Shown: positions 1 to 64,000 of the stretch, in pieces | How the letters are laid out: every line of letters begins with the position of its first letter | Numbering within the stretch: position 1 is the first letter of the stretch | Origin: Phototrophicus methaneseepsis | Lineage (GTDB): Bacteria; Chloroflexota; Anaerolineae; Aggregatilineales; Phototrophicaceae | Direction: 5' to 3' | Length of the DNA: 64,000 nt | Assembly (NCBI RefSeq): GCF_015500095.1 | Contig: NZ_CP062983.1 | Coordinates: 2,976,001-3,040,000, forward strand | Made by a program: the position numbers and the translations under genes | The notes under the pieces: generated by a model | Database searches by the model: none | What the model was told of the DNA's origin: nothing | Seen by the model: the letters and a program-made list of their open reading frames with translations, nothing else

Positions 1-600
1 ATACGGTTGCCTGCCGCCTATCAACATGGGCGTTACATCATGCCTGCTTTGCCAGCTCTTGTGTGGATGGGTATGTGGGGCACATGGATGCTTGTCCCAA
101 CTGCAAGGGATCGGCGACGCAGCCCGATGCTGCAACGTGTTTTTTCGCAGGTGTTATTTCTGGCGGCAGCGGCTGCGATGATATTATTCGCTCTAGGGCT
201 AGGCTTGCAAGCTTATGCTCAGGATGTCGCCATTATTAATGAAGAGATGGTAGCAACGGCTCATTGGATTGATGAGAATATCCCTCAGTCTGACCTCATG
301 GCGATTCATGATATCGGGGCAGTGGGGTACTTTGCACCTCGTGAGGCGATGCTTGATATTGCGGGGTTGGTATCTCCAGAGGTGGTGCCCATCGTTGCTG
401 ACGCGGATGGCCTATGGGACCTGATGCAGGCGAGTGGTGTCGCTTATCTGATGGCTTTCCCGGACCAGATACCCGGCGATGATATCAATGATCCTCGCTT
501 GTGCCAGGTTTTCATCACCAATGGCCCCACAGCACAGAGCGTACAGGGGCCGAATATGGCTGTCTATCGCTTAGCCTGGGATGAAAACTGTGATGCCTGA
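1..600 (+). CDS. C-terminal part of a membrane glycosyltransferase-like protein (partial)
   Basis: The frame is open from the first base of the window, so the 5' part of the gene lies to the left; about 199 residues remain. The visible part starts with a YQHGRY stretch followed by a hydrophobic segment, a basic loop (TARDRRRS), a second membrane segment (LFLAAAAAMILFALGLGL) and a soluble tail of about 120 residues. A YxHGRY motif before a late membrane segment, and a short outer domain containing ATAHWIDENIP and AIHDIGAVGYFA, are typical of the ends of large polytopic GT39/ArnT-like glycosyltransferases or related unclassified membrane proteins of Chloroflexota. The donor and acceptor cannot be named from this fragment. 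It ends about 80 bp before the next gene on the same strand. Confidence 0.55.
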   Translation: MRLPAAYQHGRYIMPALPALVWMGMWGTWMLVPTARDRRRSPMLQRVFSQVLFLAAAAAMILFALGLGLQAYAQDVAIINEEMVATAHWIDENIPQSDLMAIHDIGAVGYFAPREAMLDIAGLVSPEVVPIVADADGLWDLMQASGVAYLMAFPDQIPGDDINDPRLCQVFITNGPTAQSVQGPNMAVYRLAWDENCDA

Positions 601-678
601 TGCGGGTTTTGACACGCTGGGCACCATAAATACGTTATAATAAAATCACTGTGACGCACATATTTAAGGTGCAGGCAT

Positions 679-1431
679 ATGACCGGCTTCTGGAAAAAGT
701 TAGATACTGTCATCAGGGCGCAGATTAACGACCTGATTGATGTCAATAAAGATGATGATACAAGCCGTGCTCGGCGTAAATATCTGGCACGACATGATGT
801 GAATCGTAGTTTGCAGGGCGACGTGAAGCAGCTCCAACAGCGCATTCAAGATGCCCTCGCATACGAAGAAGAATTACAGGCCAAGATAGATGCCCTTTAT
901 GCTTCTATTGCAGAGTGGGACGCAAAGGCCGACGAAGCCGTTGGGGCAGGCCGTGACGATGATGCACGGCTGGCTTTAGGGCGCTTGCAGCAAGCACAGC
1001 GCGAGCTTGAAATGGAAGAATCTGCACTATCCGAACACCGCTACCTGACGCGCGAGTTAATGAGCCAGGTTGGTGCACTGGAATCCGCTTTGTTTGAGGC
1101 GAATCAATCTGAGGGCGAAGCTGTAGAAGCGCCTGATGTGCCGGAACAACGGACGACTTCCAGCGTGCTGGATGGGCTATCCAAACAGCTAGACCAGACG
1201 CGTGAAACGCTCAGCCAACTGGTAGAAGAGAGCTTCAAGAGCGTGACTGGCATTGGTGAGACGCCAGATGATGCCCCAAATAAGGCTCCCAACCGTCAGC
1301 AGCCCATCGAAGAAAAGCCGAAGCGGCCCGCCTACCCGGTGAATCAGCGTGTGGTTGACGATGATCTGGCGCGCAGACGGTCCCGGCTGGCAAAGCCCCC
1401 AACATCCGGCGATAGTGAAAATAGCGAATGA
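679..1431 (+). CDS. PspA/IM30-like coiled-coil protein
   Basis: A 250-residue, mostly helical and highly charged protein. Its N-terminus (GFWKKLDTVIRAQINDLID) matches the amphipathic helix that opens PspA/Vipp1 proteins, which bind stressed membranes, and it is followed by about 110 residues of predicted coiled coil (residues 45-150). The family is normally about 220-230 residues of continuous helix. Here the coiled coil is shorter, and the last 100 residues are a low-complexity Pro/Lys/Arg-rich tail (EEKPKRPAYPVNQR). No partner psp genes are nearby. The role is therefore inferred as membrane-associated and stress-related from the N-terminal helix only. A hairpin terminator follows the stop codon. 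Confidence 0.6.
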   Translation: MTGFWKKLDTVIRAQINDLIDVNKDDDTSRARRKYLARHDVNRSLQGDVKQLQQRIQDALAYEEELQAKIDALYASIAEWDAKADEAVGAGRDDDARLALGRLQQAQRELEMEESALSEHRYLTRELMSQVGALESALFEANQSEGEAVEAPDVPEQRTTSSVLDGLSKQLDQTRETLSQLVEESFKSVTGIGETPDDAPNKAPNRQQPIEEKPKRPAYPVNQRVVDDDLARRRSRLAKPPTSGDSENSE

Positions 1432-1445
1432 TTTGGCTTTTTATG

Positions 1446-1472
1446 AAGCAGGCCCTAAGACCTGCTTTTTCT
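1446..1472 (+). terminator. Rho-independent terminator after the PspA-like gene
   Basis: A 7-bp stem AAGCAGG/CCTGCTT with an 8-nt loop runs into a T-rich tract (TTTTTCTTCT). It lies 15 bp after the stop of the upstream gene and just before the end of the convergent HxlR gene. Confidence 0.75.
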
Positions 1473-1501
1473 TCTAATGAGCCGAGCCACTTTTGGGCAG
1501 T

Positions 1502-1876
1502 TTATTCGGCTTCATCATATTGAGTTTGTGCTTCGGCAACGGCCTCGATATGATTTTCAGCCCATTCACGGATGGCGGTCAACGGTGCGACGAGTGTATT
1601 GCCCAAGGGCGTGAGGGTATATTCAACACGCGGCGGCACTTCTGCATAGACAGTCCGTGTCACCAGGCCGTCGCGCTCCAGACTGCGCAGCGTTTGCGTC
1701 AGCATCTTTTGGGAGATGCCGCCGATACCGCGCTTAATCTCAGAGAAGCGTAGTGTCTGGCCATCCTCTAACAGACCAATGACCAGGGCTGTCCATTTAT
1801 CGCCAATCCGATCCAGGATTTGCCGTGTCGGGCAGTCGCCAGAATAAACATTGCCGTGCAGTTCAACAGTTTCCAT
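1502..1876 (-). CDS. HxlR/MarR-type winged-helix transcriptional regulator
   Basis: A 124-residue protein of normal HxlR family length. It has the family hallmarks: an early Cys after a short N-terminus (GDCPTRQILDRIGDKW), the LRFSEIKRGIGGISQKMLTQTLRSLERDGLV recognition region (residues about 43-73) and the wing ending in VEYTLTPLG. The Cys near residue 15 is the position used for thiol or quinone sensing in members such as QorR and YodB. It is divergent from a QorB-like oxidoreductase, the usual HxlR-qorB pairing, so it probably represses that gene and itself through the palindrome between them and responds to quinones or electrophiles. Family assignment is strong; the inducer is inferred. 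Confidence 0.9.
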   Translation of the reverse strand: METVELHGNVYSGDCPTRQILDRIGDKWTALVIGLLEDGQTLRFSEIKRGIGGISQKMLTQTLRSLERDGLVTRTVYAEVPPRVEYTLTPLGNTLVAPLTAIREWAENHIEAVAEAQTQYDEAE

Positions 1877-1918
1877 CAGGTAAGTATCCCACTTTTGAGT
1901 GCCTACTTCCGACTATTG

Positions 1919-1943
1919 CAATAATCACTTATAGTGACTATTG
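1919..1943. promoter_or_regulatory. Imperfect palindrome, probable HxlR operator
   Basis: A 25-bp dyad with arms CAATA/TATTG and TCACT/AGTGA around a TAT centre and only one mismatched pair (A/C) lies in the divergent promoter region between the HxlR regulator and the QorB-like gene. Position and symmetry fit a dimeric winged-helix repressor site controlling both genes. Confidence 0.65.
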
Positions 1944-1977
1944 AGATTTAATGCAAGTGTCATATGAGGAGTTTTCT

Positions 1978-2865
1978 ATGTCTGATAACCTGCAAGCTTC
2001 CTTACTCGTCACAGGGGCCTCCGGCCAACTAGGACGACAGGTCGTTGAACTGTTACTGGAAAAAGGTGCACAGAACGTCATCGCTACCACCCGTACACCT
2101 GAAAAACTGGCTGATTTAGCTGAAAGAGGTGTAACAGTCCGGCAGGCTAGCTTTGATGATCTGGATTCGCTCATTCAAGCATTTGAAGGTGCCGAGCGTG
2201 TGTTAATCATTAGTACAGACGCAACGGATGTGCCCGGCAGGCGTTTACAGCAGCATCAAAACGCGGTGCAGGCTGCGGATAAAGCGGGTGTCAAACATAC
2301 ACTTTATACCTCGCTGATGGAGGCTTTTGAGTCCCCGGTTACATTTGCGCCGGACCATTTCAATACAGAGCGTGCTCTGCAAGAGAGTTCAATGGGATAT
2401 ACCATTTTGCGCAACAATACCTATATGGATGTCCTCGTGCCAGCGATTCAACAGGCGTATCAGTTAGGTGGCTTGTACAATGCTTCTGGTGATGGCAAAA
2501 CAGCCTATATCACACGGGCTGATTGTGGCCGTGCTGCTGCCGCTGCACTCATTGATTCTTTTGATGGGCAGCGAACGCTGGATGTCACTGGTCCTGAAGC
2601 CGTCACACAGGCCGATATCGCTGCAACAGCCAGCTCTATTACAGGTAAGCCTCTGAGTTATGTGCCTGTTGAAGTCGATGCCGCCATTCAGTCGATGGTT
2701 GATGCAGGCCTGCCACGCCCAGTTGCAGAAACGTTCGCTTCTTTTGATGTTGCAACAGCACAGGGCAAATTCGCCAATGTGACATCCGTCTATAAAGAGT
2801 TCACAGGTGAGGAACCTACCAGCCTTGCACAGTTCCTGACAGCCCACAAAGATGAACTCGTTTAG
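1978..2865 (+). CDS. qorB: NmrA/QorB-like NAD(P)H:quinone oxidoreductase (SDR family)
   Basis: A 295-residue atypical short-chain dehydrogenase. The Rossmann motif is TGASGQLGRQV (residues about 12-22), followed by ATTRTPEKL, which in this family selects NADP(H) through the Arg. The pattern RVLIIST and the TLYTSLMEAFESP, ILRNNTYMD and YITRADCGRAAAAAL segments are characteristic of the QorB/YtfG group, which reduces quinones. The ATG at 1978 is chosen because it has GAGGA 7 bp upstream; an ATG nine codons earlier has no ribosome-binding site and lies inside the promoter/operator region. The divergent HxlR gene is the probable regulator. The likely job is detoxification of quinones or electrophiles in the cytoplasm. 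Confidence 0.88.
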   Translation: MSDNLQASLLVTGASGQLGRQVVELLLEKGAQNVIATTRTPEKLADLAERGVTVRQASFDDLDSLIQAFEGAERVLIISTDATDVPGRRLQQHQNAVQAADKAGVKHTLYTSLMEAFESPVTFAPDHFNTERALQESSMGYTILRNNTYMDVLVPAIQQAYQLGGLYNASGDGKTAYITRADCGRAAAAALIDSFDGQRTLDVTGPEAVTQADIAATASSITGKPLSYVPVEVDAAIQSMVDAGLPRPVAETFASFDVATAQGKFANVTSVYKEFTGEEPTSLAQFLTAHKDELV

Positions 2866-2873
2866 GTAAGTGC

Positions 2874-2912
2874 AAAGGCGCTGGACAAGTTCTTCTGTCC
2901 AGCGCCTTTTTA
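2874..2912 (+). terminator. Strong hairpin terminator after qorB
   Basis: A 14-bp near-perfect stem (AAAGGCGCTGGACA with its complement) with an 8-nt loop, followed by TTTTTATA. It sits 9 bp after the qorB stop and touches the stop codon of the convergent membrane protein gene. Confidence 0.9.
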
Positions 2913-3788
2913 TATAACAGTGGAAATGCTCTGTATCAGCGAGTACGTCAGGGTAATTGCAACCAGCCCAAGTATTAGGAAACCCGCAATAGGCCCGATC
3001 ATCTCGCCCCTGGTTAGATGGACCCCCGCTGCTTTCTGAAAAAATGTACTCAGCGTGATCAATGGCACCAGCATCATGATGAGGATCAGCAATGGGAATG
3101 CGATCATATATCCCAGGGTTGCGCCTTGACCAATGAGCACCCCTGATATGATTGTTGCCGGCGTAATAATCGCTAGATCCAGGGCGGATGTAACGGGTGT
3201 TGTGTATGTTTCCAAGATTTTTGGCGGCGTATTTTTGATCAGAGCGCTAATGAGGGGCGCTCCCCAGACGACCATTGTAACCAGGCCACTAATTATCATG
3301 AAAATGACAAGTTCCTGGTGGGGAGCATTTGTAGAAATGTGTTGCGCTAACGTGGCCTGATCGATAGCGGAGAAGGTGAGAGCAAAGGTGATCAGGCAGG
3401 CTGATAGAAGCACCACATAAATAAGGAAGAGTGGGTTATAAGCGGCACCAAGTGCTAAAGACGCATAAATATATAGGAAAAAACCGAGCGTACCCATGAG
3501 CAGCAGGTGCCCGATAAGCGAACCTCCTGAACTTAAACTGACCGAAAAGATCAACAAAGGAATGCCAAGAAAGAGTGTAACTAAATCCTGTCCTTTAAAG
3601 CCTGCGCCGATCATTAGCGTGTCGTAACGATAGAGGCCCTTCCCATAAAGCTGCGTTGGCTGGCCTCGCAGAGATGTAACCTCATAAGATGTGCCTGTAT
3701 TATGCCAGAATAACCCTGTGCCAGTGGCAATCAATGCCAATAACGCGATAATTAGCGAGAGCCAATAAATTTCGACGGGTAAAGCCAT
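2910..3788 (-). CDS. Polytopic membrane protein of unknown function
   Basis: 292 residues with about eight or nine hydrophobic segments. The first is residues 6-27; a soluble loop (TSLRGQPTQLYGKGLYRYDTL, residues about 38-58) follows, and the rest is almost continuous membrane. There are no recognisable transporter or enzyme motifs. The loop containing RG-x-LYG-GLY-YD resembles regions seen in other unannotated integral membrane proteins, but a function cannot be given. GGAGGC lies just upstream of the ATG and supports the start. It stands alone, convergent to qorB and divergent from the Eis-like gene. Confidence 0.7.
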   Translation of the reverse strand: MALPVEIYWLSLIIALLALIATGTGLFWHNTGTSYEVTSLRGQPTQLYGKGLYRYDTLMIGAGFKGQDLVTLFLGIPLLIFSVSLSSGGSLIGHLLLMGTLGFFLYIYASLALGAAYNPLFLIYVVLLSACLITFALTFSAIDQATLAQHISTNAPHQELVIFMIISGLVTMVVWGAPLISALIKNTPPKILETYTTPVTSALDLAIITPATIISGVLIGQGATLGYMIAFPLLILIMMLVPLITLSTFFQKAAGVHLTRGEMIGPIAGFLILGLVAITLTYSLIQSISTVI

Positions 3789-3942
3789 TGATATGCCTCC
3801 TCTTCATTTAAACCAGACATAGATTAAAACTCGTGGTAATTGTTCTCCTAGTGATGAAGCGCATACCCCTATGTGAGAGATGGCCTGACTTTGTAATGGG
3901 ATTTGCTTATGGATTGTGGACTCTTAAGAGCCAATATAAGCG

Positions 3943-3971
3943 TTGACAACCCCTCACAACCGTTTTATAGT
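3943..3971 (+). promoter_or_regulatory. Sigma-70-type promoter of the Eis-like gene
   Basis: A perfect -35 box TTGACA (3943-3948), a 17-bp spacer and a -10 box TATAGT (3966-3971). It is the best housekeeping promoter match in the window. Transcription would start near 3978, giving a leader of about 225 nt before the GTG start at 4204. Confidence 0.75.
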
Positions 3972-3977
3972 CATCTC

Positions 3978-4203
3978 CATGAAAACGAATTTGACATTAG
4001 CCCAAGTACTTTAGTCGAGGGAGACCTCGACACCCCTCCATATGTAATCTCTGCGTTTTAGCCACCTGGCAAAACGGCTGTTTGATTTTCCGATTTATAT
4101 CACCTAGAAAGCTTGTCTGGTTAAGTTATTCGTTCTGCATGGCAGGCCGAGACCGTTTGCCGCTATGCCCACGAATAAGTACGTCCAAAATGGAGGGACG
4201 ACA
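3978..4203 (+). promoter_or_regulatory. Structured 5' leader of the Eis-like gene
   Basis: The intergenic stretch 3789-4203 holds the promoter above and this long leader. Two pairings are visible: a perfect 7-bp hairpin GTCGAGG-GAGA-CCTCGAC (4014-4031) closed by a GNRA tetraloop, and a long-range match between GGCAAAACGG (about 4068-4077) and CCGTTTGCC (about 4152-4160). I do not recognise a known riboswitch consensus. It could be a regulatory leader or an upstream non-coding RNA. Confidence 0.4.
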
Positions 4204-5472
4204 GTGTTTACACCAACTCAAACGATAATGCGTTCCATCAATGATCAACTTACGCTTAAGAATGTCGCTACTGAAGCGGATATGATGCGCCTAGCGGCGT
4301 TCAATGCGCATATCCACGGGACGCCGCTCATCGATGCTATGACGCGCCAACTCATTTTGCATCATCCTGCGACCGGGCCGGAGACGTGGCTTTATATTGA
4401 AGATACGTTAAGCGGCGATATTGTCTCCGCGTTGTGTCTTATTCCCTGGCATCTAGAACTGGATGGCGTCTCGCTTAAAGCGGGGGAGATGGGCATTGTC
4501 GGAACATTAGAAGGCTATCGCAAACAGGGACTCATTCGTGCGCTAGATGTACGCTTCAAAGAGCTGTTGGCTGAGGGTGGCTATGATCTGAGTCATATTC
4601 AGGGGATACCTTATTTTTATCGCCAGTTTGGTTATGAATATGCATTGCCCTTAGAAGGTGGCTACGAGCTGGACCTCTGGCGCATTCATGATGACTTGGG
4701 TGCGGATTCTATTTCGTTTCGTAAGGCGGCTCTGGCTGATATCCCTATGCTGGCCAGCTATTATCACGATGCGAACCAGGACTTAGCCCTTCATCTTGTG
4801 CGTGATGAAGCTTTATGGGCTTATCTTTTAGGGCCTGCTATGGAAACTGAGACATCGGCAGATACCTGGCTGGTGCTGGAAAATGAACATCCAGTGGGTT
4901 ACTTTCGTGTTGCACATCATGGCTTTGGAACCGGCTTGATCATCAGCGAAGTATCGCGTCTCTCATATCGCCACCTGGTTGTTTTGCTCAAATTTACCAA
5001 GCAGCTTGCCATGGAAGGTGACAAGCTCTATATTCGCCTCAATATTCCGCATCATCAGGAATTGGCTCGTTTAGCACAAGCACTCGGTGCCAGGGATGCC
5101 GGGACTTATGCGTGGCAGATCCATATGCCGGATGTTTTGCGGTTGCTGCGCAAGCTGATCCCTGTTTTTGAGCGTCGGCTCTCTCATAGCTGCTTTGCGG
5201 ATTACACAGGGACGTTTGCAATTAACTTGTATCGTATAGCTTATGCCTTCACTATTGAGCATGGGCATATGATTTCGATAGAGCAGTCGACACAGCACCA
5301 TGATTTTTCGATTGCCTTGCCATGGAATGCGTTTGTTCAGCTTGTGCTTGGTCACCGTACCATATCGCAACTCCATGAGGTCTATCCTGATGTGGCATAC
5401 GATGGTCCGTCATCGTTAATAGCGAATGAGCTATTTCCTCGGTTAACATCTTTTTTCTACACGAACTACTAA
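4204..5472 (+). CDS. Eis-like GNAT N-acetyltransferase with SCP2-type C-terminal domain
   Basis: A 422-residue protein with the three-part layout of the Eis/enhanced intracellular survival family: an N-terminal GNAT domain, a second degenerate GNAT domain and a C-terminal sterol-carrier-like domain. The acetyl-CoA segment is in MGIVGTLEGYRKQGLIRAL (residues about 97-115), where the usual Q/R-x-x-G-x-G/A pattern reads RKQGLIRAL, and is followed by IQGIPYFYRQFGYEYA, also typical of the group. Proteins of this type acetylate amines on small molecules or proteins, and some modify aminoglycosides; the substrate here is unknown. The GTG at 4204 is preferred because GGAGGG lies 6 bp upstream; an ATG 13 codons earlier lacks a site. 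A hairpin terminator follows. Confidence 0.82.
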   Translation: MFTPTQTIMRSINDQLTLKNVATEADMMRLAAFNAHIHGTPLIDAMTRQLILHHPATGPETWLYIEDTLSGDIVSALCLIPWHLELDGVSLKAGEMGIVGTLEGYRKQGLIRALDVRFKELLAEGGYDLSHIQGIPYFYRQFGYEYALPLEGGYELDLWRIHDDLGADSISFRKAALADIPMLASYYHDANQDLALHLVRDEALWAYLLGPAMETETSADTWLVLENEHPVGYFRVAHHGFGTGLIISEVSRLSYRHLVVLLKFTKQLAMEGDKLYIRLNIPHHQELARLAQALGARDAGTYAWQIHMPDVLRLLRKLIPVFERRLSHSCFADYTGTFAINLYRIAYAFTIEHGHMISIEQSTQHHDFSIALPWNAFVQLVLGHRTISQLHEVYPDVAYDGPSSLIANELFPRLTSFFYTNY

Positions 5473-5496
5473 CGCACTCACGGTCATTATACGCTT

Positions 5497-5534
5497 GAGG
5501 ATAGGGCTTGTTTCCAGGCCATATCCTCTTTTTT
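5497..5534 (+). terminator. Rho-independent terminator after the Eis-like gene
   Basis: An 11-position stem, GAGGATAGGGC against GCCATATCCTC with one mismatch, followed by a T tract (TCTTTTTTC). It lies 24 bp after the stop codon. Confidence 0.8.
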
Positions 5535-5798
5535 CACATTAATATTTCATGAATATGTAGCTCTGAATACCTAGTTATCCAACGTATAACTTCTACGGAT
5601 TAGCCTTGAAACCCGCTGGAAATTCTTCTAAACCTCATTTGAAATAGACTATTTTAATACGAAGATTTCATATCTTTTATTTCTAAACATTACGAAGTAA
5701 GAGCTACGTTATTACTACGGGTTAACCCTTATACTTATGCGCTAAATTTCACATTATGCTATTTTCAATCATTGTTTTTATAGGTCATTCGGGAATTC
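5535..5798. other. AT-rich intergenic region upstream of the sensor kinase operon
   Basis: No gene is visible. The stretch is AT-rich and contains the perfect 10-bp palindrome GGGTTAACCC (5719-5728), about 70 bp before the kinase start, a possible operator. No convincing -35/-10 pair was found. Confidence 0.4.
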
Positions 5799-8279
5799 AT
5801 GTCATTTGTAATTGAACTGACGAATAACATTACGCTGTTGTTGTCACTGCTTTTTGTTTATGGCCTCTTGAGCTCTCGTATTTTACAGATGCCAAGTCGG
5901 CAGCGGCAAATAAGCCAGGGACTTATTTTTGGCGTATTTGCGATTATAGCGATGCTCATTCCGTTCGAAATTACACCCGGCTTTATTTATGATGGGCGCC
6001 ATGTTGTGATTGCTATGGCAGCTTTCTTTACAGGGCCCATCGCTGGGGTAATCTCATGCATCATGGTGTGCTTATATCGCCTGACCTTAGGCGGTATTGG
6101 TGCACCGCTTGCGGTTGGCGGCGCTTTCTCGGTGGTTATCGTTGCTCTTGTCATGAGGAAATTCATGGACGAGCGCCGTTTGCCTGTAACGGCTGGTTCA
6201 TTGCTGATATTGGGCTTGCTAGAAGCTGGGGTTTCTATTTTTTGGCCTTCTTTAAGCCCTGCACCTATACGTCAGCAAATCCTGGATACGATTGCTATCC
6301 CTGTGATCACGCTCTTCCCGATGGCTATTCTATTGGCGGGTTGGATTTTCCAATACATCGAACGGCAGGAGCTAGTAGCCAAGTCCTTGCGCAATAATGC
6401 TGAGTGGTTCCAGACAATTTCCGAATTGCTGCCAGTACCTTTACTACTGTATCGCAGTGACGATAATGCGGTTCTCTACGTCAACGAAAAGTTTTGCCAG
6501 TTCTATGGTGCGACCTCAGAAGAACTCCTTGATCGCCCGATGTCGACGCTGTTTTGTGGTTTTGACAGTTTTGATAAGGTCCAGGAAAAATTGCAAGCAG
6601 AAGGGCTCGTTCGTAATTTTGAAGTGCGAGGGCACCGACGGCTAGATGGGCAGGTTTTTTGGTCGCTGTTGACCATTGAGCCGATTATGTTTCGTGGCGC
6701 CTCTGTTATGCTAACCATTTTCGTCGATATCACAGAACGTAAGCAGGTTGAGGAAGCGCTCCGCCAAAGCGATCGGTCTCTGCAGCAGGCTCAGGCGATT
6801 GGTCACGTTGGCAGTTGGGAACTGGATCTCGAAACAGACAAGACGGCATGGTCTGATGAATTCTTCAGGATTTGTGGTCTGGAGCCTGGTAGTGTTGAGC
6901 CATCGACAGAGCTGCGACTTTCTATGGTGCATCCTGATGATCGTCCTCTGGCTGTTGCTGAGTTAGAGCGCGTTCATCAAGAGGGTAAGTCCTATTACAT
7001 CGAAAAGCGGATTGTGCGGCCTAACAACGAGATTCGCTGGGTATTGTCTCAGGGTGAGATCGTCTATGACGCAGAAACAAGCTCCAAAAAGCTTATTGGT
7101 ATGTTTATCGATATCACACAACGCAAGCAGATGGAGAACAGATTCCGTGCTTTGCTAGAATCAGCGCCAGATGCAATGGTGATCGTTGACCAGAACGGAT
7201 GCATTGAAATCGTCAACTCGCAAGCGGAGCACATGTTTGGCTACACGCGCGAAGAACTGATAGGTCACGAAGTTGCATTTTTGATTCCTGAATCGCTTCG
7301 TAGTCGGAGCCTAGATAACCGCGTAGCTTATCTCAAGCAACCATATATCCGCACATTGGGTGCTGAGCTAGATTTGTATGCGACGCATAAAGATGGGCAT
7401 CGGTTCCCCGTTGAGATTCGCCTCAGTCCAATTGAAACAGAAAAGGGGCTGTTGGTCGCGGGTGCTGTGCGTGATGTCAGCGAACGTCGTGAGAGAGAAA
7501 CACAACTCAAGAGGATGAATAGCGATCTCGAACAGGCTAACCGAGAAATCCAGCACTTTGCTTACATCGTCTCCCATGATTTAAGAGCGCCTCTGATTAA
7601 TCTCAAGGGTTTTTCTGACATCTTAAATTCATCGCTCGATCAAATTACAGCGATGAACGATGTCGTTATGCCCGTGATGGATGAACAACAGGTAAAGACG
7701 TGGAATAACATTACTAAAGATAGGGTGCCAACAGCGCTGCGATTTATCAGCCTTTCTGTAGATCGCATGGATTCGTATACGTCAGCGATTTTGAAGCTTT
7801 CTCGCCTTGGTCGACATGAATTGAATATAAAGCGTGTTGTGACGAATGACATCGTCCAAAAAATTGTGGAATCGCTGGATTCTCAGATGAAAGAGCAAAA
7901 TATCCAGGTCGAAATTGATGATTTGCCTGATGTCTATGCAGATCAATTGACTTTAGACCAGATTTTTGCCAACATTATTGGCAATGCGGTCAAATATGCT
8001 TCGCCAGACCGTGAGGAAATGATCCGTATTTATGCGGAAGATTCCCTAGATCAAACAACCTTTCATATTCAAGACAATGGCCGAGGTATAGCTGAAGCCG
8101 ATTATGACAAGGTGTTTGCTCCTTTCCGTCGGATAGGGAAGTCATCCGTAGAAGGAGAAGGTATGGGCCTTGCATATGTTCAAGCCATGGTCAGACGTCA
8201 TGGGGGTGAAATCTGGTTCACCTCGTCTGTGGAAACAGGCTCAATATTCTCTTTCAGGTTGCCAAAGGAACTAACTTAA
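5799..8279 (+). CDS. LytS-type membrane sensor histidine kinase with PAS domains
   Basis: 826 residues. Residues 1-195 are hydrophobic, with about six segments of the 5TMR-LYT type (GLIFGVFAIIAMLIPFEI, FIYDGRHVVIAMAAFFTGPIAGVIS). Three PAS domains follow at about 200-315, 325-440 and 445-570, each ending in a PAC-like signature (IFVDITERKQ, MFIDITQRKQ, GAVRDVSERRE). The kinase core has the phosphoacceptor His593 in YIVSHDLRAPL, the N box near residue 724 (NIIGNAVKYA), DNGRGI and GEGMGLAYV. The spaced HisKA resembles kinases that signal to stand-alone receivers. It starts an operon: the response regulator begins 2 bp after its stop, and a receiver-kinase protein follows. The ligand is unknown; related membrane modules sense cell-wall fragments or small metabolites. 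Confidence 0.92.
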   Translation: MSFVIELTNNITLLLSLLFVYGLLSSRILQMPSRQRQISQGLIFGVFAIIAMLIPFEITPGFIYDGRHVVIAMAAFFTGPIAGVISCIMVCLYRLTLGGIGAPLAVGGAFSVVIVALVMRKFMDERRLPVTAGSLLILGLLEAGVSIFWPSLSPAPIRQQILDTIAIPVITLFPMAILLAGWIFQYIERQELVAKSLRNNAEWFQTISELLPVPLLLYRSDDNAVLYVNEKFCQFYGATSEELLDRPMSTLFCGFDSFDKVQEKLQAEGLVRNFEVRGHRRLDGQVFWSLLTIEPIMFRGASVMLTIFVDITERKQVEEALRQSDRSLQQAQAIGHVGSWELDLETDKTAWSDEFFRICGLEPGSVEPSTELRLSMVHPDDRPLAVAELERVHQEGKSYYIEKRIVRPNNEIRWVLSQGEIVYDAETSSKKLIGMFIDITQRKQMENRFRALLESAPDAMVIVDQNGCIEIVNSQAEHMFGYTREELIGHEVAFLIPESLRSRSLDNRVAYLKQPYIRTLGAELDLYATHKDGHRFPVEIRLSPIETEKGLLVAGAVRDVSERRERETQLKRMNSDLEQANREIQHFAYIVSHDLRAPLINLKGFSDILNSSLDQITAMNDVVMPVMDEQQVKTWNNITKDRVPTALRFISLSVDRMDSYTSAILKLSRLGRHELNIKRVVTNDIVQKIVESLDSQMKEQNIQVEIDDLPDVYADQLTLDQIFANIIGNAVKYASPDREEMIRIYAEDSLDQTTFHIQDNGRGIAEADYDKVFAPFRRIGKSSVEGEGMGLAYVQAMVRRHGGEIWFTSSVETGSIFSFRLPKELT

Positions 8280-8281
8280 TC

Positions 8282-8719
8282 ATGAGGTTGATGAACTACA
8301 TGAAGATCCTCCTTGTAGAAGACGATGAGGGACATGCGACTCTGGTTCGGATGAACTTACGTGAAGCCGGGCTCGATAATGAGATCCAACATGTCAGTGA
8401 TGGCCAGGCAGCGCTGGATTATATCGATCACTTTTTAGCATCCAAAGAAGCGGATTCTCTTTTAATTCTCCTGGACCTGAATTTGCCGGTTCTTGATGGA
8501 TATGCTGTGCTGGAAAGCTTGAAGCAAAATCATCTCACACGAAGAATTCCTATTATCGTTTTGACATCAACTGATGATGACCGTGAAATTAACCATTGCT
8601 ATGAACTGGGCTGTAACGTTTACTTGCGTAAACCGGTTAATTACACCGATTTTGTCCAAGCGGTGAAGAGCTTAGGATTGTTCTTGTCGGTTATTGAATT
8701 GCCAGATCCTCAAAGCTAA
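8282..8719 (+). CDS. Single-domain response regulator (Rcp1-like)
   Basis: 145 residues forming one receiver domain and no output domain. The acidic pair is in ILLVEDDEGHA, the phosphoacceptor is Asp65 in LLDLNLPVLDGY, the Thr/Ser switch is in IIVLTSTDD, and the Lys is in YLRKPVNY. The EDDEGHATLV start and the extended loop before the Asp are typical of Rcp1-like receivers that serve phytochrome-type and PAS kinases with extended HisKA domains. It lies 2 bp after the kinase gene, so the two are surely cotranscribed. In-frame ATGs at 8291 and 8300 are alternatives. It probably passes phosphate onward, or acts by protein contact. Confidence 0.92.
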   Translation: MRLMNYMKILLVEDDEGHATLVRMNLREAGLDNEIQHVSDGQAALDYIDHFLASKEADSLLILLDLNLPVLDGYAVLESLKQNHLTRRIPIIVLTSTDDDREINHCYELGCNVYLRKPVNYTDFVQAVKSLGLFLSVIELPDPQS

Positions 8720-8796
8720 AGGCTTATAAGACGGTAGTGGCATTATAGTAAAAGGACATATTACAGAAGCAGACTTTGAATTTCCTTGTGAGCTGT

Positions 8797-9900
8797 ATGC
8801 CACCCATTCACATTTTGTATATTGAAGATGATGCCGGAGCTGTCGAGTTGTTTCGGAATTATCTGAAAGAATTCGACTGTAACCTCACCCATGTCTTCGA
8901 TGGTGAAAGTGGTCTGGCTGAGTGTTACATACACACCTATGATGTGATATTAATCGATAATTTGCTCAGTGGTATGAGCGGTATTGATGTTATTGAGGCA
9001 CTCCATAGTGTCATGGAAATGCCACCAGCAATCATCATGGTGACAGGTACCGGCGATGAATATATTGCTGTTGAAGCAATGAAGGCTGGGGCAGATGACT
9101 ATATCGTCAAAGATAGCGGTCGAAAGTATTATGATCTGTTGATGAAGGTCATCAACCAAGTCCTCGAAAAACGTGAACTGCGACGTATTCAACGGGGTTT
9201 ACTGGATGAACAAGCCCAACTCATCAAGGAATTACAAGCATTTAGTTACGCTGTAGGGCATGATCTCAAGCAGCCCCTCTCCGTCTTGCTAAGTTCTTTG
9301 GAACTTGCGGAACTTTATACGCGCAAGGATGCGACAGCAAAGGCCATTGGTAAAATCTCCCAGATGCGTGATACCATCGTGAAGATGAATGGTACCCTGG
9401 AAGCTTTGATTTTGTTTGCTCGTGTGCGGGATGCTGGCGAAGTTACGTTCCAACATTTGAACATGAATCAGATTGTTGAGGATGTGAAAAGGCAACTCTC
9501 AGGCATGATTCAACAATATGATGCGACGATCACAATCCAGAATGACTTGCCATCTGCCTTAGGTTATCCTCCATGGGTGGAGAGTATTTGGATGAACTAT
9601 ATTTCTAATGCGATGAAGTACGGTGGCACCCCGCCACATATTGAGATCGGTGGGACCAAACAGAGCGAACAAAAAGTCTACTATTGGGTCAAAGATAATG
9701 GCAATGGCCTCTCACAAGATCAACAAGAGCGAGTCTTTATACCCTTCTCACGATTGAGAGAGCGTAAAGTAGAAGGGCATGGCCTGGGGCTGGCGATCGT
9801 GAACTTGATTGCTAAGCGATTAGGAGGTGAGGCAACCGTAAGTAGCGTGCCCACTAAAGGCAGCATCTTCGGCTTCACACTCATGTGTGAGCAAGGATGA
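8797..9900 (+). CDS. Receiver-histidine kinase protein (REC-HisKA-HATPase)
   Basis: 367 residues with the receiver at the N-terminus: acidic residues in IHILYIEDD, phosphoacceptor Asp54 in LIDNLLSG, Thr in MVTGTGDE and Lys in YIVKDS. A helical linker leads to the kinase, with His155 in YAVGHDLKQPL, the N box in WMNYISNAMKYGG, DNGNGL and GHGLGLAIV. This domain order means its kinase activity may be controlled by phosphorylation, and it has no membrane segment. It lies 77 bp after the response regulator and is probably the last gene of the signalling operon. The ATG at 8797 is preferred because it begins directly before the receiver; GTG (8788) and TTG (8776) lie in frame upstream, and none has a strong ribosome-binding site. 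Confidence 0.88.
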   Translation: MPPIHILYIEDDAGAVELFRNYLKEFDCNLTHVFDGESGLAECYIHTYDVILIDNLLSGMSGIDVIEALHSVMEMPPAIIMVTGTGDEYIAVEAMKAGADDYIVKDSGRKYYDLLMKVINQVLEKRELRRIQRGLLDEQAQLIKELQAFSYAVGHDLKQPLSVLLSSLELAELYTRKDATAKAIGKISQMRDTIVKMNGTLEALILFARVRDAGEVTFQHLNMNQIVEDVKRQLSGMIQQYDATITIQNDLPSALGYPPWVESIWMNYISNAMKYGGTPPHIEIGGTKQSEQKVYYWVKDNGNGLSQDQQERVFIPFSRLRERKVEGHGLGLAIVNLIAKRLGGEATVSSVPTKGSIFGFTLMCEQG

Positions 9901-9938
9901 GACTGTCGTAAATTTTCAGAACATAAGGTTTAAAAAGT

Positions 9939-9967
9939 AAAAAGACGACCAGAGTCGTCTTTTTTTT
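9939..9967. terminator. Bidirectional terminator between the kinase operon and the MFS gene
   Basis: A 10-bp perfect stem AAAAGACGAC/GTCGTCTTTT with a CAGA loop, with T runs on both strands (eight or more on the plus strand). It separates the convergent kinase operon and MFS gene. Confidence 0.9.
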
Positions 9968-10002
9968 GTACCTATTCTATAGGGTGAATGCGCACAGATT
10001 TA

Positions 10003-11193
10003 TCACGCACGTTTCAATTTTATATAGTTGTTGATCCGCTCAGAATTGATGACCATTACGCCAATATAAAGTAAGAAGACTGCGGGCATCAGGGCGAAGG
10101 TCGTACCGGAGGCAATAACACCGAAGATCGGGGGTAGGAAAGTAGCACCAGTATAAGCAACAGCCATCTGGAAACCCATAATCATAGGGGCATCTTCTCG
10201 GCCAAATCGAGCGGGAGTTTCGTGCAGCATACTGGGGAAAATAGGTGCACAGCCCAGACCAATCAGAATGAAACTGATGAGTGAGAAAATCGTTGGCAAG
10301 GGGAGGATGAGTAAAATCACACCCAATAAAATGCCAATTTCGCCAATACGGATAAGGCTTTCGCTGCTCATGCGTACCGTGACAAAACCACTGATGAAGC
10401 GCCCCAGGGTAATGCTGCCGTAAAAGAAGGATACCCATTGTGCTGCGGTCGCGACGTCCAGGCCTTTGATCTTTACGAGAAAGCTGCTGCCCCATAGCCC
10501 CATGGTGGCTTCGATACCACAATAAAAGAGAAAGATCATCAGCACTGTTTTGACGCCGTTGACCTGCAAAGGATAGAACACGCCTTTGGGAATATCGACG
10601 ATGTGGGGTTCATCTTCTGGTTCTGGGCTATGTTTGGGTGATTGTTTTGCTACTTTCTCCCATACGGGTAATGTGAAGAAAAGGATGGCTACCAATCCGC
10701 ACTGAATGATGGATACGGTTAGGTAGCCATTGCGCCAGGATTGATCTTGAATGTATTGAGAGATGATCACGGGGCCCAACATCGCACCTAACCCCCAGAA
10801 GCAGTGCAGCCAGCTCATATGACGAGCTTCATAGTGGCGTGCGACATAATCATTCAAGCCGGAATCTACAGAACCTGCGCCCAAGCCCAGGGGAATAGCA
10901 AGTAAGATCAGCCAGAAAAAGGCAGGGGCTAGCCCAAAGCCCAGTAATGCCACTGCCGTCATTGTGACGCTGACGACAGTGACCCTACCTGTGCCAAAAC
11001 GGGCTAATATTTTGCCACTGAGCAGGCTTGATACGATGGTGCCGCCGGAGATGACCATTGAAATGATGCCTGCGGCGCTAAAAGGTACGGCGAACTCGGG
11101 CTGCATAACAGGCCATGCCACCCCCAGTAATGCATCCGGTAGCCCCAGGCTGATAAATGCAGCATAAATTACAAGCAGGAATAATGTTGCCAT
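10003..11193 (-). CDS. MFS transporter, fucose-permease-like
   Basis: A 396-residue protein with about twelve membrane segments and a hydrophilic central loop (KQSPKHSPEPEDEPH, residues about 185-200), the normal size and layout of the major facilitator superfamily. GLGAGSVDSGLNDYVARHY and MSWLHCFWGLGAMLGP resemble sugar permeases of the FucP/YfkF-like group, where the first loop carries the conserved Asn/His pattern. The protein at 59044 has the same motifs (MNNFVAEHF, MNWLHASWGVG) and is a clear paralogue. A ROK-family regulator ends 15 bp upstream on the same strand, so the two form an operon and the substrate is probably a sugar or sugar derivative. The exact substrate is unknown. Confidence 0.88.
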   Translation of the reverse strand: MATLFLLVIYAAFISLGLPDALLGVAWPVMQPEFAVPFSAAGIISMVISGGTIVSSLLSGKILARFGTGRVTVVSVTMTAVALLGFGLAPAFFWLILLAIPLGLGAGSVDSGLNDYVARHYEARHMSWLHCFWGLGAMLGPVIISQYIQDQSWRNGYLTVSIIQCGLVAILFFTLPVWEKVAKQSPKHSPEPEDEPHIVDIPKGVFYPLQVNGVKTVLMIFLFYCGIEATMGLWGSSFLVKIKGLDVATAAQWVSFFYGSITLGRFISGFVTVRMSSESLIRIGEIGILLGVILLILPLPTIFSLISFILIGLGCAPIFPSMLHETPARFGREDAPMIMGFQMAVAYTGATFLPPIFGVIASGTTFALMPAVFLLYIGVMVINSERINNYIKLKRA

Positions 11194-11208
11194 TCAGGAC
11201 ACTTTCTT

Positions 11209-12225
11209 TTACGAGGAAATCGAGAGTTGTGGTTCTAATAAAGCCAGGGTGATCTCAATCATGCCAGTCTGGTAATCCAGCGTGAAATCCCTGGTGAGCC
11301 GTATTGTGGGTAAGGAATCTACGTAGAGGTGTTGTGCACATTTTTGCTGAATGAGATCAATGTGGGCGTCGGTTAGAAAAGTGCCATAGAGAATCAGGCT
11401 TTGTGGGTTGAGTAAGCTACTGGTAATGATGATGAGCTGTGCAATTGCCTCGCTGATACGCTCTAGGGATCTATATAGTTCTTGGTCGAACCAATTCACA
11501 CCAAAAGGTAACCCGCCAATTTCACCAGCATGATTACTATAGCCTTTGTGCAGGGCATCACCCAGGTAAATACCTGCACCCGGTGCATATTTCTGTGGGA
11601 AATAGAGATAGACGATCGTATTTTCTGAGTCAATCGTTTTTCGTTTACTGTAACCAACGCAGGCCGCATTAACGTCATTTTCAAAGAGCACAGGTCGTTG
11701 ATAGCGCTCCTGGTAATGAGCCACTAAGTCGGCTCCAATTAGTGCCGGATAATCACCCTGAACGAATTTACCCTCTAGCACGACCCCCGGTAAGCCAAAC
11801 CCAATGGCTCGGATAGAAGGATAGGCTAGCAGGGCTTCTTCGATATATGGCTCAAAAGTATCTACCTTAATATCAGGCAGGGGCGTGTCTTGCTCGTAAA
11901 TGCATTCCCCGAATAAATTGGCTATGCGTAGATAAAGCATGTCAAGGCTGTCTTGTTCATGCGTAAACAGGATCAACGTGTGAGCATGGTTCTCATTAAA
12001 ACAAAAGCATTGTGCAGGACGTCCACCACTTGATGCCGCGAATCCATCTTCGAAGACTTCATGATTGTCAGCAAGCTCTTGCAAAATAGTTGCAACAGTC
12101 ACTGTGCTGAGCCCAGTGGCCTGGGCAATCTGATGTTTGGTCGCTCTCTTGGTGGCTTTTAACGCTCGCCTCACCAGATTGATGTTGATTTCTTTCATGA
12201 TTAAGGCGTTGCCACTGACTGACAT
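11209..12225 (-). CDS. ROK-family transcriptional regulator
   Basis: 338 residues. The N-terminal winged helix-turn-helix (residues about 12-70) contains ATKHQIAQATGLSTVTVATIL and ends with the SGGRPAQ motif typical of NagC/Mlc/XylR-type ROK repressors. The sugar-kinase-like domain has AIGFGLPG and FENDVNAACVGY. The ROK zinc motif is weak: HAGEIGGLPFG retains the His but the following Cys cluster is missing, and the ATP-binding DxGxT site is degraded, so it is a regulator and not a kinase. It probably senses a sugar and represses itself and the downstream MFS gene through the palindrome at 12270-12287. The ATG at 12225 has AGGGT upstream; one nine codons later has no ribosome-binding site. 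Confidence 0.88.
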   Translation of the reverse strand: MSVSGNALIMKEININLVRRALKATKRATKHQIAQATGLSTVTVATILQELADNHEVFEDGFAASSGGRPAQCFCFNENHAHTLILFTHEQDSLDMLYLRIANLFGECIYEQDTPLPDIKVDTFEPYIEEALLAYPSIRAIGFGLPGVVLEGKFVQGDYPALIGADLVAHYQERYQRPVLFENDVNAACVGYSKRKTIDSENTIVYLYFPQKYAPGAGIYLGDALHKGYSNHAGEIGGLPFGVNWFDQELYRSLERISEAIAQLIIITSSLLNPQSLILYGTFLTDAHIDLIQQKCAQHLYVDSLPTIRLTRDFTLDYQTGMIEITLALLEPQLSISS

Positions 12226-12269
12226 CGTTTTTGCTACCCTGGCTCGTACTTATAAAATGACTTTTTAAA

Positions 12270-12287
12270 ACTACTTTCATAAGTAGT
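12270..12287. promoter_or_regulatory. Palindromic operator upstream of the ROK-MFS operon
   Basis: A perfect 7-bp inverted repeat ACTACTT-TCAT-AAGTAGT, 45 bp upstream of the ROK start codon in AT-rich DNA. It probably serves as the autoregulatory site of the ROK protein. Confidence 0.55.
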
Positions 12288-12342
12288 GTGCATTATGTTT
12301 CTTAAAGGGTGTTTTGTCAAGCCAGGGTTAGGCGAATACAAA

Positions 12343-12362
12343 AGGGCCAGCATGCTGGCCCT
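12343..12362 (-). terminator. Terminator of the aldo/keto reductase gene
   Basis: A 20-bp perfect palindrome (AGGGCCAGCA with its complement), followed on the minus strand by TTTTGTATT. It lies 30 bp after the stop of the aldo/keto reductase. Confidence 0.75.
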
Positions 12363-12391
12363 AAACTGATTGGTTTGGTGATGATAACGGG

Positions 12392-13270
12392 TTAGTTACT
12401 GGCCCACTCGGCTTTGCCAAGCTCGTCGAGCGTCTGGAAGTCTTCATCGCTGAGTTCAAGGCTGGCGGCTGCGGTGTTTTCTTCCAGATGGGCGAGGCTG
12501 CCTGTACCTGGGATTGGCAGCATGACTGGACTTCGCTTCAAAATCCATGCCAGGGCAATCTGTGAAGGTGTTGCCCCGAGGCGTGCTGCGATATCGCTCA
12601 ATTGGCTGCCTTCTTCGGCAAGCTTCCCGGCTGATAGGGGGAACCAGGGAATAAAAGCGATGTTCTGATGCTCACAGTAATCCAGAACATCCTCGCTTTT
12701 ACGATGGACGAGATTATAGAGGTTTTGTACGCTGACGACGGGGAAATATTGCTGGGCTGCTTCAATCTCTTCAATGCTGACTTCGCTCAGGCCTACATGA
12801 CGAATGAGACCTTCGCTTTGCATATCTGCAATGACCTGGAATTGTTCGTTCCGGTCAACTTTTGGATCAATACGATGGAGCTGCCATAGATCAATACGCT
12901 CCACACTCAATCGGCGTAAACTCATAAGGACACATTGGCGTAAATATTCCGGACGCCCTAGGGGCGGCCAGATATCCGGGCCATGACGTGTCAGGCCACC
13001 TTTGGTCGCAATCACCATATCGCGATAAGGGTAGAGCACCTCGTGAATGAGATCTTCGCTCACGAAAGGTCCATAAGAATCTGCTGTATCAATAAAATTG
13101 ATGTTCAGTTCGGGGAGTCGCTTGAGGACGCGTCGCGCTTCGTCTTTATCATCTGGCTCTCCCCATATGCCTTTACCTGTGATGCGCATAGCCCCAAATC
13201 CAAGGCGATGAATGGGTATGTCGCCACCTAATAGAAATGTTCCACTTGCTTCAGCCGTTACAACAGCCAC
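12392..13270 (-). CDS. Aldo/keto reductase
   Basis: A 292-residue TIM-barrel oxidoreductase using NADPH. The catalytic tetrad is visible: Asp in FIDTADSYG with the Tyr four residues on, Lys in VIATKGGL, and His in LWQLHRID. The cofactor end has [11 protein letters not shown] and [15 protein letters not shown], the phosphate-binding Gly/Ser region. The length is normal for the short AKR group (PLR or YghZ/YdhF-like oxidoreductases). The start is GTG at 13270, with AAAGGA about 8 bp upstream. It is a single-gene unit with its own terminator. The substrate is probably a small carbonyl compound. Confidence 0.9.
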
Positions 13271-13356
13271 CGGCTTTTCCTTTCATTTTAAGGGTGTAAC
13301 AAAGCATGGATAAATATCTTTGTGATTCCAGAATCAGTTTAATTATGATGGGAGAT

Positions 13357-13366
13357 GTTTGCAAAC
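13357..13366. promoter_or_regulatory. Palindrome upstream of the aldo/keto reductase
   Basis: A perfect GTTTGCAAAC palindrome, 87 bp upstream of the reductase start. The half-site spacing and core are like those of LacI-family operators, but no such regulator is in the window. The rest of 13271-13416 shows no gene. Confidence 0.3.
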
Positions 13367-13416
13367 GATATGGGCATAGATGAGTGTTCGCCACTCTGGC
13401 CGATTTATAGACATAA

Positions 13417-13563
13417 TTCCCCCTCGCCCTGGTGCTGGCGATGATGGGCGTTCGTTATGAAGAATTCAACGCCACGCAGGCGTATGCGGTGTTGCGAGAG
13501 GCAGCCGACGCGGCCCAGGCAGAAGCGGCTGCTGAAGTCGCGGCGCTGGCAACAACGTCATGA
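13417..13563 (+). pseudogene. Remnant of the 3' end of a lost gene
   Basis: A 48-codon open stretch ends at TGA 13561 and reads PLALVLAMMGVRYEEFN, then an Ala/Glu-rich helix (REAADAAQAEAAAEVAAL). It is coding-like: Ala/Glu codons are strongly biased to GCG/GCC, and the GC content is clearly above the surrounding DNA, but there is no start codon with a ribosome-binding site and a stop interrupts the frame just upstream. ATGs at 13441 and 13444 could start a 40-residue peptide, without support. Most likely this is the tail of a deleted or transferred gene. The family is not recognised. Confidence 0.35.
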
Positions 13564-13575
13564 GAATCTATTCAT

Positions 13576-14337
13576 TCAGGACTGGTAGTAGATTGCAATG
13601 CGTTGACCATTGATTGTTTCTACATGGATTTGGATATCATAGATGTCATGTAAGACATCCGAACGAATGATGTCTTTTGGTGCTCCCTGGTAAGCAACCT
13701 TTGCTTGCTTCATAGCGATAATATGATCCGAATAACATGATGCGAAATTAATGTCATGGAGTACAAGAATGATCGTCTTGCCAAACTCGCTGGCTGTATG
13801 ATGTAAAAGCTGCATGATGCCAACAGCGTGCTTCATGTCGAGGTTATTCAAGGGCTCATCCAGCAGAATATAGTCCGTATCCTGGCACAGCACCATTGCG
13901 ACAAAAGCACGCTGTCGTTGTCCGCCGGAGAGCTCATCCAGGAAGCGATCTGCCATATTCTCGAGTTGGAGATAGTTCAGCGCTTTTTGTACATGCTTGA
14001 GGTCATCGGTTGTGGGGCGACCTTTAGAATAAGGATAACGTCCAAAAGTAACCAGATCGCGAACAGTCAGACGAGACCCAAGATGATTATCTTGTCGCAA
14101 AATTGATAAGCGGCGTGCTAGTGCATCACTGGGCGTTGAAACGACATCTAGTCCATCGATCAACACCTGACCCGCATCCATGGGTAATAGGCGACTTATC
14201 ATCGAAAGTAAAGTCGATTTTCCTGCACCGTTTGGCCCGATAATCGAAGTGATCCCACCAGCTGGAATCTCCAGTGTGACGTTGTTAACAACGATTGCCT
14301 TATCATAGGCCTTAGTAACGCCTTTGACTTCAATCAT
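13576..14337 (-). CDS. yclP: Siderophore ABC transporter ATP-binding protein
   Basis: A 253-residue ABC ATPase. The Walker A motif is GPNGAGKST (residues 34-42), the Q loop is near RQDN, the signature is LSGGQRQRAF (about 137-146), Walker B is YILLDEPLNNLD, and the switch His is in VLHDIN. Length and sequence (TVRDLVTFGRYPYSKGR) fit the FecE/FhuC group, and within it YclP/CeuD-type subunits of catecholate or petrobactin uptake. Its start overlaps the end of the upstream permease by 4 bp (ATGA), so the genes are translationally coupled. It is the last gene of the iron operon. Confidence 0.92.
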   Translation of the reverse strand: MIEVKGVTKAYDKAIVVNNVTLEIPAGGITSIIGPNGAGKSTLLSMISRLLPMDAGQVLIDGLDVVSTPSDALARRLSILRQDNHLGSRLTVRDLVTFGRYPYSKGRPTTDDLKHVQKALNYLQLENMADRFLDELSGGQRQRAFVAMVLCQDTDYILLDEPLNNLDMKHAVGIMQLLHHTASEFGKTIILVLHDINFASCYSDHIIAMKQAKVAYQGAPKDIIRSDVLHDIYDIQIHVETINGQRIAIYYQS

Positions 14338-15335
14338 CGGCTGGACTCCCGGATGAGTAGGAAAATGAACATAATGCCTCCAAGGAACTCTACGATAATA
14401 CTCAGGCTGGTGTTGAAGGAGAATACGCGCTCAACAATTATTTGACCGCCGATGAGCGATAACATGGCTAATAAGATCGCGCAGGGCAAAATCCACACAT
14501 GCTTGTGTGACCCAACAATCTGGTAAGCAAGGTTAGCGACTAACAGCCCAAAGAAGGTGACTGGACCAACAAGTGCTGTTGAGATGGCTACCAGCGCTGT
14601 AACCCCGATTAAGATAATTGAGACAGTCTGGTAGTAGTTCACACCCAAGTTAATCGCCATATCGCGGCCCAAGGCCAGAACATCGAATGTGTGCCGGATA
14701 CGCCATAGCATGACTGAGACACCGACAATCAGCACAACGGAAACGGCTAAAAGCTCGCGATCAAATGAGTTGAAGCTGGCGAAGAGCATGTCTTGCAGGA
14801 TTGCAAACTCGTTTGGATCGATGATGCGCTGCATAAACCCAGATATACTGCGAAACAGCACCCCAAAGATAATACCCACCAGCATGACTAGATGTAGGCT
14901 GCGACGAGTCCCACCGAATAGCCAGCGGTAGAGAATTCCAGCAAAGACGACCATTAAGATAATTTCCATACCGAAACGAATGCGTGGGTCGATCGTCACA
15001 ACGCGCTGTGATCCTACTGTGAAGATTAAAGTTGTCTGGATGAGGATATACAGCGCATCAAAGCCCATAATTGATGGCGTCAGAATGCGGTTGTTGGAGA
15101 TTGTCTGGAACAAGACTGTGGAAACGGCAATTGCATAGGCGACGAGGGTAAGTGCAATGACTTTCGTTCCACGGAAGCGTAAAACAAAATCCCAGCTTCC
15201 TTTAGCATCCAAAGTCATAAAGAGGATGACCACCCCGATCATGAGTAAGCTTAAAAATAGGAGAACCTTTGCAGGGTGCGAGAGGTGCCAATGCTTGGAA
15301 TGCGTATCCGTATCGAGAGCGATTTTAGGCAACAC
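14334..15335 (-). CDS. yclO: Siderophore ABC transporter permease (YclO-like)
   Basis: 333 residues, FecCD family, about nine or ten membrane segments. The segment RGTKVIALTLVAYAIAVSTV, followed by FQTISNNRILTPSIMGFD, is the signature of the YclO/CeuC half of petrobactin-type permeases. The coupling region to the ATPase is near FDVLALGRDMAINLGVNY. It overlaps the partner permease gene by 11 bp and the ATPase gene by 4 bp. It imports ferric siderophore across the cytoplasmic membrane as a heterodimer with the next subunit. Confidence 0.92.
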   Translation of the reverse strand: MLPKIALDTDTHSKHWHLSHPAKVLLFLSLLMIGVVILFMTLDAKGSWDFVLRFRGTKVIALTLVAYAIAVSTVLFQTISNNRILTPSIMGFDALYILIQTTLIFTVGSQRVVTIDPRIRFGMEIILMVVFAGILYRWLFGGTRRSLHLVMLVGIIFGVLFRSISGFMQRIIDPNEFAILQDMLFASFNSFDRELLAVSVVLIVGVSVMLWRIRHTFDVLALGRDMAINLGVNYYQTVSIILIGVTALVAISTALVGPVTFFGLLVANLAYQIVGSHKHVWILPCAILLAMLSLIGGQIIVERVFSFNTSLSIIVEFLGGIMFIFLLIRESSR

Positions 15336-16287
15336 GGGCGTTCCTCCTCAGCAGTAAGTAGAGGAAGATAAAACTGCCAATGACACCTATGACAACACTT
15401 ATCGGAATTTCATAGGGGAAGTTGATGATACGGCCAATCATATCGCAGATAAGTACAAACCCTGTACCAAGTACAGCGATCCAGGGCACAGCCAACCGAA
15501 CATTATCACCAAAGGTCAGTCGCACGACATTTGGCACTACTAGGCCCAGAAATGGAATCATTCCTACTGTGACGACGTTCACAGCTGTGACCATTGAGAC
15601 GATAATGAGCCCAAGCGTCATGACACGGTTGTAATTCATCCCAAGGTTCGTCGTGAAATCTTGCCCCATGCCCGCCACAGTAAACTGATCGGCAGCAATA
15701 TAAGCAATCAGTGTCAATATAAGAGAAATCCAGAGAAGCTCGTATCGACCACGTAACACACCCGCGAAGCTACCCATCATCCAAGCATTGAGTGATTGAA
15801 GTAGCTCCAATCGATAGGCGAAGAAGGTCGTAATGGCGCTTATGACGCCACCAAGCATCATCCCAACAAGAGGTACGATCAGGACTGAACGTAAAGGGAT
15901 TTGCTGTAAGATGCGCAAAAATAGTGCTGTTCCAGCCAGTGCAAAAATTGTCGCAACAAGCATTTTGCCAAAGAGGGGCATACCTGGCGCGAAGGCTGTC
16001 ACAAATAGAATTCCCATGCTGGCTGACTCAACAGTGCCAGCTGTAGACGGCTCGACGAAATTATTGCGTGCCAGAATCTGCATAATCAGACCGGCAATCG
16101 CCATGGATGCGCCTGACAGAATGATTGCGAGCGTACGTGGAATCCGACTGATGAGGAGGACCTGCAGCGCTCGCCCATCTTCTGAATTAGATAACAAAGT
16201 CTGTGGTGTCACATCGCTGACGCCGATAAAAAGGCTCAGCACTGCAAAGATGGCAATAACGAATATCGCTAACGTTAATCGTTTCAT
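15325..16287 (-). CDS. yclN: Siderophore ABC transporter permease (YclN-like)
   Basis: 320 residues, FecCD family, the partner of the YclO-like subunit. The characteristic ISRIPRTLAIILSGASMAIAG, then MQILARNNFVEPSTAGTVES (residues about 65-85), is that of YclN/CeuB. The ATPase-coupling helix is around AGMGQDFTTNLGMNYNRV, and PFLGLVVPNVVR is the family's conserved late motif. It is the first permease gene after the binding protein, separated from it by a 126-bp gap that contains a hairpin. Confidence 0.92.
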   Translation of the reverse strand: MKRLTLAIFVIAIFAVLSLFIGVSDVTPQTLLSNSEDGRALQVLLISRIPRTLAIILSGASMAIAGLIMQILARNNFVEPSTAGTVESASMGILFVTAFAPGMPLFGKMLVATIFALAGTALFLRILQQIPLRSVLIVPLVGMMLGGVISAITTFFAYRLELLQSLNAWMMGSFAGVLRGRYELLWISLILTLIAYIAADQFTVAGMGQDFTTNLGMNYNRVMTLGLIIVSMVTAVNVVTVGMIPFLGLVVPNVVRLTFGDNVRLAVPWIAVLGTGFVLICDMIGRIINFPYEIPISVVIGVIGSFIFLYLLLRRNARVA

Positions 16288-16368
16288 ACAGATATCACAT
16301 GATCAATTTGAGTGTTACCAAACAACAGAAGTCTCTCCTGCTAAACAAGTGCCTCATCAATAAATGAC

Positions 16369-16403
16369 TTAAGGCCAGATAATGTATTCTTACCTGGCCT
16401 TAA
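16369..16403 (-). terminator. Intra-operon hairpin after the siderophore-binding protein gene
   Basis: A 10-bp perfect stem TTAAGGCCAG/CTGGCCTTAA with a 15-nt loop, 11 bp after the stop of the binding protein and before the permease. The T tract is weak on the minus strand, so it is more likely an mRNA stabiliser or partial terminator that lets the binding protein be made in excess. Confidence 0.55.
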
Positions 16404-16413
16404 ATTGATGTTT

Positions 16414-17481
16414 TTATTCGCTGCTTTCCTCGGTTGCTTCTTCTGTTGGTGTTTCTTCGGCAGCTTCCTCAGCAGTCTCCTCAGTCACTTCCTCAACAGC
16501 TTCTTCATCGCTATCAAGTTCAATGCCTAAATCAACTGCGATATCGTCGATAGTTTCCTGAATAGCGCCGAGACCACCCATAACCAAGTACAGGTTTGTT
16601 GGGTCGAGATAGATGACCTGGTCGTTTTGCCATGCCGTAGTTTGTGCAACCAATTCATTGTCCAGTATTTGCTCAGCAGCTTCCGATTCCTGACCAATAG
16701 CAACGTCCCGGTCGATGACGATAAGCCAATCAGGGTTGGCTTCCAGGATGAATTCGAAGGAAATGGCTTCGCCATGGGTGGCTTCTTCGATATCTTCAAT
16801 AACAGGTACGAAACCCAGTTCTTCGTGCAGCCATCCAAAGCGAGAATCAGGGCCATATGCTGTGACCTCGCCACCACTGGTCATCACAATAAGCGATGTA
16901 CCTGCTTCTGCAGTGACTTCATTGACAGCCTCGACGCTGGCTGCGATATCTTCCCAGACGGCTTGAACTTCTTCTTCTTTATCGAAGATCTGGCCCAGAA
17001 TTTCCGCATTGTGAAGTTGGCTGTTGAGATAATCTGTGTTGTCAGCAGTTAGATCAATCGTAGGCGCAATTTCTGACAATTGTGGATAGACAGCAGCTGA
17101 ACGCGCTGCCACGATGATTAGGTCTGGCTCCATAGCGTTGACTAACTCGTAATCCGGCTCAAACAATGATCCGACTTTTGCGATATCCTCGCTCGCATAC
17201 AGGGACAGACTCTCAGGGTAATTGGCATCTGGTACACCAGCGACTTCAATCCCAAGGGCATTGAGTGTGCTTAGGCTGGCTAAGTCAAATGTGATCACCG
17301 TCTCGGGGTTAATAGGGACGACGGTTTCTCCCTGATTGTGAGTGATGGTAACTTCTTCGACATCCTGCGCAAAAAGAATGCCGGTTGCACCAAATACGAG
17401 TGCCAGGACCAATAGCGTTGTGTAGGCGCTACGTGCAAAAAAGCGTGAACTTTGACGATTCATAACTCGATTAGTAAACAT
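16414..17481 (-). CDS. yclQ: Siderophore-binding protein of the ABC transporter (YclQ-like)
   Basis: 355 residues. It has an N-terminal signal segment (residues about 15-40, ending GILFAQD) and a two-lobed periplasmic-binding fold with TITHNQGETVVPINPETVITFD, LEPDLIIVAARSA-like and LIVMTSGGEVTAYGPDSRFG segments that match the YclQ/CeuA/FatB group of catecholate or petrobactin binders. There is no Cys at the cleavage site, so it is not an obvious lipoprotein; it may be anchored by an uncleaved helix or be released. The last 40 residues are an extremely acidic Glu/Thr-rich tail, unusual for the family. The start at 17481 has AGGAG 6 bp upstream. Expression is probably iron-controlled, from the 300-bp region upstream. 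Confidence 0.88.
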   Translation of the reverse strand: MFTNRVMNRQSSRFFARSAYTTLLVLALVFGATGILFAQDVEEVTITHNQGETVVPINPETVITFDLASLSTLNALGIEVAGVPDANYPESLSLYASEDIAKVGSLFEPDYELVNAMEPDLIIVAARSAAVYPQLSEIAPTIDLTADNTDYLNSQLHNAEILGQIFDKEEEVQAVWEDIAASVEAVNEVTAEAGTSLIVMTSGGEVTAYGPDSRFGWLHEELGFVPVIEDIEEATHGEAISFEFILEANPDWLIVIDRDVAIGQESEAAEQILDNELVAQTTAWQNDQVIYLDPTNLYLVMGGLGAIQETIDDIAVDLGIELDSDEEAVEEVTEETAEEAAEETPTEEATEESSE

Positions 17482-17491
17482 AGATGCTCCT

Positions 17492-17547
17492 AGAGACATG
17501 AATGAAGAGACTAAAAGTGTTGATTTTCACGATTCTAGAATGTCTCT
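17492..17547 (-). promoter_or_regulatory. Possible SD-sequestering stem in the yclQ leader
   Basis: AGAGACAT (17492-17499) and its exact inverse ATGTCTCT (17540-17547) flank a 40-nt loop directly upstream of the AGGAG that serves the yclQ start. In RNA the stem would touch the ribosome-binding site. The same area holds the short palindrome TCTCTTAGAGA. The rest of 17548-17726 has no gene and no clear Fur box. Confidence 0.35.
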
Positions 17548-17726
17548 TAGAGATATGTCCACGCGTGCAGTTAAGGGAGGATTTTCACCTCATTTGTTAA
17601 ATTATTCACGGCCTTCAAGGAAAAAATTACAAAAACGCAGAGGCAGAAACTCACGACAACTGTAAGGTTATTTCGATTGCAAAAAGTGTTACAGTTTGCT
17701 TGCGAGGAGATGGATTTCAAGTGGTT

Positions 17727-17768
17727 AAAAATACCCACTATCGATGAGGGCTGACAGAGGGTATTTTT
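17727..17768 (-). terminator. Terminator of the ParA/ParB-like operon
   Basis: A 10-bp perfect stem AAAAATACCC/GGGTATTTTT with a 22-nt loop, T-rich on both strands. It lies 34 bp past the stop of the ParB-like gene. Confidence 0.7.
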
Positions 17769-17802
17769 TAGAAGTTCTCAGGCATGTGAGAAGCGTGGAT
17801 AA

Positions 17803-18621
17803 CTACTTTTTATGAAGCCGCTCCAATTGCTCAGCGGCATAGCGATAAGTCTCAATCAGCTTGAGAATCTCATCTTCTGAATATTCTGTCTGGGCCAGCC
17901 GATAGTCATCATAGATGGTGGTATTGAGCTTATTGAAGCGCTTCTGGAATTGTGTGGGCTGCATATCTTCGAGCTCCGGCTTTGTGAGTGCTTTCACCTC
18001 TGCTCGCAGGGCTTTGACAGATAACCCTTCTAGCAATGCCTTACGCATGAGGTCATCTTGTTGATCGGATTCTAAACCCTTGATCGCGTCATAATGCCCT
18101 ACTGCCAAAGGCTTAATATCGTTCTTCTGAGCGATCATTTCTTGATAGACCTCACGACGTCGTGAGAATTCTACCTGTTTGCAGATTGATTTTAGGTTAT
18201 GAATAGAGGCTGGTTCGTAACCAAAATACTGTGCGATTTCTTCGGTTTTTCCCCAGGCGATACGGTCGTAAGCGACCAGTGCGTCGCCAATCCACAGATT
18301 GATCTGATCCCTAATCTTGAAGAAAACTTCAAAGGCATTCTCAAAGTCGCTGATGTCGGCATTTTCTGGCACTTCTAGCCCATAGCCAGTCATGGTGAAA
18401 TTGCCTAATGAGAGCGTGCCATCCTCGCGCTGGACGATAGCGTTCTCAGGGACCTGTTGCAGCGCCGTACGGACCCGGCGCGGGACCGGCACGGAGCCGT
18501 AAATCTGGTCTGGTGTTGGGATGACGACTTTCCGCTTGGGCGTGGTAGGCGTCGCCGGATCCGGCGTGTTATTGGCTGTGTTCTGAATGCCTTCTTCAAG
18601 GCGCTTCTTCAAGTTACTCAT
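17803..18621 (-). CDS. ParB-like DNA-binding partner of the ParA ATPase
   Basis: 272 residues. Residues 1-45 are disordered and rich in Thr/Pro/Lys. Residues about 75-180 hold INLWIGDALVAYDRIAWG, then EEIAQYFGYEPASIHNLKSI and FSRRREVYQEM. This GD-W/A-L-Y-G...GY-x-T-L-x-N-x...SRRRE pattern is shared with helix-turn-helix proteins of actinobacterial and Chloroflexota plasmids and phages that resemble the ParB core, but there is no canonical ParB CTPase motif (GERR). Residues 180-272 are helical. Its ATG overlaps the parA stop by 4 bp, the classical par operon arrangement. It is probably the centromere-binding adaptor and may recognise the inverted repeat at 19910. The name rests partly on context. 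Confidence 0.6.
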   Translation of the reverse strand: MSNLKKRLEEGIQNTANNTPDPATPTTPKRKVVIPTPDQIYGSVPVPRRVRTALQQVPENAIVQREDGTLSLGNFTMTGYGLEVPENADISDFENAFEVFFKIRDQINLWIGDALVAYDRIAWGKTEEIAQYFGYEPASIHNLKSICKQVEFSRRREVYQEMIAQKNDIKPLAVGHYDAIKGLESDQQDDLMRKALLEGLSVKALRAEVKALTKPELEDMQPTQFQKRFNKLNTTIYDDYRLAQTEYSEDEILKLIETYRYAAEQLERLHKK

Positions 18622-19469
18622 GAGACCACCTCCTGGGCGGGATTGATCTGAGTCGGATTGAGCAGGCTGGTGACCAGGCGTGCAACGGGTTCGAACTCAC
18701 CACGGGCAGCCGTGGCACCAGGTACCTCGGCGGTCCATATGGATTGTGTCAGTGTGCGGGCGCTGCGCCAGGCTGCTCGGCGCATCACTGGCGGCAGCAC
18801 ATTGTAATGAGCGCCATAGAACTGCTGCAGATGCCGGTACATCAGCCGGTCAGCCAGGAAGCGCATTGAAATCTTCTGCGGGACGATGCCCAGAATCTGA
18901 GCGACGGCTGGTGCACCCGGTTGTTGGCTGGCCTGGGCACTGGCTTTGCTGATATAGGCGATGGAGCGGGCCAGAGAGCCGATGCTGTCGTCTTCATTCA
19001 TTGTGGGCAGCAGAATGTAATCTGCCGTGTAGTAGAACGCGGTGTGAATAGCGGTAATGGAGGGCGAGGTATCGACGACGATGACATCATAGATGCCATT
19101 CAATTCCTGAAAGCGCTCATAGATGGCCTGCGTCACCAGATTGTAGTCGGCGTGCTCAACTTCGCTCTGAAGCTCGGCAGCGCTGAGGATATCGAAGCGT
19201 AGGCCAGGCCCGGCGAAGCTCTCCGGCACCAGCGAGAGGACATCGCTCCATTCGACATCTTCCAGGACGAGGGACGCGAAACCATCATAAGGCTCGATGC
19301 CGACGGTGCTGCTGGCATTGCCCTGACCATCCGCATCGACGAGCAGCGTATTGAAGCCTTGAAGGGCCAGCTTACTCGCCAGTGTTGTCGCGCCGGTGGT
19401 TTTACCGATGCCACCTTTGCGACCCATCCAGGCGAAGATCTTGGTTGTGTCGATCTTGGTTTGAGACAT
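18618..19469 (-). CDS. ParA-family partition ATPase
   Basis: 283 residues. It has the deviant Walker A motif KGGIGKTT (signature Lys18, Lys23) in WMGRKGGIGKTTGATTLA, the A' motif VDADGQGNAS (residues 44-53) and Walker B IVVDTSPS near residue 130. The length fits plasmid or phage type Ib/III ParA proteins without an N-terminal HTH, and chromosomal orphan ParA proteins. It forms an operon with the downstream ParB-like gene (4-bp overlap). By eye its codon use is more GC-rich than the flanking tad and ycl genes. The role is ATP-driven positioning of DNA carrying the partner's binding site. The chromosomal parAB pair is normally near the origin, and no gidA/rnpA/dnaA context is present here. Confidence 0.88.
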   Translation of the reverse strand: MSQTKIDTTKIFAWMGRKGGIGKTTGATTLASKLALQGFNTLLVDADGQGNASSTVGIEPYDGFASLVLEDVEWSDVLSLVPESFAGPGLRFDILSAAELQSEVEHADYNLVTQAIYERFQELNGIYDVIVVDTSPSITAIHTAFYYTADYILLPTMNEDDSIGSLARSIAYISKASAQASQQPGAPAVAQILGIVPQKISMRFLADRLMYRHLQQFYGAHYNVLPPVMRRAAWRSARTLTQSIWTAEVPGATAARGEFEPVARLVTSLLNPTQINPAQEVVS

Positions 19470-19531
19470 GAGATTCCTTCCTTATAGACGCCTTGCAAAC
19501 GGATAAAGTGAATAAAGGTATTCAGTGCAGG

Positions 19532-19786
19532 CTATTCAGCCTGAGCTTGAGCAGCTTCAACAGCTGCCGCAATGGTGTCATAGGCACCCACCAACGCATT
19601 CGTGCAGGTTTCGATGCCAATACGCCTGACACGCTCGTAAGCGAATTGGCTCGTTGTGAGCGCATAGACCTTGATGTATTCGTGAGCGAAACTGTCTTTG
19701 TCTCCGGAGAGGGTGACGGTTGTATAGCGATCCCAGGTGGTGACGAGATCGCCATAAGCGGTGGCATCATAAGTCACCAGCCGCAT
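19532..19786 (-). CDS. Small protein upstream of parA, start or frame uncertain
   Basis: 84 residues from the ATG at 19786: TYDATAYGDLVTTWDRYTTV, an SFAHEYIKVYALTTSQFAYERV stretch and an Ala/Gln-rich helical end. The composition looks coding, and it lies 62 bp upstream of parA on the same strand. The start is doubtful: the ATG has a GAAGG directly abutting it. A better-placed ATG at about 19840, with AAAGAAG upstream, opens a 12-codon frame (MTPQDAWTAAHQ) that stops at TAG, and a -1 shift just before that stop would join it smoothly to this frame (SVEREGMRLV). It is either a frameshifted gene or a separate leader peptide. Function is unknown; it may belong to the partition module. Confidence 0.5.
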   Translation of the reverse strand: MRLVTYDATAYGDLVTTWDRYTTVTLSGDKDSFAHEYIKVYALTTSQFAYERVRRIGIETCTNALVGAYDTIAAAVEAAQAQAE

Positions 19787-19909
19787 GCCTTCACGCTCTA
19801 CTGATGGGCTGCGGTCCAGGCGTCTTGCGGTGTCATTGTGCTTGCTTCTTTCTAGAGATAGATATATTCATTGCTTTTGCTTCTTTCTTCTTCATCCCTC
19901 GCTGTGTGT

Positions 19910-19939
19910 TTGACATCGGGAGTAATGTCCCGGTGTCAA
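19910..19939. repeat. 12-bp inverted repeat between parA operon and recombinase
   Basis: TTGACATCGGGA (19910-19921), a 6-nt centre GTAATG, then TCCCGGTGTCAA (19928-19939): 11 of 12 positions are symmetric. It sits in the 250-bp divergent region between the ParA operon and the tyrosine recombinase. Size and place fit a centromere-like or operator site for the ParB-like protein, or a recombinase core. The rest of 19805-20040 is AT-rich and holds no gene. Confidence 0.6.
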
Positions 19940-20040
19940 TTCGATATATTTCTTTGTAATGTGCCTCAATTCGTGCATAATGCCTTTCACCTTCACATCC
20001 TCAGCCCTACTTACCAACAATTACGATGAAGAGGATTCTC

Positions 20041-20991
20041 ATGTCGACATCTCCGTTAAAGACGGTGAGCTTGTCGGATGCGGCAGAAGTTTTTTTAATG
20101 GCTTCGTCATACAGTCCGGCAACCTTGAACAACTACGAAATATTTCTCCACAAGACCTTGCCCTCGTACTTAGGTGCTCCTCGTATGGTCGATGCCATTT
20201 CATATGAAGACCTGGTGCGCTTTCTGGGGTATTGCAAGCAAGGACGTGGCGTGCAAGCCAGAACATTGAAGGCTTATACAGGCTATCTGCGATCCTTTTT
20301 TGGCTGGTGTGAAGCCGTGGGGTATATAGATCGAAGTCCAGCGCGCGCATTGACATCCCCTAAATACATCGAACCGCCAAAGACGGTGTTGGGCGTTCCA
20401 GTGGCTCACTTACGGCAAATGCTGGATTTCACGGAGCAAGCCAGTCCTCGGAACTATGCCATCTTGTTGTTCATGATGGTGACGGGATGCCGAGTGAGCG
20501 CGACCAGCAATTTGCTGTGTGGGAACTTGGACTTGCAGCAGGGGAGTGCACTGGTGTTCGAGAAAGGCCAACGCTGGGTGACGTACGAATTCGACGAATT
20601 GACAGCCGGTGCGTTATCGAACTGGCTGGTGCAGCGACCAAACGCGAAGCATGATTACGTATGGACAGGTCCCGGACCCAAATACGTCCAGTTCCGAGCG
20701 ACAGGAATCCGTAAGATGCTGTCGGATCTATGCGTACGGTTGAGGCTGCCCCACTATACGCCGCATCAGTTGAGACACAGCGTAGGGGAGATCATTGCCA
20801 ATCATGATCATAGTGAGTTGGCGGTGGCGACTGCCCTAAACCACAAGAATCTACAGAGTGCCCGTATATATATGCCACAACGTATTCAGCGCACACGTGT
20901 CATGAGGCGAGAGATTGAGTCGACCCTGTATCCAGAGCGGGCTGCAAAGGGCAAAACGGAGCTCCAGGAGACTGTGGCCGTGAAGACGTAA
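20041..20991 (+). CDS. Tyrosine recombinase/integrase
   Basis: 316 residues. An N-terminal SAM-like core-binding domain (residues about 10-100) contains FLMASSYSPATLNNYEIFLH and LKAYTGYLRSFFGWCEAVGYI. The catalytic domain carries Arg151 (TGCRVSA), His242-x-x-Arg245 (HQLRHSVGE), His268 (LNHKNLQSARIYM) and the nucleophile Tyr277, a complete RHRHY set. The length is typical of XerC/D-like and small-element integrases. The ATG at 20041 has GAGGA 6 bp upstream. It is divergent from the ParA operon, and no tRNA gene or clear flanking direct repeat was found. It could be the integrase of an inherited element, or a resolvase acting on the nearby inverted repeat. Confidence 0.9.
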   Translation: MSTSPLKTVSLSDAAEVFLMASSYSPATLNNYEIFLHKTLPSYLGAPRMVDAISYEDLVRFLGYCKQGRGVQARTLKAYTGYLRSFFGWCEAVGYIDRSPARALTSPKYIEPPKTVLGVPVAHLRQMLDFTEQASPRNYAILLFMMVTGCRVSATSNLLCGNLDLQQGSALVFEKGQRWVTYEFDELTAGALSNWLVQRPNAKHDYVWTGPGPKYVQFRATGIRKMLSDLCVRLRLPHYTPHQLRHSVGEIIANHDHSELAVATALNHKNLQSARIYMPQRIQRTRVMRREIESTLYPERAAKGKTELQETVAVKT

Positions 20992-21009
20992 TCTCTTACG
21001 TCACAATCA

Positions 21010-21036
21010 TTGACAACTCTTGACAATACGTGAACA
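21010..21036 (+). repeat. Three 10-bp-phased TTGACA-like repeats upstream of the tad genes
   Basis: TTGACA occurs at 21010 and 21020, and GTGAACA follows at 21030, each exactly one helical turn apart. A TATAGT box lies at 21057-21062, but the -35 spacing does not fit. The repeats may bind an activator of the tad genes; alternatively they mark the edge of the recombinase module. Confidence 0.4.
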
Positions 21037-21101
21037 GTGCTTGATGTGCTCTATGGTATAGTAAGTTTGCACCGTATCGGTTCAGGAGTGGCAGAAGGCC
21101 T

Positions 21102-22334
21102 ATGAAGCTGACCATTTTGCAAACAATATTAAAAACACTTGATGGAACGCCTTCTCATGTCCAGTCGCGTCACCAACTGGGTCAAAGTTTGGTAGAAATG
21201 GCATTTGTTACGCCGTTGCTCCTGATGATGGTGGTTGGCGTTGTTGAAATTGGTTATTATGCTAATAATTATCTGAATTTAATGGAAGTTACACGGATTG
21301 GTGCTCGTACTGGTACGGTCCTCGTTGGTGATCAGAGCCCACTTGAATGGGATGATGGAGCGAGCTTACACAAAAATGTACTTTATCATATGGGCGTGCA
21401 AGAATATGCTGGCCGCTCGAATGACGATACTAGCCCCCTGCCAGACCCCCCGCCGACACGCGACAATCGTTACAATTTAAGTGAACAGGCTCGCGATTGT
21501 GGGGACTACGATGGCTTCTATGAATATATTGCTTGTTCAATGCTTGATTCGCTTGATCCAATTGAATTGAAAATAGGGGAACGCCCCGTTACGAATCAGG
21601 ATGGGGCGACGGAGAACAAAGATTGGATTGACGACATCGTCATTTCTGTATTTGCTTTACAGGCAATTAATAATGATGATCCACTCAACTGGATTGCGGA
21701 TCCTCTCGTCTACTCCCGGACACATAATTTTGAAACAGGCGACACCGTAGGGAAGTATCCCAAAGGCCCATCTGTTATTGTTGTCGGACGTTACCCGACT
21801 AATGCAAATGAATGTAACATGGGGGTTGTAGATGGTGCAGAGAGCCCGCTAAATGGTCGTATGCCTTTTGATTTTTACAATTATGGCGTTCAAAATCGGA
21901 CAAGATCGATTGATGGTGTTGTGCGGGATATTGAACTGTTTCAAGAAGATACAGGGCCTGAGTATCAGCGTGGGTTTGTCTGGACAGGTCAGTATAAAGT
22001 CGAAGAAAAAGTAGAAAATGATATGGGCGCTGAGTTGGATAGCGTCTGTTGGGGATCTAACTTTTCGATAGAAGAAGTCGAACAGAGGATGAATGCTTAT
22101 AATTTTATCCCCGTGGACGATACATCTGATCTTGATGAAGAACGTCGACTTTATCTCCCTAGCGAGGGTCTCGTTCTTGTTGAAATGATGTGGAACCATC
22201 AGTTACTTCTTGATATGCCATTCTATGACACGTTAGTAAAGATGTTTGGTGATACCCAGGATATACGTATTATGGTCTGGGCAGCATTCCCAGTACCAAC
22301 CGTAGAACCAAATATCGTGTTTGATCTTCGGTAA
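21102..22334 (+). CDS. TadE-like pilus assembly/surface protein
   Basis: 410 residues. The N-terminal region has the TadE signature GQSLVEMAFVTPLLLMMVVG (residues about 27-46), a type IV-pilin-like hydrophobic helix preceded by a Gly-Gln and with Glu at +5, here followed by VVEIGYYANNYLNLMEVTRIGARTG. The remaining 330 residues are an acidic extracellular domain with several Cys (CGDYDGFYEYIAC, NECNMG). TadE and TadF are minor pseudopilins of the tight-adherence apparatus. Average TadE is about 150-200 residues, so this is an expanded version. It begins a three-gene plus-strand run (TadE-TadG-TadE). The secretion ATPase and platform genes (tadABC) are not in this window. Confidence 0.8.
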   Translation: MKLTILQTILKTLDGTPSHVQSRHQLGQSLVEMAFVTPLLLMMVVGVVEIGYYANNYLNLMEVTRIGARTGTVLVGDQSPLEWDDGASLHKNVLYHMGVQEYAGRSNDDTSPLPDPPPTRDNRYNLSEQARDCGDYDGFYEYIACSMLDSLDPIELKIGERPVTNQDGATENKDWIDDIVISVFALQAINNDDPLNWIADPLVYSRTHNFETGDTVGKYPKGPSVIVVGRYPTNANECNMGVVDGAESPLNGRMPFDFYNYGVQNRTRSIDGVVRDIELFQEDTGPEYQRGFVWTGQYKVEEKVENDMGAELDSVCWGSNFSIEEVEQRMNAYNFIPVDDTSDLDEERRLYLPSEGLVLVEMMWNHQLLLDMPFYDTLVKMFGDTQDIRIMVWAAFPVPTVEPNIVFDLR

Positions 22335-22424
22335 ATTGCGATGTGGCTCAACTTCTATATTGCTCGGCTTCGAGTCGTATTTTTCAACGTAGTAAACGGG
22401 CGTCTTTAAGATAGAGGATTTGGA

Positions 22425-25214
22425 ATGAGACGATTGTTCCCAACACCAATTCGGAAGTGGATGAGGCGACACGAAAAAGGCCAATCGCTGATTTTATTAG
22501 CGATTGCTTTTATGGCTCTCATTGCTTTTGTGGGTATTACAGCTGATGTGGCTATTTTGTTTGCACGTTATAGTCAATTATCTCGCGCTGTTGATAGTGC
22601 GGCAATTGCGGCTGCCAATCAGATGCGTGAAGATCGTGAATACCCCCATGTGCGCCTTGCTGCGACTCAATTCATTGAGTTTTATGGCCTGGATCCTGAA
22701 GAGGTCGATGTTCAATATTGCGAGACGTTACCTGTTGATATGCAAACGCCAGGTGATGATGAACTGTGTACAGAAGATCAGCGTAAGCTTGTTCGTGTCA
22801 CAGCGCGCATCACGGTTGATACTATCTTTGGGGGATTACCATTCTGGCCTGATCGCATTGAGCTAGAAGCTTCGTCTGTTTCCGAGACAGCGGCATTGGA
22901 CGTCATCCTGATCTTGGATGTTTCCGAATCGATGCTGCGTTATACAACCGTTGAGGACTGGGCAGGCGTCGGTCAGGGCGCAATTTATCGCCCGCCAACG
23001 ATCAATGAAATTCTCACTAGAATTGGTAACAATACATCACGTACCCAGCTTATGCAAACGGGGTACGGTGGTAATGGGCCGGATAGAGCTCTGCTTCATC
23101 TACCTCAAAATCAGGTTAATGCAAAGTTATCCTATAAAGGGGATGGCGTTAACGAGGCTGGTACCGAGCAATATTTTGATGTTGTCGTGGATCTGGATTA
23201 CTTTTCCGCTCAGATGGGGGAGCGTCAAACACAGCCGCGTGACGAATGCCGTGTCCGTTTCTTCCCTGGTAGTTATCTGTCAGGTATTGATAGCTTCTTG
23301 GGCTATTACGACGATACGACTGCAACCTATGCAGGTTTATCAGACCTCTATCAAAAAGCTGGACTTACCTATACGACCAATCGCTTCGAGGGATTTGTTC
23401 CGACCTATAATTTCTATGGTTGCTGTAACGATCCCAATGGCGACTGGAATTTTGATGATCTCATTTGCCAGCCATTTTTGCAGGCTCGTGAGGCAACCGA
23501 TCAATTCCTGGATCGCATCGATTTTATGCGTGGCGACCGAGTGGCTTTCGTCACATTTGATCGTAGTGCCTTTCTCTTGAATCCATATGGTATCCCCGTT
23601 GTGGGTGGCGTACCGCGTGCAGATCTTCGTCAGTCTGCGATGATTGACAATCTGGATGACGCTAAAGCTGTTGTGCAAAACTTGGTGGGCGTGCGCTCGG
23701 AGCCTAACTTCTACGTCTATGAGCCAAATACCTATACAGAAGGTGCTGTCAACGCGCGTACCGCTGGTTGGGTGCCCAATGTCTATGCGGCTGGCCTGGA
23801 TGAAAATGGTGAATCCATTGTATTTAACCCAGAATATAACAGTACCTACACGCCAGGTGCGGCAAGTAATTCTGAAGCCTACAACTATCCAGTACGTGGC
23901 AACTGCCCATTTATGAACGCCGTCTTGCCAGGTTCACTTTCGTTATTTGGCGAAAGTCTACTCAGAATTACAAATCCATTGGGATCAGAGTGGAATAACT
24001 ATGTGGATTCCAGTTTGAGTAGTGGTGGCAAATATATCGTAGAAACAGATCCCCGCAAAGCAAACCTTGCCATGTCTTATGAATACTGGTCATCTTGCCG
24101 AGGAACAAACATTGGCGCGGCTTTGCGTGTCGCCAACAATGCTCTGGTAGATCCAGATACCATTCGTACAGAAGGGGTTTGGATTATGGTGTTGCTGAGT
24201 GATGGCGGTGCCGGTGCAAGCGATGCTGTACGTCGTAATGGGGATAAAGTTAAAAATTCAGACCCTTACCTTGATGTGAATGGCGATGCAACGTTGTTCG
24301 GTAAAGAAGGTGATTATGGCTTTTTCGGTGTTTGCCCCTATGGGACGCCAAGCCGGACTGCAGAATTGATGCATCCAGGTGATGATGAGCCAGAAGCGAC
24401 TTTCCCCCATTGTTCTGATGAAAGCTGGTACTCGCGCCATCGTTGTGATTTCCGTCCCTTACGCGTTGCCCAGGGCGAAGACAGTGCCATGCAAGATTCG
24501 GAATACGTGACATATGGTACCGTTGGTGGGCCATCGTCTCCAGAAGACGAGTTGCAATGGAATCTTGATCGCAATAATCTCTACGACATTGATATAGGCC
24601 AGCCAACGCAATGCGATGTCGGGTATTATGATGTCGATGATTATGCTCGTGACTGGGCTGATGTGATTGGACTGCAACAAATTGTAGGGTCTGGCCAGGA
24701 AGCGCAACTGCCGACGATTTTCACGATTGGTTTTGGTCTGGAATACCCAGAGCGAGAAGCGGCAAACGGACGGTTGCTGAATATTGATTCCCAGTCGGAT
24801 TCAGTTGAGATTTGCAGCCGCAATCCTGCTGACTGTTTGGGTGAGATGCTCCTGCGATACATTGCTGACGTCGGTGACAATAACTACCTCGATAATGACT
24901 ATTATCAGGACCTTATGTTCAATGATGTTGGGGATTATGCAGGTAGCTTGGATCTGAATTATAACAATGAGGGCACGGCGGGGGACCCACGCGGCTATGG
25001 TGAGCGTGGCCCATGCCAGACGGAATTTGGATATTCCTTCACAGATTACGATACCAATAACGATGGGCTTTCTCCTAGCGAAAAGGCTGTGCAGCGAGAA
25101 ATGCTGCCGCCGCAGGTGAGTTGTGGTAACTACTACTTCGCACCGGATGGTAATGAGTTGCGCTTTGTGTTCGATGATATCGCATCTCGTATGTATACAC
25201 GGTTGGCACGTTAG
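22425..25214 (+). CDS. TadG-like protein with von Willebrand A domain
   Basis: 929 residues. The N-terminus is the TadG-type helix (KGQSLILLAIAFMALIAFVG, then ARYSQLSRAVDSAAIAAANQMRED, residues about 20-70), the Flp-apparatus TadG signature. A VWA domain follows with the MIDAS motif DVSES (Asp165, Ser167, Ser169) in LDVILILDVSES. Long insertions split the VWA region, including Cys-rich, Asn/Gly/Asp-rich stretches (GCCNDPNGDWNFDD, DPYLDVNGD) that look Ca-binding. A second conserved part, WIMVLLSDGGAG, is the later VWA strand, giving the fold a very large extent. It is expected at the cell surface, tethered by the N-terminal helix. GAGG lies 7 bp before the ATG. Good domain evidence; adhesive function is inferred. 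Confidence 0.85.
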   Translation: MRRLFPTPIRKWMRRHEKGQSLILLAIAFMALIAFVGITADVAILFARYSQLSRAVDSAAIAAANQMREDREYPHVRLAATQFIEFYGLDPEEVDVQYCETLPVDMQTPGDDELCTEDQRKLVRVTARITVDTIFGGLPFWPDRIELEASSVSETAALDVILILDVSESMLRYTTVEDWAGVGQGAIYRPPTINEILTRIGNNTSRTQLMQTGYGGNGPDRALLHLPQNQVNAKLSYKGDGVNEAGTEQYFDVVVDLDYFSAQMGERQTQPRDECRVRFFPGSYLSGIDSFLGYYDDTTATYAGLSDLYQKAGLTYTTNRFEGFVPTYNFYGCCNDPNGDWNFDDLICQPFLQAREATDQFLDRIDFMRGDRVAFVTFDRSAFLLNPYGIPVVGGVPRADLRQSAMIDNLDDAKAVVQNLVGVRSEPNFYVYEPNTYTEGAVNARTAGWVPNVYAAGLDENGESIVFNPEYNSTYTPGAASNSEAYNYPVRGNCPFMNAVLPGSLSLFGESLLRITNPLGSEWNNYVDSSLSSGGKYIVETDPRKANLAMSYEYWSSCRGTNIGAALRVANNALVDPDTIRTEGVWIMVLLSDGGAGASDAVRRNGDKVKNSDPYLDVNGDATLFGKEGDYGFFGVCPYGTPSRTAELMHPGDDEPEATFPHCSDESWYSRHRCDFRPLRVAQGEDSAMQDSEYVTYGTVGGPSSPEDELQWNLDRNNLYDIDIGQPTQCDVGYYDVDDYARDWADVIGLQQIVGSGQEAQLPTIFTIGFGLEYPEREAANGRLLNIDSQSDSVEICSRNPADCLGEMLLRYIADVGDNNYLDNDYYQDLMFNDVGDYAGSLDLNYNNEGTAGDPRGYGERGPCQTEFGYSFTDYDTNNDGLSPSEKAVQREMLPPQVSCGNYYFAPDGNELRFVFDDIASRMYTRLAR

Positions 25215-25304
25215 TAATGATGGGTTCAGCGCAAGTTTTAAAACGACCGAACTATCTGATTAACTTGCCAAGTGTTTTATTGGATCAAGAGAGGTCAAAT
25301 CCTT

Positions 25305-27611
25305 ATGCGTGAAATATCGCCTGATGAGAGTAGGCGTTTACGGCGAGGCCAAACCCTTGCAGAGTTCGGTATTTCGCTGCCGCTCCTACTGATCCTGTTG
25401 TTTAGTATCGTAGAATTTGGTCGTTTGTTCCAGTCATGGGTAACGATCCAGAATGCGGCTCGTGCAGCATCTCGCTATGCTGTTACTGGTCGCTACAATG
25501 AAGAACGTTACGATATTGAGTTGATCTTGCCGTGTACAACGGACCTAACGAGTGCCAATCTTTTCAAAGATACGGTTGATGTACCCTATGTGACAAGCGA
25601 CGGTACTCAAATTCGTACAGTGAATATTTACAATTCCAATGTCGAAAATGGTGAAGACATTTATGCGACATGGTACGGTGGGGCTTATGATGAAGCAGAT
25701 GAAGCAGACTGCTTCCCGAGCGCCCAAAGTCTGGATCGACGAGAAGATTTACTCCGTTTGGCTTCTATTTATGATGAAGCCTGGGATGCAGCAGCGGGCT
25801 TACTTCGTCAAGGCGTAGAAACTGGATCCGGTAGTAGGGATGATTTCAAGAATTGGCTCTATAGCTATTGGTCAAATCCGTCACCTGCTTCGTTTGAGCG
25901 AGGGTGGTTCTATGTAGGGATTTGTAGCACTAGAGAGAGGCTGTTCGAGAGTCGGTTAACGGACATTGATCTCATCGATTCTGCTGCAAAGGATTTTCGT
26001 TTCTATGAAGTGTCACAAGGAACTCATGGTTATTACTATGGGGCTTGTGTGCTGCAAGAGGATCCTAAAGAAGACGTAGCTGCTTCAGCGAGTATTCTAG
26101 ATCAATATGGTATCCCCTGGGCCGATGCTGGCAGTGGTGGTCAGCGTGTCATGGTGACGATTGTCTATAATCATCCTCTGATTACACCCTTGGCATTTAC
26201 TCCATATTTGCAGATGAGTGCACGTCGCGCAGCCGTGAATGAGGCATTTCGTATTACGAATGCTGAACGTGCCCTTGGCCCAACGAATCCTGGTGGTCCC
26301 GGCCTTATTAATCCAACGCCAGCGACAAATACGCCTCAAGTAGAAGAGACGGAAACGCCGACAGAAGAGACGGAAACGCCGACAGAAGAGACAGAAACGC
26401 CACCAACCGTGCCGGAGCCTTTCTCTTGTGACAAAATCTCAGTGTATACTGAGGAGGGCACAGCCTATAAAAACCCGAGCAGTATTACTCTGAATGTTCG
26501 TAATGATAACCGTGAAGATACCTACATCACGCGGTCGATTTTGAACTGGAACAGTGACAAGCTTAAGAGAGATTTCCCGAATGTTTACGTCGGATACAAC
26601 ACAATCAATGATGATGTGTACTGGCATGGTACAGATCGTGAGTCACCCACGGATACAGGTACAGAGCCAACTTACTATCCAGGTGCAAATCGACGTGTGT
26701 ATGGTAATGGGCAAATTTCTGAGTGGCAGGCACTCTTTGTAAGCGGACCTGTTTTACTGGTACAGTCTCTAGCACCCTGGGATTTCTCTGGTTCAACATT
26801 CTATTTTGACCATCCAGATGAACCTACCGACTGTATCATTCCAATAGAAGTACCAGCAGCACCTGTACCTACAAGTACGCCTGAGGATTTTGTCCCAACC
26901 GCGACTTTCACGCCTAACTGTGCTTCATCAACGTTAACAGTTGAGTTTGTGAGTTTTGATCCGCTTGGTGATGTGCGCTTCCGTATTATCAATAATCGGC
27001 CGGTGCCATCGAATTTGCTTGATTTCAATATTGTATGGCGTCCAATTTCCGGATTGAGCCTCTCCAGAGTTGTCGTGGGTGGTAATAGTGTAAATGACGT
27101 ACCACCAACTGGTTCGGGTGTCCTTGTATGGCGAAACGATTCAGGTGGTGATACGGCACCGCCAACACTTGGTTCTTCCGCCAGTGATGGTCAGTGGATA
27201 ACTGACTATACATTCCCTGCTAATACGTCAACGTACGTCCACTTGGACTTCACGGGGTTAGGTGCACCACCTTTAAGTGATTTTGGTGCATCGCCATCAG
27301 ACTTCAATGGCTCATGGTTTGAGATAAGCTGTGGGAGTATGGGGCCGGGTTCTGGTGGCCCTGGCAGTCTGCCTTCTGACAAGATTTTCCCGTCAGAAAA
27401 GAATACGCCGACAATTACGCCAACGGTTGCGCCGACGAGTACGCCTGTGCCAACGAATCCGCCGACACCTGTGACACCGACGACACCGCCGCCGGCGACG
27501 ACACCGCCAACGACAAGGCCGCCAACAACTCAACCGCCGACGACACCGCCGACGACACCGCCGCCTACGGAAGATGATGACGATCCAATTATCATCGGGC
27601 CAATCGAATAA
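25305..27611 (+). CDS. TadE-like protein with Thr/Pro-rich tail
   Basis: 768 residues. The N-terminus has the TadE helix (RRGQTLAEFGISLPLLLILL, residues about 10-29, then FSIVEFGRLFQSWVTIQNAA). A first globular part runs to residue about 330, and a linker of three EETETPT repeats follows (about residues 347-367). Two Ig-like or beta-sandwich modules of similar start (FSCDKISVYTEEG; NCASSTLTVEFVSFDP), each introduced by a T/P linker, come next, then a C-terminal tail of TPP repeats. The tail may span the cell wall or be glycosylated. The ATG at 25305 is preferred; GAGG is 11 bp upstream. A GTG at 25272 is in frame but has no ribosome-binding site. It ends a TadE-TadG-TadE run with a terminator. 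Confidence 0.75.
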   Translation: MREISPDESRRLRRGQTLAEFGISLPLLLILLFSIVEFGRLFQSWVTIQNAARAASRYAVTGRYNEERYDIELILPCTTDLTSANLFKDTVDVPYVTSDGTQIRTVNIYNSNVENGEDIYATWYGGAYDEADEADCFPSAQSLDRREDLLRLASIYDEAWDAAAGLLRQGVETGSGSRDDFKNWLYSYWSNPSPASFERGWFYVGICSTRERLFESRLTDIDLIDSAAKDFRFYEVSQGTHGYYYGACVLQEDPKEDVAASASILDQYGIPWADAGSGGQRVMVTIVYNHPLITPLAFTPYLQMSARRAAVNEAFRITNAERALGPTNPGGPGLINPTPATNTPQVEETETPTEETETPTEETETPPTVPEPFSCDKISVYTEEGTAYKNPSSITLNVRNDNREDTYITRSILNWNSDKLKRDFPNVYVGYNTINDDVYWHGTDRESPTDTGTEPTYYPGANRRVYGNGQISEWQALFVSGPVLLVQSLAPWDFSGSTFYFDHPDEPTDCIIPIEVPAAPVPTSTPEDFVPTATFTPNCASSTLTVEFVSFDPLGDVRFRIINNRPVPSNLLDFNIVWRPISGLSLSRVVVGGNSVNDVPPTGSGVLVWRNDSGGDTAPPTLGSSASDGQWITDYTFPANTSTYVHLDFTGLGAPPLSDFGASPSDFNGSWFEISCGSMGPGSGGPGSLPSDKIFPSEKNTPTITPTVAPTSTPVPTNPPTPVTPTTPPPATTPPTTRPPTTQPPTTPPTTPPPTEDDDDPIIIGPIE
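26343..26405 (+). repeat. Three tandem 21-bp repeats encoding EETETPT
   Basis: Three in-frame 21-bp units at 26343, 26364 and 26385; the first two are identical, the third differs at three bases. They form a slippage-prone linker in the TadE-like protein. Confidence 0.95.
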
Positions 27612-27621
27612 CCTAGCACAC

Positions 27622-27651
27622 CAGCCCTCTAACAGAGGGCTGATGTTTTTT
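27622..27651 (+). terminator. Terminator after the tad-like genes
   Basis: A perfect 8-bp stem AGCCCTCT/AGAGGGCT with a 3-nt loop, followed by GATGTTTTTT. It lies 11 bp after the stop. Confidence 0.85.
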
Positions 27652-27676
27652 CGTTTCTGCCGTGTGTTTGCGTCTA

Positions 27677-28237
27677 TTATGGAAGGTCGCTTCGCAACGT
27701 TTCCATCATAATGGGGCCAAAGTAGATGGTTTGCACGTAGCCATCAGGCCCGATGACATAAGTCGATGGTTGACCACGGACCCGATAAAGCTGTTCGATA
27801 AAGCGATTTTGATCAATTGCAATGTCAAAGGTGAGGCCGAAGTTGTTCACCCAGCCTGCAACGGCTTCTGGTGTTTCGCCTAGATTGATGCCAATAATCG
27901 TCAGCGGCGTTTCAGCATTGTTGTAACTATCATACAAAACTTGCAGCTCTGGCATTTCTATCTGGCACGGAATGCACCAGGTTGCCCAGAAATTGAGGAT
28001 GACCGTTTGGCCGCGCAAGCTGGTTAAAGGAAGGCTTTCACTATTGATGAGATCAAACTCGATGGGTGGGGCAAGCGCACCGACTTCTGGTGCGACCTGC
28101 CCTAAATTGGCAACATATTGCCCTGTGTACTGAGCACGTTGGGGTAGGCCTGTAATCGATAAGATGGCAGCAGCAACCCCAATAATGCTGAATGCAAGCA
28201 GTGCTGACACTGCGCGCTTGAAAGCCGCTTTACCCAT
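27677..28237 (-). CDS. TlpA/ResA-like membrane-anchored thioredoxin
   Basis: 186 residues. One N-terminal membrane helix (residues about 10-32) anchors a redoxin domain outside the membrane. The active site is WCIPCQ (Cys88, Cys91), preceded by LRGQTVILNFWAT and followed by MPELQVLYDSY. A late cis-Pro is in VRGQPSTYVIGPDG. Such proteins reduce disulfides in apocytochrome c or other exported proteins. The gene lies 13 bp after the CcdA-TlpA fusion gene on the same strand, which is the probable electron donor, so the two form an operon. Confidence 0.92.
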   Translation of the reverse strand: MGKAAFKRAVSALLAFSIIGVAAAILSITGLPQRAQYTGQYVANLGQVAPEVGALAPPIEFDLINSESLPLTSLRGQTVILNFWATWCIPCQIEMPELQVLYDSYNNAETPLTIIGINLGETPEAVAGWVNNFGLTFDIAIDQNRFIEQLYRVRGQPSTYVIGPDGYVQTIYFGPIMMETLRSDLP

Positions 28238-28250
28238 AAGAAGTCATAGA

Positions 28251-30203
28251 TTAACCTGCTGTGCCCGTTGCTTCCCGAATGAGCGGCTCTAGCTGTTCTT
28301 CCGTAACGATACCAAAGCTCTTGTACAAGATGATGCCATCGGCATCGATTAGCAAGGAACTGGGCTGGCTGGTGATGCCATATTGTTTGTTGACGACATC
28401 GTCTGTATCTAACGCCAGCGTGAAGGTCAGCCCAAACTCATCTTTAAAGTCAATGACATCTTGCAGGGTATCGTTGACGGCCAACGCAAGGATTGTAAAA
28501 CCATCTTCTGAATAGCGGCTGTATAAATCCTGGAACTCTGGCATTTCTCTGCGACAGGGACCACACCATGTTCCCCAAAAATTGAGAAGGACTGTTTGGC
28601 CCTGAAGGTCACTCAGGTGGACTGTCTCACCACCAATTGTTGTAACGGTGAAATCTGGGGCCTGATTGCCGATTTCAAATCCTGTTAGGGGTTCACTTTG
28701 TTGAGCTAGCGTTTCGATAGAACCAATACCTGCTGCTGCTAGGTCAGAAACAGCCCCATCGGCCTGCGTCTCTGATGCGCCAATGACCTCACCTGAGCTT
28801 TGGACAATGCGGATTTGATAGTCAGCTTCTGTACTATCTGGGATTTCGTCTTTAATGCTGACCCGATATAACCCCGGCGCTGATAACTTCGCATTCTGGA
28901 TGATCTTATATTTATTTTCCTCAAACTGAATGAGGACATCTCCTGTAGCGATAGCGCTGCCATCGGGGCCATACAACGTGACTGTAGGGGTTATGTTTTC
29001 CAGGCGCATCAGCTCAACATCGACAGCATAGCCCTCGCTAATATTTTCTTCGTCGATGAGGAAGATATATTCACGTTTTTGTGTGTCGGAGCTGAGTTCA
29101 CCAATCATACCCTGATTGATCGCAATGGGGTCTAGTTGGCCGTCGTAGCATGATCCAAGGTGTTCAAAGGCGAGATGGCCTTGTATAAAGCCCACTGAGC
29201 ATTCCTCAACACGATATGAAAAATCGGAAAACTCGCCTGTTGAGAGCGTCGTAGAAAGGCTTTGTAAGCGACCACTTGCCACCAATACACCGATGAAGAT
29301 CAAGAAGCCGCCGCTAATGGCTTCAATCAGGCGCATATGGCGCTGAAGGCGTTTTAAGATACCCTGAACACGTTCTAGCAGCAGGGCTGTGAGCATAAAG
29401 GGAATGCCCAACCCAAGCGAGTAAGCTGATAGACTGACGATAGCGGTTCCCATATCGCCTGATATGGAGGCTGTGTTGAGAATCGCGCCATATATTGGGC
29501 CGATGCATGGCGTCCAGCCTGCTGCAAACACGACACCCATAAAGTAAGAGCCGCCGAGCCCACCAGCATCATTAGCATCAATTTGCTTACGTGTGTCCGT
29601 ATAGAAGAAGCGTTCAAAGCCACCCATCAGGCGCCCCCAGAACAGCCCCGGTTCTGCGAAAGCACCACCGATGAATAACCATAACAAGAATGCTGTGATG
29701 ACGGGTAGGGCAATGAGCACTTCTACAAATGCCCAGGGTAAAATAGCGACCACAACAATGGTAATGGCTAGTGTGAGCCAGATACTATTTAAAATAGGTG
29801 GGTGTTGGCGCAGCCAGCGAAAGATGCTCGGCAGGATGCCCATAAAGTGCAGGCCAAAGAGAATAATGGCGAGGCCCCCAACACGGCTGATAATGTCCGT
29901 CAGCAGGAAGCTCGCGCCACCAAAAGCGCTAATAACACCTGTTGTGATAAGGCCTAGAACCACGAAGATACTTGTAAAGCCCAGGATAAAAGCAAGACTG
30001 TGAATGAGTAAATTCACGCGTGCTGTAACAGTTTGATTACCGGTCGTTCCCGCAGTGGTCGCTCCGGCTGTCTGTACTGCAACGGAGTGGGTCATACGGC
30101 CACTCATGTAACCAATATATGCCGGGATTAAGGGCAGCACACAAGGGGAGATAAATGAAAGTATCCCTGCGATGAGAGCCAGCCCGACGGTAATTTCTTG
30201 CAT
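28251..30203 (-). CDS. CcdA-type membrane electron transporter fused to a TlpA thioredoxin domain
   Basis: 650 residues. Residues 1-305 are the CcdA/DsbD-beta membrane domain with the reactive Cys motifs FISPCVLPLIPAYIGYM and GWTPCIGPIYGAIL. It carries more hydrophobic segments than the classic six, including inserts after residue 130. Residues about 310-480 are an outer module with NITPTVTLYGPDG and PGLYRVSIKD, which resembles a bacterial pre-peptidase C-terminal sandwich. Residues about 500-650 are a TlpA-type redoxin with WCGPCRREMPEF (Cys547, Cys550). Electrons from cytoplasmic thioredoxin could go through the membrane domain straight to the tethered redoxin, and to the separate TlpA gene downstream. 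The likely roles are cytochrome c maturation or disulfide repair. Confidence 0.9.
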   Translation of the reverse strand: MQEITVGLALIAGILSFISPCVLPLIPAYIGYMSGRMTHSVAVQTAGATTAGTTGNQTVTARVNLLIHSLAFILGFTSIFVVLGLITTGVISAFGGASFLLTDIISRVGGLAIILFGLHFMGILPSIFRWLRQHPPILNSIWLTLAITIVVVAILPWAFVEVLIALPVITAFLLWLFIGGAFAEPGLFWGRLMGGFERFFYTDTRKQIDANDAGGLGGSYFMGVVFAAGWTPCIGPIYGAILNTASISGDMGTAIVSLSAYSLGLGIPFMLTALLLERVQGILKRLQRHMRLIEAISGGFLIFIGVLVASGRLQSLSTTLSTGEFSDFSYRVEECSVGFIQGHLAFEHLGSCYDGQLDPIAINQGMIGELSSDTQKREYIFLIDEENISEGYAVDVELMRLENITPTVTLYGPDGSAIATGDVLIQFEENKYKIIQNAKLSAPGLYRVSIKDEIPDSTEADYQIRIVQSSGEVIGASETQADGAVSDLAAAGIGSIETLAQQSEPLTGFEIGNQAPDFTVTTIGGETVHLSDLQGQTVLLNFWGTWCGPCRREMPEFQDLYSRYSEDGFTILALAVNDTLQDVIDFKDEFGLTFTLALDTDDVVNKQYGITSQPSSLLIDADGIILYKSFGIVTEEQLEPLIREATGTAG

Positions 30204-30297
30204 CGTTTCTTACCTCATAAACTACAGTACGCATCATATAAGTACGCCCAAAGTGTTACAAGAGCCTTGTCTATCTGTATAGATTTCATTATAGGCG

Positions 30298-30313
30298 AAG
30301 CTTAGCTAAGCTT
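30298..30313. promoter_or_regulatory. 16-bp perfect palindrome upstream of ccdA-tlpA
   Basis: AAGCTTAGCTAAGCTT is fully symmetric and lies 95 bp upstream of the start of the CcdA-TlpA gene, between it and the terminator of the upstream cupin gene. It may be an operator. Confidence 0.4.
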
Positions 30314-30350
30314 GAGGAACATGTGCCACGACATTTGTAGGATAAATAGC

Positions 30351-30376
30351 AAAAAGAGGTGTTTAGCACCTCTTTG
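30351..30376 (-). terminator. Terminator of the cupin gene
   Basis: A 9-bp perfect stem AAAGAGGTG/CACCTCTTT with a short loop, and TTTTT on the minus strand; 57 bp after the cupin stop. Confidence 0.8.
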
Positions 30377-30432
30377 GGATGTCATTTTCAATTGTCAGGC
30401 TTTGACGAAATGACAAAGCGCTGCGACGCTCT

Positions 30433-30777
30433 CTATTGGCGTCTGCGTGTTCTCTGGATGCTGGCTTCAACGCATTTTGCCCCTGTCGCGCCGACGACTG
30501 TCATATGGCGTACACTCGCGGGGATCGTAATGCGGTCGCCACTGCGCAGGTGGACGATCTTGTTGCTATCAGGTAGGTGAATTTCCAGGGTGCCGTCGAT
30601 CACGAAAAGGGTTTTGTCGTAGTTATGGGTGCGGATGCCGTAGCGATGATTGGGGAGGGTGCTCCACATATAGGGGCGTAGTCCCTCATTTTTCATAATC
30701 CCCATAATCGTCGAAAGACTGGGGTGTTGGCTACCTTGCCAATGTGTAATCGCTACTGGTAGTTCACGAATTGCCAT
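30433..30777 (-). CDS. Cupin-domain protein
   Basis: 114 residues forming one small beta-barrel. The cupin motif 1 is RIRTHNYDKTLFVIDGTLEIH with the usual His and Gly-Thr/Leu-Glu spacing, although the ligand set is reduced (H-x-D/K). Motif 2 is LRSGDRITIPASVRHMTVV, with Pro-x-x-x-x-His. Single-domain cupins bind metals or small ligands; no specific enzyme can be named. It is a single-gene unit with its own terminator. Confidence 0.78.
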   Translation of the reverse strand: MAIRELPVAITHWQGSQHPSLSTIMGIMKNEGLRPYMWSTLPNHRYGIRTHNYDKTLFVIDGTLEIHLPDSNKIVHLRSGDRITIPASVRHMTVVGATGAKCVEASIQRTRRRQ

Positions 30778-30918
30778 GCGGCAGTCGACCTCTCACTTAG
30801 CGTTCAAACAAGCTGTGCAAATATTCACACAGGAGTCCAATAAATGGAATAGGCGTTTGCTCGTAATAAAAGCCGAATAATTCGTAATTTTATGTAAGTA
30901 TTAATCTGGCTGAATATA

Positions 30919-31482
30919 CTAACGTGACTTGAGCGATTTTTCAAGTAGCCAGCAGGGTTCTTTTACCTGTTGTAAGTGACCCCGATGGTCATAATACCCC
31001 CATTCTCCCTTATCGTCCATAAACGTTTCATATCCCAATCTTTGGTATAAGCGCAGGGCGCCTGTATTGGTTTTTGCGACGGCGATTGTGGCTTTTGTGT
31101 AGTTTTGCTGTCTAAGGATGTCTTCTGCACGATGGATGAGGCGTGTCCCGATGCCCAGGCCCTGGAACAGATCCATGACGCGGAACGAATACAAATACCC
31201 TCGATCAATGCCATTTGCCATATGCAGGTTGTGGCTGTTGAACAGCAAAAATAAACGCCCGATAGGGTAGTCTTGATAAACTGCTACCAGCAGGTGCCGC
31301 AGCCCTGTACGCTGCTGTGTATAAGCTCGGTAAAATACGCGCCGGAAATGCGTATATTGGCCTTGCCACTCCAACTTTTTAATATCATCACGCGTAGCTT
31401 GCCGTATCGTAATCGGGAGTTCAACGGAGAACTTCTCGATAGGCAACGATGGTTGTTCAGGTTCATGAGCTGTCATGGTCAC
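30919..31482 (-). CDS. GNAT-family N-acetyltransferase
   Basis: 187 residues. The acetyl-CoA loop is FQGLGIGTRLIHRAEDIL (residues about 110-127, with Q/R-x-x-G-x-G as QGLGIG). Motif B reads TKATIAVAKTNTGALRLYQRLGYETF, with the typical N-x-x-A-x-x-L-Y-x-x-x-G-F/Y pattern. The substrate is unknown. The gene overlaps the end of the upstream DHH-CBS-CCA gene by 20 bp on the same strand, so it is expressed with it; RimI-like or tRNA-related acetylation is possible but unproven. Confidence 0.88.
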   Translation of the reverse strand: MTMTAHEPEQPSLPIEKFSVELPITIRQATRDDIKKLEWQGQYTHFRRVFYRAYTQQRTGLRHLLVAVYQDYPIGRLFLLFNSHNLHMANGIDRGYLYSFRVMDLFQGLGIGTRLIHRAEDILRQQNYTKATIAVAKTNTGALRLYQRLGYETFMDDKGEWGYYDHRGHLQQVKEPCWLLEKSLKSR

Positions 31483-34066
31483 GAGCCTCTTTTACCAATG
31501 TCTCTAAAAAGCGTTCTTCCTCTGCCTGGCTGTTGATTTCACCGTCTAACCAGGCATTTTTGAGTTGTAACAATATCTGGCTGTAAATAGGGCCTGTTGA
31601 TAAACCCATAGCCTTGAGGGTATTGCCATCTGCTTTGGGGCGCACGTTTTGCCAGCTATCCATATAGGTGCGGATGGTCGTGCTCATTGGTTCTTCTGCG
31701 AATAGAGCGGCTATCTCCAATGAAAAGGCTGGCATCGCACCCAATACGGCAACGACTCTGCTCGGCTTGGGTGAATTTTCTTTGAGGACGGGCAATTCGT
31801 AGAGGATAGTATGTGTTGCCTGGATTGCCGTAATTAATGGTTTGCCGAATAAGAGGCGTTCACCAATGGCAGTAATGTCTTCATTTGGTAGATGGCTTAG
31901 CAAGATATGCCAGTAAGCATCTGATTCCTGGTGCAGGTCACGTGCTCTCAGACGTTTGAAGAGCTTGCCCAGGTGTGAAGGCGCTTTGAACGCAGGGTGA
32001 ATAGCTGCGAGGGCCCCCATTTTCGCAAGGGTATAAATACCACTTTCCGGTGCAGCTTCTTGCCACAGGAGGTTCAGCTCATTGCGGACACGCTCGCCTG
32101 TGATGCGACGCAGCATGGGCAGGGCATTTGTAATGAGTTCTGCCGTGCGATCTTCGATCTTGAAGTTCAGGCGTTCGGAAAAACGCACAGCGCGCAGAAT
32201 GCGTGTTGGGTCATCAACGAAGCTGAGACTGTGCAGCACACGGATTAACCCCGCTTTCAGGTCATCCAGGCCGGAGAAGTAATCCACAATGCGCCACATA
32301 TGGGCTGCCGGGCTGATCTGTATTGCCAGGGTATTGATCGTGAAATCTCTACGGCCCAGGTCCAGCTTGATGCTGCCGCTATAGACTGTCGGCAGAGCGG
32401 TGGGATGTAGATAGTATTCGTTACGTGCTGAGGCAAAGTCGATATGATCGGGCAGTTTACCATTCGCGATGCCTAACGCTTCGGCTGTATCCGCATCCAG
32501 GTGCCACTTTGCCGTGCCAAATGGCGCGTAACTATGAACGCTGCCGCCATAGGTCGCTTGCATATGCTCTGCGAAGGCGATAGCATCACCCTCCACGACG
32601 AAATCAATATCGTGGTTAGCACGCTCCAGCAGCAAGTCGCGTACAATGCCCCCTACGAGATACACCCCAAGCGTTTGTTTTTGCGCTTCTTCTGCCACTT
32701 TTTCGATGAGACCTAAAGCGGTTTTCCCCAACAGCGCATTGACTTTCTGCGCATTGATAACAGGGCGTGTAGGCTCGGTAATCTGAGGGTGTGTATTGGC
32801 CCAATGCTGGATGAGGTCGGTCCGCGTGACAATGCCGATAACCTTGCCATCGTGCACGATGGGGATCTGTCCCCAGTTGCTTTTAACCATGAGTTGTTCC
32901 AGCGCCATAACGGAGCTATCCGGGCTAAGCGTAAACGTTCCGGCTTGCATGACGTCACGCACGGTGACATCCTGCAACGCATGCTCCAGGGCACGGTTGG
33001 CATCTCGCAGGGTAAGCAAACCAACGACATCATCATTTTCTACGACAGGATAGCCTTCGTGGCCAATACGCCTTAATCTCATGATGATGTCGTGCAGTTT
33101 ATCCTCTGCCTGGACGACCTGCGCCCCATGGGACATCAAATCACCGACGCGTACCGCTGGTTGCACAGTGTTTTTCAGATGCGCCCATATCTCCTGGACG
33201 ATTTCCTGGTTCTCTTTATCGTATACGGCGGCTGCGGCAGCGCGGATATGCCCGCCACCTCCGAAGTTCCGCGCCACTGCACCGGCGTCAATGGCGTCAA
33301 GCGTGCTGCGGCAGACGAGTTGGACGCGCGAAGGCAGCGTGACCACTGTGAAGAGCGCGGCAGGATCCAGCATATCGCGCAGTTGGGATGTCACAGCACT
33401 AATTTCGCTGACCATCTCATCAGCCTTGGCCGTACAAATGACGATGTCATAGCCGGCGATATTCTCGTGCTGTTGATTGCTGAGCAAAGCTTCTAACAGC
33501 TTTTGTTGTACTGGGCCGAGGGGTGTGGTCATAAAGCGGCGGACTGTATCCAGCGACGCGCCTTGCTCCAACAACCAGGCCGCTGCCAGGATGTCGCGTG
33601 GGGTCGTCCCCCCATAAGTCAGCATACCTGTATCGGCATAGATGCCCAACATCATCAAGGTAGCTTCTAACGAGGAGACACTTAAGTGCTGTTCTTGTAT
33701 TTGCTCAATGAGTAGCGTTGTCGTCGCGCCGACTTCATCACCGAGCCATGTTTCGTATTTTTTGAGTTTTCGCTCTGGCTGATGGTGTTCGATGATGGTC
33801 GTCGGAATGTTTTCACTATCAATACCATAGCTAACTGGAATGGTTTGTGTGTCTGTCAGGGTAATCTGTGAAGGTGATTGATCGTGATCAAAGTCTTCGA
33901 ACTTAACGAAGGGCAGCCCATTACGATATAGCGTGAGGAATTCTCCTACGCTCTGGAGTAATCGCTCAGGCAGGATCGGCGTAGCTTCTGGGTCTATTTT
34001 GTGTGCTGCCAGCATAGAAGCAACAGCGTCAAAATCGGCGTTGGTGTGTGTCAGTATGAGTTTCAT
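31463..34066 (-). CDS. DHH-CBS-tRNA nucleotidyltransferase fusion
   Basis: 867 residues. Residues 1-300 are a DHH/DHHA1 phosphoesterase (THTNADFDAVASML; IEHHQPE; GGGGHIRAAAAA). Residues about 310-430 hold two CBS domains (HEGYPVVENDDVVGLLTLRD; GQIPIVHDGKVIGIVTRTD). From about 455 comes a class II CCA-adding enzyme or poly(A) polymerase: GGIVRDLLLERANHDIDFVV with the G-[GS] and DxD metal motif, then RRDFTINTLA (template-binding region) and the SFVDDPTRILRAVRF neck. The C-terminal 200 residues are helical. This order is known from A-adding or CCA-related enzymes of Aquifex- and Deinococcus-like bacteria and from Chloroflexota. It makes or repairs the tRNA 3' end; the DHH part may be a nanoRNase or exonuclease, and CBS domains could sense adenylates. 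Confidence 0.9.
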   Translation of the reverse strand: MKLILTHTNADFDAVASMLAAHKIDPEATPILPERLLQSVGEFLTLYRNGLPFVKFEDFDHDQSPSQITLTDTQTIPVSYGIDSENIPTTIIEHHQPERKLKKYETWLGDEVGATTTLLIEQIQEQHLSVSSLEATLMMLGIYADTGMLTYGGTTPRDILAAAWLLEQGASLDTVRRFMTTPLGPVQQKLLEALLSNQQHENIAGYDIVICTAKADEMVSEISAVTSQLRDMLDPAALFTVVTLPSRVQLVCRSTLDAIDAGAVARNFGGGGHIRAAAAAVYDKENQEIVQEIWAHLKNTVQPAVRVGDLMSHGAQVVQAEDKLHDIIMRLRRIGHEGYPVVENDDVVGLLTLRDANRALEHALQDVTVRDVMQAGTFTLSPDSSVMALEQLMVKSNWGQIPIVHDGKVIGIVTRTDLIQHWANTHPQITEPTRPVINAQKVNALLGKTALGLIEKVAEEAQKQTLGVYLVGGIVRDLLLERANHDIDFVVEGDAIAFAEHMQATYGGSVHSYAPFGTAKWHLDADTAEALGIANGKLPDHIDFASARNEYYLHPTALPTVYSGSIKLDLGRRDFTINTLAIQISPAAHMWRIVDYFSGLDDLKAGLIRVLHSLSFVDDPTRILRAVRFSERLNFKIEDRTAELITNALPMLRRITGERVRNELNLLWQEAAPESGIYTLAKMGALAAIHPAFKAPSHLGKLFKRLRARDLHQESDAYWHILLSHLPNEDITAIGERLLFGKPLITAIQATHTILYELPVLKENSPKPSRVVAVLGAMPAFSLEIAALFAEEPMSTTIRTYMDSWQNVRPKADGNTLKAMGLSTGPIYSQILLQLKNAWLDGEINSQAEEERFLETLVKEARDHDSS

Positions 34067-34114
34067 AAGCTGTATTATAGCTGGTGAGCCGGTTAGCTGC
34101 TTTATGGACAGTGC

Positions 34115-34984
34115 CTAATCGGGCGCTGTTGCAGTTGGAACTGGTTCTGTTGGGGTGCTGCGGCTGGGAATAGGCCAGCCGGAGGCCGTAAAGGTCACGT
34201 CGATGCCGGGTGCTGCGGCATAGCTGATGCCAACCTCATAGAGGGGGATGATATTTCCCACTCCGACTGCCGCTTCAAGTTCTGCCCGCTGTTCATCGCT
34301 TGTGAGAGCAATCAAAGCTATGTGAACATCACCATTCACAATAGCCTGGATCACTTCGGCATGTGGCGCTGCGGTCGCCTGTATTTCAATATTATTTGCT
34401 TGTAACTGGCCTAGCCAGAGCTCGGCCCCTGGGAGGTTTTCATAAATGCCACTGAGCACGATACCATCGGGGTAGCCTGCATTCGCCAGCGCTGCCCTGA
34501 TCGTTGTATCTGCTGCGTTTTCCATGATGGGCACAGCCCCAGGAATTGCCAGTGATTCGATGATTGCCGGGACGTCTGACGCAGTTCGGATGGCTTCTGT
34601 GATGGCGTTTTCATCCAGTGGGGGGAGCGCTGGATTCATAATGACGGTGATCCGCTGGCTAATGGGCGAAACTTGCCAATCCTCATAAAGGCCATAAGCG
34701 GTGACGACATCGTATGTCGCTTGTACTATTTCACTGGTGGCATCATCACCTAATTGGTCAATCAGAGCTGCTTCTGCGATTGTGATACGCTCATCAGTCG
34801 GGATGAAACCGTTCGCATTAGCGGCAACAGCATAGTGCAAAGGTGGGGCCGCTGTCGCTGTGGAGAAGGCCGCAGTGGGGGTATCCGGTACGACAGCAGC
34901 AACAGGTGTTGCTTCTGCTTCGCATGCTGCGACCAGCAACAAGAGCATGCCCAAGGCGATGAGGCGTAATATCAGCGAGCGCAC
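34115..34984 (-). CDS. Lipoprotein with substrate-binding-like fold
   Basis: 289 residues. Signal peptide with lipobox LVAAC (Cys21), followed by an Ala/Thr/Pro-rich spacer. The mature part (residues about 45-275) has alternating helix/strand segments such as ADTTIRAALANAGYPDGIVLSG and AVVNGDVHIALIALTSDE-like motifs, with ISQRITVIMNPALPPLDE, resembling the lobes of family 5 oligopeptide-binding proteins without the N-terminal half, or an unassigned binding protein. It ends in TPTEPVPTATAPD. It lies 11 bp before a small membrane protein gene in the same direction. Function not determined. Confidence 0.6.
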   Translation of the reverse strand: MRSLILRLIALGMLLLLVAACEAEATPVAAVVPDTPTAAFSTATAAPPLHYAVAANANGFIPTDERITIAEAALIDQLGDDATSEIVQATYDVVTAYGLYEDWQVSPISQRITVIMNPALPPLDENAITEAIRTASDVPAIIESLAIPGAVPIMENAADTTIRAALANAGYPDGIVLSGIYENLPGAELWLGQLQANNIEIQATAAPHAEVIQAIVNGDVHIALIALTSDEQRAELEAAVGVGNIIPLYEVGISYAAAPGIDVTFTASGWPIPSRSTPTEPVPTATAPD

Positions 34985-34995
34985 GGATGAAGTCC

Positions 34996-35400
34996 TCAGG
35001 AGGCGTTTGCCAATATCCAGGTTGTCAGGCCGCGTTCGGCCATGCTAAAGGCCACAGCCGCATTGAAGAGCGATAAAACAGCAAAGTAAATGGCTGCTTT
35101 CCGGTCATCACGTCCGCTTAGCATGCTGAACAAACCTGGCATAATGATCGTCAAGAAGAGCATATACAGGATATAGATCACGATACGCCCGTTGGATTCT
35201 ACCGTGTAGCCATTCAGGATAAGGATGATGCCGACGGCGAGCGTCACTGCGCAAAGTACGGCGAAGACCATCACACCACCCCAGAAGTTCCCAGAGAGAG
35301 ATTCTTTACGCGCGCCGAGCACGGCGGCATAGATCCCCAGGGCAACCGCGTAGAAAATGATCATATTGAAGAGGATATTGTGGATGTCTACAAAGGACAT
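34996..35400 (-). CDS. Small membrane protein of unknown function
   Basis: 134 residues with four hydrophobic segments (near 10-30, 42-64, 72-97 and 107-125) and few charged loops (GARKESLSGNFWGG; LSGRDDRKAAI). No family is recognised. The lipoprotein gene starts 11 bp after it, so they are probably cotranscribed. Confidence 0.6.
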   Translation of the reverse strand: MSFVDIHNILFNMIIFYAVALGIYAAVLGARKESLSGNFWGGVMVFAVLCAVTLAVGIILILNGYTVESNGRIVIYILYMLFLTIIMPGLFSMLSGRDDRKAAIYFAVLSLFNAAVAFSMAERGLTTWILANAS

Positions 35401-35530
35401 GTTATAGACCTTATGCGCAGTGGAACGTGGGCGCTATTGTAGCACATGGGCCGTAAAGTCCTAGAGCCTGTGATCAGGGCTTGAAGCCTTGTTAAGCGTG
35501 CCAAATAAATCCCATGACAAGACCTGTAAT

Positions 35531-35563
35531 AAAAACCGGGCACCTGTAGAAAGGGCCCGGTTT
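35531..35563 (-). terminator. Terminator of the ubiA-like gene
   Basis: A perfect 9-bp stem AAACCGGGC/GCCCGGTTT with a 13-nt loop and a T tract (TTTTTATT) on the minus strand; 40 bp after the UbiA stop. Confidence 0.82.
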
Positions 35564-35603
35564 GTTGAGGCAATCGTGATTTCGAAATTGCTTCGGTGCT
35601 CAC

Positions 35604-36566
35604 CTATGCGGCGCTGAACATACCCAGATAGGCCGCGATCCACATGAGGACGATCATATTGGCGACGAGCAGGCCCGGTTTTTGAATGGCCCCGCTGCCC
35701 ACAGCGGCATTCCCGCGCATATCTGTTTCCCAGACGAAGAGCGCCGCTGCAAAAATTGTAATCAAGGCGACAGTGCCTAGCCACGTCGGGAATACACCTG
35801 CGAACACAGCAACAGCAAAGCAGACCAGCGCCCCAACGGCTGAGGTATACATCAGGACTTTTGTGCCTGTTTTGCCAAGAAGAACAACCGTGTTCTTGAG
35901 GCCAGCTTCTTTGTCGACATCATAGTCGTCAATCTGGTTGTAGAACTGCCCATAAGCTGAGAAGAGGGTTGCGCCAGCGATGACGAGCCATGCCGGGCCA
36001 GGTGCATTATCGTAAGTAAAGTAACCAGTCATCACAAGCAAGCCGCTGAGCATCAGCACATGTGAGACGACATCTGTAATGGGCCGTGCCTTAAAGCGGT
36101 ACGGATGAGCTGAATACAGATAGGAGAGAATCAGCGTCAACGCGCCGAGTGCGAGCGTCATCGGGCCCCCCAGGGCAAAAAGCGCGAGTGACGCGACAAA
36201 TGTAATTCCGGATGCCAGCTTGCCTTCTTTATTGCTGAGAATGCCACTGCTGATGACATTGTGAGCTTTTTTCTTGGGGTTGAGTGCATCATCCGGGGCG
36301 TCTGCCACATCGTTAATCATAAAAGCAAACGACATGGCGAGAATGTTCGCGATGATCACGGGGACAAGTCGCCAGTCGAGTAGGGCTGTTTCATTTAGAT
36401 GAACGGCCATCATTGCGCCAACTGCAACGGCAGGGATGGTATAAGGGACGTGCTCGCGCCACCGCGTCAGGCGCAGCAGCGCCTTCGCTTTGTCACTGAG
36501 TTGGAATGTGGTGGTTGAGTCAATTGTCGCAGCCACTGTTTGCCTCTTTTTCGATTTCTCTATCAT
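35604..36566 (-). CDS. UbiA-family prenyltransferase
   Basis: 320 residues with about eight or nine membrane segments. The two Asp-rich Mg-binding motifs are NDVADAPDDALNPKKKA (residues about 83-99, N-D-x-x-D-x-x-x-D) and NQIDDYDVDKEAG (about 206-218). YSAHPYRFK is the conserved loop after the first motif. Family members move prenyl groups onto aromatic rings, phospholipids or hemes. The N-P-K-K-K-A-H-N-V-I-S-S-G sequence after the first motif resembles geranylgeranylglyceryl-phosphate and homogentisate-type enzymes, so menaquinone-, chlorophyll- or lipid-linked roles are all possible. Single gene with terminator. Confidence 0.85.
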   Translation of the reverse strand: MIEKSKKRQTVAATIDSTTTFQLSDKAKALLRLTRWREHVPYTIPAVAVGAMMAVHLNETALLDWRLVPVIIANILAMSFAFMINDVADAPDDALNPKKKAHNVISSGILSNKEGKLASGITFVASLALFALGGPMTLALGALTLILSYLYSAHPYRFKARPITDVVSHVLMLSGLLVMTGYFTYDNAPGPAWLVIAGATLFSAYGQFYNQIDDYDVDKEAGLKNTVVLLGKTGTKVLMYTSAVGALVCFAVAVFAGVFPTWLGTVALITIFAAALFVWETDMRGNAAVGSGAIQKPGLLVANMIVLMWIAAYLGMFSAA

Positions 36567-36771
36567 TATCTTACACTGTTGTCTGATAACGCCGGGTGAA
36601 ACTCATTTTACGATCAATGTTTTGTGAATACTTTGTCAAGCTAAATAACGTCAACAAGGATAACACACTAATTCCCTATGTGTTACGTAATGTCGTGAAA
36701 AAAGGTGTAACTTCCCTTAGAATGGCGGGATATTATGTTGATGATATGACTTTACCGAGAAAAGAGTTCCC

Positions 36772-38388
36772 ATGCGTATCATATGGCCTGTTACCTTGCG
36801 ATTGCTGTGCCTCATCTTTCTATCTGCTTGCATGGCAACAGCAGATGCAACGCCGACTGCGGCCCAGGATAACGTCTCCCCAACGCAAACGCCGTCAGCG
36901 GCACAGACTGCCATCCCTACACAGGACCGCAGTCTGCGGACAGTGCCAACCTCTTTTGCGACCAATACCGCACCTGTACCTCAGACGATTTATGCTTGTG
37001 AGCCTGCCACTGAAGGCAGCAATCGCCAATATACGGTTGTTATCAATGCTGATTATGCGGCTAAATCTGCTGAAGTCGTGCAGCGGGTAACCTATCACAA
37101 TGATACAGGCTCGCCCCTGATGGACCTGGGGTTGGCGATTGAAGCTAACGCGTATGGCATCTTCTCTATGGGCGGTATCTTTTTCGATGGGGATAGCCTG
37201 GATTATACGCTTAACAGCAATCAACTGGCTGTGAACCTGCCGCAGGCCCTACCAGCTCGTTGCAGCGTCACATTCGATATGCAGTTTTCTGTACAGCTCA
37301 GGCCTATTGCTGTGGATAACGCTTATAAGGGCTATATGGGGTACAGCGAGCGCCAGATGAATTTGGGGCACTGGTTGCCGAGTGTCGCACCGCGTCGCGC
37401 TGAGGGTTGGCTCATCCATGATGTTTACCAGATTGGTGAGCAAACTGTGTTGGAGCAGGCCGATTGGGATGTGATTATCCAGGTGAATAACGCACGAGAT
37501 TCCGTTAAGGTCGCGGCACCGGGTACGATGACACAGCTTGATAGCAATCGCTGGCGCTTTAGCCTCAAGGGTGGGCGAGACTTTGCCATCAGCATTGGTG
37601 AAGATTATCGCGTGCATACAGCGACCACAGAGAGCGGTAAGCAGATTGAGGTTTATACATTTGCTGATGCAACTGTGCAGGGTGATAGTGGCTTGCTCGA
37701 TGGTGCGCAACATGCGCTGGAACAAGCAGAACGAGCTTTTCAGCAGTATGAGGCCCTATTTGGCCCATATCCTTATGATCGTATGGTCATCGTCCAGGGG
37801 GATTTTGCGGATGGTATGGAGTTCACAGGCCTGGTCTATGTGGGTACACGCTGGTTTTACACATTTACAGGTGGTGCCCGCAACTATCTGACGCTGATTA
37901 CCGTGCATGAACTATCGCATCAATGGTGGTATGCCAAAGTCGGTAATGATGCGGCTAATGCGCCCTGGCTGGACGAATCTTTGGCGACTTACAGTGAATA
38001 TATTTTCCTATCGGAGTTCTACCCGGCTGATAAGGATTGGTGGTGGGATTTCCGCGTGAACACCTATTTCCCCATGGGCAATGTCGATAGCTCTGTCTAT
38101 GCATTTTCGGATTTCCGCACCTATATCAATGCGGTATATTTACGGGGTGTGCTGCTGTTACAGGCCCTACGTGAGGAGATGGGGACGGAAGCCTTCTTCG
38201 CATGGATAAAGGATTATGCCCAATCTGGTCAGGCCCTCATTGCGACGCCTGAATTGTTATGGTCGCGCATGCCTGCGGATAGTTATGAGCAAACGGCGGA
38301 AATTCGTCGGCAGTTCTTTGCAGAGCCGGATATACTGCCACAAAGTACGGATGGTGAATCCTTCGAAGAGACGTTTACAGGGCCATGA
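36772..38388 (+). CDS. M1-family metallopeptidase, lipoprotein
   Basis: 538 residues. A lipobox LSAC (Cys20) and a Thr/Ala/Pro/Gln-rich spacer anchor it outside the membrane. Residues about 75-260 form a beta-rich N-terminal domain like that of M1 aminopeptidases. The catalytic domain has the zinc motif HELSH (His379, Glu380, His383) and, 18 residues later, Glu402 in WLDESLATYSEY, the exact gluzincin arrangement HExxH-x18-E. The GAMEN substrate loop is replaced by DGMEFTGLVYV, which is usual in shortened bacterial M1-like lipoproteins. It is probably a cell-surface peptidase working with the oligopeptide transporters; substrate unknown. Confidence 0.88.
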   Translation: MRIIWPVTLRLLCLIFLSACMATADATPTAAQDNVSPTQTPSAAQTAIPTQDRSLRTVPTSFATNTAPVPQTIYACEPATEGSNRQYTVVINADYAAKSAEVVQRVTYHNDTGSPLMDLGLAIEANAYGIFSMGGIFFDGDSLDYTLNSNQLAVNLPQALPARCSVTFDMQFSVQLRPIAVDNAYKGYMGYSERQMNLGHWLPSVAPRRAEGWLIHDVYQIGEQTVLEQADWDVIIQVNNARDSVKVAAPGTMTQLDSNRWRFSLKGGRDFAISIGEDYRVHTATTESGKQIEVYTFADATVQGDSGLLDGAQHALEQAERAFQQYEALFGPYPYDRMVIVQGDFADGMEFTGLVYVGTRWFYTFTGGARNYLTLITVHELSHQWWYAKVGNDAANAPWLDESLATYSEYIFLSEFYPADKDWWWDFRVNTYFPMGNVDSSVYAFSDFRTYINAVYLRGVLLLQALREEMGTEAFFAWIKDYAQSGQALIATPELLWSRMPADSYEQTAEIRRQFFAEPDILPQSTDGESFEETFTGP

Positions 38389-38464
38389 GCCTTGATTAGT
38401 CCAGAGCTCATGAGCACGCATTAGAAAATAGCTCATTATCCATCTATTTAAAAGAGACGCCCTT

Positions 38465-39310
38465 ATGCAAGACATCATGACACCAAAGAGCCCCTTAGGG
38501 CGGCCATTGGATCCGTCGTATCCCACGAATCTGGCGATACTTATCATCACACCCTTACTAGGCCTCGCAGCAGGCATTTATCAACTTGCCTTATCTGGTA
38601 GCCTGGGGGATGCTGTTCTTGCGGGGCTTGTTGGTGGTGCTTCTGCCTTTATAAGTTGGGGTCTCGCTCGTGAGATTGACCCGGACTATGATCTTTCAGC
38701 ATTTGTTGCAGTGGCATTTTCTGTGATAGGTTATCTCTTGCTTAGACCAACGACGCTGGCAGTGTTTTCAATAGGCGTCTTGATTTTAGGGCTGCGTATT
38801 GTGAATCGCATCGTCGGCTACGCGCCCAAATTGCCAGAGAGCCTTATTGTATTTGTTGCCACAGCCATCGGGGCATACGTGGAAGGCTGGCCGGTTGCGC
38901 TGTTGGGGGCCATCGTTTTTCTGTTTGATGCTATGTTACAACCCCAGGAGCGGCGGCATTATCTGTTCGCAGGGCTTTCTGTGATTGTCGCTGTCGTCGT
39001 TGCCATTATAAATCAGCCTCTAGAACCAGCGCCGCTAACTCAGTATGCAGGGCCACTGGTTGTGGCTGGCCTTATTTTCCTCGTAACCATCGCTTTGACG
39101 CGCCAAATCACAAGTAAAACTGACCTGACGAATGAGGCTGTTTCAGTTGCAAGGGTGCGTGCGGCCATGCTGCTGGCATTGATTTGTGGCTTTTTGATGG
39201 TCTGGTGGCACGGTGACCGTGGTTTCGTTGCGACGCTGCCTATATGGGCCAGCTTGTTAGCCGTGCCAGTCTATCGCGTTATCAATTGGATCATCGTAAA
39301 AATGCGCTGA
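38465..39310 (+). CDS. Polytopic membrane protein of unknown function
   Basis: 281 residues. After a 20-residue polar start there are about eight hydrophobic segments, with few motifs: an LGRPLDPSYPTN start and WWHGDRGFVATLPIW near the C-terminus. No signature of a known transporter was seen. It follows the M1-like peptidase by 77 bp on the same strand and could be cotranscribed with it, but nothing shows a joint role. Confidence 0.6.
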   Translation: MQDIMTPKSPLGRPLDPSYPTNLAILIITPLLGLAAGIYQLALSGSLGDAVLAGLVGGASAFISWGLAREIDPDYDLSAFVAVAFSVIGYLLLRPTTLAVFSIGVLILGLRIVNRIVGYAPKLPESLIVFVATAIGAYVEGWPVALLGAIVFLFDAMLQPQERRHYLFAGLSVIVAVVVAIINQPLEPAPLTQYAGPLVVAGLIFLVTIALTRQITSKTDLTNEAVSVARVRAAMLLALICGFLMVWWHGDRGFVATLPIWASLLAVPVYRVINWIIVKMR

Positions 39311-39377
39311 ATCAGCAATGCAGCGTGAACCGACTATTTTGAATTTTTGGATTTCTTGGCCGACTAATGCCGTGAGA

Positions 39378-39926
39378 TTATTCGTCAGCCTCATCAAGGA
39401 ACAGTGTGCCAGCATTTTCTTCACTCGGTGCTGATGTGATGTCATCATCAGGGAAATCACCAATGAAGACGCTGTTACTCTGGCGCGGTGCATCCACGTC
39501 GCTTTCTTGAGAGGCTGACGCTGCTGACTGTTTGGTCAGGTCTTCATCGACCTTCGGCGCTTCTACCTTCAGCGCTTCATGTGTCTCCGTTGATCCCTGT
39601 GTTTCAAAGATGATTTTCACACCTTTGATGCGCGTAGGTTTACCATTTGTAAAGATGCGCGCGATACGGCGGGTTGCATCTTTGATGTTACGACGGAAGA
39701 GGATTTGCGTCATATATTCTTCGATGTCGCGCATATCCTTATGAACAGATACGCTGTATCGACGACGACCATCCTCTACATGTAGCCAGAAGACACAAAC
39801 AGGCGCACGCAGGATATCGATTAAATCGGGCCTGTTTGGGTAATCTTCATCGCCCCATGTCCGTTCATGTAGCTGAACATACTCCATAAAGGTCTGTGGC
39901 TTAAAATCGCTCATTGTACCGTTCAT
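39378..39926 (-). CDS. Hypothetical protein
   Basis: 182 residues. The first 120 are globular (FMEYVQLHERTWGDED; VCVFWLHVEDGRRRYSV; RFIVRRNIKDATRRIARIF-like), with no recognised domain. The last 60 are acidic and Ser/Glu-rich (DEDLTKQSAASASQESDVD; DDDITSAPSEEN), probably disordered. The start at 39926 is preferred because GGAGG lies 4 bp before it. It is in the same direction as the PEP carboxylase gene, 87 bp after it. Confidence 0.6.
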   Translation of the reverse strand: MNGTMSDFKPQTFMEYVQLHERTWGDEDYPNRPDLIDILRAPVCVFWLHVEDGRRRYSVSVHKDMRDIEEYMTQILFRRNIKDATRRIARIFTNGKPTRIKGVKIIFETQGSTETHEALKVEAPKVDEDLTKQSAASASQESDVDAPRQSNSVFIGDFPDDDITSAPSEENAGTLFLDEADE

Positions 39927-40013
39927 CCGGCCTCCAGGCATACCGATTTGTTATATCGTAATGTTAAGTTGCATACCTTGCACGGACTTTGCACGGAATC
40001 GTTTGATTTGCGA

Positions 40014-42698
40014 TTAGCCTGTCGTTTTCATGCCGGCGGCGATGCCATTGATAGTCCCAAGCACTTTTTCCAGCACCTCCGCATAGGATGGATCATCTTC
40101 TGGCAGGTCACGTAGTTCACGTAAAAGTGCAACCTGGACGAAGTTGAGCGGGTCTACATAAGGATTACGTCGCTCAATAGAGCGCTGTAGGGCAGGTGCA
40201 AATTCTAGTAGGGAGCTTTGCCCTGTCACCGCGCAAATCATATCCTTGGTGAGGCTATGTTCGTCCGAGATGCGTTTAAACATTTGCTTGCGTAAGGCTT
40301 CATCATCGACGAGCTCGCTATACAACTCTGCGATGCCCATATCCGCTTTGGCAACGTCAAGCTCTGTATTACGAATCAGCGCGTCGAAGAAGCGCCAGCG
40401 TTGATACATATCTTTGAGCGTTTCAAGGCCATCTGGGTGGCTGTCGCAGTAACGTTTAATCGCAGTCCCCACGCCAAACCAACTTGGGACAATAGCCCGG
40501 CTCTGCATCCACGAGAAGACCCAGGGAATGGCACGCATAGCGGCGAAGCCCCCTTTGCTGCCACGTTTGGCTGGACGTGATGAGATGCGCAGTTTCGATA
40601 ATTCGTTAATTGGCGTTGCCTGCTGCCAGTAATCGAGGAAGCCATCTGTTTCATAGACGAAGTCGCGGTAATGCTGGCGGCCATATTCTGAGAGGGATTC
40701 CATCGCTTGGAACCATGGTTCCTCTACATTGTCATTTTCCACATTGCCCAGGGCCAGGATGCACGCATTCAAGACCTGATGCAGATGGCGGCGAGCGATA
40801 TCTTCATTACTATAGCGGTAAGCAATGACTTCACCTTGCTCTGTGATTTTGATGCCACCGCGGAGCGATGCAGCAGGTTGGGAGAGAATCGCGCGGTTCG
40901 TCGGGCCACCACCGCGCCCGATGCTGCCACCACGCCCATGGAACAATTCCACCTCAATGCCGCAGGATTCACAAGCACCGCTGAGCTTCTTCTGGGCCTG
41001 GTATAAGTGCCAATTAGAGGCGATATACCCCCCATCTTTGCTGCTATCGGAATAGCCTATCATGATCTGCTGGCGCATTTCTCGCTTGGCGAGATGGTCC
41101 GCATAAGTGGCGTTATCAAATAAGACTTGCATCACGTCGGAAGCATTGTGTAGATCGTCAATTGTCTCGAAGAGCGGCACAATATCGAGATCATCCTGCA
41201 CGCCAACTTCCTTAGCGAAGAGCAGCATGGTGAGGACATCGCTGGGGTACTGGCTCATGCTGGCGATAGCTGCATCAATGCTCTCACGTCCAAAGCGCTC
41301 GTGTGCTACCGCGACCATACGCCATGTTCTGACGATGCGCTGCGTTGTTTCACTAAATTTGCTGACGTCTGGCGGGAAGAAGGGGCGCGGGTTGTTGATC
41401 TCTTCCGTCAGAATGGCTTGTTTGCGTTCCTCCGGGAGGTTCGCAAAGTCGGCTTCGATGCCATAATGAGCCATCAATTCGGAGACAGTTGCCAGATGTA
41501 AACGTGAATCTTCGCGTACATCCAACGGCATCAACTGTAGGCCAAAGAGGCGCACTTTGCGGATCAGACGACGCAGCTTACCCGTCGCAACCCGTTTGCC
41601 ACCGTTGGCTCGTAGGCTGTCCCTCAGGAGGCGTAAATCGGCCAAGAGATCGGTATGAGAGGCATATTGATTGTGCTCAAGCCGGACGATGATCCGCGCC
41701 ATTTGCTCGCGATAGATTTCATCAACATAGTCTGTTTCAATATCCTGTTCGGATTCTGTCATGGCGTCGAGCAGGGCTTGTGTTGCGCCAACTTGCTCAT
41801 TCGCCTGTGTCAGGTGATCTAACAGGGCGCGCATGTCTTCCAAATAGACGGCGCGGGCTGCATCACGCTGTGTTTGCAAGGCGGCCAGGGTAATATCTGT
41901 TGTGACGTTGGGGTTCCCATCGCGGTCGCCCCCAATCCAGGAGCCATAACGCAGCAGCCGATGCAAATCAGACCAGTCGTGGTTTGGATAATGCTTGCGC
42001 AGGCTGGCGTAAAATTCATCATAAATATCGACGACCGTATCCATGATGACTGATGTCACAAAATAAAGGCCGAAGTTAACTTCATCCATGACGGTCTTGC
42101 TTTGGCTGCGTACAGCGCGTGTTTGCCAGAGCGCTTCGATTTCTTCAGCGAGGGCATTGGTGAGCTGGCGCTCTTCACGCGGCAGCAGGTGCTCTCGCTC
42201 TTGGGCGGTCATCATTTGGGCAATGCGCCGCAGCTTGACAAGGACTTCCTGACGTTTGGCTTCGCTGGGGTGGGCCGTCAGGACGAAGCGCAAACGCAGT
42301 TGATTGAGCAGCTCATGCATTTTATCGGCATCATAGCCACTCTCTTTAATCGCAGCAATGGCGCCGTCGATTGTTTCTTCCAGCCGATTGCCACGTTCAC
42401 GCTGGCGTAATACTCGAATCCGCTGTTGATCTTCTGCAATATTAATCAACTGGAAGTAATTACTAAATGCCTTAATCAGGACAGATTTTTCGTCTAAAGT
42501 CGTTTTGTCGATGACGTCGCGCAATCTCGCAGCGGCGGCTTTGTCGCCTGTACGGCGGTCTTTCGCGCTCAGCCTGACGGTCTCTACGAGTTCAAAGGCT
42601 TGTTCACCTTGTTGCTCTTTGATGATGTTACCCAGTAAATCGCCCAGGAGTCGTATATCGGCACTAAGCAGGGTACTTGTCTGGGGTGATGTTGTCAT
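40014..42698 (-). CDS. ppc: Phosphoenolpyruvate carboxylase
   Basis: 894 residues, the normal bacterial PEPC length. The active-site segments are all present: VLTAHPSEAKRQ (catalytic His, residues about 135-146), GSWIGGDRDGNPNVT (about 252-266), IGYSDSSKDGGY (about 540-551) and the mobile Arg/Gly loop FHGRGGSIGRGGGPT (about 577-591). The C-terminus reads GIAAGMKTTG, in place of the common RNTG end. It fixes bicarbonate onto PEP to make oxaloacetate in the cytoplasm, replenishing the TCA cycle. It lies 37 bp after the Nudix gene in the same direction. Allosteric regulators cannot be told from sequence alone. Confidence 0.97.
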   Translation of the reverse strand: MTTSPQTSTLLSADIRLLGDLLGNIIKEQQGEQAFELVETVRLSAKDRRTGDKAAAARLRDVIDKTTLDEKSVLIKAFSNYFQLINIAEDQQRIRVLRQRERGNRLEETIDGAIAAIKESGYDADKMHELLNQLRLRFVLTAHPSEAKRQEVLVKLRRIAQMMTAQEREHLLPREERQLTNALAEEIEALWQTRAVRSQSKTVMDEVNFGLYFVTSVIMDTVVDIYDEFYASLRKHYPNHDWSDLHRLLRYGSWIGGDRDGNPNVTTDITLAALQTQRDAARAVYLEDMRALLDHLTQANEQVGATQALLDAMTESEQDIETDYVDEIYREQMARIIVRLEHNQYASHTDLLADLRLLRDSLRANGGKRVATGKLRRLIRKVRLFGLQLMPLDVREDSRLHLATVSELMAHYGIEADFANLPEERKQAILTEEINNPRPFFPPDVSKFSETTQRIVRTWRMVAVAHERFGRESIDAAIASMSQYPSDVLTMLLFAKEVGVQDDLDIVPLFETIDDLHNASDVMQVLFDNATYADHLAKREMRQQIMIGYSDSSKDGGYIASNWHLYQAQKKLSGACESCGIEVELFHGRGGSIGRGGGPTNRAILSQPAASLRGGIKITEQGEVIAYRYSNEDIARRHLHQVLNACILALGNVENDNVEEPWFQAMESLSEYGRQHYRDFVYETDGFLDYWQQATPINELSKLRISSRPAKRGSKGGFAAMRAIPWVFSWMQSRAIVPSWFGVGTAIKRYCDSHPDGLETLKDMYQRWRFFDALIRNTELDVAKADMGIAELYSELVDDEALRKQMFKRISDEHSLTKDMICAVTGQSSLLEFAPALQRSIERRNPYVDPLNFVQVALLRELRDLPEDDPSYAEVLEKVLGTINGIAAGMKTTG

Positions 42699-42710
42699 AT
42701 CGGTTTCCTG

Positions 42711-42742
42711 TAGGGTTATTTACTTTTAGGGTTATTTACTTT
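42711..42742. repeat. Perfect 16-bp tandem duplication between ppc and the Nudix gene
   Basis: TAGGGTTATTTACTTT occurs at 42711-42726 and again at 42727-42742, with the second copy covering the Nudix stop codon. It is a clean recent duplication in the junction between two cotranscribed genes. Confidence 0.95.
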
Positions 42743-43671
42743 TTATTGCCTGATTCGTTTGCCCAGCTATCTGGTAAATTTATCAGGCCGCCTTCGATGG
42801 CCTCGTTCATCGCATAATAGATGTGCATATTCTGGAAAGGATAATGCGCACCGCTTGGATCAATGACAGTGCCGCCCAACATCTGGGAAATGGGTACCCA
42901 CTGGTCATTTGTCTGGAGTGTGAGCGGTCTGGTTAAGCCAACCATATGGTAAACCCAAAAATGGTATTGTGTGAGCGCGCCAAACGTCGGCGAGAGCACG
43001 CTCGGTGGCACAAAATCGCCTGTAATCAGCTTCAGTTGGTAATCTTGCTCGTAAACGAGATCATTACCTTCCAACTCTTCCTCAATTTCGCGCACCATCG
43101 TATTGAGGATGTCGCCGTCGCTTTCTCGCCAGCGCCCGCCAATCAGTTGATATTGATTGGCGTTCTTATCATACTGAAAGAGTAACTCTGGGTCGCCTGT
43201 GGTGGGGTTGGTACGTTTGATAATGACCTGCCCAACTTTTTCCGTCCGGGTTGCTGGCGCGTTTGATTGTATTGCCAGCCGCTGGGCCTCCAACAGGTGC
43301 AAGAAAGAGGCTCCATTTTGCAGGGCGCCTTCATCCGGGTTACGCAGCACACCCCGTGTCTTCCAATCCTCGACGATTTTAAGATCGGCTTTGACATATT
43401 CTGCCAGGCTGTTGAGTGCATACTTGGCTGTTTGGGATGTCGCACGGATCATGCCTGTGGTTTCATCAAATTCGACCAATCCTAGCGTTGCCAGGAGGTG
43501 GGCAACGGCTTCAAAAGGGACAGCCTCTTGATTTCGGTGCTCGTCCTTGATGAATGCTGTAAGCGGCAGTGCATCCTCGTTGGACTGCGGTATATGAGTC
43601 AGGAAGTGAGTAAGCTGGTGACGCATTCCCCTGCTCCATGGCGTGCGAATCTGATGGCTGATTATACCCAC
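42736..43671 (-). CDS. Nudix-domain protein with N-terminal winged-helix-like part
   Basis: 311 residues. Residues 1-130 are helical and contain EAVAHLLATLGLVEFDETTGMI, resembling a DNA-binding winged helix or an adaptor. Residues about 145-300 form a Nudix domain; the Nudix box is relaxed, GGRWRESDGDILNTMVREIEEEL, with REIEEEL in the expected metal-binding place but a longer gap before it. A hydrolase of nucleoside diphosphate derivatives, or a regulator sensing one (as in NrtR), are both possible. It lies between the GH94-like gene and ppc in one direction. Confidence 0.7.
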   Translation of the reverse strand: MGIISHQIRTPWSRGMRHQLTHFLTHIPQSNEDALPLTAFIKDEHRNQEAVPFEAVAHLLATLGLVEFDETTGMIRATSQTAKYALNSLAEYVKADLKIVEDWKTRGVLRNPDEGALQNGASFLHLLEAQRLAIQSNAPATRTEKVGQVIIKRTNPTTGDPELLFQYDKNANQYQLIGGRWRESDGDILNTMVREIEEELEGNDLVYEQDYQLKLITGDFVPPSVLSPTFGALTQYHFWVYHMVGLTRPLTLQTNDQWVPISQMLGGTVIDPSGAHYPFQNMHIYYAMNEAIEGGLINLPDSWANESGNKK

Positions 43672-43741
43672 TTGATCACTATTTTTCAGTAGACAGGTTT
43701 ATGAGGTTGTATTTGCCGCATGAAAGGGCCCGGCAAAGGCC

Positions 43742-46700
43742 CTATCCGGGTAAATCGGTCACTGAGAATGCAATGATATCCCCCGGATTAAACAGGGGTA
43801 ATTCCAGTTTGATAAATCCGTCACCATCTGGCGTCATCGTTGATATGTTTTCATTGACTTTGACCTGAACGGTGGCATTCGCTGCTGCAAGCCGGATATG
43901 CAGCGTCGTCTGGCCGCTGTTATGAGCGCGATAGAGACCGCGAATATGCTTGGGTGTGACATCTAACTGGATGAGGGGTAGGTCTAGTTTATAACGTTCT
44001 GGTACTTGTGGTGCAATCTGGATGCCTGTGCCAGATGGATGGGCTTCAATCCCGCAGACGCGCAGCATCGCCAATAGGGCCATGGCATGTTGATTATTGT
44101 TCATGACGGGGAAGTCCATCATAGGGGTCGCTGGGGGCGATTGATACGTGCCGCCTGGGTCCGCCATTTTCGACCCATTGACGCCATCCGGCCCGGACCA
44201 GATATTTGACCAGTGATTGGGGTAGACCATGGCACGGTTTGCCATTGTTTGCTTTAAAAACGATTGCCATGCCAGTTCAGGATAGTGGCGCGTATAACCC
44301 CATGTTAGCAATTGAGCGACAGCAGGCCATATGGAGCCGTTCCGCAAGGTTGCCCCAATATTCGATGGCTCATCTAACTGGCGGTAGATCGTGTCTTTGA
44401 GCGTGTCGGTTGTGTCGGGGTCAATATCTGCGATGAGTGCCCAGACCTGTGCTTCCAGGTCGGTATGGTCTTTGCTCAGAATATAGTTGCTGTTGTCCCA
44501 GGTGCGCAGAATCGCCCGTGCGTAATGATCGCCTTGCCAGATGTTCTTAATGCCACGTGCCAACCGTTGGAGGGCTTCATTGACTTCTGCTTGCATACGG
44601 GTGCCGATGTCATGGATTTCATCATCAGGGTGATTGGTCAGCAATGTAGCAATACGTGGTAGGACGTACATCGCCATTTGGCTGTTGGTGACAGATTCCC
44701 CATGCTGTACCGTGTTACGGGGTGAAACGCGCATGTTGAAGGGGAAGATGTTACGAATCACGACATCATCGGACCAATCCCCATCACGCACGCGGATGAG
44801 GTCATTATCGCCAATGCCGACGATATGCATTAGATGATGGTAGGCTAGCAGCACATGGTTAAGCACCCTCTGGTTACGAGGTTGGTTGCGAGCAGCATAA
44901 AATGGGACTTGTTCATTCAAAAAATCCAGGTCGCCTGTTGCATTCACATATTCGCTGAGGCCCATCAAGAAAAATAAATCGAGATCAGAGGGGTGCGTAT
45001 GAATGAGTGCACCGGAAAGCTGTCCGTTCCCGGTATAAGCATACGCAATCTGGCCGGAAAATCCTGTCGTCATTTGCATGACAAAGCAGAGGACATCTCG
45101 TGCCAGGGCCGGGTCCATATAAGCCAGGGCAAGGACATAGAGGGCGAAGTCACGCGGGGCGCCATCCAGCCCGTGCAGGTAAAGATAAGCTGATCCCTGG
45201 GGCACGATGCGCGTATCGAAGAACTGGTTATACAGCGTTGATGAGAGCAAATAATACGCGTGCCAGGCCATCTCGCGCTGGAGTTGCGGTTCATCAATGA
45301 CGGAAAAATAGGCAAGCTTATTGCGCCAATAGTCGTTTAATGCATCACGTGGATCGTAGCTGTTATTCTCTCGGTGGAAGGTAAGTTGATATTGAGTCAT
45401 CCACTCTTCTGGCATTTGGGCTTCAGCAACGCCAAAAATCGCGTATTCATCGCATGTGAGGAAATCAGAAGATTCCACCGTGCCATAGGCGAAACGCAAG
45501 CGGCGCGTTTGCCCCGCAGGGATCGTAACTTCTCGCCGGAGTACCATGCAATAGGGCATGATTGTATGGCTGATGCGTTCGACATCCATGTCATCCCATT
45601 GGCCGATGGCATCCGGTTTTTGCGCACCACCTTGACCAAAGAAGCGCGCTTTATCGGTATATTTGCCATCAGGTACGCCGCTTAAATCAGCCAAAAAGAC
45701 ATCTAAAGGTTGATAATTGACCTGGCTGGGGATGGCTGAGGAAACAGCATCTTCCGGCGGGTGGAAGTGGAAACGCAGCGCTTTGGCTTCTTCATCCCAG
45801 TTGATGCAGGGGGTAAATTCACGGTTCAGACGGCGGCGTTTGGCATCACCCGCTGCGCCAAATTCGCCTGTGCGCAGTAACTGCAACGTGAGCTGCTGAA
45901 TGTTGATGTCCCAATATTCGTAATAAGAGATTGTTTGTGGCTGATCTGTGAGGTTCGTCAGGTCAACATCAGCCAATAGTGCGGAAACGTCGCCGCCAGG
46001 TGCATAGACTGTTCGTGTGACCTGAATGCCTTTGTGTTCACAGATCGTCTGATAGTACCCCATCCCAAAGATGCGTTCACTTGTCGCGCGTATGGCTTCT
46101 GGCTGATAGCGATAAGCTGTGGGCCAGATGGCATCGCCAAGCTGTATATAACCATAGCCACCAGCATAAGCATGTTGCAGGTCGTCCCTGCGATCTGCGC
46201 CCGGTGCACTGAGCGCTTCACGGATTTGTTCCCAAAAGCCAGGTTCTGAGGAACCGAGTATGAAGCGCCGTACAAAGCGGCTTGGTGTACGCAGGATAAT
46301 CATGATGATGGCCCAGACGACACCCAATGAGGAAACCAACGAACCGTGGCTGAAGTGGTTGAGGTACATGAAGCCTTGTTCCCCAACCAACACCTGGATG
46401 ACGCCATCGTTAGAGGCCAGGGCTGTAATGCGATCATTGCCTATCTGATGCCAGTGATCCCGCCGGAAAGCCCCGGTGGAAACTGGATACTGGGCTTTAT
46501 CATCCGTGAATTGGTTCATGGTATAGCGGTAAGCAGGGAGATTGGCGTCGTCTAATATCCATTCACCAAAAGCCCCGCTCCCCATTGCAACAGCCTGGAA
46601 CTGCACCGGGTCCGGTACGTCTGTACCCGCACGTCCGGCTTGTGCCGTGAAGGCCGGGGGGGATGCCGGCTCTGGCGCAATACGCTGCCGTATTTTCTTC

Positions 46701-46762
46701 AGTTGGCGTTTGACGCGGTAACTCGTACGGGCGAGCACCGAATTAACATCACTTTTTTGCAT
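43742..46762 (-). CDS. GH94-like glycoside phosphorylase/hydrolase
   Basis: 1006 residues. The N-terminal half is beta-rich (YYQTICEHKGIQVTRTVYAP; ISYYEYWDINIQQ), as in the super-sandwich domain of GH94 proteins. The C-terminal half is an alpha/alpha six-hairpin barrel with THPSDLDLFFLMGLSEYVN, TGDLDFLNEQVPFY and RDGDWSDDV, where the Asp before Trp corresponds to the catalytic acid of cellobiose-phosphorylase-like enzymes (DWNDG in classical ones). C-terminal strands end in GIQIAPQVP. An unusual hydrophobic stretch (SLGVVWAIIMIILRTPSRF, residues about 145-163) could be a membrane or interface insert. No signal peptide. The substrate is not known; cyclic beta-glucan- or cellobiose-type phosphorolysis is an inference. 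Confidence 0.72.
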   Translation of the reverse strand: MQKSDVNSVLARTSYRVKRQLKKIRQRIAPEPASPPAFTAQAGRAGTDVPDPVQFQAVAMGSGAFGEWILDDANLPAYRYTMNQFTDDKAQYPVSTGAFRRDHWHQIGNDRITALASNDGVIQVLVGEQGFMYLNHFSHGSLVSSLGVVWAIIMIILRTPSRFVRRFILGSSEPGFWEQIREALSAPGADRRDDLQHAYAGGYGYIQLGDAIWPTAYRYQPEAIRATSERIFGMGYYQTICEHKGIQVTRTVYAPGGDVSALLADVDLTNLTDQPQTISYYEYWDINIQQLTLQLLRTGEFGAAGDAKRRRLNREFTPCINWDEEAKALRFHFHPPEDAVSSAIPSQVNYQPLDVFLADLSGVPDGKYTDKARFFGQGGAQKPDAIGQWDDMDVERISHTIMPYCMVLRREVTIPAGQTRRLRFAYGTVESSDFLTCDEYAIFGVAEAQMPEEWMTQYQLTFHRENNSYDPRDALNDYWRNKLAYFSVIDEPQLQREMAWHAYYLLSSTLYNQFFDTRIVPQGSAYLYLHGLDGAPRDFALYVLALAYMDPALARDVLCFVMQMTTGFSGQIAYAYTGNGQLSGALIHTHPSDLDLFFLMGLSEYVNATGDLDFLNEQVPFYAARNQPRNQRVLNHVLLAYHHLMHIVGIGDNDLIRVRDGDWSDDVVIRNIFPFNMRVSPRNTVQHGESVTNSQMAMYVLPRIATLLTNHPDDEIHDIGTRMQAEVNEALQRLARGIKNIWQGDHYARAILRTWDNSNYILSKDHTDLEAQVWALIADIDPDTTDTLKDTIYRQLDEPSNIGATLRNGSIWPAVAQLLTWGYTRHYPELAWQSFLKQTMANRAMVYPNHWSNIWSGPDGVNGSKMADPGGTYQSPPATPMMDFPVMNNNQHAMALLAMLRVCGIEAHPSGTGIQIAPQVPERYKLDLPLIQLDVTPKHIRGLYRAHNSGQTTLHIRLAAANATVQVKVNENISTMTPDGDGFIKLELPLFNPGDIIAFSVTDLPG

Positions 46763-46843
46763 GGTGCTGCTCTCTAGGGTGCTTTCTGTATTGGATGACT
46801 ATTAATTTATGTGTGCTATGCCGGTTCGCTGGTCGTTGATTCC

Positions 46844-49800
46844 CTATTCAATGAAGTTCGCGGCATAGTGGGCCAGGCTCATAACTGTGAGCTGTGGATT
46901 GACGGTCGTTGCTGTTGGGTGAACGCTCGCATCACATACATACAGGTTATCATAACCGAACACTTTAAAGTTGCCATCAACAACGCTGGGATTTGTCCCA
47001 TCTGGGCGAATGCCGATCGCATTACCGCCCTGGGGGTGGCCTGTGCCGAGCAGCAGTTCGGATTCATCTTTGATGAGTTCATTCAGACGGACCAGATCAT
47101 TTTCATCAGCCATCTGGGCCACGGCCTGCCCGCTTGCTGTAGGCTTATAGCTATGATACTTCCTTGTGGATGCGTAAACTTCTTTCGCGCCTGCTTCGAA
47201 GAGGACACCGCCTAATATCTTGAAGGCATCCAGCAGCGTGCTCATATCTTTGGCAGAGGGTTTATACACGACATCTGGCCCATTGACGAGCAAGGCCCGC
47301 TCAATATGCGCGTTGGATTCCGTCCCGACAAGGACGCCAACAGCGGCCATCTGGTCGTAGCGCTGCATATTTGCGAAGTGCGTATCCAACCAGCCAGGCA
47401 TCGTCAAAGCCTGGGCAAGCGGCGGGTTATACCATGTTTCATAGACGAAGCCGTCTTTGCCTTTAATATCGAGATAGTGAGCAATTTGTAAGCCCTGGTA
47501 AGCTCGGACAGTCTCGCCAAACCAGCCATAGAGAGGGCTGCCCATATTGAAGCATAGACCTCTGCCGACAGGCAGGTTCTTGCCGATGCCACTGCGCATC
47601 AGCAGCCAGCTTGATGCAATCGTCCCGGCGCTGACGATAACGGTCTTGGGCTGCTTAATGACAAGCCGCTTTTTGCCACGCACCATTGCCACAATTTCGG
47701 TCACGCGGCCATTTTTTGTTTCTAGGTGCACGGCTTCTGCTTCTGATAGGATGCGGAAGCGCTCTGGGCCGAATTCTGCCTGGGCACTGGGCAGCACTTC
47801 ATCCAGCATAGAAATTTTGCGCCCATATTTACAGCCGATATTGCAATAACCGCATCCCAGGCAATCTGTGATGTTGGCCTCGACGACATCATATTCATAA
47901 TCGCCCAACTCGGGATGCTTTTCGAAGTATTTTTGTACACCGCTCGTAACCCTCAAGTCACCCTGATTGAGGACATCATCAAGGGGTGTGCGCGTTTTGG
48001 CTGTGATGCGTCCAATCTTCATGCGCTTGCGAACTTCTGCCTGGGCTTCAAAATAACGGTCTTTGTCGATGACATCGCGCTCGCCGCGTGAGTTCCAGGT
48101 ATCGACAACGCGCTCTGGTGTATTAAAGCAAACGGCATTGTTGACGACAGTGGTCCCACCCACAGCGCTGCCTTGTAAGATTGTGAAGCGCAGCGATTGC
48201 GAGATTTGCAGTGCACCGTCGCTGTACAAACGGCTGACCATGTCGATTTCATCTTCATTAAAGGTATCTGGATCGGAGTAGAGGCCGCGTTCTAGCATCA
48301 GCACGCTGCGGCCTTTCTTCAGCATTTGTTCGGCCAGGATGCCCCCCGCTGCCCCAGACCCAATAATAACGACATCAGCATCATCAATGACATCAATGCC
48401 CCGCCGAGCGAGCTTGTCTGGTGTCATCACATCCAGCGGGGGATGTGGTCGTCTTGGCGTGACGGGGAATGCCTTCTCACGTTTGGAAAAGGGAACATAA
48501 CCGATGCCGTTGCCATCATCACCTTTTTCCCAGGATCGTTCGTCACCATAATAGCCAAGGTAAGTCATCTGCATATCGAAGCGCATGAGTCCTTCGAGCA
48601 GATCTGTAAAAGACATGGCGCCCCCCGGCTCTTCATCGACTGAGCGACCTCTCAGCATCAGCAGCACCCGATTGCCCAACCCCACAATGCTGTTCATGAC
48701 GCGGTAGCCTACTGGCGGTGTAATGATCTCTTGCTTAAAGCGGCTGTCGACGAAGTTGCGGCGGTTGGCAGGGCTGAGGTAGGTAATTGGTGGTAGTGCC
48801 CACATCAGCGGGAAATATTCCGTTGCGAGGAGAGCCGCCTTCGCCAGGAATAATCTATTAGAGTGGAAGCTCCCCAGGTAAATATCTGTGTTGAGGGCAC
48901 TCTGGTAAGGTGGGATGCGTTCAAAGGTGTCGCCTTCAATGAGCGTTTCAACGACGGATTCCAGAATGCGGAAATGTGCCGGGGCGAAGAAGCTCAGGTT
49001 ATCGACCACAGAGCGATTGATCCGTGATTGTACAAAGCCGAAGCCTGCAATAATGACGACATCCAGCAACCACGCGCCGAACATCATCGCATATTCATCA
49101 GCAGTGATGCTTCCTATAGTCAATAGATAATGACCAAAGCGCGCATAACCAAATACGGCCAGCACTGTGATGACAACCCATGAACCAGCATGCCCCAGGA
49201 TGACAACCGTGATTAAGTTCAGGCGTTTGCGTATATTGAAAGCGACATAAAGCGAGATCATACCGAGCAAGCCAATCTTGACGGCAGAACCGCCGACAAA
49301 GAAAGGTTGTGCCCACAAGGTTGGGAATGGGTTCTGCTCGATGAAGGCACCTGCGACACTGCCAATAACGGCCACAACCGAGAAAAGGCCAAATACGCCA
49401 TAGACAATCTGTCCGATGCGCTCCCAGGTGGTGAATGCTTTTTCCGGTATCCAGGGTGACCATGCCGGGGCTTGTGGGGCAGCTTGTAACAATAGCCAGC
49501 CCAGGCTTAGCGCCAGAACCGTGTAGATGGCGAAGGCCCCCAACAAAATAGATTGCCATTGTGTTGCAATCGTGCTAAATGCCAATGTCAACATAGCAAC
49601 AGCACCAATGATGAGCCCGAGCCATACCATGACGACCAGAGGCCGAAACCGCCTGACATCAGCAGCAGCGAACCAGCTTGCAATGCCGATTAGGCCAAAC
49701 CCTGCGATTGTGTTGGTGACATAAAAGGGTGCACTGATAAAAAAATCGGATGTATTGAAAATATAAGGTAAAAATAGCGCGATAAACGCGCTTATGCTCA

Positions 49801-49879
49801 TCACAGCAGCGAGTATTTTAAGAAAATTCGTTAGTCTATCTTCGTGTTGATTGGTATACATGGATTCCTGAGCAGTCAT
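46844..49879 (-). CDS. GMC-type flavoprotein fused to a multi-spanning membrane domain
   Basis: 1011 residues. The start at 49879 has a G6 run with GGGGA 7 bp before it; an ATG 11 codons earlier has none. Residues about 25-300 contain roughly nine membrane segments and no recognised motif. From about 500 comes a GMC oxidoreductase: VVIIGSGAAGGILAEQM (FAD Rossmann, Gly507), GGTTVVNNAVCFNTP, a C-x2-C-x2-C-x3-C set (Cys673, 676, 679, 683) in CLGCGYCNIGCKYG, and the active-site region GHPQGGNAIG (His948) with CDASVHPTATTVNPQLT at the end. The cysteines match the spacing of a 4Fe-4S ferredoxin site. It may oxidise an alcohol or sterol-like substrate and pass electrons through the cluster to the membrane part. 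Confidence 0.85.
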   Translation of the reverse strand: MTAQESMYTNQHEDRLTNFLKILAAVMSISAFIALFLPYIFNTSDFFISAPFYVTNTIAGFGLIGIASWFAAADVRRFRPLVVMVWLGLIIGAVAMLTLAFSTIATQWQSILLGAFAIYTVLALSLGWLLLQAAPQAPAWSPWIPEKAFTTWERIGQIVYGVFGLFSVVAVIGSVAGAFIEQNPFPTLWAQPFFVGGSAVKIGLLGMISLYVAFNIRKRLNLITVVILGHAGSWVVITVLAVFGYARFGHYLLTIGSITADEYAMMFGAWLLDVVIIAGFGFVQSRINRSVVDNLSFFAPAHFRILESVVETLIEGDTFERIPPYQSALNTDIYLGSFHSNRLFLAKAALLATEYFPLMWALPPITYLSPANRRNFVDSRFKQEIITPPVGYRVMNSIVGLGNRVLLMLRGRSVDEEPGGAMSFTDLLEGLMRFDMQMTYLGYYGDERSWEKGDDGNGIGYVPFSKREKAFPVTPRRPHPPLDVMTPDKLARRGIDVIDDADVVIIGSGAAGGILAEQMLKKGRSVLMLERGLYSDPDTFNEDEIDMVSRLYSDGALQISQSLRFTILQGSAVGGTTVVNNAVCFNTPERVVDTWNSRGERDVIDKDRYFEAQAEVRKRMKIGRITAKTRTPLDDVLNQGDLRVTSGVQKYFEKHPELGDYEYDVVEANITDCLGCGYCNIGCKYGRKISMLDEVLPSAQAEFGPERFRILSEAEAVHLETKNGRVTEIVAMVRGKKRLVIKQPKTVIVSAGTIASSWLLMRSGIGKNLPVGRGLCFNMGSPLYGWFGETVRAYQGLQIAHYLDIKGKDGFVYETWYNPPLAQALTMPGWLDTHFANMQRYDQMAAVGVLVGTESNAHIERALLVNGPDVVYKPSAKDMSTLLDAFKILGGVLFEAGAKEVYASTRKYHSYKPTASGQAVAQMADENDLVRLNELIKDESELLLGTGHPQGGNAIGIRPDGTNPSVVDGNFKVFGYDNLYVCDASVHPTATTVNPQLTVMSLAHYAANFIE

Positions 49880-50126
49880 TGTGATCCCCCCAATGAAGCG
49901 CTTTGTCCTCATCTTATGATAGAATCCAGCTGCGAGGCAATTGATTATTAATATTCATATGTCGATTTTTATAGTTATTTTCTTAGTTCTCGATAGCGGA
50001 TATGGTGAATGTCTTTATGCTGTTAAGTAGCAACGATTACAGCGACAACATCCGCATGCATCGCAATCATTGACGCATCACGTCCTAGCAGGGTGCTCCG
50101 TCGCAAAGAGATATTCGGAGGGGGAC

Positions 50127-51362
50127 ATGGTATCTGATGTGATGACTGTGATGGCACCGATTAAACCCGGCCATGAAGACGCCTGCCGCCAGGTGTTGGA
50201 AAATATCAATACCGCGACGGGCATCCACATAGATTTTGCAAAAGAGAATATCACGCACTTTGCACGATTTGTGATCCTGGCAGATGTAGATAACGGCAAG
50301 CGACGTAAGCGCCTTTTATTTTCCGCTATTTATGATGGTGCGCAGGACGCTTTCCTGGAGCATATGCGTGATGACACCTCCGACATTGATGCTATATGGG
50401 GACACTGTGAAGGGTATACCGGGCGTGGCGACTTTGCACGGTATATGAAAGATCATGACAATCCCACAGCCCTGTATCTGAAAGGCTTCCGTTACGAGAC
50501 TGTCGAGAATATCCAAAAGTATTTAGCCCTACGCGACGAATTAGCGCATCGTTTTGACGTGCCGCGTGCGCAGCAGCTTGATGTTATGAAGCAACTGCCG
50601 CGTCAGTTCGCGCCAATTGCCTGGATAAGAAGCCTTTTCAGCGGTTTGTTTACCTTCCTTAAATATGTATGGATCACGATTGCCCTTATTCCACAGATGA
50701 TTGCACTGCTGCGATTTGGCTTTACTGTCATAGAAGCCAGTTTATTCATGCTGTCACAGGTACGTCTGGATCGTGAGCATAGCGATGCGCCGTTGGATAA
50801 AAGCGGGCCAAGTTATCCTTTTGCGCCAGGGGATGAAGTGGTGACATGTAAAGAGGTCGATAGTTTGCCTGCTTTCCGTGAGCGGCGCGTGGTGCAAAAT
50901 CAAGTCACATTGATGACAGTCAATGGTCCGGCGACGGCCCAGCGCCAAAAAGTTGTGCTCAATAGTCTGGGTGTCTTCATTAAAGTCCCTTTTATTACGC
51001 GTAACCGGGTTATTCCAACCATTCATTTTGGCCGCTGGGTCTTGATTGATGATAACAAGCGTATGTTGTTCATCAGCGATTATGATGGCAGCGTGCTCGC
51101 TTACGTGGCTGATTTTGTAGATCGACTCCCCAGCGGATTGAACACCTTATGGAATGGCACCATTGGCTGGCGGGATTCTGTCACCCTCGACCCTGAGGCT
51201 TTTAATGAAGGCATCCTCGCCCATAATACGCGGGCCAGCTTCCACTATTGCGCTTATCCTTCTACAACCGTCACTGGGATTGAGCAGGCGCGCAAACTGT
51301 ATCATGCATATCACAATAACATCAACGAACGCACTGCCGAAACATGGTTGAAGTGGCTGTAG
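50127..51362 (+). CDS. Membrane-associated protein with two Dyp/ferredoxin-like half-barrels
   Basis: 411 residues. The start at 50127 is chosen because GGAGGGGG lies just upstream; an ATG 19 codons earlier has no ribosome-binding site. Two similar modules can be seen: ITHFARFVILADVDN..RLLFSAIYDGAQDAFLEHM (from residue 42) and TIHFGRWVLIDDN..RMLFISDYDGSVLAYVADF (from about 298), both with H-F-x-R-[FW]-V and F-x-x-x-YDG. They have the look of dimeric alpha/beta-barrel halves, the fold from which Dyp peroxidases are built. Between them are two hydrophobic segments (residues about 168-215). It lacks the GFRDG motif and heme His. The Dyp peroxidase gene starts 9 bp later. Confidence 0.6.
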   Translation: MVSDVMTVMAPIKPGHEDACRQVLENINTATGIHIDFAKENITHFARFVILADVDNGKRRKRLLFSAIYDGAQDAFLEHMRDDTSDIDAIWGHCEGYTGRGDFARYMKDHDNPTALYLKGFRYETVENIQKYLALRDELAHRFDVPRAQQLDVMKQLPRQFAPIAWIRSLFSGLFTFLKYVWITIALIPQMIALLRFGFTVIEASLFMLSQVRLDREHSDAPLDKSGPSYPFAPGDEVVTCKEVDSLPAFRERRVVQNQVTLMTVNGPATAQRQKVVLNSLGVFIKVPFITRNRVIPTIHFGRWVLIDDNKRMLFISDYDGSVLAYVADFVDRLPSGLNTLWNGTIGWRDSVTLDPEAFNEGILAHNTRASFHYCAYPSTTVTGIEQARKLYHAYHNNINERTAETWLKWL

Positions 51363-51371
51363 GGGGTTGCC

Positions 51372-52919
51372 ATGACGAATGTTGAAAATGCCAAGAGTGA
51401 TATTCAAGGATTCATTACCAGTGGATATGGGCATACTTATCATGCCGCTTATCTCTTCCTGACAATTGACGATGTGCCCCGTGCGAAGGCGTGGCTAAGC
51501 AAGACGATCCCCGATGTGCTGACAGCAGAAAGTTGGCGGCCGGATAGCCTGAATCCCTGCGGCCCTGATGAAGAGCGTTTGCCTAAAGAATACCCTCAGC
51601 ACATATTGAATATTGCCGTTTCTTTTGAGGGCCTTATTGCGCTGGGTTTATCCTATGCTGCTCTGCGTACCTTTCCTACAGAGCTGCAACAGGGTATGGC
51701 CCACGAAACACGAGCGCCGTTGTTAGGCGATACGGAAGAGAGCGATCCGCAGCATTGGCAGATTGGCGGCCCAAATAACGTACCATTCCATATGTTGCTG
51801 CTGTTACATGCTGGCAGCCATCCTGATGACGAAGACACCATAAAAGCCTTTGTTGCTGCTGTCATTGAAGGGTTGGATGGCCTGAGTGTGATGGCGCTGG
51901 AATGGGGCCATCGACGGCTTGACGATAAAGAGCATTTTGGTTTCCGCGATGGGATTTCTCAGCCGTATATTGAGGGTATCAATTTTTATGATAGCGATGG
52001 TCAATCAATACACCATCCCCTGGCGACAGGGGAGTTCATCTTAGGCCACCTTAATCAGTATGGCTTATACCCAACGGTACCCGCGATACCCTTAGATGAA
52101 GACCCGGCTAATATCCTGCCTGTATTGGAGAACCCACGCCATATCTACCCATTATATCGGCCAAATAGCCTCAAGGACCTTGGGGCGAACGGCACTTACA
52201 TCGCCTATCGGAAGTTGCGGCAGGATGTGCCTGCTTTCTGGCGTTATATTGCATCAGAAGTTGAGCGCATTGATGGGACGATCTCTGCTGAGCGTATGAT
52301 GTGGTTGGCTTCTAAGATGGTTGGGCGCTGGCCGAATGGTGACCCATTGGTTTCACAGCCGGACGCGTTAAAGAATCAGAATGACTTTCACTATGCAGAA
52401 GATATGCAAGGGGAGCATTGTCCATTTGGCTCCCATCTTCGCAGATCAAACCCGCGCGATGTTCTGAGCCCACTTAATGCCAGTGATTCCAACACGACGA
52501 CGGCCAAGCACCGTATCTTGCGGCGTGGGCGTAATTACGGTGAGCCTCTGTTTGATCTGAGCATACTGGATGATTTACAAAATGTGGATCAACTGGATTC
52601 TGTGCTGCGGAACCTGGACGATGATGCAACGGATCGAGGGATTCAATTCTTTTGCGTTAACGCGAGTATCCAACGCCAATTTGAGTTCATCCAGGTGAAT
52701 TGGAGCAATAACCCTAATTTTAATGCCATGTACCAGAATAAAGACCCGCTCATTGGGGATAATGCCAGGGCCGCCCAGGCTGCCAGTTATATGCATATCC
52801 CGGCATCGCCTGTGCGTGTACGGACAAGCCCGCTGCCCCGTTTCGTCACAGTGATAGGCGGGAGTTATCTGTTTATGCCCAGCATCACGGCACTGCGTTT
52901 TCTGGCATATCAGCCCTAG
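51372..52919 (+). CDS. Dyp-type heme peroxidase
   Basis: 515 residues. The diagnostic motif G-F-R-D193-G is in HFGFRDGISQPYIEG, and the proximal heme His355 and distal Arg/Asn region is in GSHLRRSNPRD. The tail VNASIQRQFEFIQVNWSNNPNF is a classic Dyp C-terminal strand. The length is longer than class A/B bacterial enzymes and fits the larger class C/D-like members. There is no signal peptide. It reduces peroxide while oxidising dyes, phenols or lignin-like compounds. It lies 9 bp after the half-barrel membrane protein and is divergent from the GMC flavoprotein, which could supply peroxide. Confidence 0.9.
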   Translation: MTNVENAKSDIQGFITSGYGHTYHAAYLFLTIDDVPRAKAWLSKTIPDVLTAESWRPDSLNPCGPDEERLPKEYPQHILNIAVSFEGLIALGLSYAALRTFPTELQQGMAHETRAPLLGDTEESDPQHWQIGGPNNVPFHMLLLLHAGSHPDDEDTIKAFVAAVIEGLDGLSVMALEWGHRRLDDKEHFGFRDGISQPYIEGINFYDSDGQSIHHPLATGEFILGHLNQYGLYPTVPAIPLDEDPANILPVLENPRHIYPLYRPNSLKDLGANGTYIAYRKLRQDVPAFWRYIASEVERIDGTISAERMMWLASKMVGRWPNGDPLVSQPDALKNQNDFHYAEDMQGEHCPFGSHLRRSNPRDVLSPLNASDSNTTTAKHRILRRGRNYGEPLFDLSILDDLQNVDQLDSVLRNLDDDATDRGIQFFCVNASIQRQFEFIQVNWSNNPNFNAMYQNKDPLIGDNARAAQAASYMHIPASPVRVRTSPLPRFVTVIGGSYLFMPSITALRFLAYQP

Positions 52920-52920
52920 G

Positions 52921-53655
52921 TTAACTGCGGCGCAGGATGGCCCTGAATTTGTAGCGGTCGCTCAGATACATGGATTTGACCACTTCAATAGGGGCATCTT
53001 CAGAGTTATACGTCACGCGGGAAATAGCCAGGACGGGCGTGCCTATCGGGATTTTTAGATGATGGGCCTCGTGCTCCTGTGCGGAACGCGCTTCGAAGGT
53101 TTGTTCCGCATAGGTGAGATGGATTTGGTAGTCGTTTGCCAGCACACTATAGAGTGATTCTCTGGTGAAGTCGTGCTTTTCGAGAATGCCAGGGCATTTG
53201 GCCGCCAGGATATAAGCCAGTTCCAGGGCGACAGGACGACGCGCCACATAACGGACGCGCTCCAACACAATAACGTCCATAGCGACCGAAACGCGCAGCG
53301 CGCGGGCGATTTCGCCTGGTGGGGTGGTTACTTCTGCTCGCAGGATTTTACTAGCCACCTGCTGCCCACGACTGGCCATCTCTTCGCTAAAGCTCGTCAG
53401 TGCGGCAATCTCCTGGTCAATGGGCTTTTCTCTGACGTAAGTGCCTTTACCGATCTGGACGTATAACCAGCCAGCCTGGATTAACGCCTTGATTGCTTTG
53501 CTGGCCGTCAGGCGGCTGACGCCAAACTTAGCCGCAAGCTGTCGCTCTGAGGGTAACTGGGTATTGGGCGCATACTCCCCACTCTGGATGCGATACAGAA
53601 TGTCGTCTTTGATCTGCTCGTAGAGCGGTTTAGAAGAATGATTATTGGGCATCAT
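52921..53655 (-). CDS. GntR/HutC-family regulator (UTRA domain), NagR/DasR-like
   Basis: 244 residues. The N-terminal GntR winged helix (residues about 10-75) has the typical PLYEQIKDDILYRIQSGEY opening and LPSERQLAAKFGVSRLTASKAI. Residues about 95-240 are the UTRA effector domain (VLERVRYVARRPVALELAY; ending APIEVVKSMYLSDRYKF). This is the NagR/YvoA/DasR type, which binds GlcNAc-6-P or GlcN-6-P and sites near TGGT-x4-ACCA. It stands ahead of a dipeptide ABC operon on the same strand, and a matching box overlaps the promoter at 58948. The effector is inferred. Confidence 0.9.
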   Translation of the reverse strand: MMPNNHSSKPLYEQIKDDILYRIQSGEYAPNTQLPSERQLAAKFGVSRLTASKAIKALIQAGWLYVQIGKGTYVREKPIDQEIAALTSFSEEMASRGQQVASKILRAEVTTPPGEIARALRVSVAMDVIVLERVRYVARRPVALELAYILAAKCPGILEKHDFTRESLYSVLANDYQIHLTYAEQTFEARSAQEHEAHHLKIPIGTPVLAISRVTYNSEDAPIEVVKSMYLSDRYKFRAILRRS

Positions 53656-53699
53656 AAGGCAATAATCTCATTAATGGGTGTCCTCAACGGGTGATCTGT

Positions 53700-54596
53700 T
53701 TACCGTCCACGACTGCGCGGGTCCAGCAAGTCACGCAGGCCATCGCCCAAAAGATTGAAGCCAAGCACCATCAACATGATAGCCAGACCAGGGTATAGGA
53801 TGAGCCAGGGTGCGATTTCTGCCAGGGCCCGGTTTGAACTGAGCATCAAGCCAAGCGATGGCTCCGGCTGCTGCGTCCCCAATCCCAAGAAGCTCAGGCC
53901 AGCTTCCGTAATGAGTGCCCAGGAAAGGGCGAGTGTCACCTGGACGATGAGCACGGACATAATATTCGGGATGACATGGCGCAGTAAAATGCTGAATTCG
54001 CGTTTGCCCAGGCTGCGCGCTGCCGTTACATAATCCATTTCTTTGACGAGGATAACCTGTCCACGGGCAACCCGTGCGAAGATTGGCGTGTAGACGATAG
54101 AGATCGCCAGCACTGTATTGTATAAACCCGGTCCTAATATCGTGACGATGAGGAGTGCCAGCAGCAAACCCGGAAAGGCGAAGATAATATCCATCAGGCG
54201 CATGATGATATTATCGACAAGGCCGCCAATATAACCGGAGATCGCGCCAATAAGGGTGCCTGCGAGTGTGGAAATGGTAACGGAAAGCAAGGCTACCTCT
54301 AGCGAATTGGTCGTGCCTTTCATGATGCGGCTGGCGACATCACGCCCGAATTGATCTGTGCCCAATAAATAGGCTTCACTCGGTGCGGAGAGCCGATCCA
54401 GCGGGTGCTGTTCGATGACAGGGTAGGGCGTCAGGCCGAAGAACCCCAACAGCGCCAATATCACGAAGAAGAGGATAATGGCACCACCGATGACAGCGCC
54501 GCGCTCCCCCCAAACGCGTTTGGCAAGTTTGCGAAAGCCGGATTGCGACGAGGATAAGACAGAAGGTGTGTGCTTGCTTTTAATCTCAGTCGCCAT
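53700..54596 (-). CDS. Oligopeptide/dipeptide ABC permease (DppC-like)
   Basis: 298 residues. A cytoplasmic N-terminus of about 30 residues, then six membrane segments. The OppC N-terminal HPLDRLSAPSEAYLLGTDQFGRD region and the EAA loop EMDYVTAARSLGKREFSILLRHVIPN (coupling to the ATPase) are present. The final motif FNLLGDGLRDLLDPR is that of the DppC/OppC family. It overlaps the DppB-like gene by 11 bp. No ATP-binding subunit (DppD/F) is in this cluster, so one encoded elsewhere must be shared. Confidence 0.93.
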   Translation of the reverse strand: MATEIKSKHTPSVLSSSQSGFRKLAKRVWGERGAVIGGAIILFFVILALLGFFGLTPYPVIEQHPLDRLSAPSEAYLLGTDQFGRDVASRIMKGTTNSLEVALLSVTISTLAGTLIGAISGYIGGLVDNIIMRLMDIIFAFPGLLLALLIVTILGPGLYNTVLAISIVYTPIFARVARGQVILVKEMDYVTAARSLGKREFSILLRHVIPNIMSVLIVQVTLALSWALITEAGLSFLGLGTQQPEPSLGLMLSSNRALAEIAPWLILYPGLAIMLMVLGFNLLGDGLRDLLDPRSRGR

Positions 54597-55545
54597 AAGA
54601 CACTCGCGGATCGATCACGGTATAAAGGACATCAATGAGTAAGTTAATCACCACAAAGTTCACGGCAATAAATAGTGTGACACCCTGTACAAGCGCATAA
54701 TCACGCTGTGTGATGGCATTAATCGTCAGCCGCCCAATGCCCGGAATGGCGAAAATTTGCTCCACAATGAACGTGCCACCCAGTAGATAACCAAATTCAA
54801 TGCCAACCAGTGTGACAACGGGGATCATGGCATTTTTCAGAGCATGACGGCGGATGATGACGGATTCCCATAAGCCTTTGCTGCGTGCTGTACGAATATA
54901 ATCTTCGCTGAGCACTTCCAGCATGGAAGAACGCGTCATACGCATCACAGAAGCGGCGAAAGATGTACCTAGCGTCAGCGCCGGGAAGATGATTTGCTGC
55001 AAGTTGAGTGAGGGGTCTTCGTAAAATTCGACGTAGTTACCGGATGTGGGCAAGATGCCGAAGTAAACCGATAGCACGTATATAACCAGCGTACCCAGCA
55101 AAAAGTTGGGCACAGAAAGGCCGATCATGGCGAATACGCGTGCGAAAATATCCAGCACAGAATTGCGATAGATGGCCGATAAGATGCCTAATGGAATGCC
55201 GATGAGCAGAGCAATGATCACGGAGAGTATGGCGAGCTCAAGTGTGACCGGGAATCGGTCAAAGATCAGCGATAGAACGGGTTGGCCCTGGCGTACAGAA
55301 AGGCCTAAGTCACCGCGTAGAACATCGCTCATCCAACTGAAATACTGTTCTACAGGCGGCTTATCCAGACCATAGTAGGCTTCTAGGGAGGCGCGTTGTG
55401 CATCTGATAGCATGCCTGCTTCTGTACCCAGTTGGGCGGTGATGAGGTCTCCGGGTACGAGGCGAATGGCGATGAATACGAGGATCGAGACGCCAACCAG
55501 CATCGGAATGAGAGAGATGAAACGCTGGACGAGATAACGTGTCAT
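54586..55545 (-). CDS. Oligopeptide/dipeptide ABC permease (DppB-like)
   Basis: 319 residues with six membrane segments. The EAA loop SEDYIRTARSKGLWESVIIRRHALKN and the end DVLYTVIDPRVSYGD are the DppB/OppB hallmarks. The N-terminus RFISLIPMLVGVSILVFIAIRLVPGDL is also characteristic. It forms a heterodimer with the DppC-like subunit and is encoded just after the binding protein, from which a hairpin separates it. Confidence 0.93.
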   Translation of the reverse strand: MTRYLVQRFISLIPMLVGVSILVFIAIRLVPGDLITAQLGTEAGMLSDAQRASLEAYYGLDKPPVEQYFSWMSDVLRGDLGLSVRQGQPVLSLIFDRFPVTLELAILSVIIALLIGIPLGILSAIYRNSVLDIFARVFAMIGLSVPNFLLGTLVIYVLSVYFGILPTSGNYVEFYEDPSLNLQQIIFPALTLGTSFAASVMRMTRSSMLEVLSEDYIRTARSKGLWESVIIRRHALKNAMIPVVTLVGIEFGYLLGGTFIVEQIFAIPGIGRLTINAITQRDYALVQGVTLFIAVNFVVINLLIDVLYTVIDPRVSYGD

Positions 55546-55569
55546 AGTTTAAGGGCTCTGATAAAAGAT

Positions 55570-55598
55570 GGAGTAGCCCCAACCAATGGGGCTGCTCC
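55570..55598 (-). terminator. Hairpin between dipeptide-binding protein and permease genes
   Basis: An 11-position stem GGAGTAGCCCC against GGGGCTGCTCC with one G-T/A-type mismatch, 7-nt loop, followed by a T-rich stretch on the minus strand. It lies 18 bp after the stop of the binding protein gene and probably lowers read-through to the permeases, so that the binding protein is made in excess. Confidence 0.65.
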
Positions 55599-55615
55599 GT
55601 CTTATGATGGATGAC

Positions 55616-57124
55616 TTATTTATCGACCTGTACAGCGGACAGGAAGTAGAGCGAATCGCTCGCGGTTGGCGTCCAACCAGTGACATAAGGTTGTTGTGCA
55701 GTGTAGGTGTAGCCAGCATACAGCCAGACCCACGGGCTTGTTTCTGCCAGATGCTGCTGGAATTCTGCGAAGATTTCGTAGCGTGCATCCGGGTCTGTCT
55801 CTACCTGACCCTCTTTCATGAGCGTATCAAGCGTGTCATCGAGGTAGCCGGCTGTTTCCTGGAAGTTCGCGCCTTCCTGCCAGTAGCGGGAATACATGGT
55901 GTATGGATCGACGCGGCCACCATTCAGGGCCACAGCCGCCATGAAGTCGCCAGCCAGCCAACGATCAACGTAGGTGGCTAATTCCATTGCTTCGATTTCA
56001 ACGCTGATATTAATTGCTTCCAACTGAGATTGCAGGTTCTGGGCGATGGATGTCGCAACAGGTGGTTCCGCATTGGCGACGATGACATTCAACGTGAAGC
56101 CCTCTTCCATGCCAGCCTGTGCCATCAATTCACGGGCCATATCGAGGTCCTGCTCATAGCAGAATAGGTCTTCTAGCGGCAGTGCATAGCTAGCCATCGT
56201 CAGCGGGCCAGTGACTTTACCTTCGCCAAGAGCGGCCGTATCAACAACCTGCTGACGGTCAATTGCGCAGGAGATCGCCTGACGAACTTCAAGCTGGTCC
56301 AGCGGCTCGACAGCAGCACGCAGTTGGAGAACGTTATAGGAGAGGGATGGGGTGCGATTCAGGACGATGTCCGGGCTGTCAATCAGCAGTGTTGCAATCA
56401 GCGGATCGCTCAGCAGGGCAAAGTCGATAGTGCCAGCGCGTAGGGCAGCAAGGATAGACGCTTCATCCGGGATGATGCGAATTTCGATGCCATCAACAAA
56501 CGGACCTTCTCCCCACCAATCAGGATTGGCTGCCAGGTTTGTGACTTCATCCGGCGTCCAGCTTTCCAGCATGAAGGGGCCGGTGCCGACTGTGACCAGA
56601 GAGGGATCTTCATTGGCGATGACGTCTGAAGACAGGATAGCCGCATTGGTGCTAGCCATCGCGGAAAGTATCGGCACGTCCGGCGTTGAGAGATTGAACA
56701 CCACTGTGTAATCGTCGGGTGCTTCCATTGATTCGATGCTGGCATAGTTCGACGCAGCGGCTGAACCTGTTTCTTCATCTAGAATACGTTCAAACGAAGC
56801 GATGACGTCTTCTGCTGTGAAATCTGACCCATCGTGGAATGTGACGCCTTCACGTAAGTTGAAGGTGAGGGCCATACCATCATCAGAGAAAGACCAATCC
56901 GTTGCCAGGACGGGGATCAGGTTCAGATCCTGGTCCGTAGTAACGAGCGGCTCGTAGACGAGTTCCAACAGGCGAAGTGAGGCGAAAGCAGTTTGGGTAT
57001 GCGGGTCCAGGCCCGTGGCGTCTACAGCACGGGCCATAATAAGCGTATTGTCCTGGGCGCTAACAAATGAAAATGCGCCGAAAAGAATCGACAGTGTGAG
57101 AACAAGTGACAGTAGTTTTTTCAT
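55616..57124 (-). CDS. Family 5 oligopeptide/dipeptide-binding protein (DppA-like)
   Basis: 502 residues. The signal peptide ends LFGAFSFVSAQDN without a lipobox Cys. The mature protein has the family 5 hallmarks: LLELVYEPLVT, LREGVTFHDGSDFTAEDVIASFERIL (residues about 90-115), PTEVTNLAANPDWWGEGP and RQAISCAIDRQQVV. Typical length is 500-530. It captures peptides, or related molecules such as murein tripeptides or nickel complexes, for the DppBC permease. Position near anmK and a NagR-type regulator makes cell-wall peptide a possible substrate. GAGGT lies 5 bp before the ATG. Confidence 0.92.
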   Translation of the reverse strand: MKKLLSLVLTLSILFGAFSFVSAQDNTLIMARAVDATGLDPHTQTAFASLRLLELVYEPLVTTDQDLNLIPVLATDWSFSDDGMALTFNLREGVTFHDGSDFTAEDVIASFERILDEETGSAAASNYASIESMEAPDDYTVVFNLSTPDVPILSAMASTNAAILSSDVIANEDPSLVTVGTGPFMLESWTPDEVTNLAANPDWWGEGPFVDGIEIRIIPDEASILAALRAGTIDFALLSDPLIATLLIDSPDIVLNRTPSLSYNVLQLRAAVEPLDQLEVRQAISCAIDRQQVVDTAALGEGKVTGPLTMASYALPLEDLFCYEQDLDMARELMAQAGMEEGFTLNVIVANAEPPVATSIAQNLQSQLEAINISVEIEAMELATYVDRWLAGDFMAAVALNGGRVDPYTMYSRYWQEGANFQETAGYLDDTLDTLMKEGQVETDPDARYEIFAEFQQHLAETSPWVWLYAGYTYTAQQPYVTGWTPTASDSLYFLSAVQVDK

Positions 57125-57182
57125 GGGTACCTCGTATCTATAGTTCTTCGGTCGATGCGTTATCTCAGTATGATGTGTGCTT

Positions 57183-57680
57183 TTAACCAGTTGATCCCTC
57201 CCTGATGAACCTTTTCCAGAAAATGATCTCGGTGATGCCGCGCTTAATATAATCTGCTAGCGGCCCGATGGATTGATATCCACGACGTTGATAGAAGGTA
57301 TGTGCACGTGTGTTGAAATCTGACGAAAGAAGGAAAACATCGTGCGTGTGATAGGCAATATCGGCTTCGGCAGCATCCATAAGCTGCTCGCCCACACCAT
57401 ATCCCTGGTGGTAGGGGTCGACCCCGATAGAACGAATATATCCGCCAGAATACAAGGTGCCGTGTTTGTAGTAGCAGATGAAACCGACAGGCTGAGCGTC
57501 TACAAGGGCAACCAGGAGTGTTGCTGTTGCGTCCGTGTAACAGCTATGAAAAAACGCTTCTGCTTTGGCGGAATTCATTCCGTAAGCTTGCCAGAGTTCG
57601 TTTGTCAGCATGATATGAACGCAGGCATCCATATGCGCTGGCTGAAAGTCGATAATCGGCACCTTCGGTTTTTCAGACAT
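57183..57680 (-). CDS. GNAT-family N-acetyltransferase
   Basis: 165 residues from the ATG at 57680. The acetyl-CoA site is IGVDPYHQGYGVGEQLMDAAE (Q-G-Y-G-V-G), and the late motif is FLLSSDFNTRAHTFYQRRGYQ, where N-T-R-A-x-x-F-Y-x-x-x-G-Y is canonical. The ATG overlaps the last 8 bases of anmK (ATGTCTGA), so the two genes are translationally coupled; a longer version starting in anmK is unlikely. Substrate unknown. Context suggests an amino-sugar or peptide from cell-wall recycling, but this is inference only. Confidence 0.85.
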   Translation of the reverse strand: MSEKPKVPIIDFQPAHMDACVHIMLTNELWQAYGMNSAKAEAFFHSCYTDATATLLVALVDAQPVGFICYYKHGTLYSGGYIRSIGVDPYHQGYGVGEQLMDAAEADIAYHTHDVFLLSSDFNTRAHTFYQRRGYQSIGPLADYIKRGITEIIFWKRFIREGSTG

Positions 57681-58869
57681 GGGTTTGGCTCTGCTGCTGT
57701 CGCTGCTGCAAAAGAGCTTCATAATTAGCCCCTGGTGTGATCTGTCCCAGGATAGCCGCATGATGAGCACCTGTTAATGAGGGTAGGGTGCCGGGTCGAC
57801 CATGCCATGTCTCATAGGCCAGGACAGCAAAGACGAGCGCTTCTTTAAAATCGCTGCTGATGCCGATGTCTTCGTGTGTGCGGACGACAGCAGGCGCGAC
57901 GAACGTCTCAATGAGTTTGACCATGTAAGGATTATGCTGGCCGCCACCCCCCAGGATGACTTCTTCGATGGGGCCGGGTGCGAAGCGGCTGTAAGCGTCA
58001 CCGATATTTGTGGCTGTGAGCGCGGTCAGTGTGGCGATGATGTCATATTGGCTCAGACCACGCTGCTCAGCCTGGTCGATGAGTGCCATAGCGGCTTCCG
58101 TGCCGAACATCTCGCGCCCTGTCGTCTTAGGGTAGCCCCGTTGATAATATGGGTGTTGCAGCAGTTCATCGAGCCATTCTTCGCTGATCTGCCCCTGGTT
58201 CGCAAGCTGACCGTCACGGTCATATGTCTGTTCACCATTTGTAAAATGTGCGACGGCTGTATCTAGCAGGGCATTACCGGGGCCAGTATCAAAAGCAATG
58301 GGTTCATGTGTGTCATCGTTGAGGGGTGGTAGGAACGTGACATTGCCCATACCTCCAATATTTTGTATGGCGCGCCAATACGTTTCGTGGCGCAGCAGCA
58401 GCCAATCGATATAACCCGTCAGCGGCGCACCCTGGCCGCCAGCAGCAATATCGCGCGCGCGCATATTGCTAATTGTGGTGATGCCCGTGCGCTCTGCCAG
58501 GACAGAGGCTTCTCCAATTTGCAAAGAAGCGCTGACGCTCCCATCTGGTAGAACGTTATGCCACAGTGTTTGCCCGTGAGAGCCTATCAGGTCGATTTTT
58601 GCGAGATCTATTGCCTGTTCTGCACAAAAGGTGAAGATAGCATCTGCGAAGATATTGGCAATATCGACATTTAACTGAGCGATCTGGTCAACCTGGCTGG
58701 TTTGCATATCACAATTATCGAGGATGCGTTGGCGTAGTGTGGCATCATAAGGATAGGTTTTACCAGCGATAATGCGCGCATGTAATGGGCTGGGTTGCCC
58801 CTGAATATCGCACAAAGCGACATCAATACCATCTGCGGAAGTGCCTGACATCAGGCCGAGTACAAGCAT
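57673..58869 (-). CDS. anmK: Anhydro-N-acetylmuramic acid kinase
   Basis: 398 residues, the normal AnmK size. The first line LVLGLMSGTSADGIDVAL is the family's ATP-binding phosphate-1 motif, and GSHGQTLWH, AFDTGPGNALLD (phosphate-2, Asp) and EEVILGGGGQHNPYMV (adenosine motif) follow in order. It cleaves the anhydro ring and phosphorylates 1,6-anhydro-MurNAc to give MurNAc-6-P, the first committed step in recycling the glycan of the cell wall. A MurQ etherase for the next step is not in the window. The divergent MFS gene shares its promoter region with a NagR-like box. Confidence 0.95.
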   Translation of the reverse strand: MLVLGLMSGTSADGIDVALCDIQGQPSPLHARIIAGKTYPYDATLRQRILDNCDMQTSQVDQIAQLNVDIANIFADAIFTFCAEQAIDLAKIDLIGSHGQTLWHNVLPDGSVSASLQIGEASVLAERTGITTISNMRARDIAAGGQGAPLTGYIDWLLLRHETYWRAIQNIGGMGNVTFLPPLNDDTHEPIAFDTGPGNALLDTAVAHFTNGEQTYDRDGQLANQGQISEEWLDELLQHPYYQRGYPKTTGREMFGTEAAMALIDQAEQRGLSQYDIIATLTALTATNIGDAYSRFAPGPIEEVILGGGGQHNPYMVKLIETFVAPAVVRTHEDIGISSDFKEALVFAVLAYETWHGRPGTLPSLTGAHHAAILGQITPGANYEALLQQRQQQSQTHV

Positions 58870-58947
58870 GCCAATCCTTAAAGCGTTACTGAATAGACTG
58901 TTTCACGCGACCAATAAAGTATAAAACACGGCTTATAAAGCATACTG

Positions 58948-58983
58948 TTGTGGTACATTTCCAGGAGTGGTATAGTCCAGACT
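58948..58983 (+). promoter_or_regulatory. Promoter with overlapping NagR/DasR-like operator
   Basis: A -35-like TTGTGG (58948-58953), a 17-bp spacer and TATAGT (58971-58976) form a promoter pointing to the MFS gene. The box TGGTATAGTCCA (58968-58979), in the wider context AGTGGTATAGTCCAGACT, is a close match to the NagR/DasR consensus (TGGTCTAGACCA) and covers the -10. Binding by the GntR/UTRA protein encoded at 52921 would block this promoter and, in the divergent region, possibly anmK. Confidence 0.65.
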
Positions 58984-59043
58984 ACTCCAATATATGCCAC
59001 CAAAGCGTGTGAGTGTCAAGAAATTGGTCCGGTCTATTACCAA

Positions 59044-60267
59044 ATGGGGTCGTTAGCTGTGCTGCGAAACAAAGGTCTTCTTTTCGTCCTCTCTATCGCG
59101 ATTTTTACGACGCTGGGTATTTCTGGCGGCTTGCTAAATGTCGCATGGACTTATATGAAGGATACGTTCCAGGTCGATGTGAGTGCGATTGGTATCCTAC
59201 TCCTCTTCGCAACTTCTGGTAGTTTGATAGCCACCATGAGTAGTGGCACGCTTGCGGGTAAGTTCGGCCTGGGGCGTGTAACAGCTCTTGGCATCTGCAT
59301 CGTGACGGCTGGGTTGTTTGCCATTGCGTTGAATCAGGCTTGGGTGCTGCTGTTGTTGATCTTCTTCATGCTCTATACAGGGCGTGGCTTATTGGATGCC
59401 AGCATGAATAACTTCGTCGCCGAGCATTTTGGCACGTCAGCTATGAATTGGCTGCATGCAAGCTGGGGCGTTGGCTTGACGATTGCCCCTGGCATTATGA
59501 CGGTGATTCTCGTGACGTTTAGCTTATCGTGGCAGGCGGGCTATATTTTTGCCGGGTCTATTGCGCTTGTACTGGCTGTGATCGTCATCGCTAGCATGCG
59601 CCAATGGGATACTCAGCCTGTTCAAGATTCTGATCAAGACGAGATGCAATCGCAGACCCCGGCTGGTATTCTGGAGACGCTGCGACAGCCAGGGATTATG
59701 GCATGGATAGGCTTGTTCTTCGTTTATGGCGGTGCGGAAATTGGGACAGGGCAGCTCTTGAATACGTTATTCGTCGATGGGCGTATGATGTCACAGGAAT
59801 CTGCGAGCGCATGGCTCAGTTCGTATTGGGGCAGTTTTACGCTGGCCCGTATCCTGATGGGCTGGGTTGCTTTGCGGTTCACGGATCGGCAGCTTTTAAG
59901 GGGCAGCCTGCTTCTATCCTTCATGGGGGGAATTCTGCTCATCTGGTCAGGCCCTGAATTCCTCAGTTGGTTGGCTGTTGTGCTCCTGGGGACGGGGTTT
60001 GCTGGCATTTTCCCGACGCTCGTTTCCCAGACCCCAGCCCGCGTTGGACGGCGTTATGCAGCTCAGGCTGTTGGTTTACAGATTGGTGTGGCTGGGATGG
60101 GTGGTTCTATACTCCCAGGCCTGATTGGTTTTGTGAGTGGGCACCTGGGCCTGGAATGGATCGCATATGGGTTGTGCGTCAATGTGATACTCTTGATTGG
60201 ATGGTATGTGAGCCTTCAATCGCGCTGGCCCCTTGATTCTGGTTCGAAGGCAAAGCGCGCCCCCTAA
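59044..60267 (+). CDS. MFS transporter, fucose-permease-like
   Basis: 407 residues with about twelve membrane segments; the central loop is MRQWDTQPVQDSDQDEMQSQ (residues about 182-201). MNNFVAEHFGTSAMNWLHASWGVGL and GTGFAGIFPTLVSQTPARVG match the paralogue at 10003. The start is uncertain: ATG 59044 is preferred, since upstream in-frame TTG 58948 is part of the promoter and carries no ribosome-binding site; GTG 59059 is another option. It is divergent from anmK with a NagR-like box in between, so it may import or export anhydro-MurNAc or another cell-wall amino sugar, as AmpG does in proteobacteria. Substrate is inferred from context. Confidence 0.85.
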   Translation: MGSLAVLRNKGLLFVLSIAIFTTLGISGGLLNVAWTYMKDTFQVDVSAIGILLLFATSGSLIATMSSGTLAGKFGLGRVTALGICIVTAGLFAIALNQAWVLLLLIFFMLYTGRGLLDASMNNFVAEHFGTSAMNWLHASWGVGLTIAPGIMTVILVTFSLSWQAGYIFAGSIALVLAVIVIASMRQWDTQPVQDSDQDEMQSQTPAGILETLRQPGIMAWIGLFFVYGGAEIGTGQLLNTLFVDGRMMSQESASAWLSSYWGSFTLARILMGWVALRFTDRQLLRGSLLLSFMGGILLIWSGPEFLSWLAVVLLGTGFAGIFPTLVSQTPARVGRRYAAQAVGLQIGVAGMGGSILPGLIGFVSGHLGLEWIAYGLCVNVILLIGWYVSLQSRWPLDSGSKAKRAP

Positions 60268-60309
60268 AACCGCGAATTCATCTTTTATATTCTATCCCGT
60301 TAGTGACTG

Positions 60310-60341
60310 AAGGATTGCTCAATTTGAGGATCCTTATTTTT
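60310..60341 (+). terminator. Terminator after the MFS gene
   Basis: AAGGAT/ATCCTT stem around an inner CTCAA-T-TTGAG hairpin, followed by a T-rich tract (TTATTTTTATTT). It lies 43 bp after the MFS stop. The rest of 60342-60500 is very AT-rich with no gene. Confidence 0.65.
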
Positions 60342-60507
60342 ATTTCCATAGCATGTATGCTTATTTTCATTAGATATTGCTTCTAATGAGAGTGGATATA
60401 TTCCTCAATATTCAAGTTATAAAAGATGTAATTTGTTTAATATTGCCAATATTTATGGCCTATTAACAGCGGTATTGAATAATAATTTACTAAGAATTTG
60501 TGAGTTT

Positions 60508-60538
60508 TTGCACACCCCAGTTGCTTTGAGTATACTCA
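60508..60538 (+). promoter_or_regulatory. Promoter of the second oligopeptide transporter with palindromic operator
   Basis: TTGCAC (60508-60513), a 17-bp spacer and TATACT (60531-60536) make a good sigma-70 promoter. The perfect 12-bp palindrome TGAGTATACTCA (60527-60538) overlaps the -10 box, a typical place for a repressor. A strong ribosome-binding site (GGGGGT) lies before the ATG at 60590. Confidence 0.65.
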
Positions 60539-60589
60539 CATCGCGCACATCTGAATCCACTTTGTTTACTTTTATCTGGGGGTAAAGAT

Positions 60590-62314
60590 ATGAAGCGGTT
60601 ATCGTTCCGGCTTGTAAGCCTTGTGCTTGCACTCGTCATGGCTCTGGGGGCATTTGGCACTACGTTTGCCCAGGGAAATACGTTAAATATTCTGTACTGG
60701 CAAGCAGTTTCGATCCTTAATCCCTATCTATCTGGCGGTACCAAAGATCTGGAAGCCGCGTCGTTGATTCTTGAACCCCTCGCATGGTTCGGCCCAGAAG
60801 GCGAACTCGTTCCTGCTCTCGCAGCAGATATCCCCACACTAGAAAATGGCGGTATCTCGGAAGATTCCACCCAGATTACCTGGACACTTAAAGAAGGTAT
60901 TGTGTGGTCCGACGGTACGCCCTTTACGGCATCGGATGTCGTTTTTACCTGGGAATACTGCACTAACCCTGAAACAGGGTGCTCCGGTTTATCTTTCTAT
61001 GATGGTGTGACCGAAGTTGTGGCTGTAGATGACCTTACAGTCCAGGTTACGTTTGAAGCGCCTCAGCCATATCCGTATCTGCCGTTTGTGTCGTACTCTG
61101 CACCTATCTTGCAAGAAGCCCAATTCGCTGAATGCACAGGTGCCGCTGCTGCAACTTGCACGGATCAGAACTTTGGCCCGATTGGTACCGGCCCCTTCAT
61201 GGTCGAGACTTTCTTGCCGAATGATGTGGTCGAATTCGTTGCAAACCCGAACTTCCGTGGTGCTGCTGAAGGTAAGCCTTACTTCCAGCGCGTTGTTTTC
61301 AAAGGTGGCGGTGATGCAGAATCCGCTGCACGTGCCGTCCTGGAAACTGGCGAAATGGATTATGCCTGGAACCTCCAGATTTCACCGGAAATTCTGAATA
61401 GTATGGAAGCGGCCGGGATGGGGCAGGTGATCGTTGGTTTTGCTGGTAGCCTTGAGCGTATTCTCCTCAACCAGACAAATGCCTCCTCTGATTTACCGGA
61501 AGGTGTTCGCTCGACAAATGTCGATGGTAGCAATCCGCATCCATTCCTGACGAATCCTGTGATTTCGCACGCGATGTCGATGGCTATTGATCGTACTATC
61601 ATCTCGGAACAGCTTTATGGTCCGGGTGGCCAAGCGCTGTGTAATGTCGTAAGTGGCCCGCCGCGTAATGTCTCGCCCAATAACGATGACTGCTTAACAC
61701 AGGACATCGAAGGTGCGAATGCGATGCTGGATGAAGCCGGTATCGTTGATAGCGACGGTGATGGCATCCGTGAATATGAAGGTACGCCGCTCTCCGTGTT
61801 GTATCAGACTTCGACCAATGCTGTCCGTCAGAGCACCCAGGCGCTCATCAAGCAATGGTGGTCAGAGATTGGCATTGAGACGGAACTGCGTAACATCGAT
61901 AGCAGTGTCTTCTTCGGTGGTGATCCATCCAGCCCGGATACATACCAGAAGTTCTACGCAGATGTTGAAATGTTCACGAGCGGCACCAACGGCCCAGATG
62001 CCCAGTCCTTCCTCGTTCGTTGGATCTGTGGTGAATTCCCCGGCCCTGAAAATGGTTGGCTCGGACGCAATGTCCCGCGTCACTGCGATCCTGAGTACGA
62101 TGCGCTGTATGAAGAACTGACTGCAGAATCCGACCCGGAACGTCGTTCAGAACTGACAATCCAGTTAAACGATATTCTGATTGAAAATGGTGCGATTATC
62201 CCGTTGATCTATCGTGCTGATGTCTCGGCTGTTAGCAACACAATTGAAGGTATCCAGATGAATGGTTGGGATACTGAATTGTGGAACATTGAAGACTGGA
62301 CACGCGCTGAATAA
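60590..62314 (+). CDS. Family 5 oligopeptide-binding protein
   Basis: 574 residues. The signal peptide ends GAFGTTFAQGN without a lipobox Cys. Hallmarks: LNILYWQAVSILNPYLSGGT, LKEGIVWSDGTPFTASDVVFTWEY (residues about 100-123), PFMVETFLPNDVVEFVANPNF and ISHAMSMAIDRTIIS. It has several Cys (YCTNPETGC; CTGAAAATC) that may form disulfides outside. It is similar to the binding protein at 55616 only in the family fold, so it binds another peptide or related compound. Permease genes follow, so this is the start of an OppABC-like operon with its own promoter. Confidence 0.92.
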   Translation: MKRLSFRLVSLVLALVMALGAFGTTFAQGNTLNILYWQAVSILNPYLSGGTKDLEAASLILEPLAWFGPEGELVPALAADIPTLENGGISEDSTQITWTLKEGIVWSDGTPFTASDVVFTWEYCTNPETGCSGLSFYDGVTEVVAVDDLTVQVTFEAPQPYPYLPFVSYSAPILQEAQFAECTGAAAATCTDQNFGPIGTGPFMVETFLPNDVVEFVANPNFRGAAEGKPYFQRVVFKGGGDAESAARAVLETGEMDYAWNLQISPEILNSMEAAGMGQVIVGFAGSLERILLNQTNASSDLPEGVRSTNVDGSNPHPFLTNPVISHAMSMAIDRTIISEQLYGPGGQALCNVVSGPPRNVSPNNDDCLTQDIEGANAMLDEAGIVDSDGDGIREYEGTPLSVLYQTSTNAVRQSTQALIKQWWSEIGIETELRNIDSSVFFGGDPSSPDTYQKFYADVEMFTSGTNGPDAQSFLVRWICGEFPGPENGWLGRNVPRHCDPEYDALYEELTAESDPERRSELTIQLNDILIENGAIIPLIYRADVSAVSNTIEGIQMNGWDTELWNIEDWTRAE

Positions 62315-62345
62315 CCGCATCCTGTAGCTATAAGACGCAATAAAT

Positions 62346-62372
62346 AAGGGCGGGCAGGTCCTGCTCGCCCTT
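62346..62372 (+). terminator. Hairpin between the oligopeptide-binding protein and permease genes
   Basis: A 13-position stem AAGGGCGGGCAGG/CCTGCTCGCCCTT with one G-T wobble, 31 bp after the stop of the binding protein gene. No T tract follows, so it is more likely an mRNA-stabilising or attenuating hairpin than a full terminator. Confidence 0.5.
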
Positions 62373-62489
62373 ACCCCACATGACAATATGACCTTCTTAC
62401 AAAGCCTTTATTGGGGATTTTTACGAACTCTAGGGTGAGCTATTGCCAACTCAGGCAGTTTGCATCAGCAAGTATGCGAGGGATTCATT

Positions 62490-63503
62490 GTGACCCAGTA
62501 TATCGTTCGAAGGCTTTTAACTGCCATACCGACATTGCTTGTGATCAGTTTCGTCATATTCGCCATATTGGAGCTTTCTCCAAGTGACCCCGTTGGTAAT
62601 TTGCCCCTGACTATCGAGCCTGAAGTGCGACAGAAAATTCGTGAATCCATGGGTGCCGATGACCCCTTCTTGATCAAATATGCCAAGTGGGTACGTCAGT
62701 TCTTCGTCAATGAGCCATTAAATTATATTGAGCAGGTGACGGGCATCCGGTTCGGTAATTCTGAAGACCGCTTGCGGTATATTTCCTGGCAGACGCGCAG
62801 CCCGATTGTAGACCTGATCATTCAGCGCATCCCACAGACCCTCTGGGTGGTAGGGACTGCGTATGTCTGGGCGATTTTGTTGGCGATACCAATCGGCGTG
62901 ATATCGGCGTATCGACAGTATTCTTTATTTGACCAGCTTGGCACCTTTCTGGCGATGATTGGCTTTTCCGTACCCACATTTTTTACGGGGTTGCTGTTCA
63001 TCATCGTCTTTAGTGTTCAGTTAAAGTGGTTCCCGTCTGTTTATAACACCACTCATGTCGTCACAGATTGGGATAGCCTCGTCTTCCAACTACGCCAGAT
63101 ATTCATGCCTGTTGCTGTGCTGACGCTTTACTACACCGCACAGATCAGCCGTTTTACACGTTCCTCTATGCTGGAAAATTTAGGCCAGGATTATATTCGC
63201 ACAGCGCGATCTAAAGGCATTAGCGAAAGAGCCGTCATCATCAGGCATGCCTTGCGTAACAGCCTGATTCCTGTCGTGACCTTGGTGGCGCTGGGCATTC
63301 CGCAGATTTTCCAGGGTGCCATCATTACAGAGCAGATTTTCCGTGTGAATGGGTTGGGTCAGTTGCTCATCACGGCGATTCAAAGCGGCGATTTACCCAC
63401 AGTCCAGACGATTACGTTTCTATTTGCCGTGCTGATCGTCGTGTTCAACATATTCGCAGATGTTCTATATGGCTTTTTAGACCCGCGTGTTTCCTACCGT
63501 TGA
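62490..63503 (+). CDS. Oligopeptide ABC permease (DppB/OppB-like)
   Basis: 337 residues. The start is GTG 62490 with GAGGG 7 bp upstream; an earlier in-frame start has none. Six membrane segments, a soluble insert after the first one (residues about 35-90), the EAA loop GQDYIRTARSKGISERAVIIRHALRN and the DVLYGFLDPRVSYR end. It is the first permease of the second transporter. Confidence 0.92.
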   Translation: MTQYIVRRLLTAIPTLLVISFVIFAILELSPSDPVGNLPLTIEPEVRQKIRESMGADDPFLIKYAKWVRQFFVNEPLNYIEQVTGIRFGNSEDRLRYISWQTRSPIVDLIIQRIPQTLWVVGTAYVWAILLAIPIGVISAYRQYSLFDQLGTFLAMIGFSVPTFFTGLLFIIVFSVQLKWFPSVYNTTHVVTDWDSLVFQLRQIFMPVAVLTLYYTAQISRFTRSSMLENLGQDYIRTARSKGISERAVIIRHALRNSLIPVVTLVALGIPQIFQGAIITEQIFRVNGLGQLLITAIQSGDLPTVQTITFLFAVLIVVFNIFADVLYGFLDPRVSYR

Positions 63504-63566
63504 TGGCTGCTCAGAGCGCCTCAACCGTTAGATTACTGATCGTGATACCAGGAAGATCGGTGCAAT

Positions 63567-64000
63567 ATGGCTTCTACAACGCTACCTGCAAAGCTCTCCT
63601 CTAAAGAAAAGGGGCTGCCCAAAGCAAGGACGCTTTGGGGAGACGTCGCGCGCCAATTTCGTAAACATCGGCTGGCGATGGCAGCGACTTTTGTGCTGGC
63701 TTTTATCATTCTCATGGTCATCATTGGGCCATTTATCTGGCAGGTCGACCCAGAATATATTGATATTGTCGATGCCTATTCCGGTATGACAGCCGAGCAT
63801 CCCTTTGGTACGGATAACCTGGGACGAGATACCCTGGCCCGGACGCTGTATGGTGGCCGCGTTTCGTTGATGATTGGCCTTTCCGCAATGGTGATCGCCA
63901 TGGTCGTTGGGACCTCCATCGGCGTGTTAGCGGGTTACTATCGGTTCCTCGATAATATCCTCATGCGCTTGACAGACATGTTTTTATCCTTGCCGCAGTT
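63567..64000 (+). CDS. Oligopeptide ABC permease (DppC-like), 5' part only
   Basis: The frame is open from the ATG at 63567 to the right edge, 144 codons. It reads MASTTLPAKLSSKEKGLP, a membrane segment (MAATFVLAFIILMVIIGPFI), then EHPFGTDNLGRDTLARTLYG, the conserved DppC/OppC region, and further membrane segments. The gene continues beyond the window; the ATP-binding subunits may be there too. Confidence 0.92.
   Translation, partial: MASTTLPAKLSSKEKGLPKARTLWGDVARQFRKHRLAMAATFVLAFIILMVIIGPFIWQVDPEYIDIVDAYSGMTAEHPFGTDNLGRDTLARTLYGGRVSLMIGLSAMVIAMVVGTSIGVLAGYYRFLDNILMRLTDMFLSLPQ

What the first reader, a model, noticed from the sequence alone, without database searches (positions are those of the whole stretch)
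17803..20991. ParA + ParB-like + small protein divergent from a tyrosine recombinase, with an inverted repeat between them
The sequence shows a ParA ATPase gene overlapping by 4 bp a non-canonical ParB-like gene, and, across a 12-bp inverted repeat, a complete RHRHY recombinase. ParB proteins normally carry a CTPase domain (GERR motif); this partner lacks it and instead has the GD-x-L...SRRRE pattern of plasmid and phage proteins. Nothing else of a phage or plasmid is present. It could be the core of a small integrative element, or a domesticated partition-recombination device that moves chromosomal DNA.
Basis: partly seen in the sequence, partly recalled or inferred. Interest (0 to 1): 0.65.

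Follow-up and report, generated by a model that had tools for sequence, protein, structure and literature searches.

The report
Prophage remnant with partition genes
These genes are the leftover end of a decayed bacterial virus in a deep-sea bacterium; fuller relatives in the same chromosome carry both an integrase and a DNA-partition gene pair whose ParB-like half is of an unusual kind.

Summary
The genes are real, but they are not a self-contained device. They are the right end of a decayed prophage. By its exact genome size the organism is Phototrophicus methaneseepsis ZRK33.

Two large prophages in the same chromosome carry the same module: A (38.8 kb) and B (about 50.7 kb, from a 17/18-bp repeat). 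The order is integrase, intergenic region, DnaA_N/wHTH initiator, 194-aa gene (B only), exonuclease, ParA, ParB-like. The window copy has lost the exonuclease, all but 12 codons of the initiator and about half of the 194-aa gene; the 'small protein' is that scar. A 129-bp piece of a phage gene, 93% identical to B, lies at 13423-13551.

The ParB-like protein lacks the ParB N-terminal domain, resembles the LmbU regulator family below its cut-off, and follows a ParA in 8 of 10 homologues; the two weak hits show none. The repeat is identical in B and is not the crossover site. That ParB reads it is inference.

Phages with integrase plus ParA/ParB are already in print (PMC4490671). New here are this Chloroflexota lineage and its LmbU-type partner.

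The parts
13423..13551 (+). Remnant: C-terminal coding piece of a phage gene (in B a 480-aa protein with an SH3-like hit below cut-off; a lysis role is a guess)
   Evidence: 93.0% identical over 129 bp to prophage B (1210780-1210908), 83.8% over 111 bp to prophage A; first seen; SH3_3 E 8.4e-4
13576..17499 (-). Iron/siderophore-type ABC transporter genes (ATPase 13576-14337, permeases 14334-15335 and 15325-16287, binding protein 16414-17499; named by reading the translations) lying between the phage-gene remnant and parB, the place where prophage A carries DUF4365/DUF3800 genes; candidate prophage cargo
   Evidence: Position only; cargo status is inference
17803..18621 (-). ParB-like gene, LmbU-type HTH protein without the ParB N-terminal domain (272 aa); residues 1-51 resemble prophage A, 52-215 prophage B, 216-272 neither in particular
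18618..19469 (-). parA, Walker ATPase (283 aa), 83-84% identical to ParA of prophage A
19532..19797 (-).
   Evidence: 67% nt identity of window 19540-19797 to B 1213978-1214234
19798..19836 (-). 5' stub of the replication-initiator gene: 12 codons, start included, then a stop at the deletion junction
   Evidence: B has a 465-aa gene here with DnaA_N at 1.1e-6
19802..20002 (.). 201-bp block 97.5% identical to prophage B, covering initiator start, intergenic repeat and integrase upstream region
19910..19939 (.). 12-6-12 imperfect inverted repeat, identical in prophage B; candidate ParB-like binding site/operator
20026..20991 (+). Tyrosine recombinase (integrase), 61% and 52% identical to those of prophages A and B
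20992..21012 (.). Right prophage/host junction (attR zone); homology to the same-genus genome G001 resumes at 21013, upstream of the TadE-like gene

Best explanation
The locus is the right (integrase) end of a decayed temperate-phage genome. In fuller relatives the integrase inserts the phage into intergenic DNA upstream of host genes. A divergently transcribed gene set encodes a DnaA_N/wHTH replication initiator, an exonuclease, ParA and a LmbU-type ParB. Most likely ParA and the ParB-like protein partition or position the phage DNA when it is a low-copy circle, before integration or after excision. The ParB-like protein most likely also binds the inverted repeat between the integrase and initiator genes, as centromere, operator or both. 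Shown: gene content, homology to the prophages, the deletions, an empty site in the sister species for A, the attachment repeats of A, and ParA-ParB pairing. Inferred: the partition function, binding to the repeat and regulation. In the window copy the initiator is truncated and no left attachment repeat was found, so I infer that it cannot replicate and probably cannot excise by itself; integrase, parA and parB remain open reading frames.
For: Same module at the right end of prophages A and B in this chromosome. Phage genes beside it: terminase, portal, tape measure and ERF in A, major head protein and Erf-like protein in B. Perfect 29-bp direct repeats bound A at 4824020 and 4862838; ccmB- and ccmC-like genes, which A separates, are adjacent in the same-genus genome G001. 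B is bounded by a 17-of-18-bp repeat next to host DNA that lies upstream of the PBP-like gene in G001. Window 19802-20002 (97.5%) and 13423-13551 (93.0%) match B; 18470-19442 (75.8%) matches A. G001 homology resumes 21 bp after the integrase. A 39-kb contig of another genus (G074) has integrase, initiator, ParA, ParB-like, terminase and tape measure. A ParA lies directly upstream in 8 of 8 clear ParB-like homologues. Chimera: ParB residues 1-51 match A 31/39 and B 15/40; 52-215 match A 45/161 and B 100/164. parA is A-like and the repeat is B-like.
Against: No functional data. Prophages A and B are integrated, so they do not need partition while integrated. One copy of the repeat per element, and A lacks it at that place, so a parS role is weakly supported. 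The 201-bp B-like block (97.5%) is far more similar than the ParB middle part (66% DNA), so the two were not acquired together and the ParB-repeat match could be coincidence; ParB residues 216-272 match A and B equally (22/55, 20/55). Two weak ParB-like hits (G310, G329) have no ParA Walker motif in six frames of the 3.6 and 18 kb held, so the family is not always ParA-linked. Integrase is next to the pair in 4 of 8 loci; two of the other four lie on contigs under 6 kb. The segment 1480-13400 is not phage-like by reading, and no direct repeat marks its ends, so the left border is unresolved.
Confidence: 0.86

Rival explanations
1. The trio is retained by selection after the phage died: integrase, ParA and ParB-like plus the repeat act as an immunity or incompatibility device against prophages such as B, for example by binding or titrating their repeat/centromere.
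For: All three genes are intact open frames while their neighbours are deleted. The repeat is identical to that of B. parA differs from A's with dN 0.105 and dS 1.24, i.e. was under purifying selection over its history. In G033 a ParA/ParB-like pair stands among apparent host genes with no integrase match in the 13.7 kb held.
Against: The 201-bp block (97.5%) implies fairly recent exchange, so decay may simply be unfinished. The dN/dS covers mostly phage history. The integrase was found in only 3 of 151 genomes at E<=1e-30, and not in G001.
Confidence: 0.07
2. A genomic island of about 19.5 kb (window about 1480-21012), mobilised by this integrase, with regulators, transporters and a siderophore ABC system as cargo.
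For: Relative to G001 the whole stretch between the 250-aa gene (679-1431) and the TadE-like gene is extra, and the integrase abuts the right end. G001 had no match to the binding protein at E<=1e-30, a search without a positive control.
Against: No direct repeat at the two ends; the only matches of 10 bp lie inside, at 2401 and 2524. Homologues of parts of the stretch lie elsewhere in G001 and in other relatives, as for ordinary chromosomal genes. A phage-gene remnant at 13423 lies inside it.
Confidence: 0.05
3. The inverted repeat is the integrase's own recombination core and the integrase shuffles DNA there.
For: Geometry resembles a Xer-type core (12-bp arms, 6-bp spacer; resemblance recalled); it lies upstream of the integrase.
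Against: The crossover repeats of prophage A, and the probable ones of B, lie downstream of the integrase, and G001 homology in the window also resumes downstream. Prophage A, with the more similar integrase (61%), has no such repeat upstream.
Confidence: 0.02

Closest known systems
Glacial phage scaffold CY1_63_1964 and relatives (PMC4490671, passages read)
   Same: [quoted passage not shown] its authors propose that it can integrate or live as a plasmid, which is the reading favoured here
   Different: 80-kb phage-plasmid scaffold with CRISPR/Cas from an ice-sheet virome; its ParB type was not compared here
Cluster A mycobacteriophages with parABS (RedRock, Miko and others; PMC7157519, abstract and passages read)
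   Same: Temperate phages with ParA plus diverse ParB proteins; some also carry a RepA initiator; low-copy extrachromosomal maintenance shown there
   Different: There parABS replaces the integration cassette; here integrase and ParA/ParB-like occur together. RedRock ParB reads two parS loci of eight direct 8-bp copies each; here a single inverted repeat is the candidate
LmbU family regulators (NCBIfam NF038070; LmbU of Streptomyces lincolnensis, PMC10763038, passages read)
   Same: 8 of 8 ParB-like members match the model at E<=0.1 (best 8.1e-27; window protein 2e-5); LmbU binds a palindrome
   Different: The two scores shown (24.6 and 60.9 bits) are below the curated 125 bits; here the gene follows parA, in phages where the context is known
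ParB/Noc HTH domain
   Same: Pfam HTH_ParB hits in 3 of 8 members at E<=0.1 (best 7.1e-4); the only three PDB profile hits at E<=5 are Noc chains (E 0.23-0.32), in what I take to be their HTH region (recalled)
   Different: No N-terminal ParB domain hit for the window protein, no GERR in 8 of 8; profile comparison with the canonical ParBs of prophage C and G009 gave nothing
Prophage C of the same chromosome (L007/L064/L065) and the G009 locus (L045)
   Same: Integrase near ParA and a ParB; C has terminase and portal genes
   Different: Partner is a canonical ParB with GERR

Membership tests
Temperate tailed phage (prophage) | Tyrosine integrase | tested here: met
Temperate tailed phage (prophage) | Head, packaging and tail genes in the element | tested here: not met
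   In the window only a 129-bp piece of one phage gene was found by comparison with A and B; met in A, B and G074, so the window is a remnant, not a prophage
Temperate tailed phage (prophage) | attL/attR repeats and empty site | tested here: inconclusive
   Right junction found; no left repeat above chance length. Met for A (29/29 bp, empty site in G001), probable for B (17/18 bp)
Type I ParABS partition system | ParA Walker ATPase | tested here: met
   AAA_31 3.6e-21, PHROG ParA 6.2e-28, KGGIGKT
Type I ParABS partition system | Adjacent cognate DNA-binding gene | tested here: met
   8 of 8 clear ParB-like genes follow a ParA; overlap 4 bp in window, A and B, 11-83 bp by earliest start in the other five; two weak hits without ParA
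Type I ParABS partition system | ParB with CTPase N-terminal domain (GERR; motif recalled) | tested here: not met
Type I ParABS partition system | parS/centromere bound by ParB | tested here: inconclusive
   One repeat in the window and B, none in A at that place; binding not testable here
LmbU family (NF038070) | Curated score of 125 bits | tested here: not met
   24.6 bits for the window protein, 60.9 for the G074 protein
Phage-plasmid | Extrachromosomal replication as a prophage | not testable with these tools
   A and B encode a DnaA_N/wHTH-like initiator but are integrated; no read data held
Phage-plasmid | Own replication initiator in this copy | tested here: not met
   Only 12 codons remain

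The most novel reading that the evidence does not exclude
The ParA/LmbU-type pair is a combined partition and lysogeny-control module of phages that can both integrate and persist as plasmids. The ParB-like protein reads the repeat between the integrase and initiator genes and decides between integration and replication. The remnant in the window, sharing this repeat with prophage B, would act as an incompatibility or immunity locus against it.
Probability: 0.12. Interest if true: 0.65.

Novelty: new variant of a known kind. Interest (0 to 1): 0.3.

Why it matters
The locus itself is decay. It leads to a temperate-phage lineage of Chloroflexota with no tblastn match to the window ParA (E<=1e-5) or ParB-like protein (E<=0.1) in 50,697 phage records, and none in five peptide-pattern scans of IMG/VR. 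Phages with both integrase and ParA/ParB have been reported (PMC4490671), so that combination is not new. What would matter is the link of the LmbU regulator family to ParA, as a possible centromere-binding partner without the ParB CTPase domain. A search for LmbU with ParB gave 2 papers; in the one opened, ParB occurs only in the reference list. If the genome-size match is right, the host is cultured (PMC8941918, title and passages), so this can be tested.

Tried and rejected
Relatives by peptide patterns: five viral-contig scans gave none. The first genome-contig scan gave none; the second returned one locus, the G074 contig itself with its public name. tblastn of ParA against phages and of ParB-like against phages and plasmids gave nothing.

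Structure: two AlphaFold runs (window protein alone; window plus the L066 protein) gave mean pLDDT 42.3 and 44.4, too poor for a fold search, so none was run. PDB sequence searches with the ParB-like protein and profile gave no significant hit. Profile comparison with canonical ParBs gave nothing.

ParA tree of 10: the two ParAs with canonical partners group (93/91), but the neighbouring fork is open and only two such rows were used, so whether partner type follows ParA lineage cannot be told.

Repeat as integrase core: considered because of its dif-like geometry, rejected because the crossover repeats lie downstream of the integrase. Left attachment site of the window copy: (16300-17830) gave nothing at its threshold. 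One search (12001-17830) gave one 9-bp match at 16919, where about 1.4 are expected. One search (1001-4000) gave two 10-bp matches away from the border. Rfam (13000-21500) and tRNA (whole window) scans: nothing. The repeat's control is a mononucleotide shuffle, weaker than a dinucleotide one.

I first meant to call the integrase/ParAB combination unusual; reading PMC4490671 showed that it is in print, and I lowered the interest score from 0.36 to 0.30. Paper searches listed only part of their hits: 10 of 55, 15 of 33, 8 of 48; the term 'para' also matches ordinary words.

Rows dropped: two weak ParB-like hits (G310, G329) are not among the 8 loci counted as clear. Whether G074 was among the 396 genomes is not shown in its output.
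Full report
WHAT WAS CHECKED. The window is bases 2976001-3040000 of a single 5,631,885-bp contig. A paper gives exactly this size for Phototrophicus methaneseepsis ZRK33, CP051151 (PMC8941918, passages read), so I take that as the organism. ParA, the ParB-like gene, their 4-bp overlap, the 12-6-12 repeat at 19910 and the integrase with its six catalytic residues are all present. The repeat is more than chance.

THE PARALOGUES EXPLAIN IT. The genome has four ParA matches at E<=1e-5 and five integrase matches at E<=1e-10, own copies included. Two ParA places, at 4.858 Mb (84% identical) and 1.212 Mb (40%), show the fuller module: ParB-like, ParA, a 408-aa protein with an exonuclease domain (97% identical DNA between the two), then a 413/465-aa protein, and divergently an integrase. 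The 413/465-aa protein has DnaA_N (E 1.1e-6 in B; 0.043, below cut-off, in A) and a winged-helix hit below cut-off. Between initiator and exonuclease, B has a 194-aa gene that A lacks. Left of these modules lie phage genes. A has terminase small and large subunits, portal and ERF by Pfam, and terminase (4.2e-35) and tape measure (4.2e-85) by PHROGs. B has a major head protein (3.1e-19) and an Erf-like protein (1.8e-29). Several other genes scanned in these regions had no family hit.

ENDS AND EMPTY SITES. Prophage A is bounded by perfect 29-bp repeats at 4824020-4824048 and 4862838-4862866. It separates a ccmB-like from a ccmC-like gene (named by reading), which are neighbours in the same-genus genome G001. 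Prophage B is bounded by an 18-bp repeat with one mismatch, 1166513-1166530 and 1217156-1217173. A 41-bp piece at its left border matches G001 DNA just upstream of the PBP-like gene, the gene that flanks B on the right. For the window, homology with G001 resumes at 21013, 21 bp past the integrase, upstream of the TadE-like gene. No left repeat above chance length was found.

THE WINDOW COPY IS DELETED. Window 19802-20002 is 97.5% identical to B across the initiator start, the repeat and the integrase upstream region. Window 19540-19797 matches the C-terminal part of B's 194-aa gene at 67%. In B these two are about 1.7 kb apart; in the window they are 4 bp apart. Only 12 codons of the initiator remain, and no match to the exonuclease gene was found. 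A 129-bp phage-gene piece lies at 13423-13551 (93.0% to B, 83.8% over 111 bp to A). So the 'small protein' is a deletion scar and the trio is a remnant. A further integrase fragment lies at 5268551.

WHAT LIES TO THE LEFT. Relative to G001, about 1480-21012 is extra DNA (borders by reading). Most of it is not phage-like: regulators, kinases and transporters, named by reading the translations. The iron-type ABC transporter at 13576-17499 sits between the phage-gene piece and parB, where A carries DUF4365 and DUF3800 genes. It may be cargo; this is inference. Homologues of parts of 1480-17800 lie elsewhere in G001 and in G002, G005, G009 and G092 (6 of 21 genomes with matches, own included).

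HOW FAR THE MODULE REACHES. The integrase at E<=1e-30 was found in 3 of 151 genomes including its own, and not in G001. The ParB-like profile found 3 of 400 genomes of the phylum, own included, the other two weak. With the G074 member added it found 4 of 396 of the class, own included. G074 came from the integrase search: a 39-kb contig (JACDGI010000007.1) with integrase, an initiator carrying a DnaA_N-like end (by reading), ParA, ParB-like, terminase and tape measure. Eight clear ParB-like genes are known here (window, A, B, G074, two in G030, G033, G006), and 8 of 8 follow a ParA. The overlap is 4 bp in the window, A and B; in the other five it is 11-83 bp by the earliest start codon, which may inflate it. 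The two weak hits (G310, G329) show no ParA Walker motif in the DNA held. An integrase is beside the pair in 4 of the 8. A third prophage of the chromosome (C) and the G009 locus combine integrase and ParA with a canonical ParB having GERR.

WHAT THE PARB-LIKE PROTEIN IS. All 8 members match the NCBIfam LmbU family model at E<=0.1 (best 8.1e-27). The two scores shown, 24.6 and 60.9 bits, are below the curated 125 bits. Three of 8 match Pfam HTH_ParB at E<=0.1 (best 7.1e-4). A profile of the 8 finds only three Noc chains in the PDB at E<=5, not significantly (E 0.23-0.32). So it is probably an HTH protein with distant likeness to ParB's HTH, without the ParB N-terminal domain. AlphaFold models were poor, and comparison with two canonical ParBs gave nothing.

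MECHANISM. ParB residues 1-51 of the window resemble A (31/39, against 15/40 for B); residues 52-215 resemble B (100/164, against 45/161 for A); residues 216-272 show no preference (22/55 and 20/55). parA resembles A; the repeat is B's, and A has none at that place. This fits an N-terminal part that meets ParA and an HTH part that reads the repeat. The caveat is that the repeat block is far more similar (97.5%) than the HTH part (66% DNA), so the two were not acquired together. I infer that in intact phages the pair partitions a circular form, and that the ParB-like protein also acts at the repeat between the two divergent genes.

LITERATURE. A glacial phage scaffold with both integrase and ParA/ParB is in print, and its authors propose that it can integrate or exist as a plasmid (PMC4490671, passages). 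In cluster A mycobacteriophages parABS replaces the integration cassette (PMC7157519, abstract and passages). A search for LmbU with ParB gave 2 papers; in the one I opened, ParB occurs once, in the reference list. A search for ZRK33 with prophage gave 0 papers. Searches on Chloroflexota/Chloroflexi, prophage and ParA (10 of 55 listed; 6 of 6) showed nothing that describes these prophages, judged from titles and abstract starts, and from passages for PMC8597652.

VERDICT. The locus is a prophage remnant, ordinary in kind. It reveals a phage lineage in which integrase and ParA go with a LmbU-type ParB, a variant worth testing.

Noticed in passing
L018 7507-8730 (- strand); genome 5268551-5268817: C-terminal fragment of the same integrase family in a longer open frame antisense to an Rhs-repeat-like protein (by reading): another phage scar.
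   Followed up: partly
L005 9052-10278 and L006 8718-9944: The exonuclease gene is 97% identical between prophages A and B while the neighbouring parA and integrase genes are far more diverged: recent exchange between co-resident prophages.
   Followed up: partly
L021 9283-12705 (prophage A); genome 1172413-1181192 (prophage B, L024/L023): Very large genes near the left ends of the prophages: in A a TIR + NB-ARC + TPR protein, in B two proteins of 1457 and 1389 aa (not scanned); possible defence cargo.
   Followed up: no
L062 8807-10379 (G033): A ParA/ParB-like pair among apparent host metabolic genes with no integrase match within the 13.7 kb held: a possible stand-alone or domesticated pair.
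   Followed up: no
G000 2340014-2340025: The only other exact copy of the 12-bp half-site in the genome, outside both elements.
   Followed up: no
L046 3373-4410: In G074 the DnaA_N-like part is at the C-terminus of the initiator (by reading the sequence), in A and B at the N-terminus: domain order is swapped.
   Followed up: no
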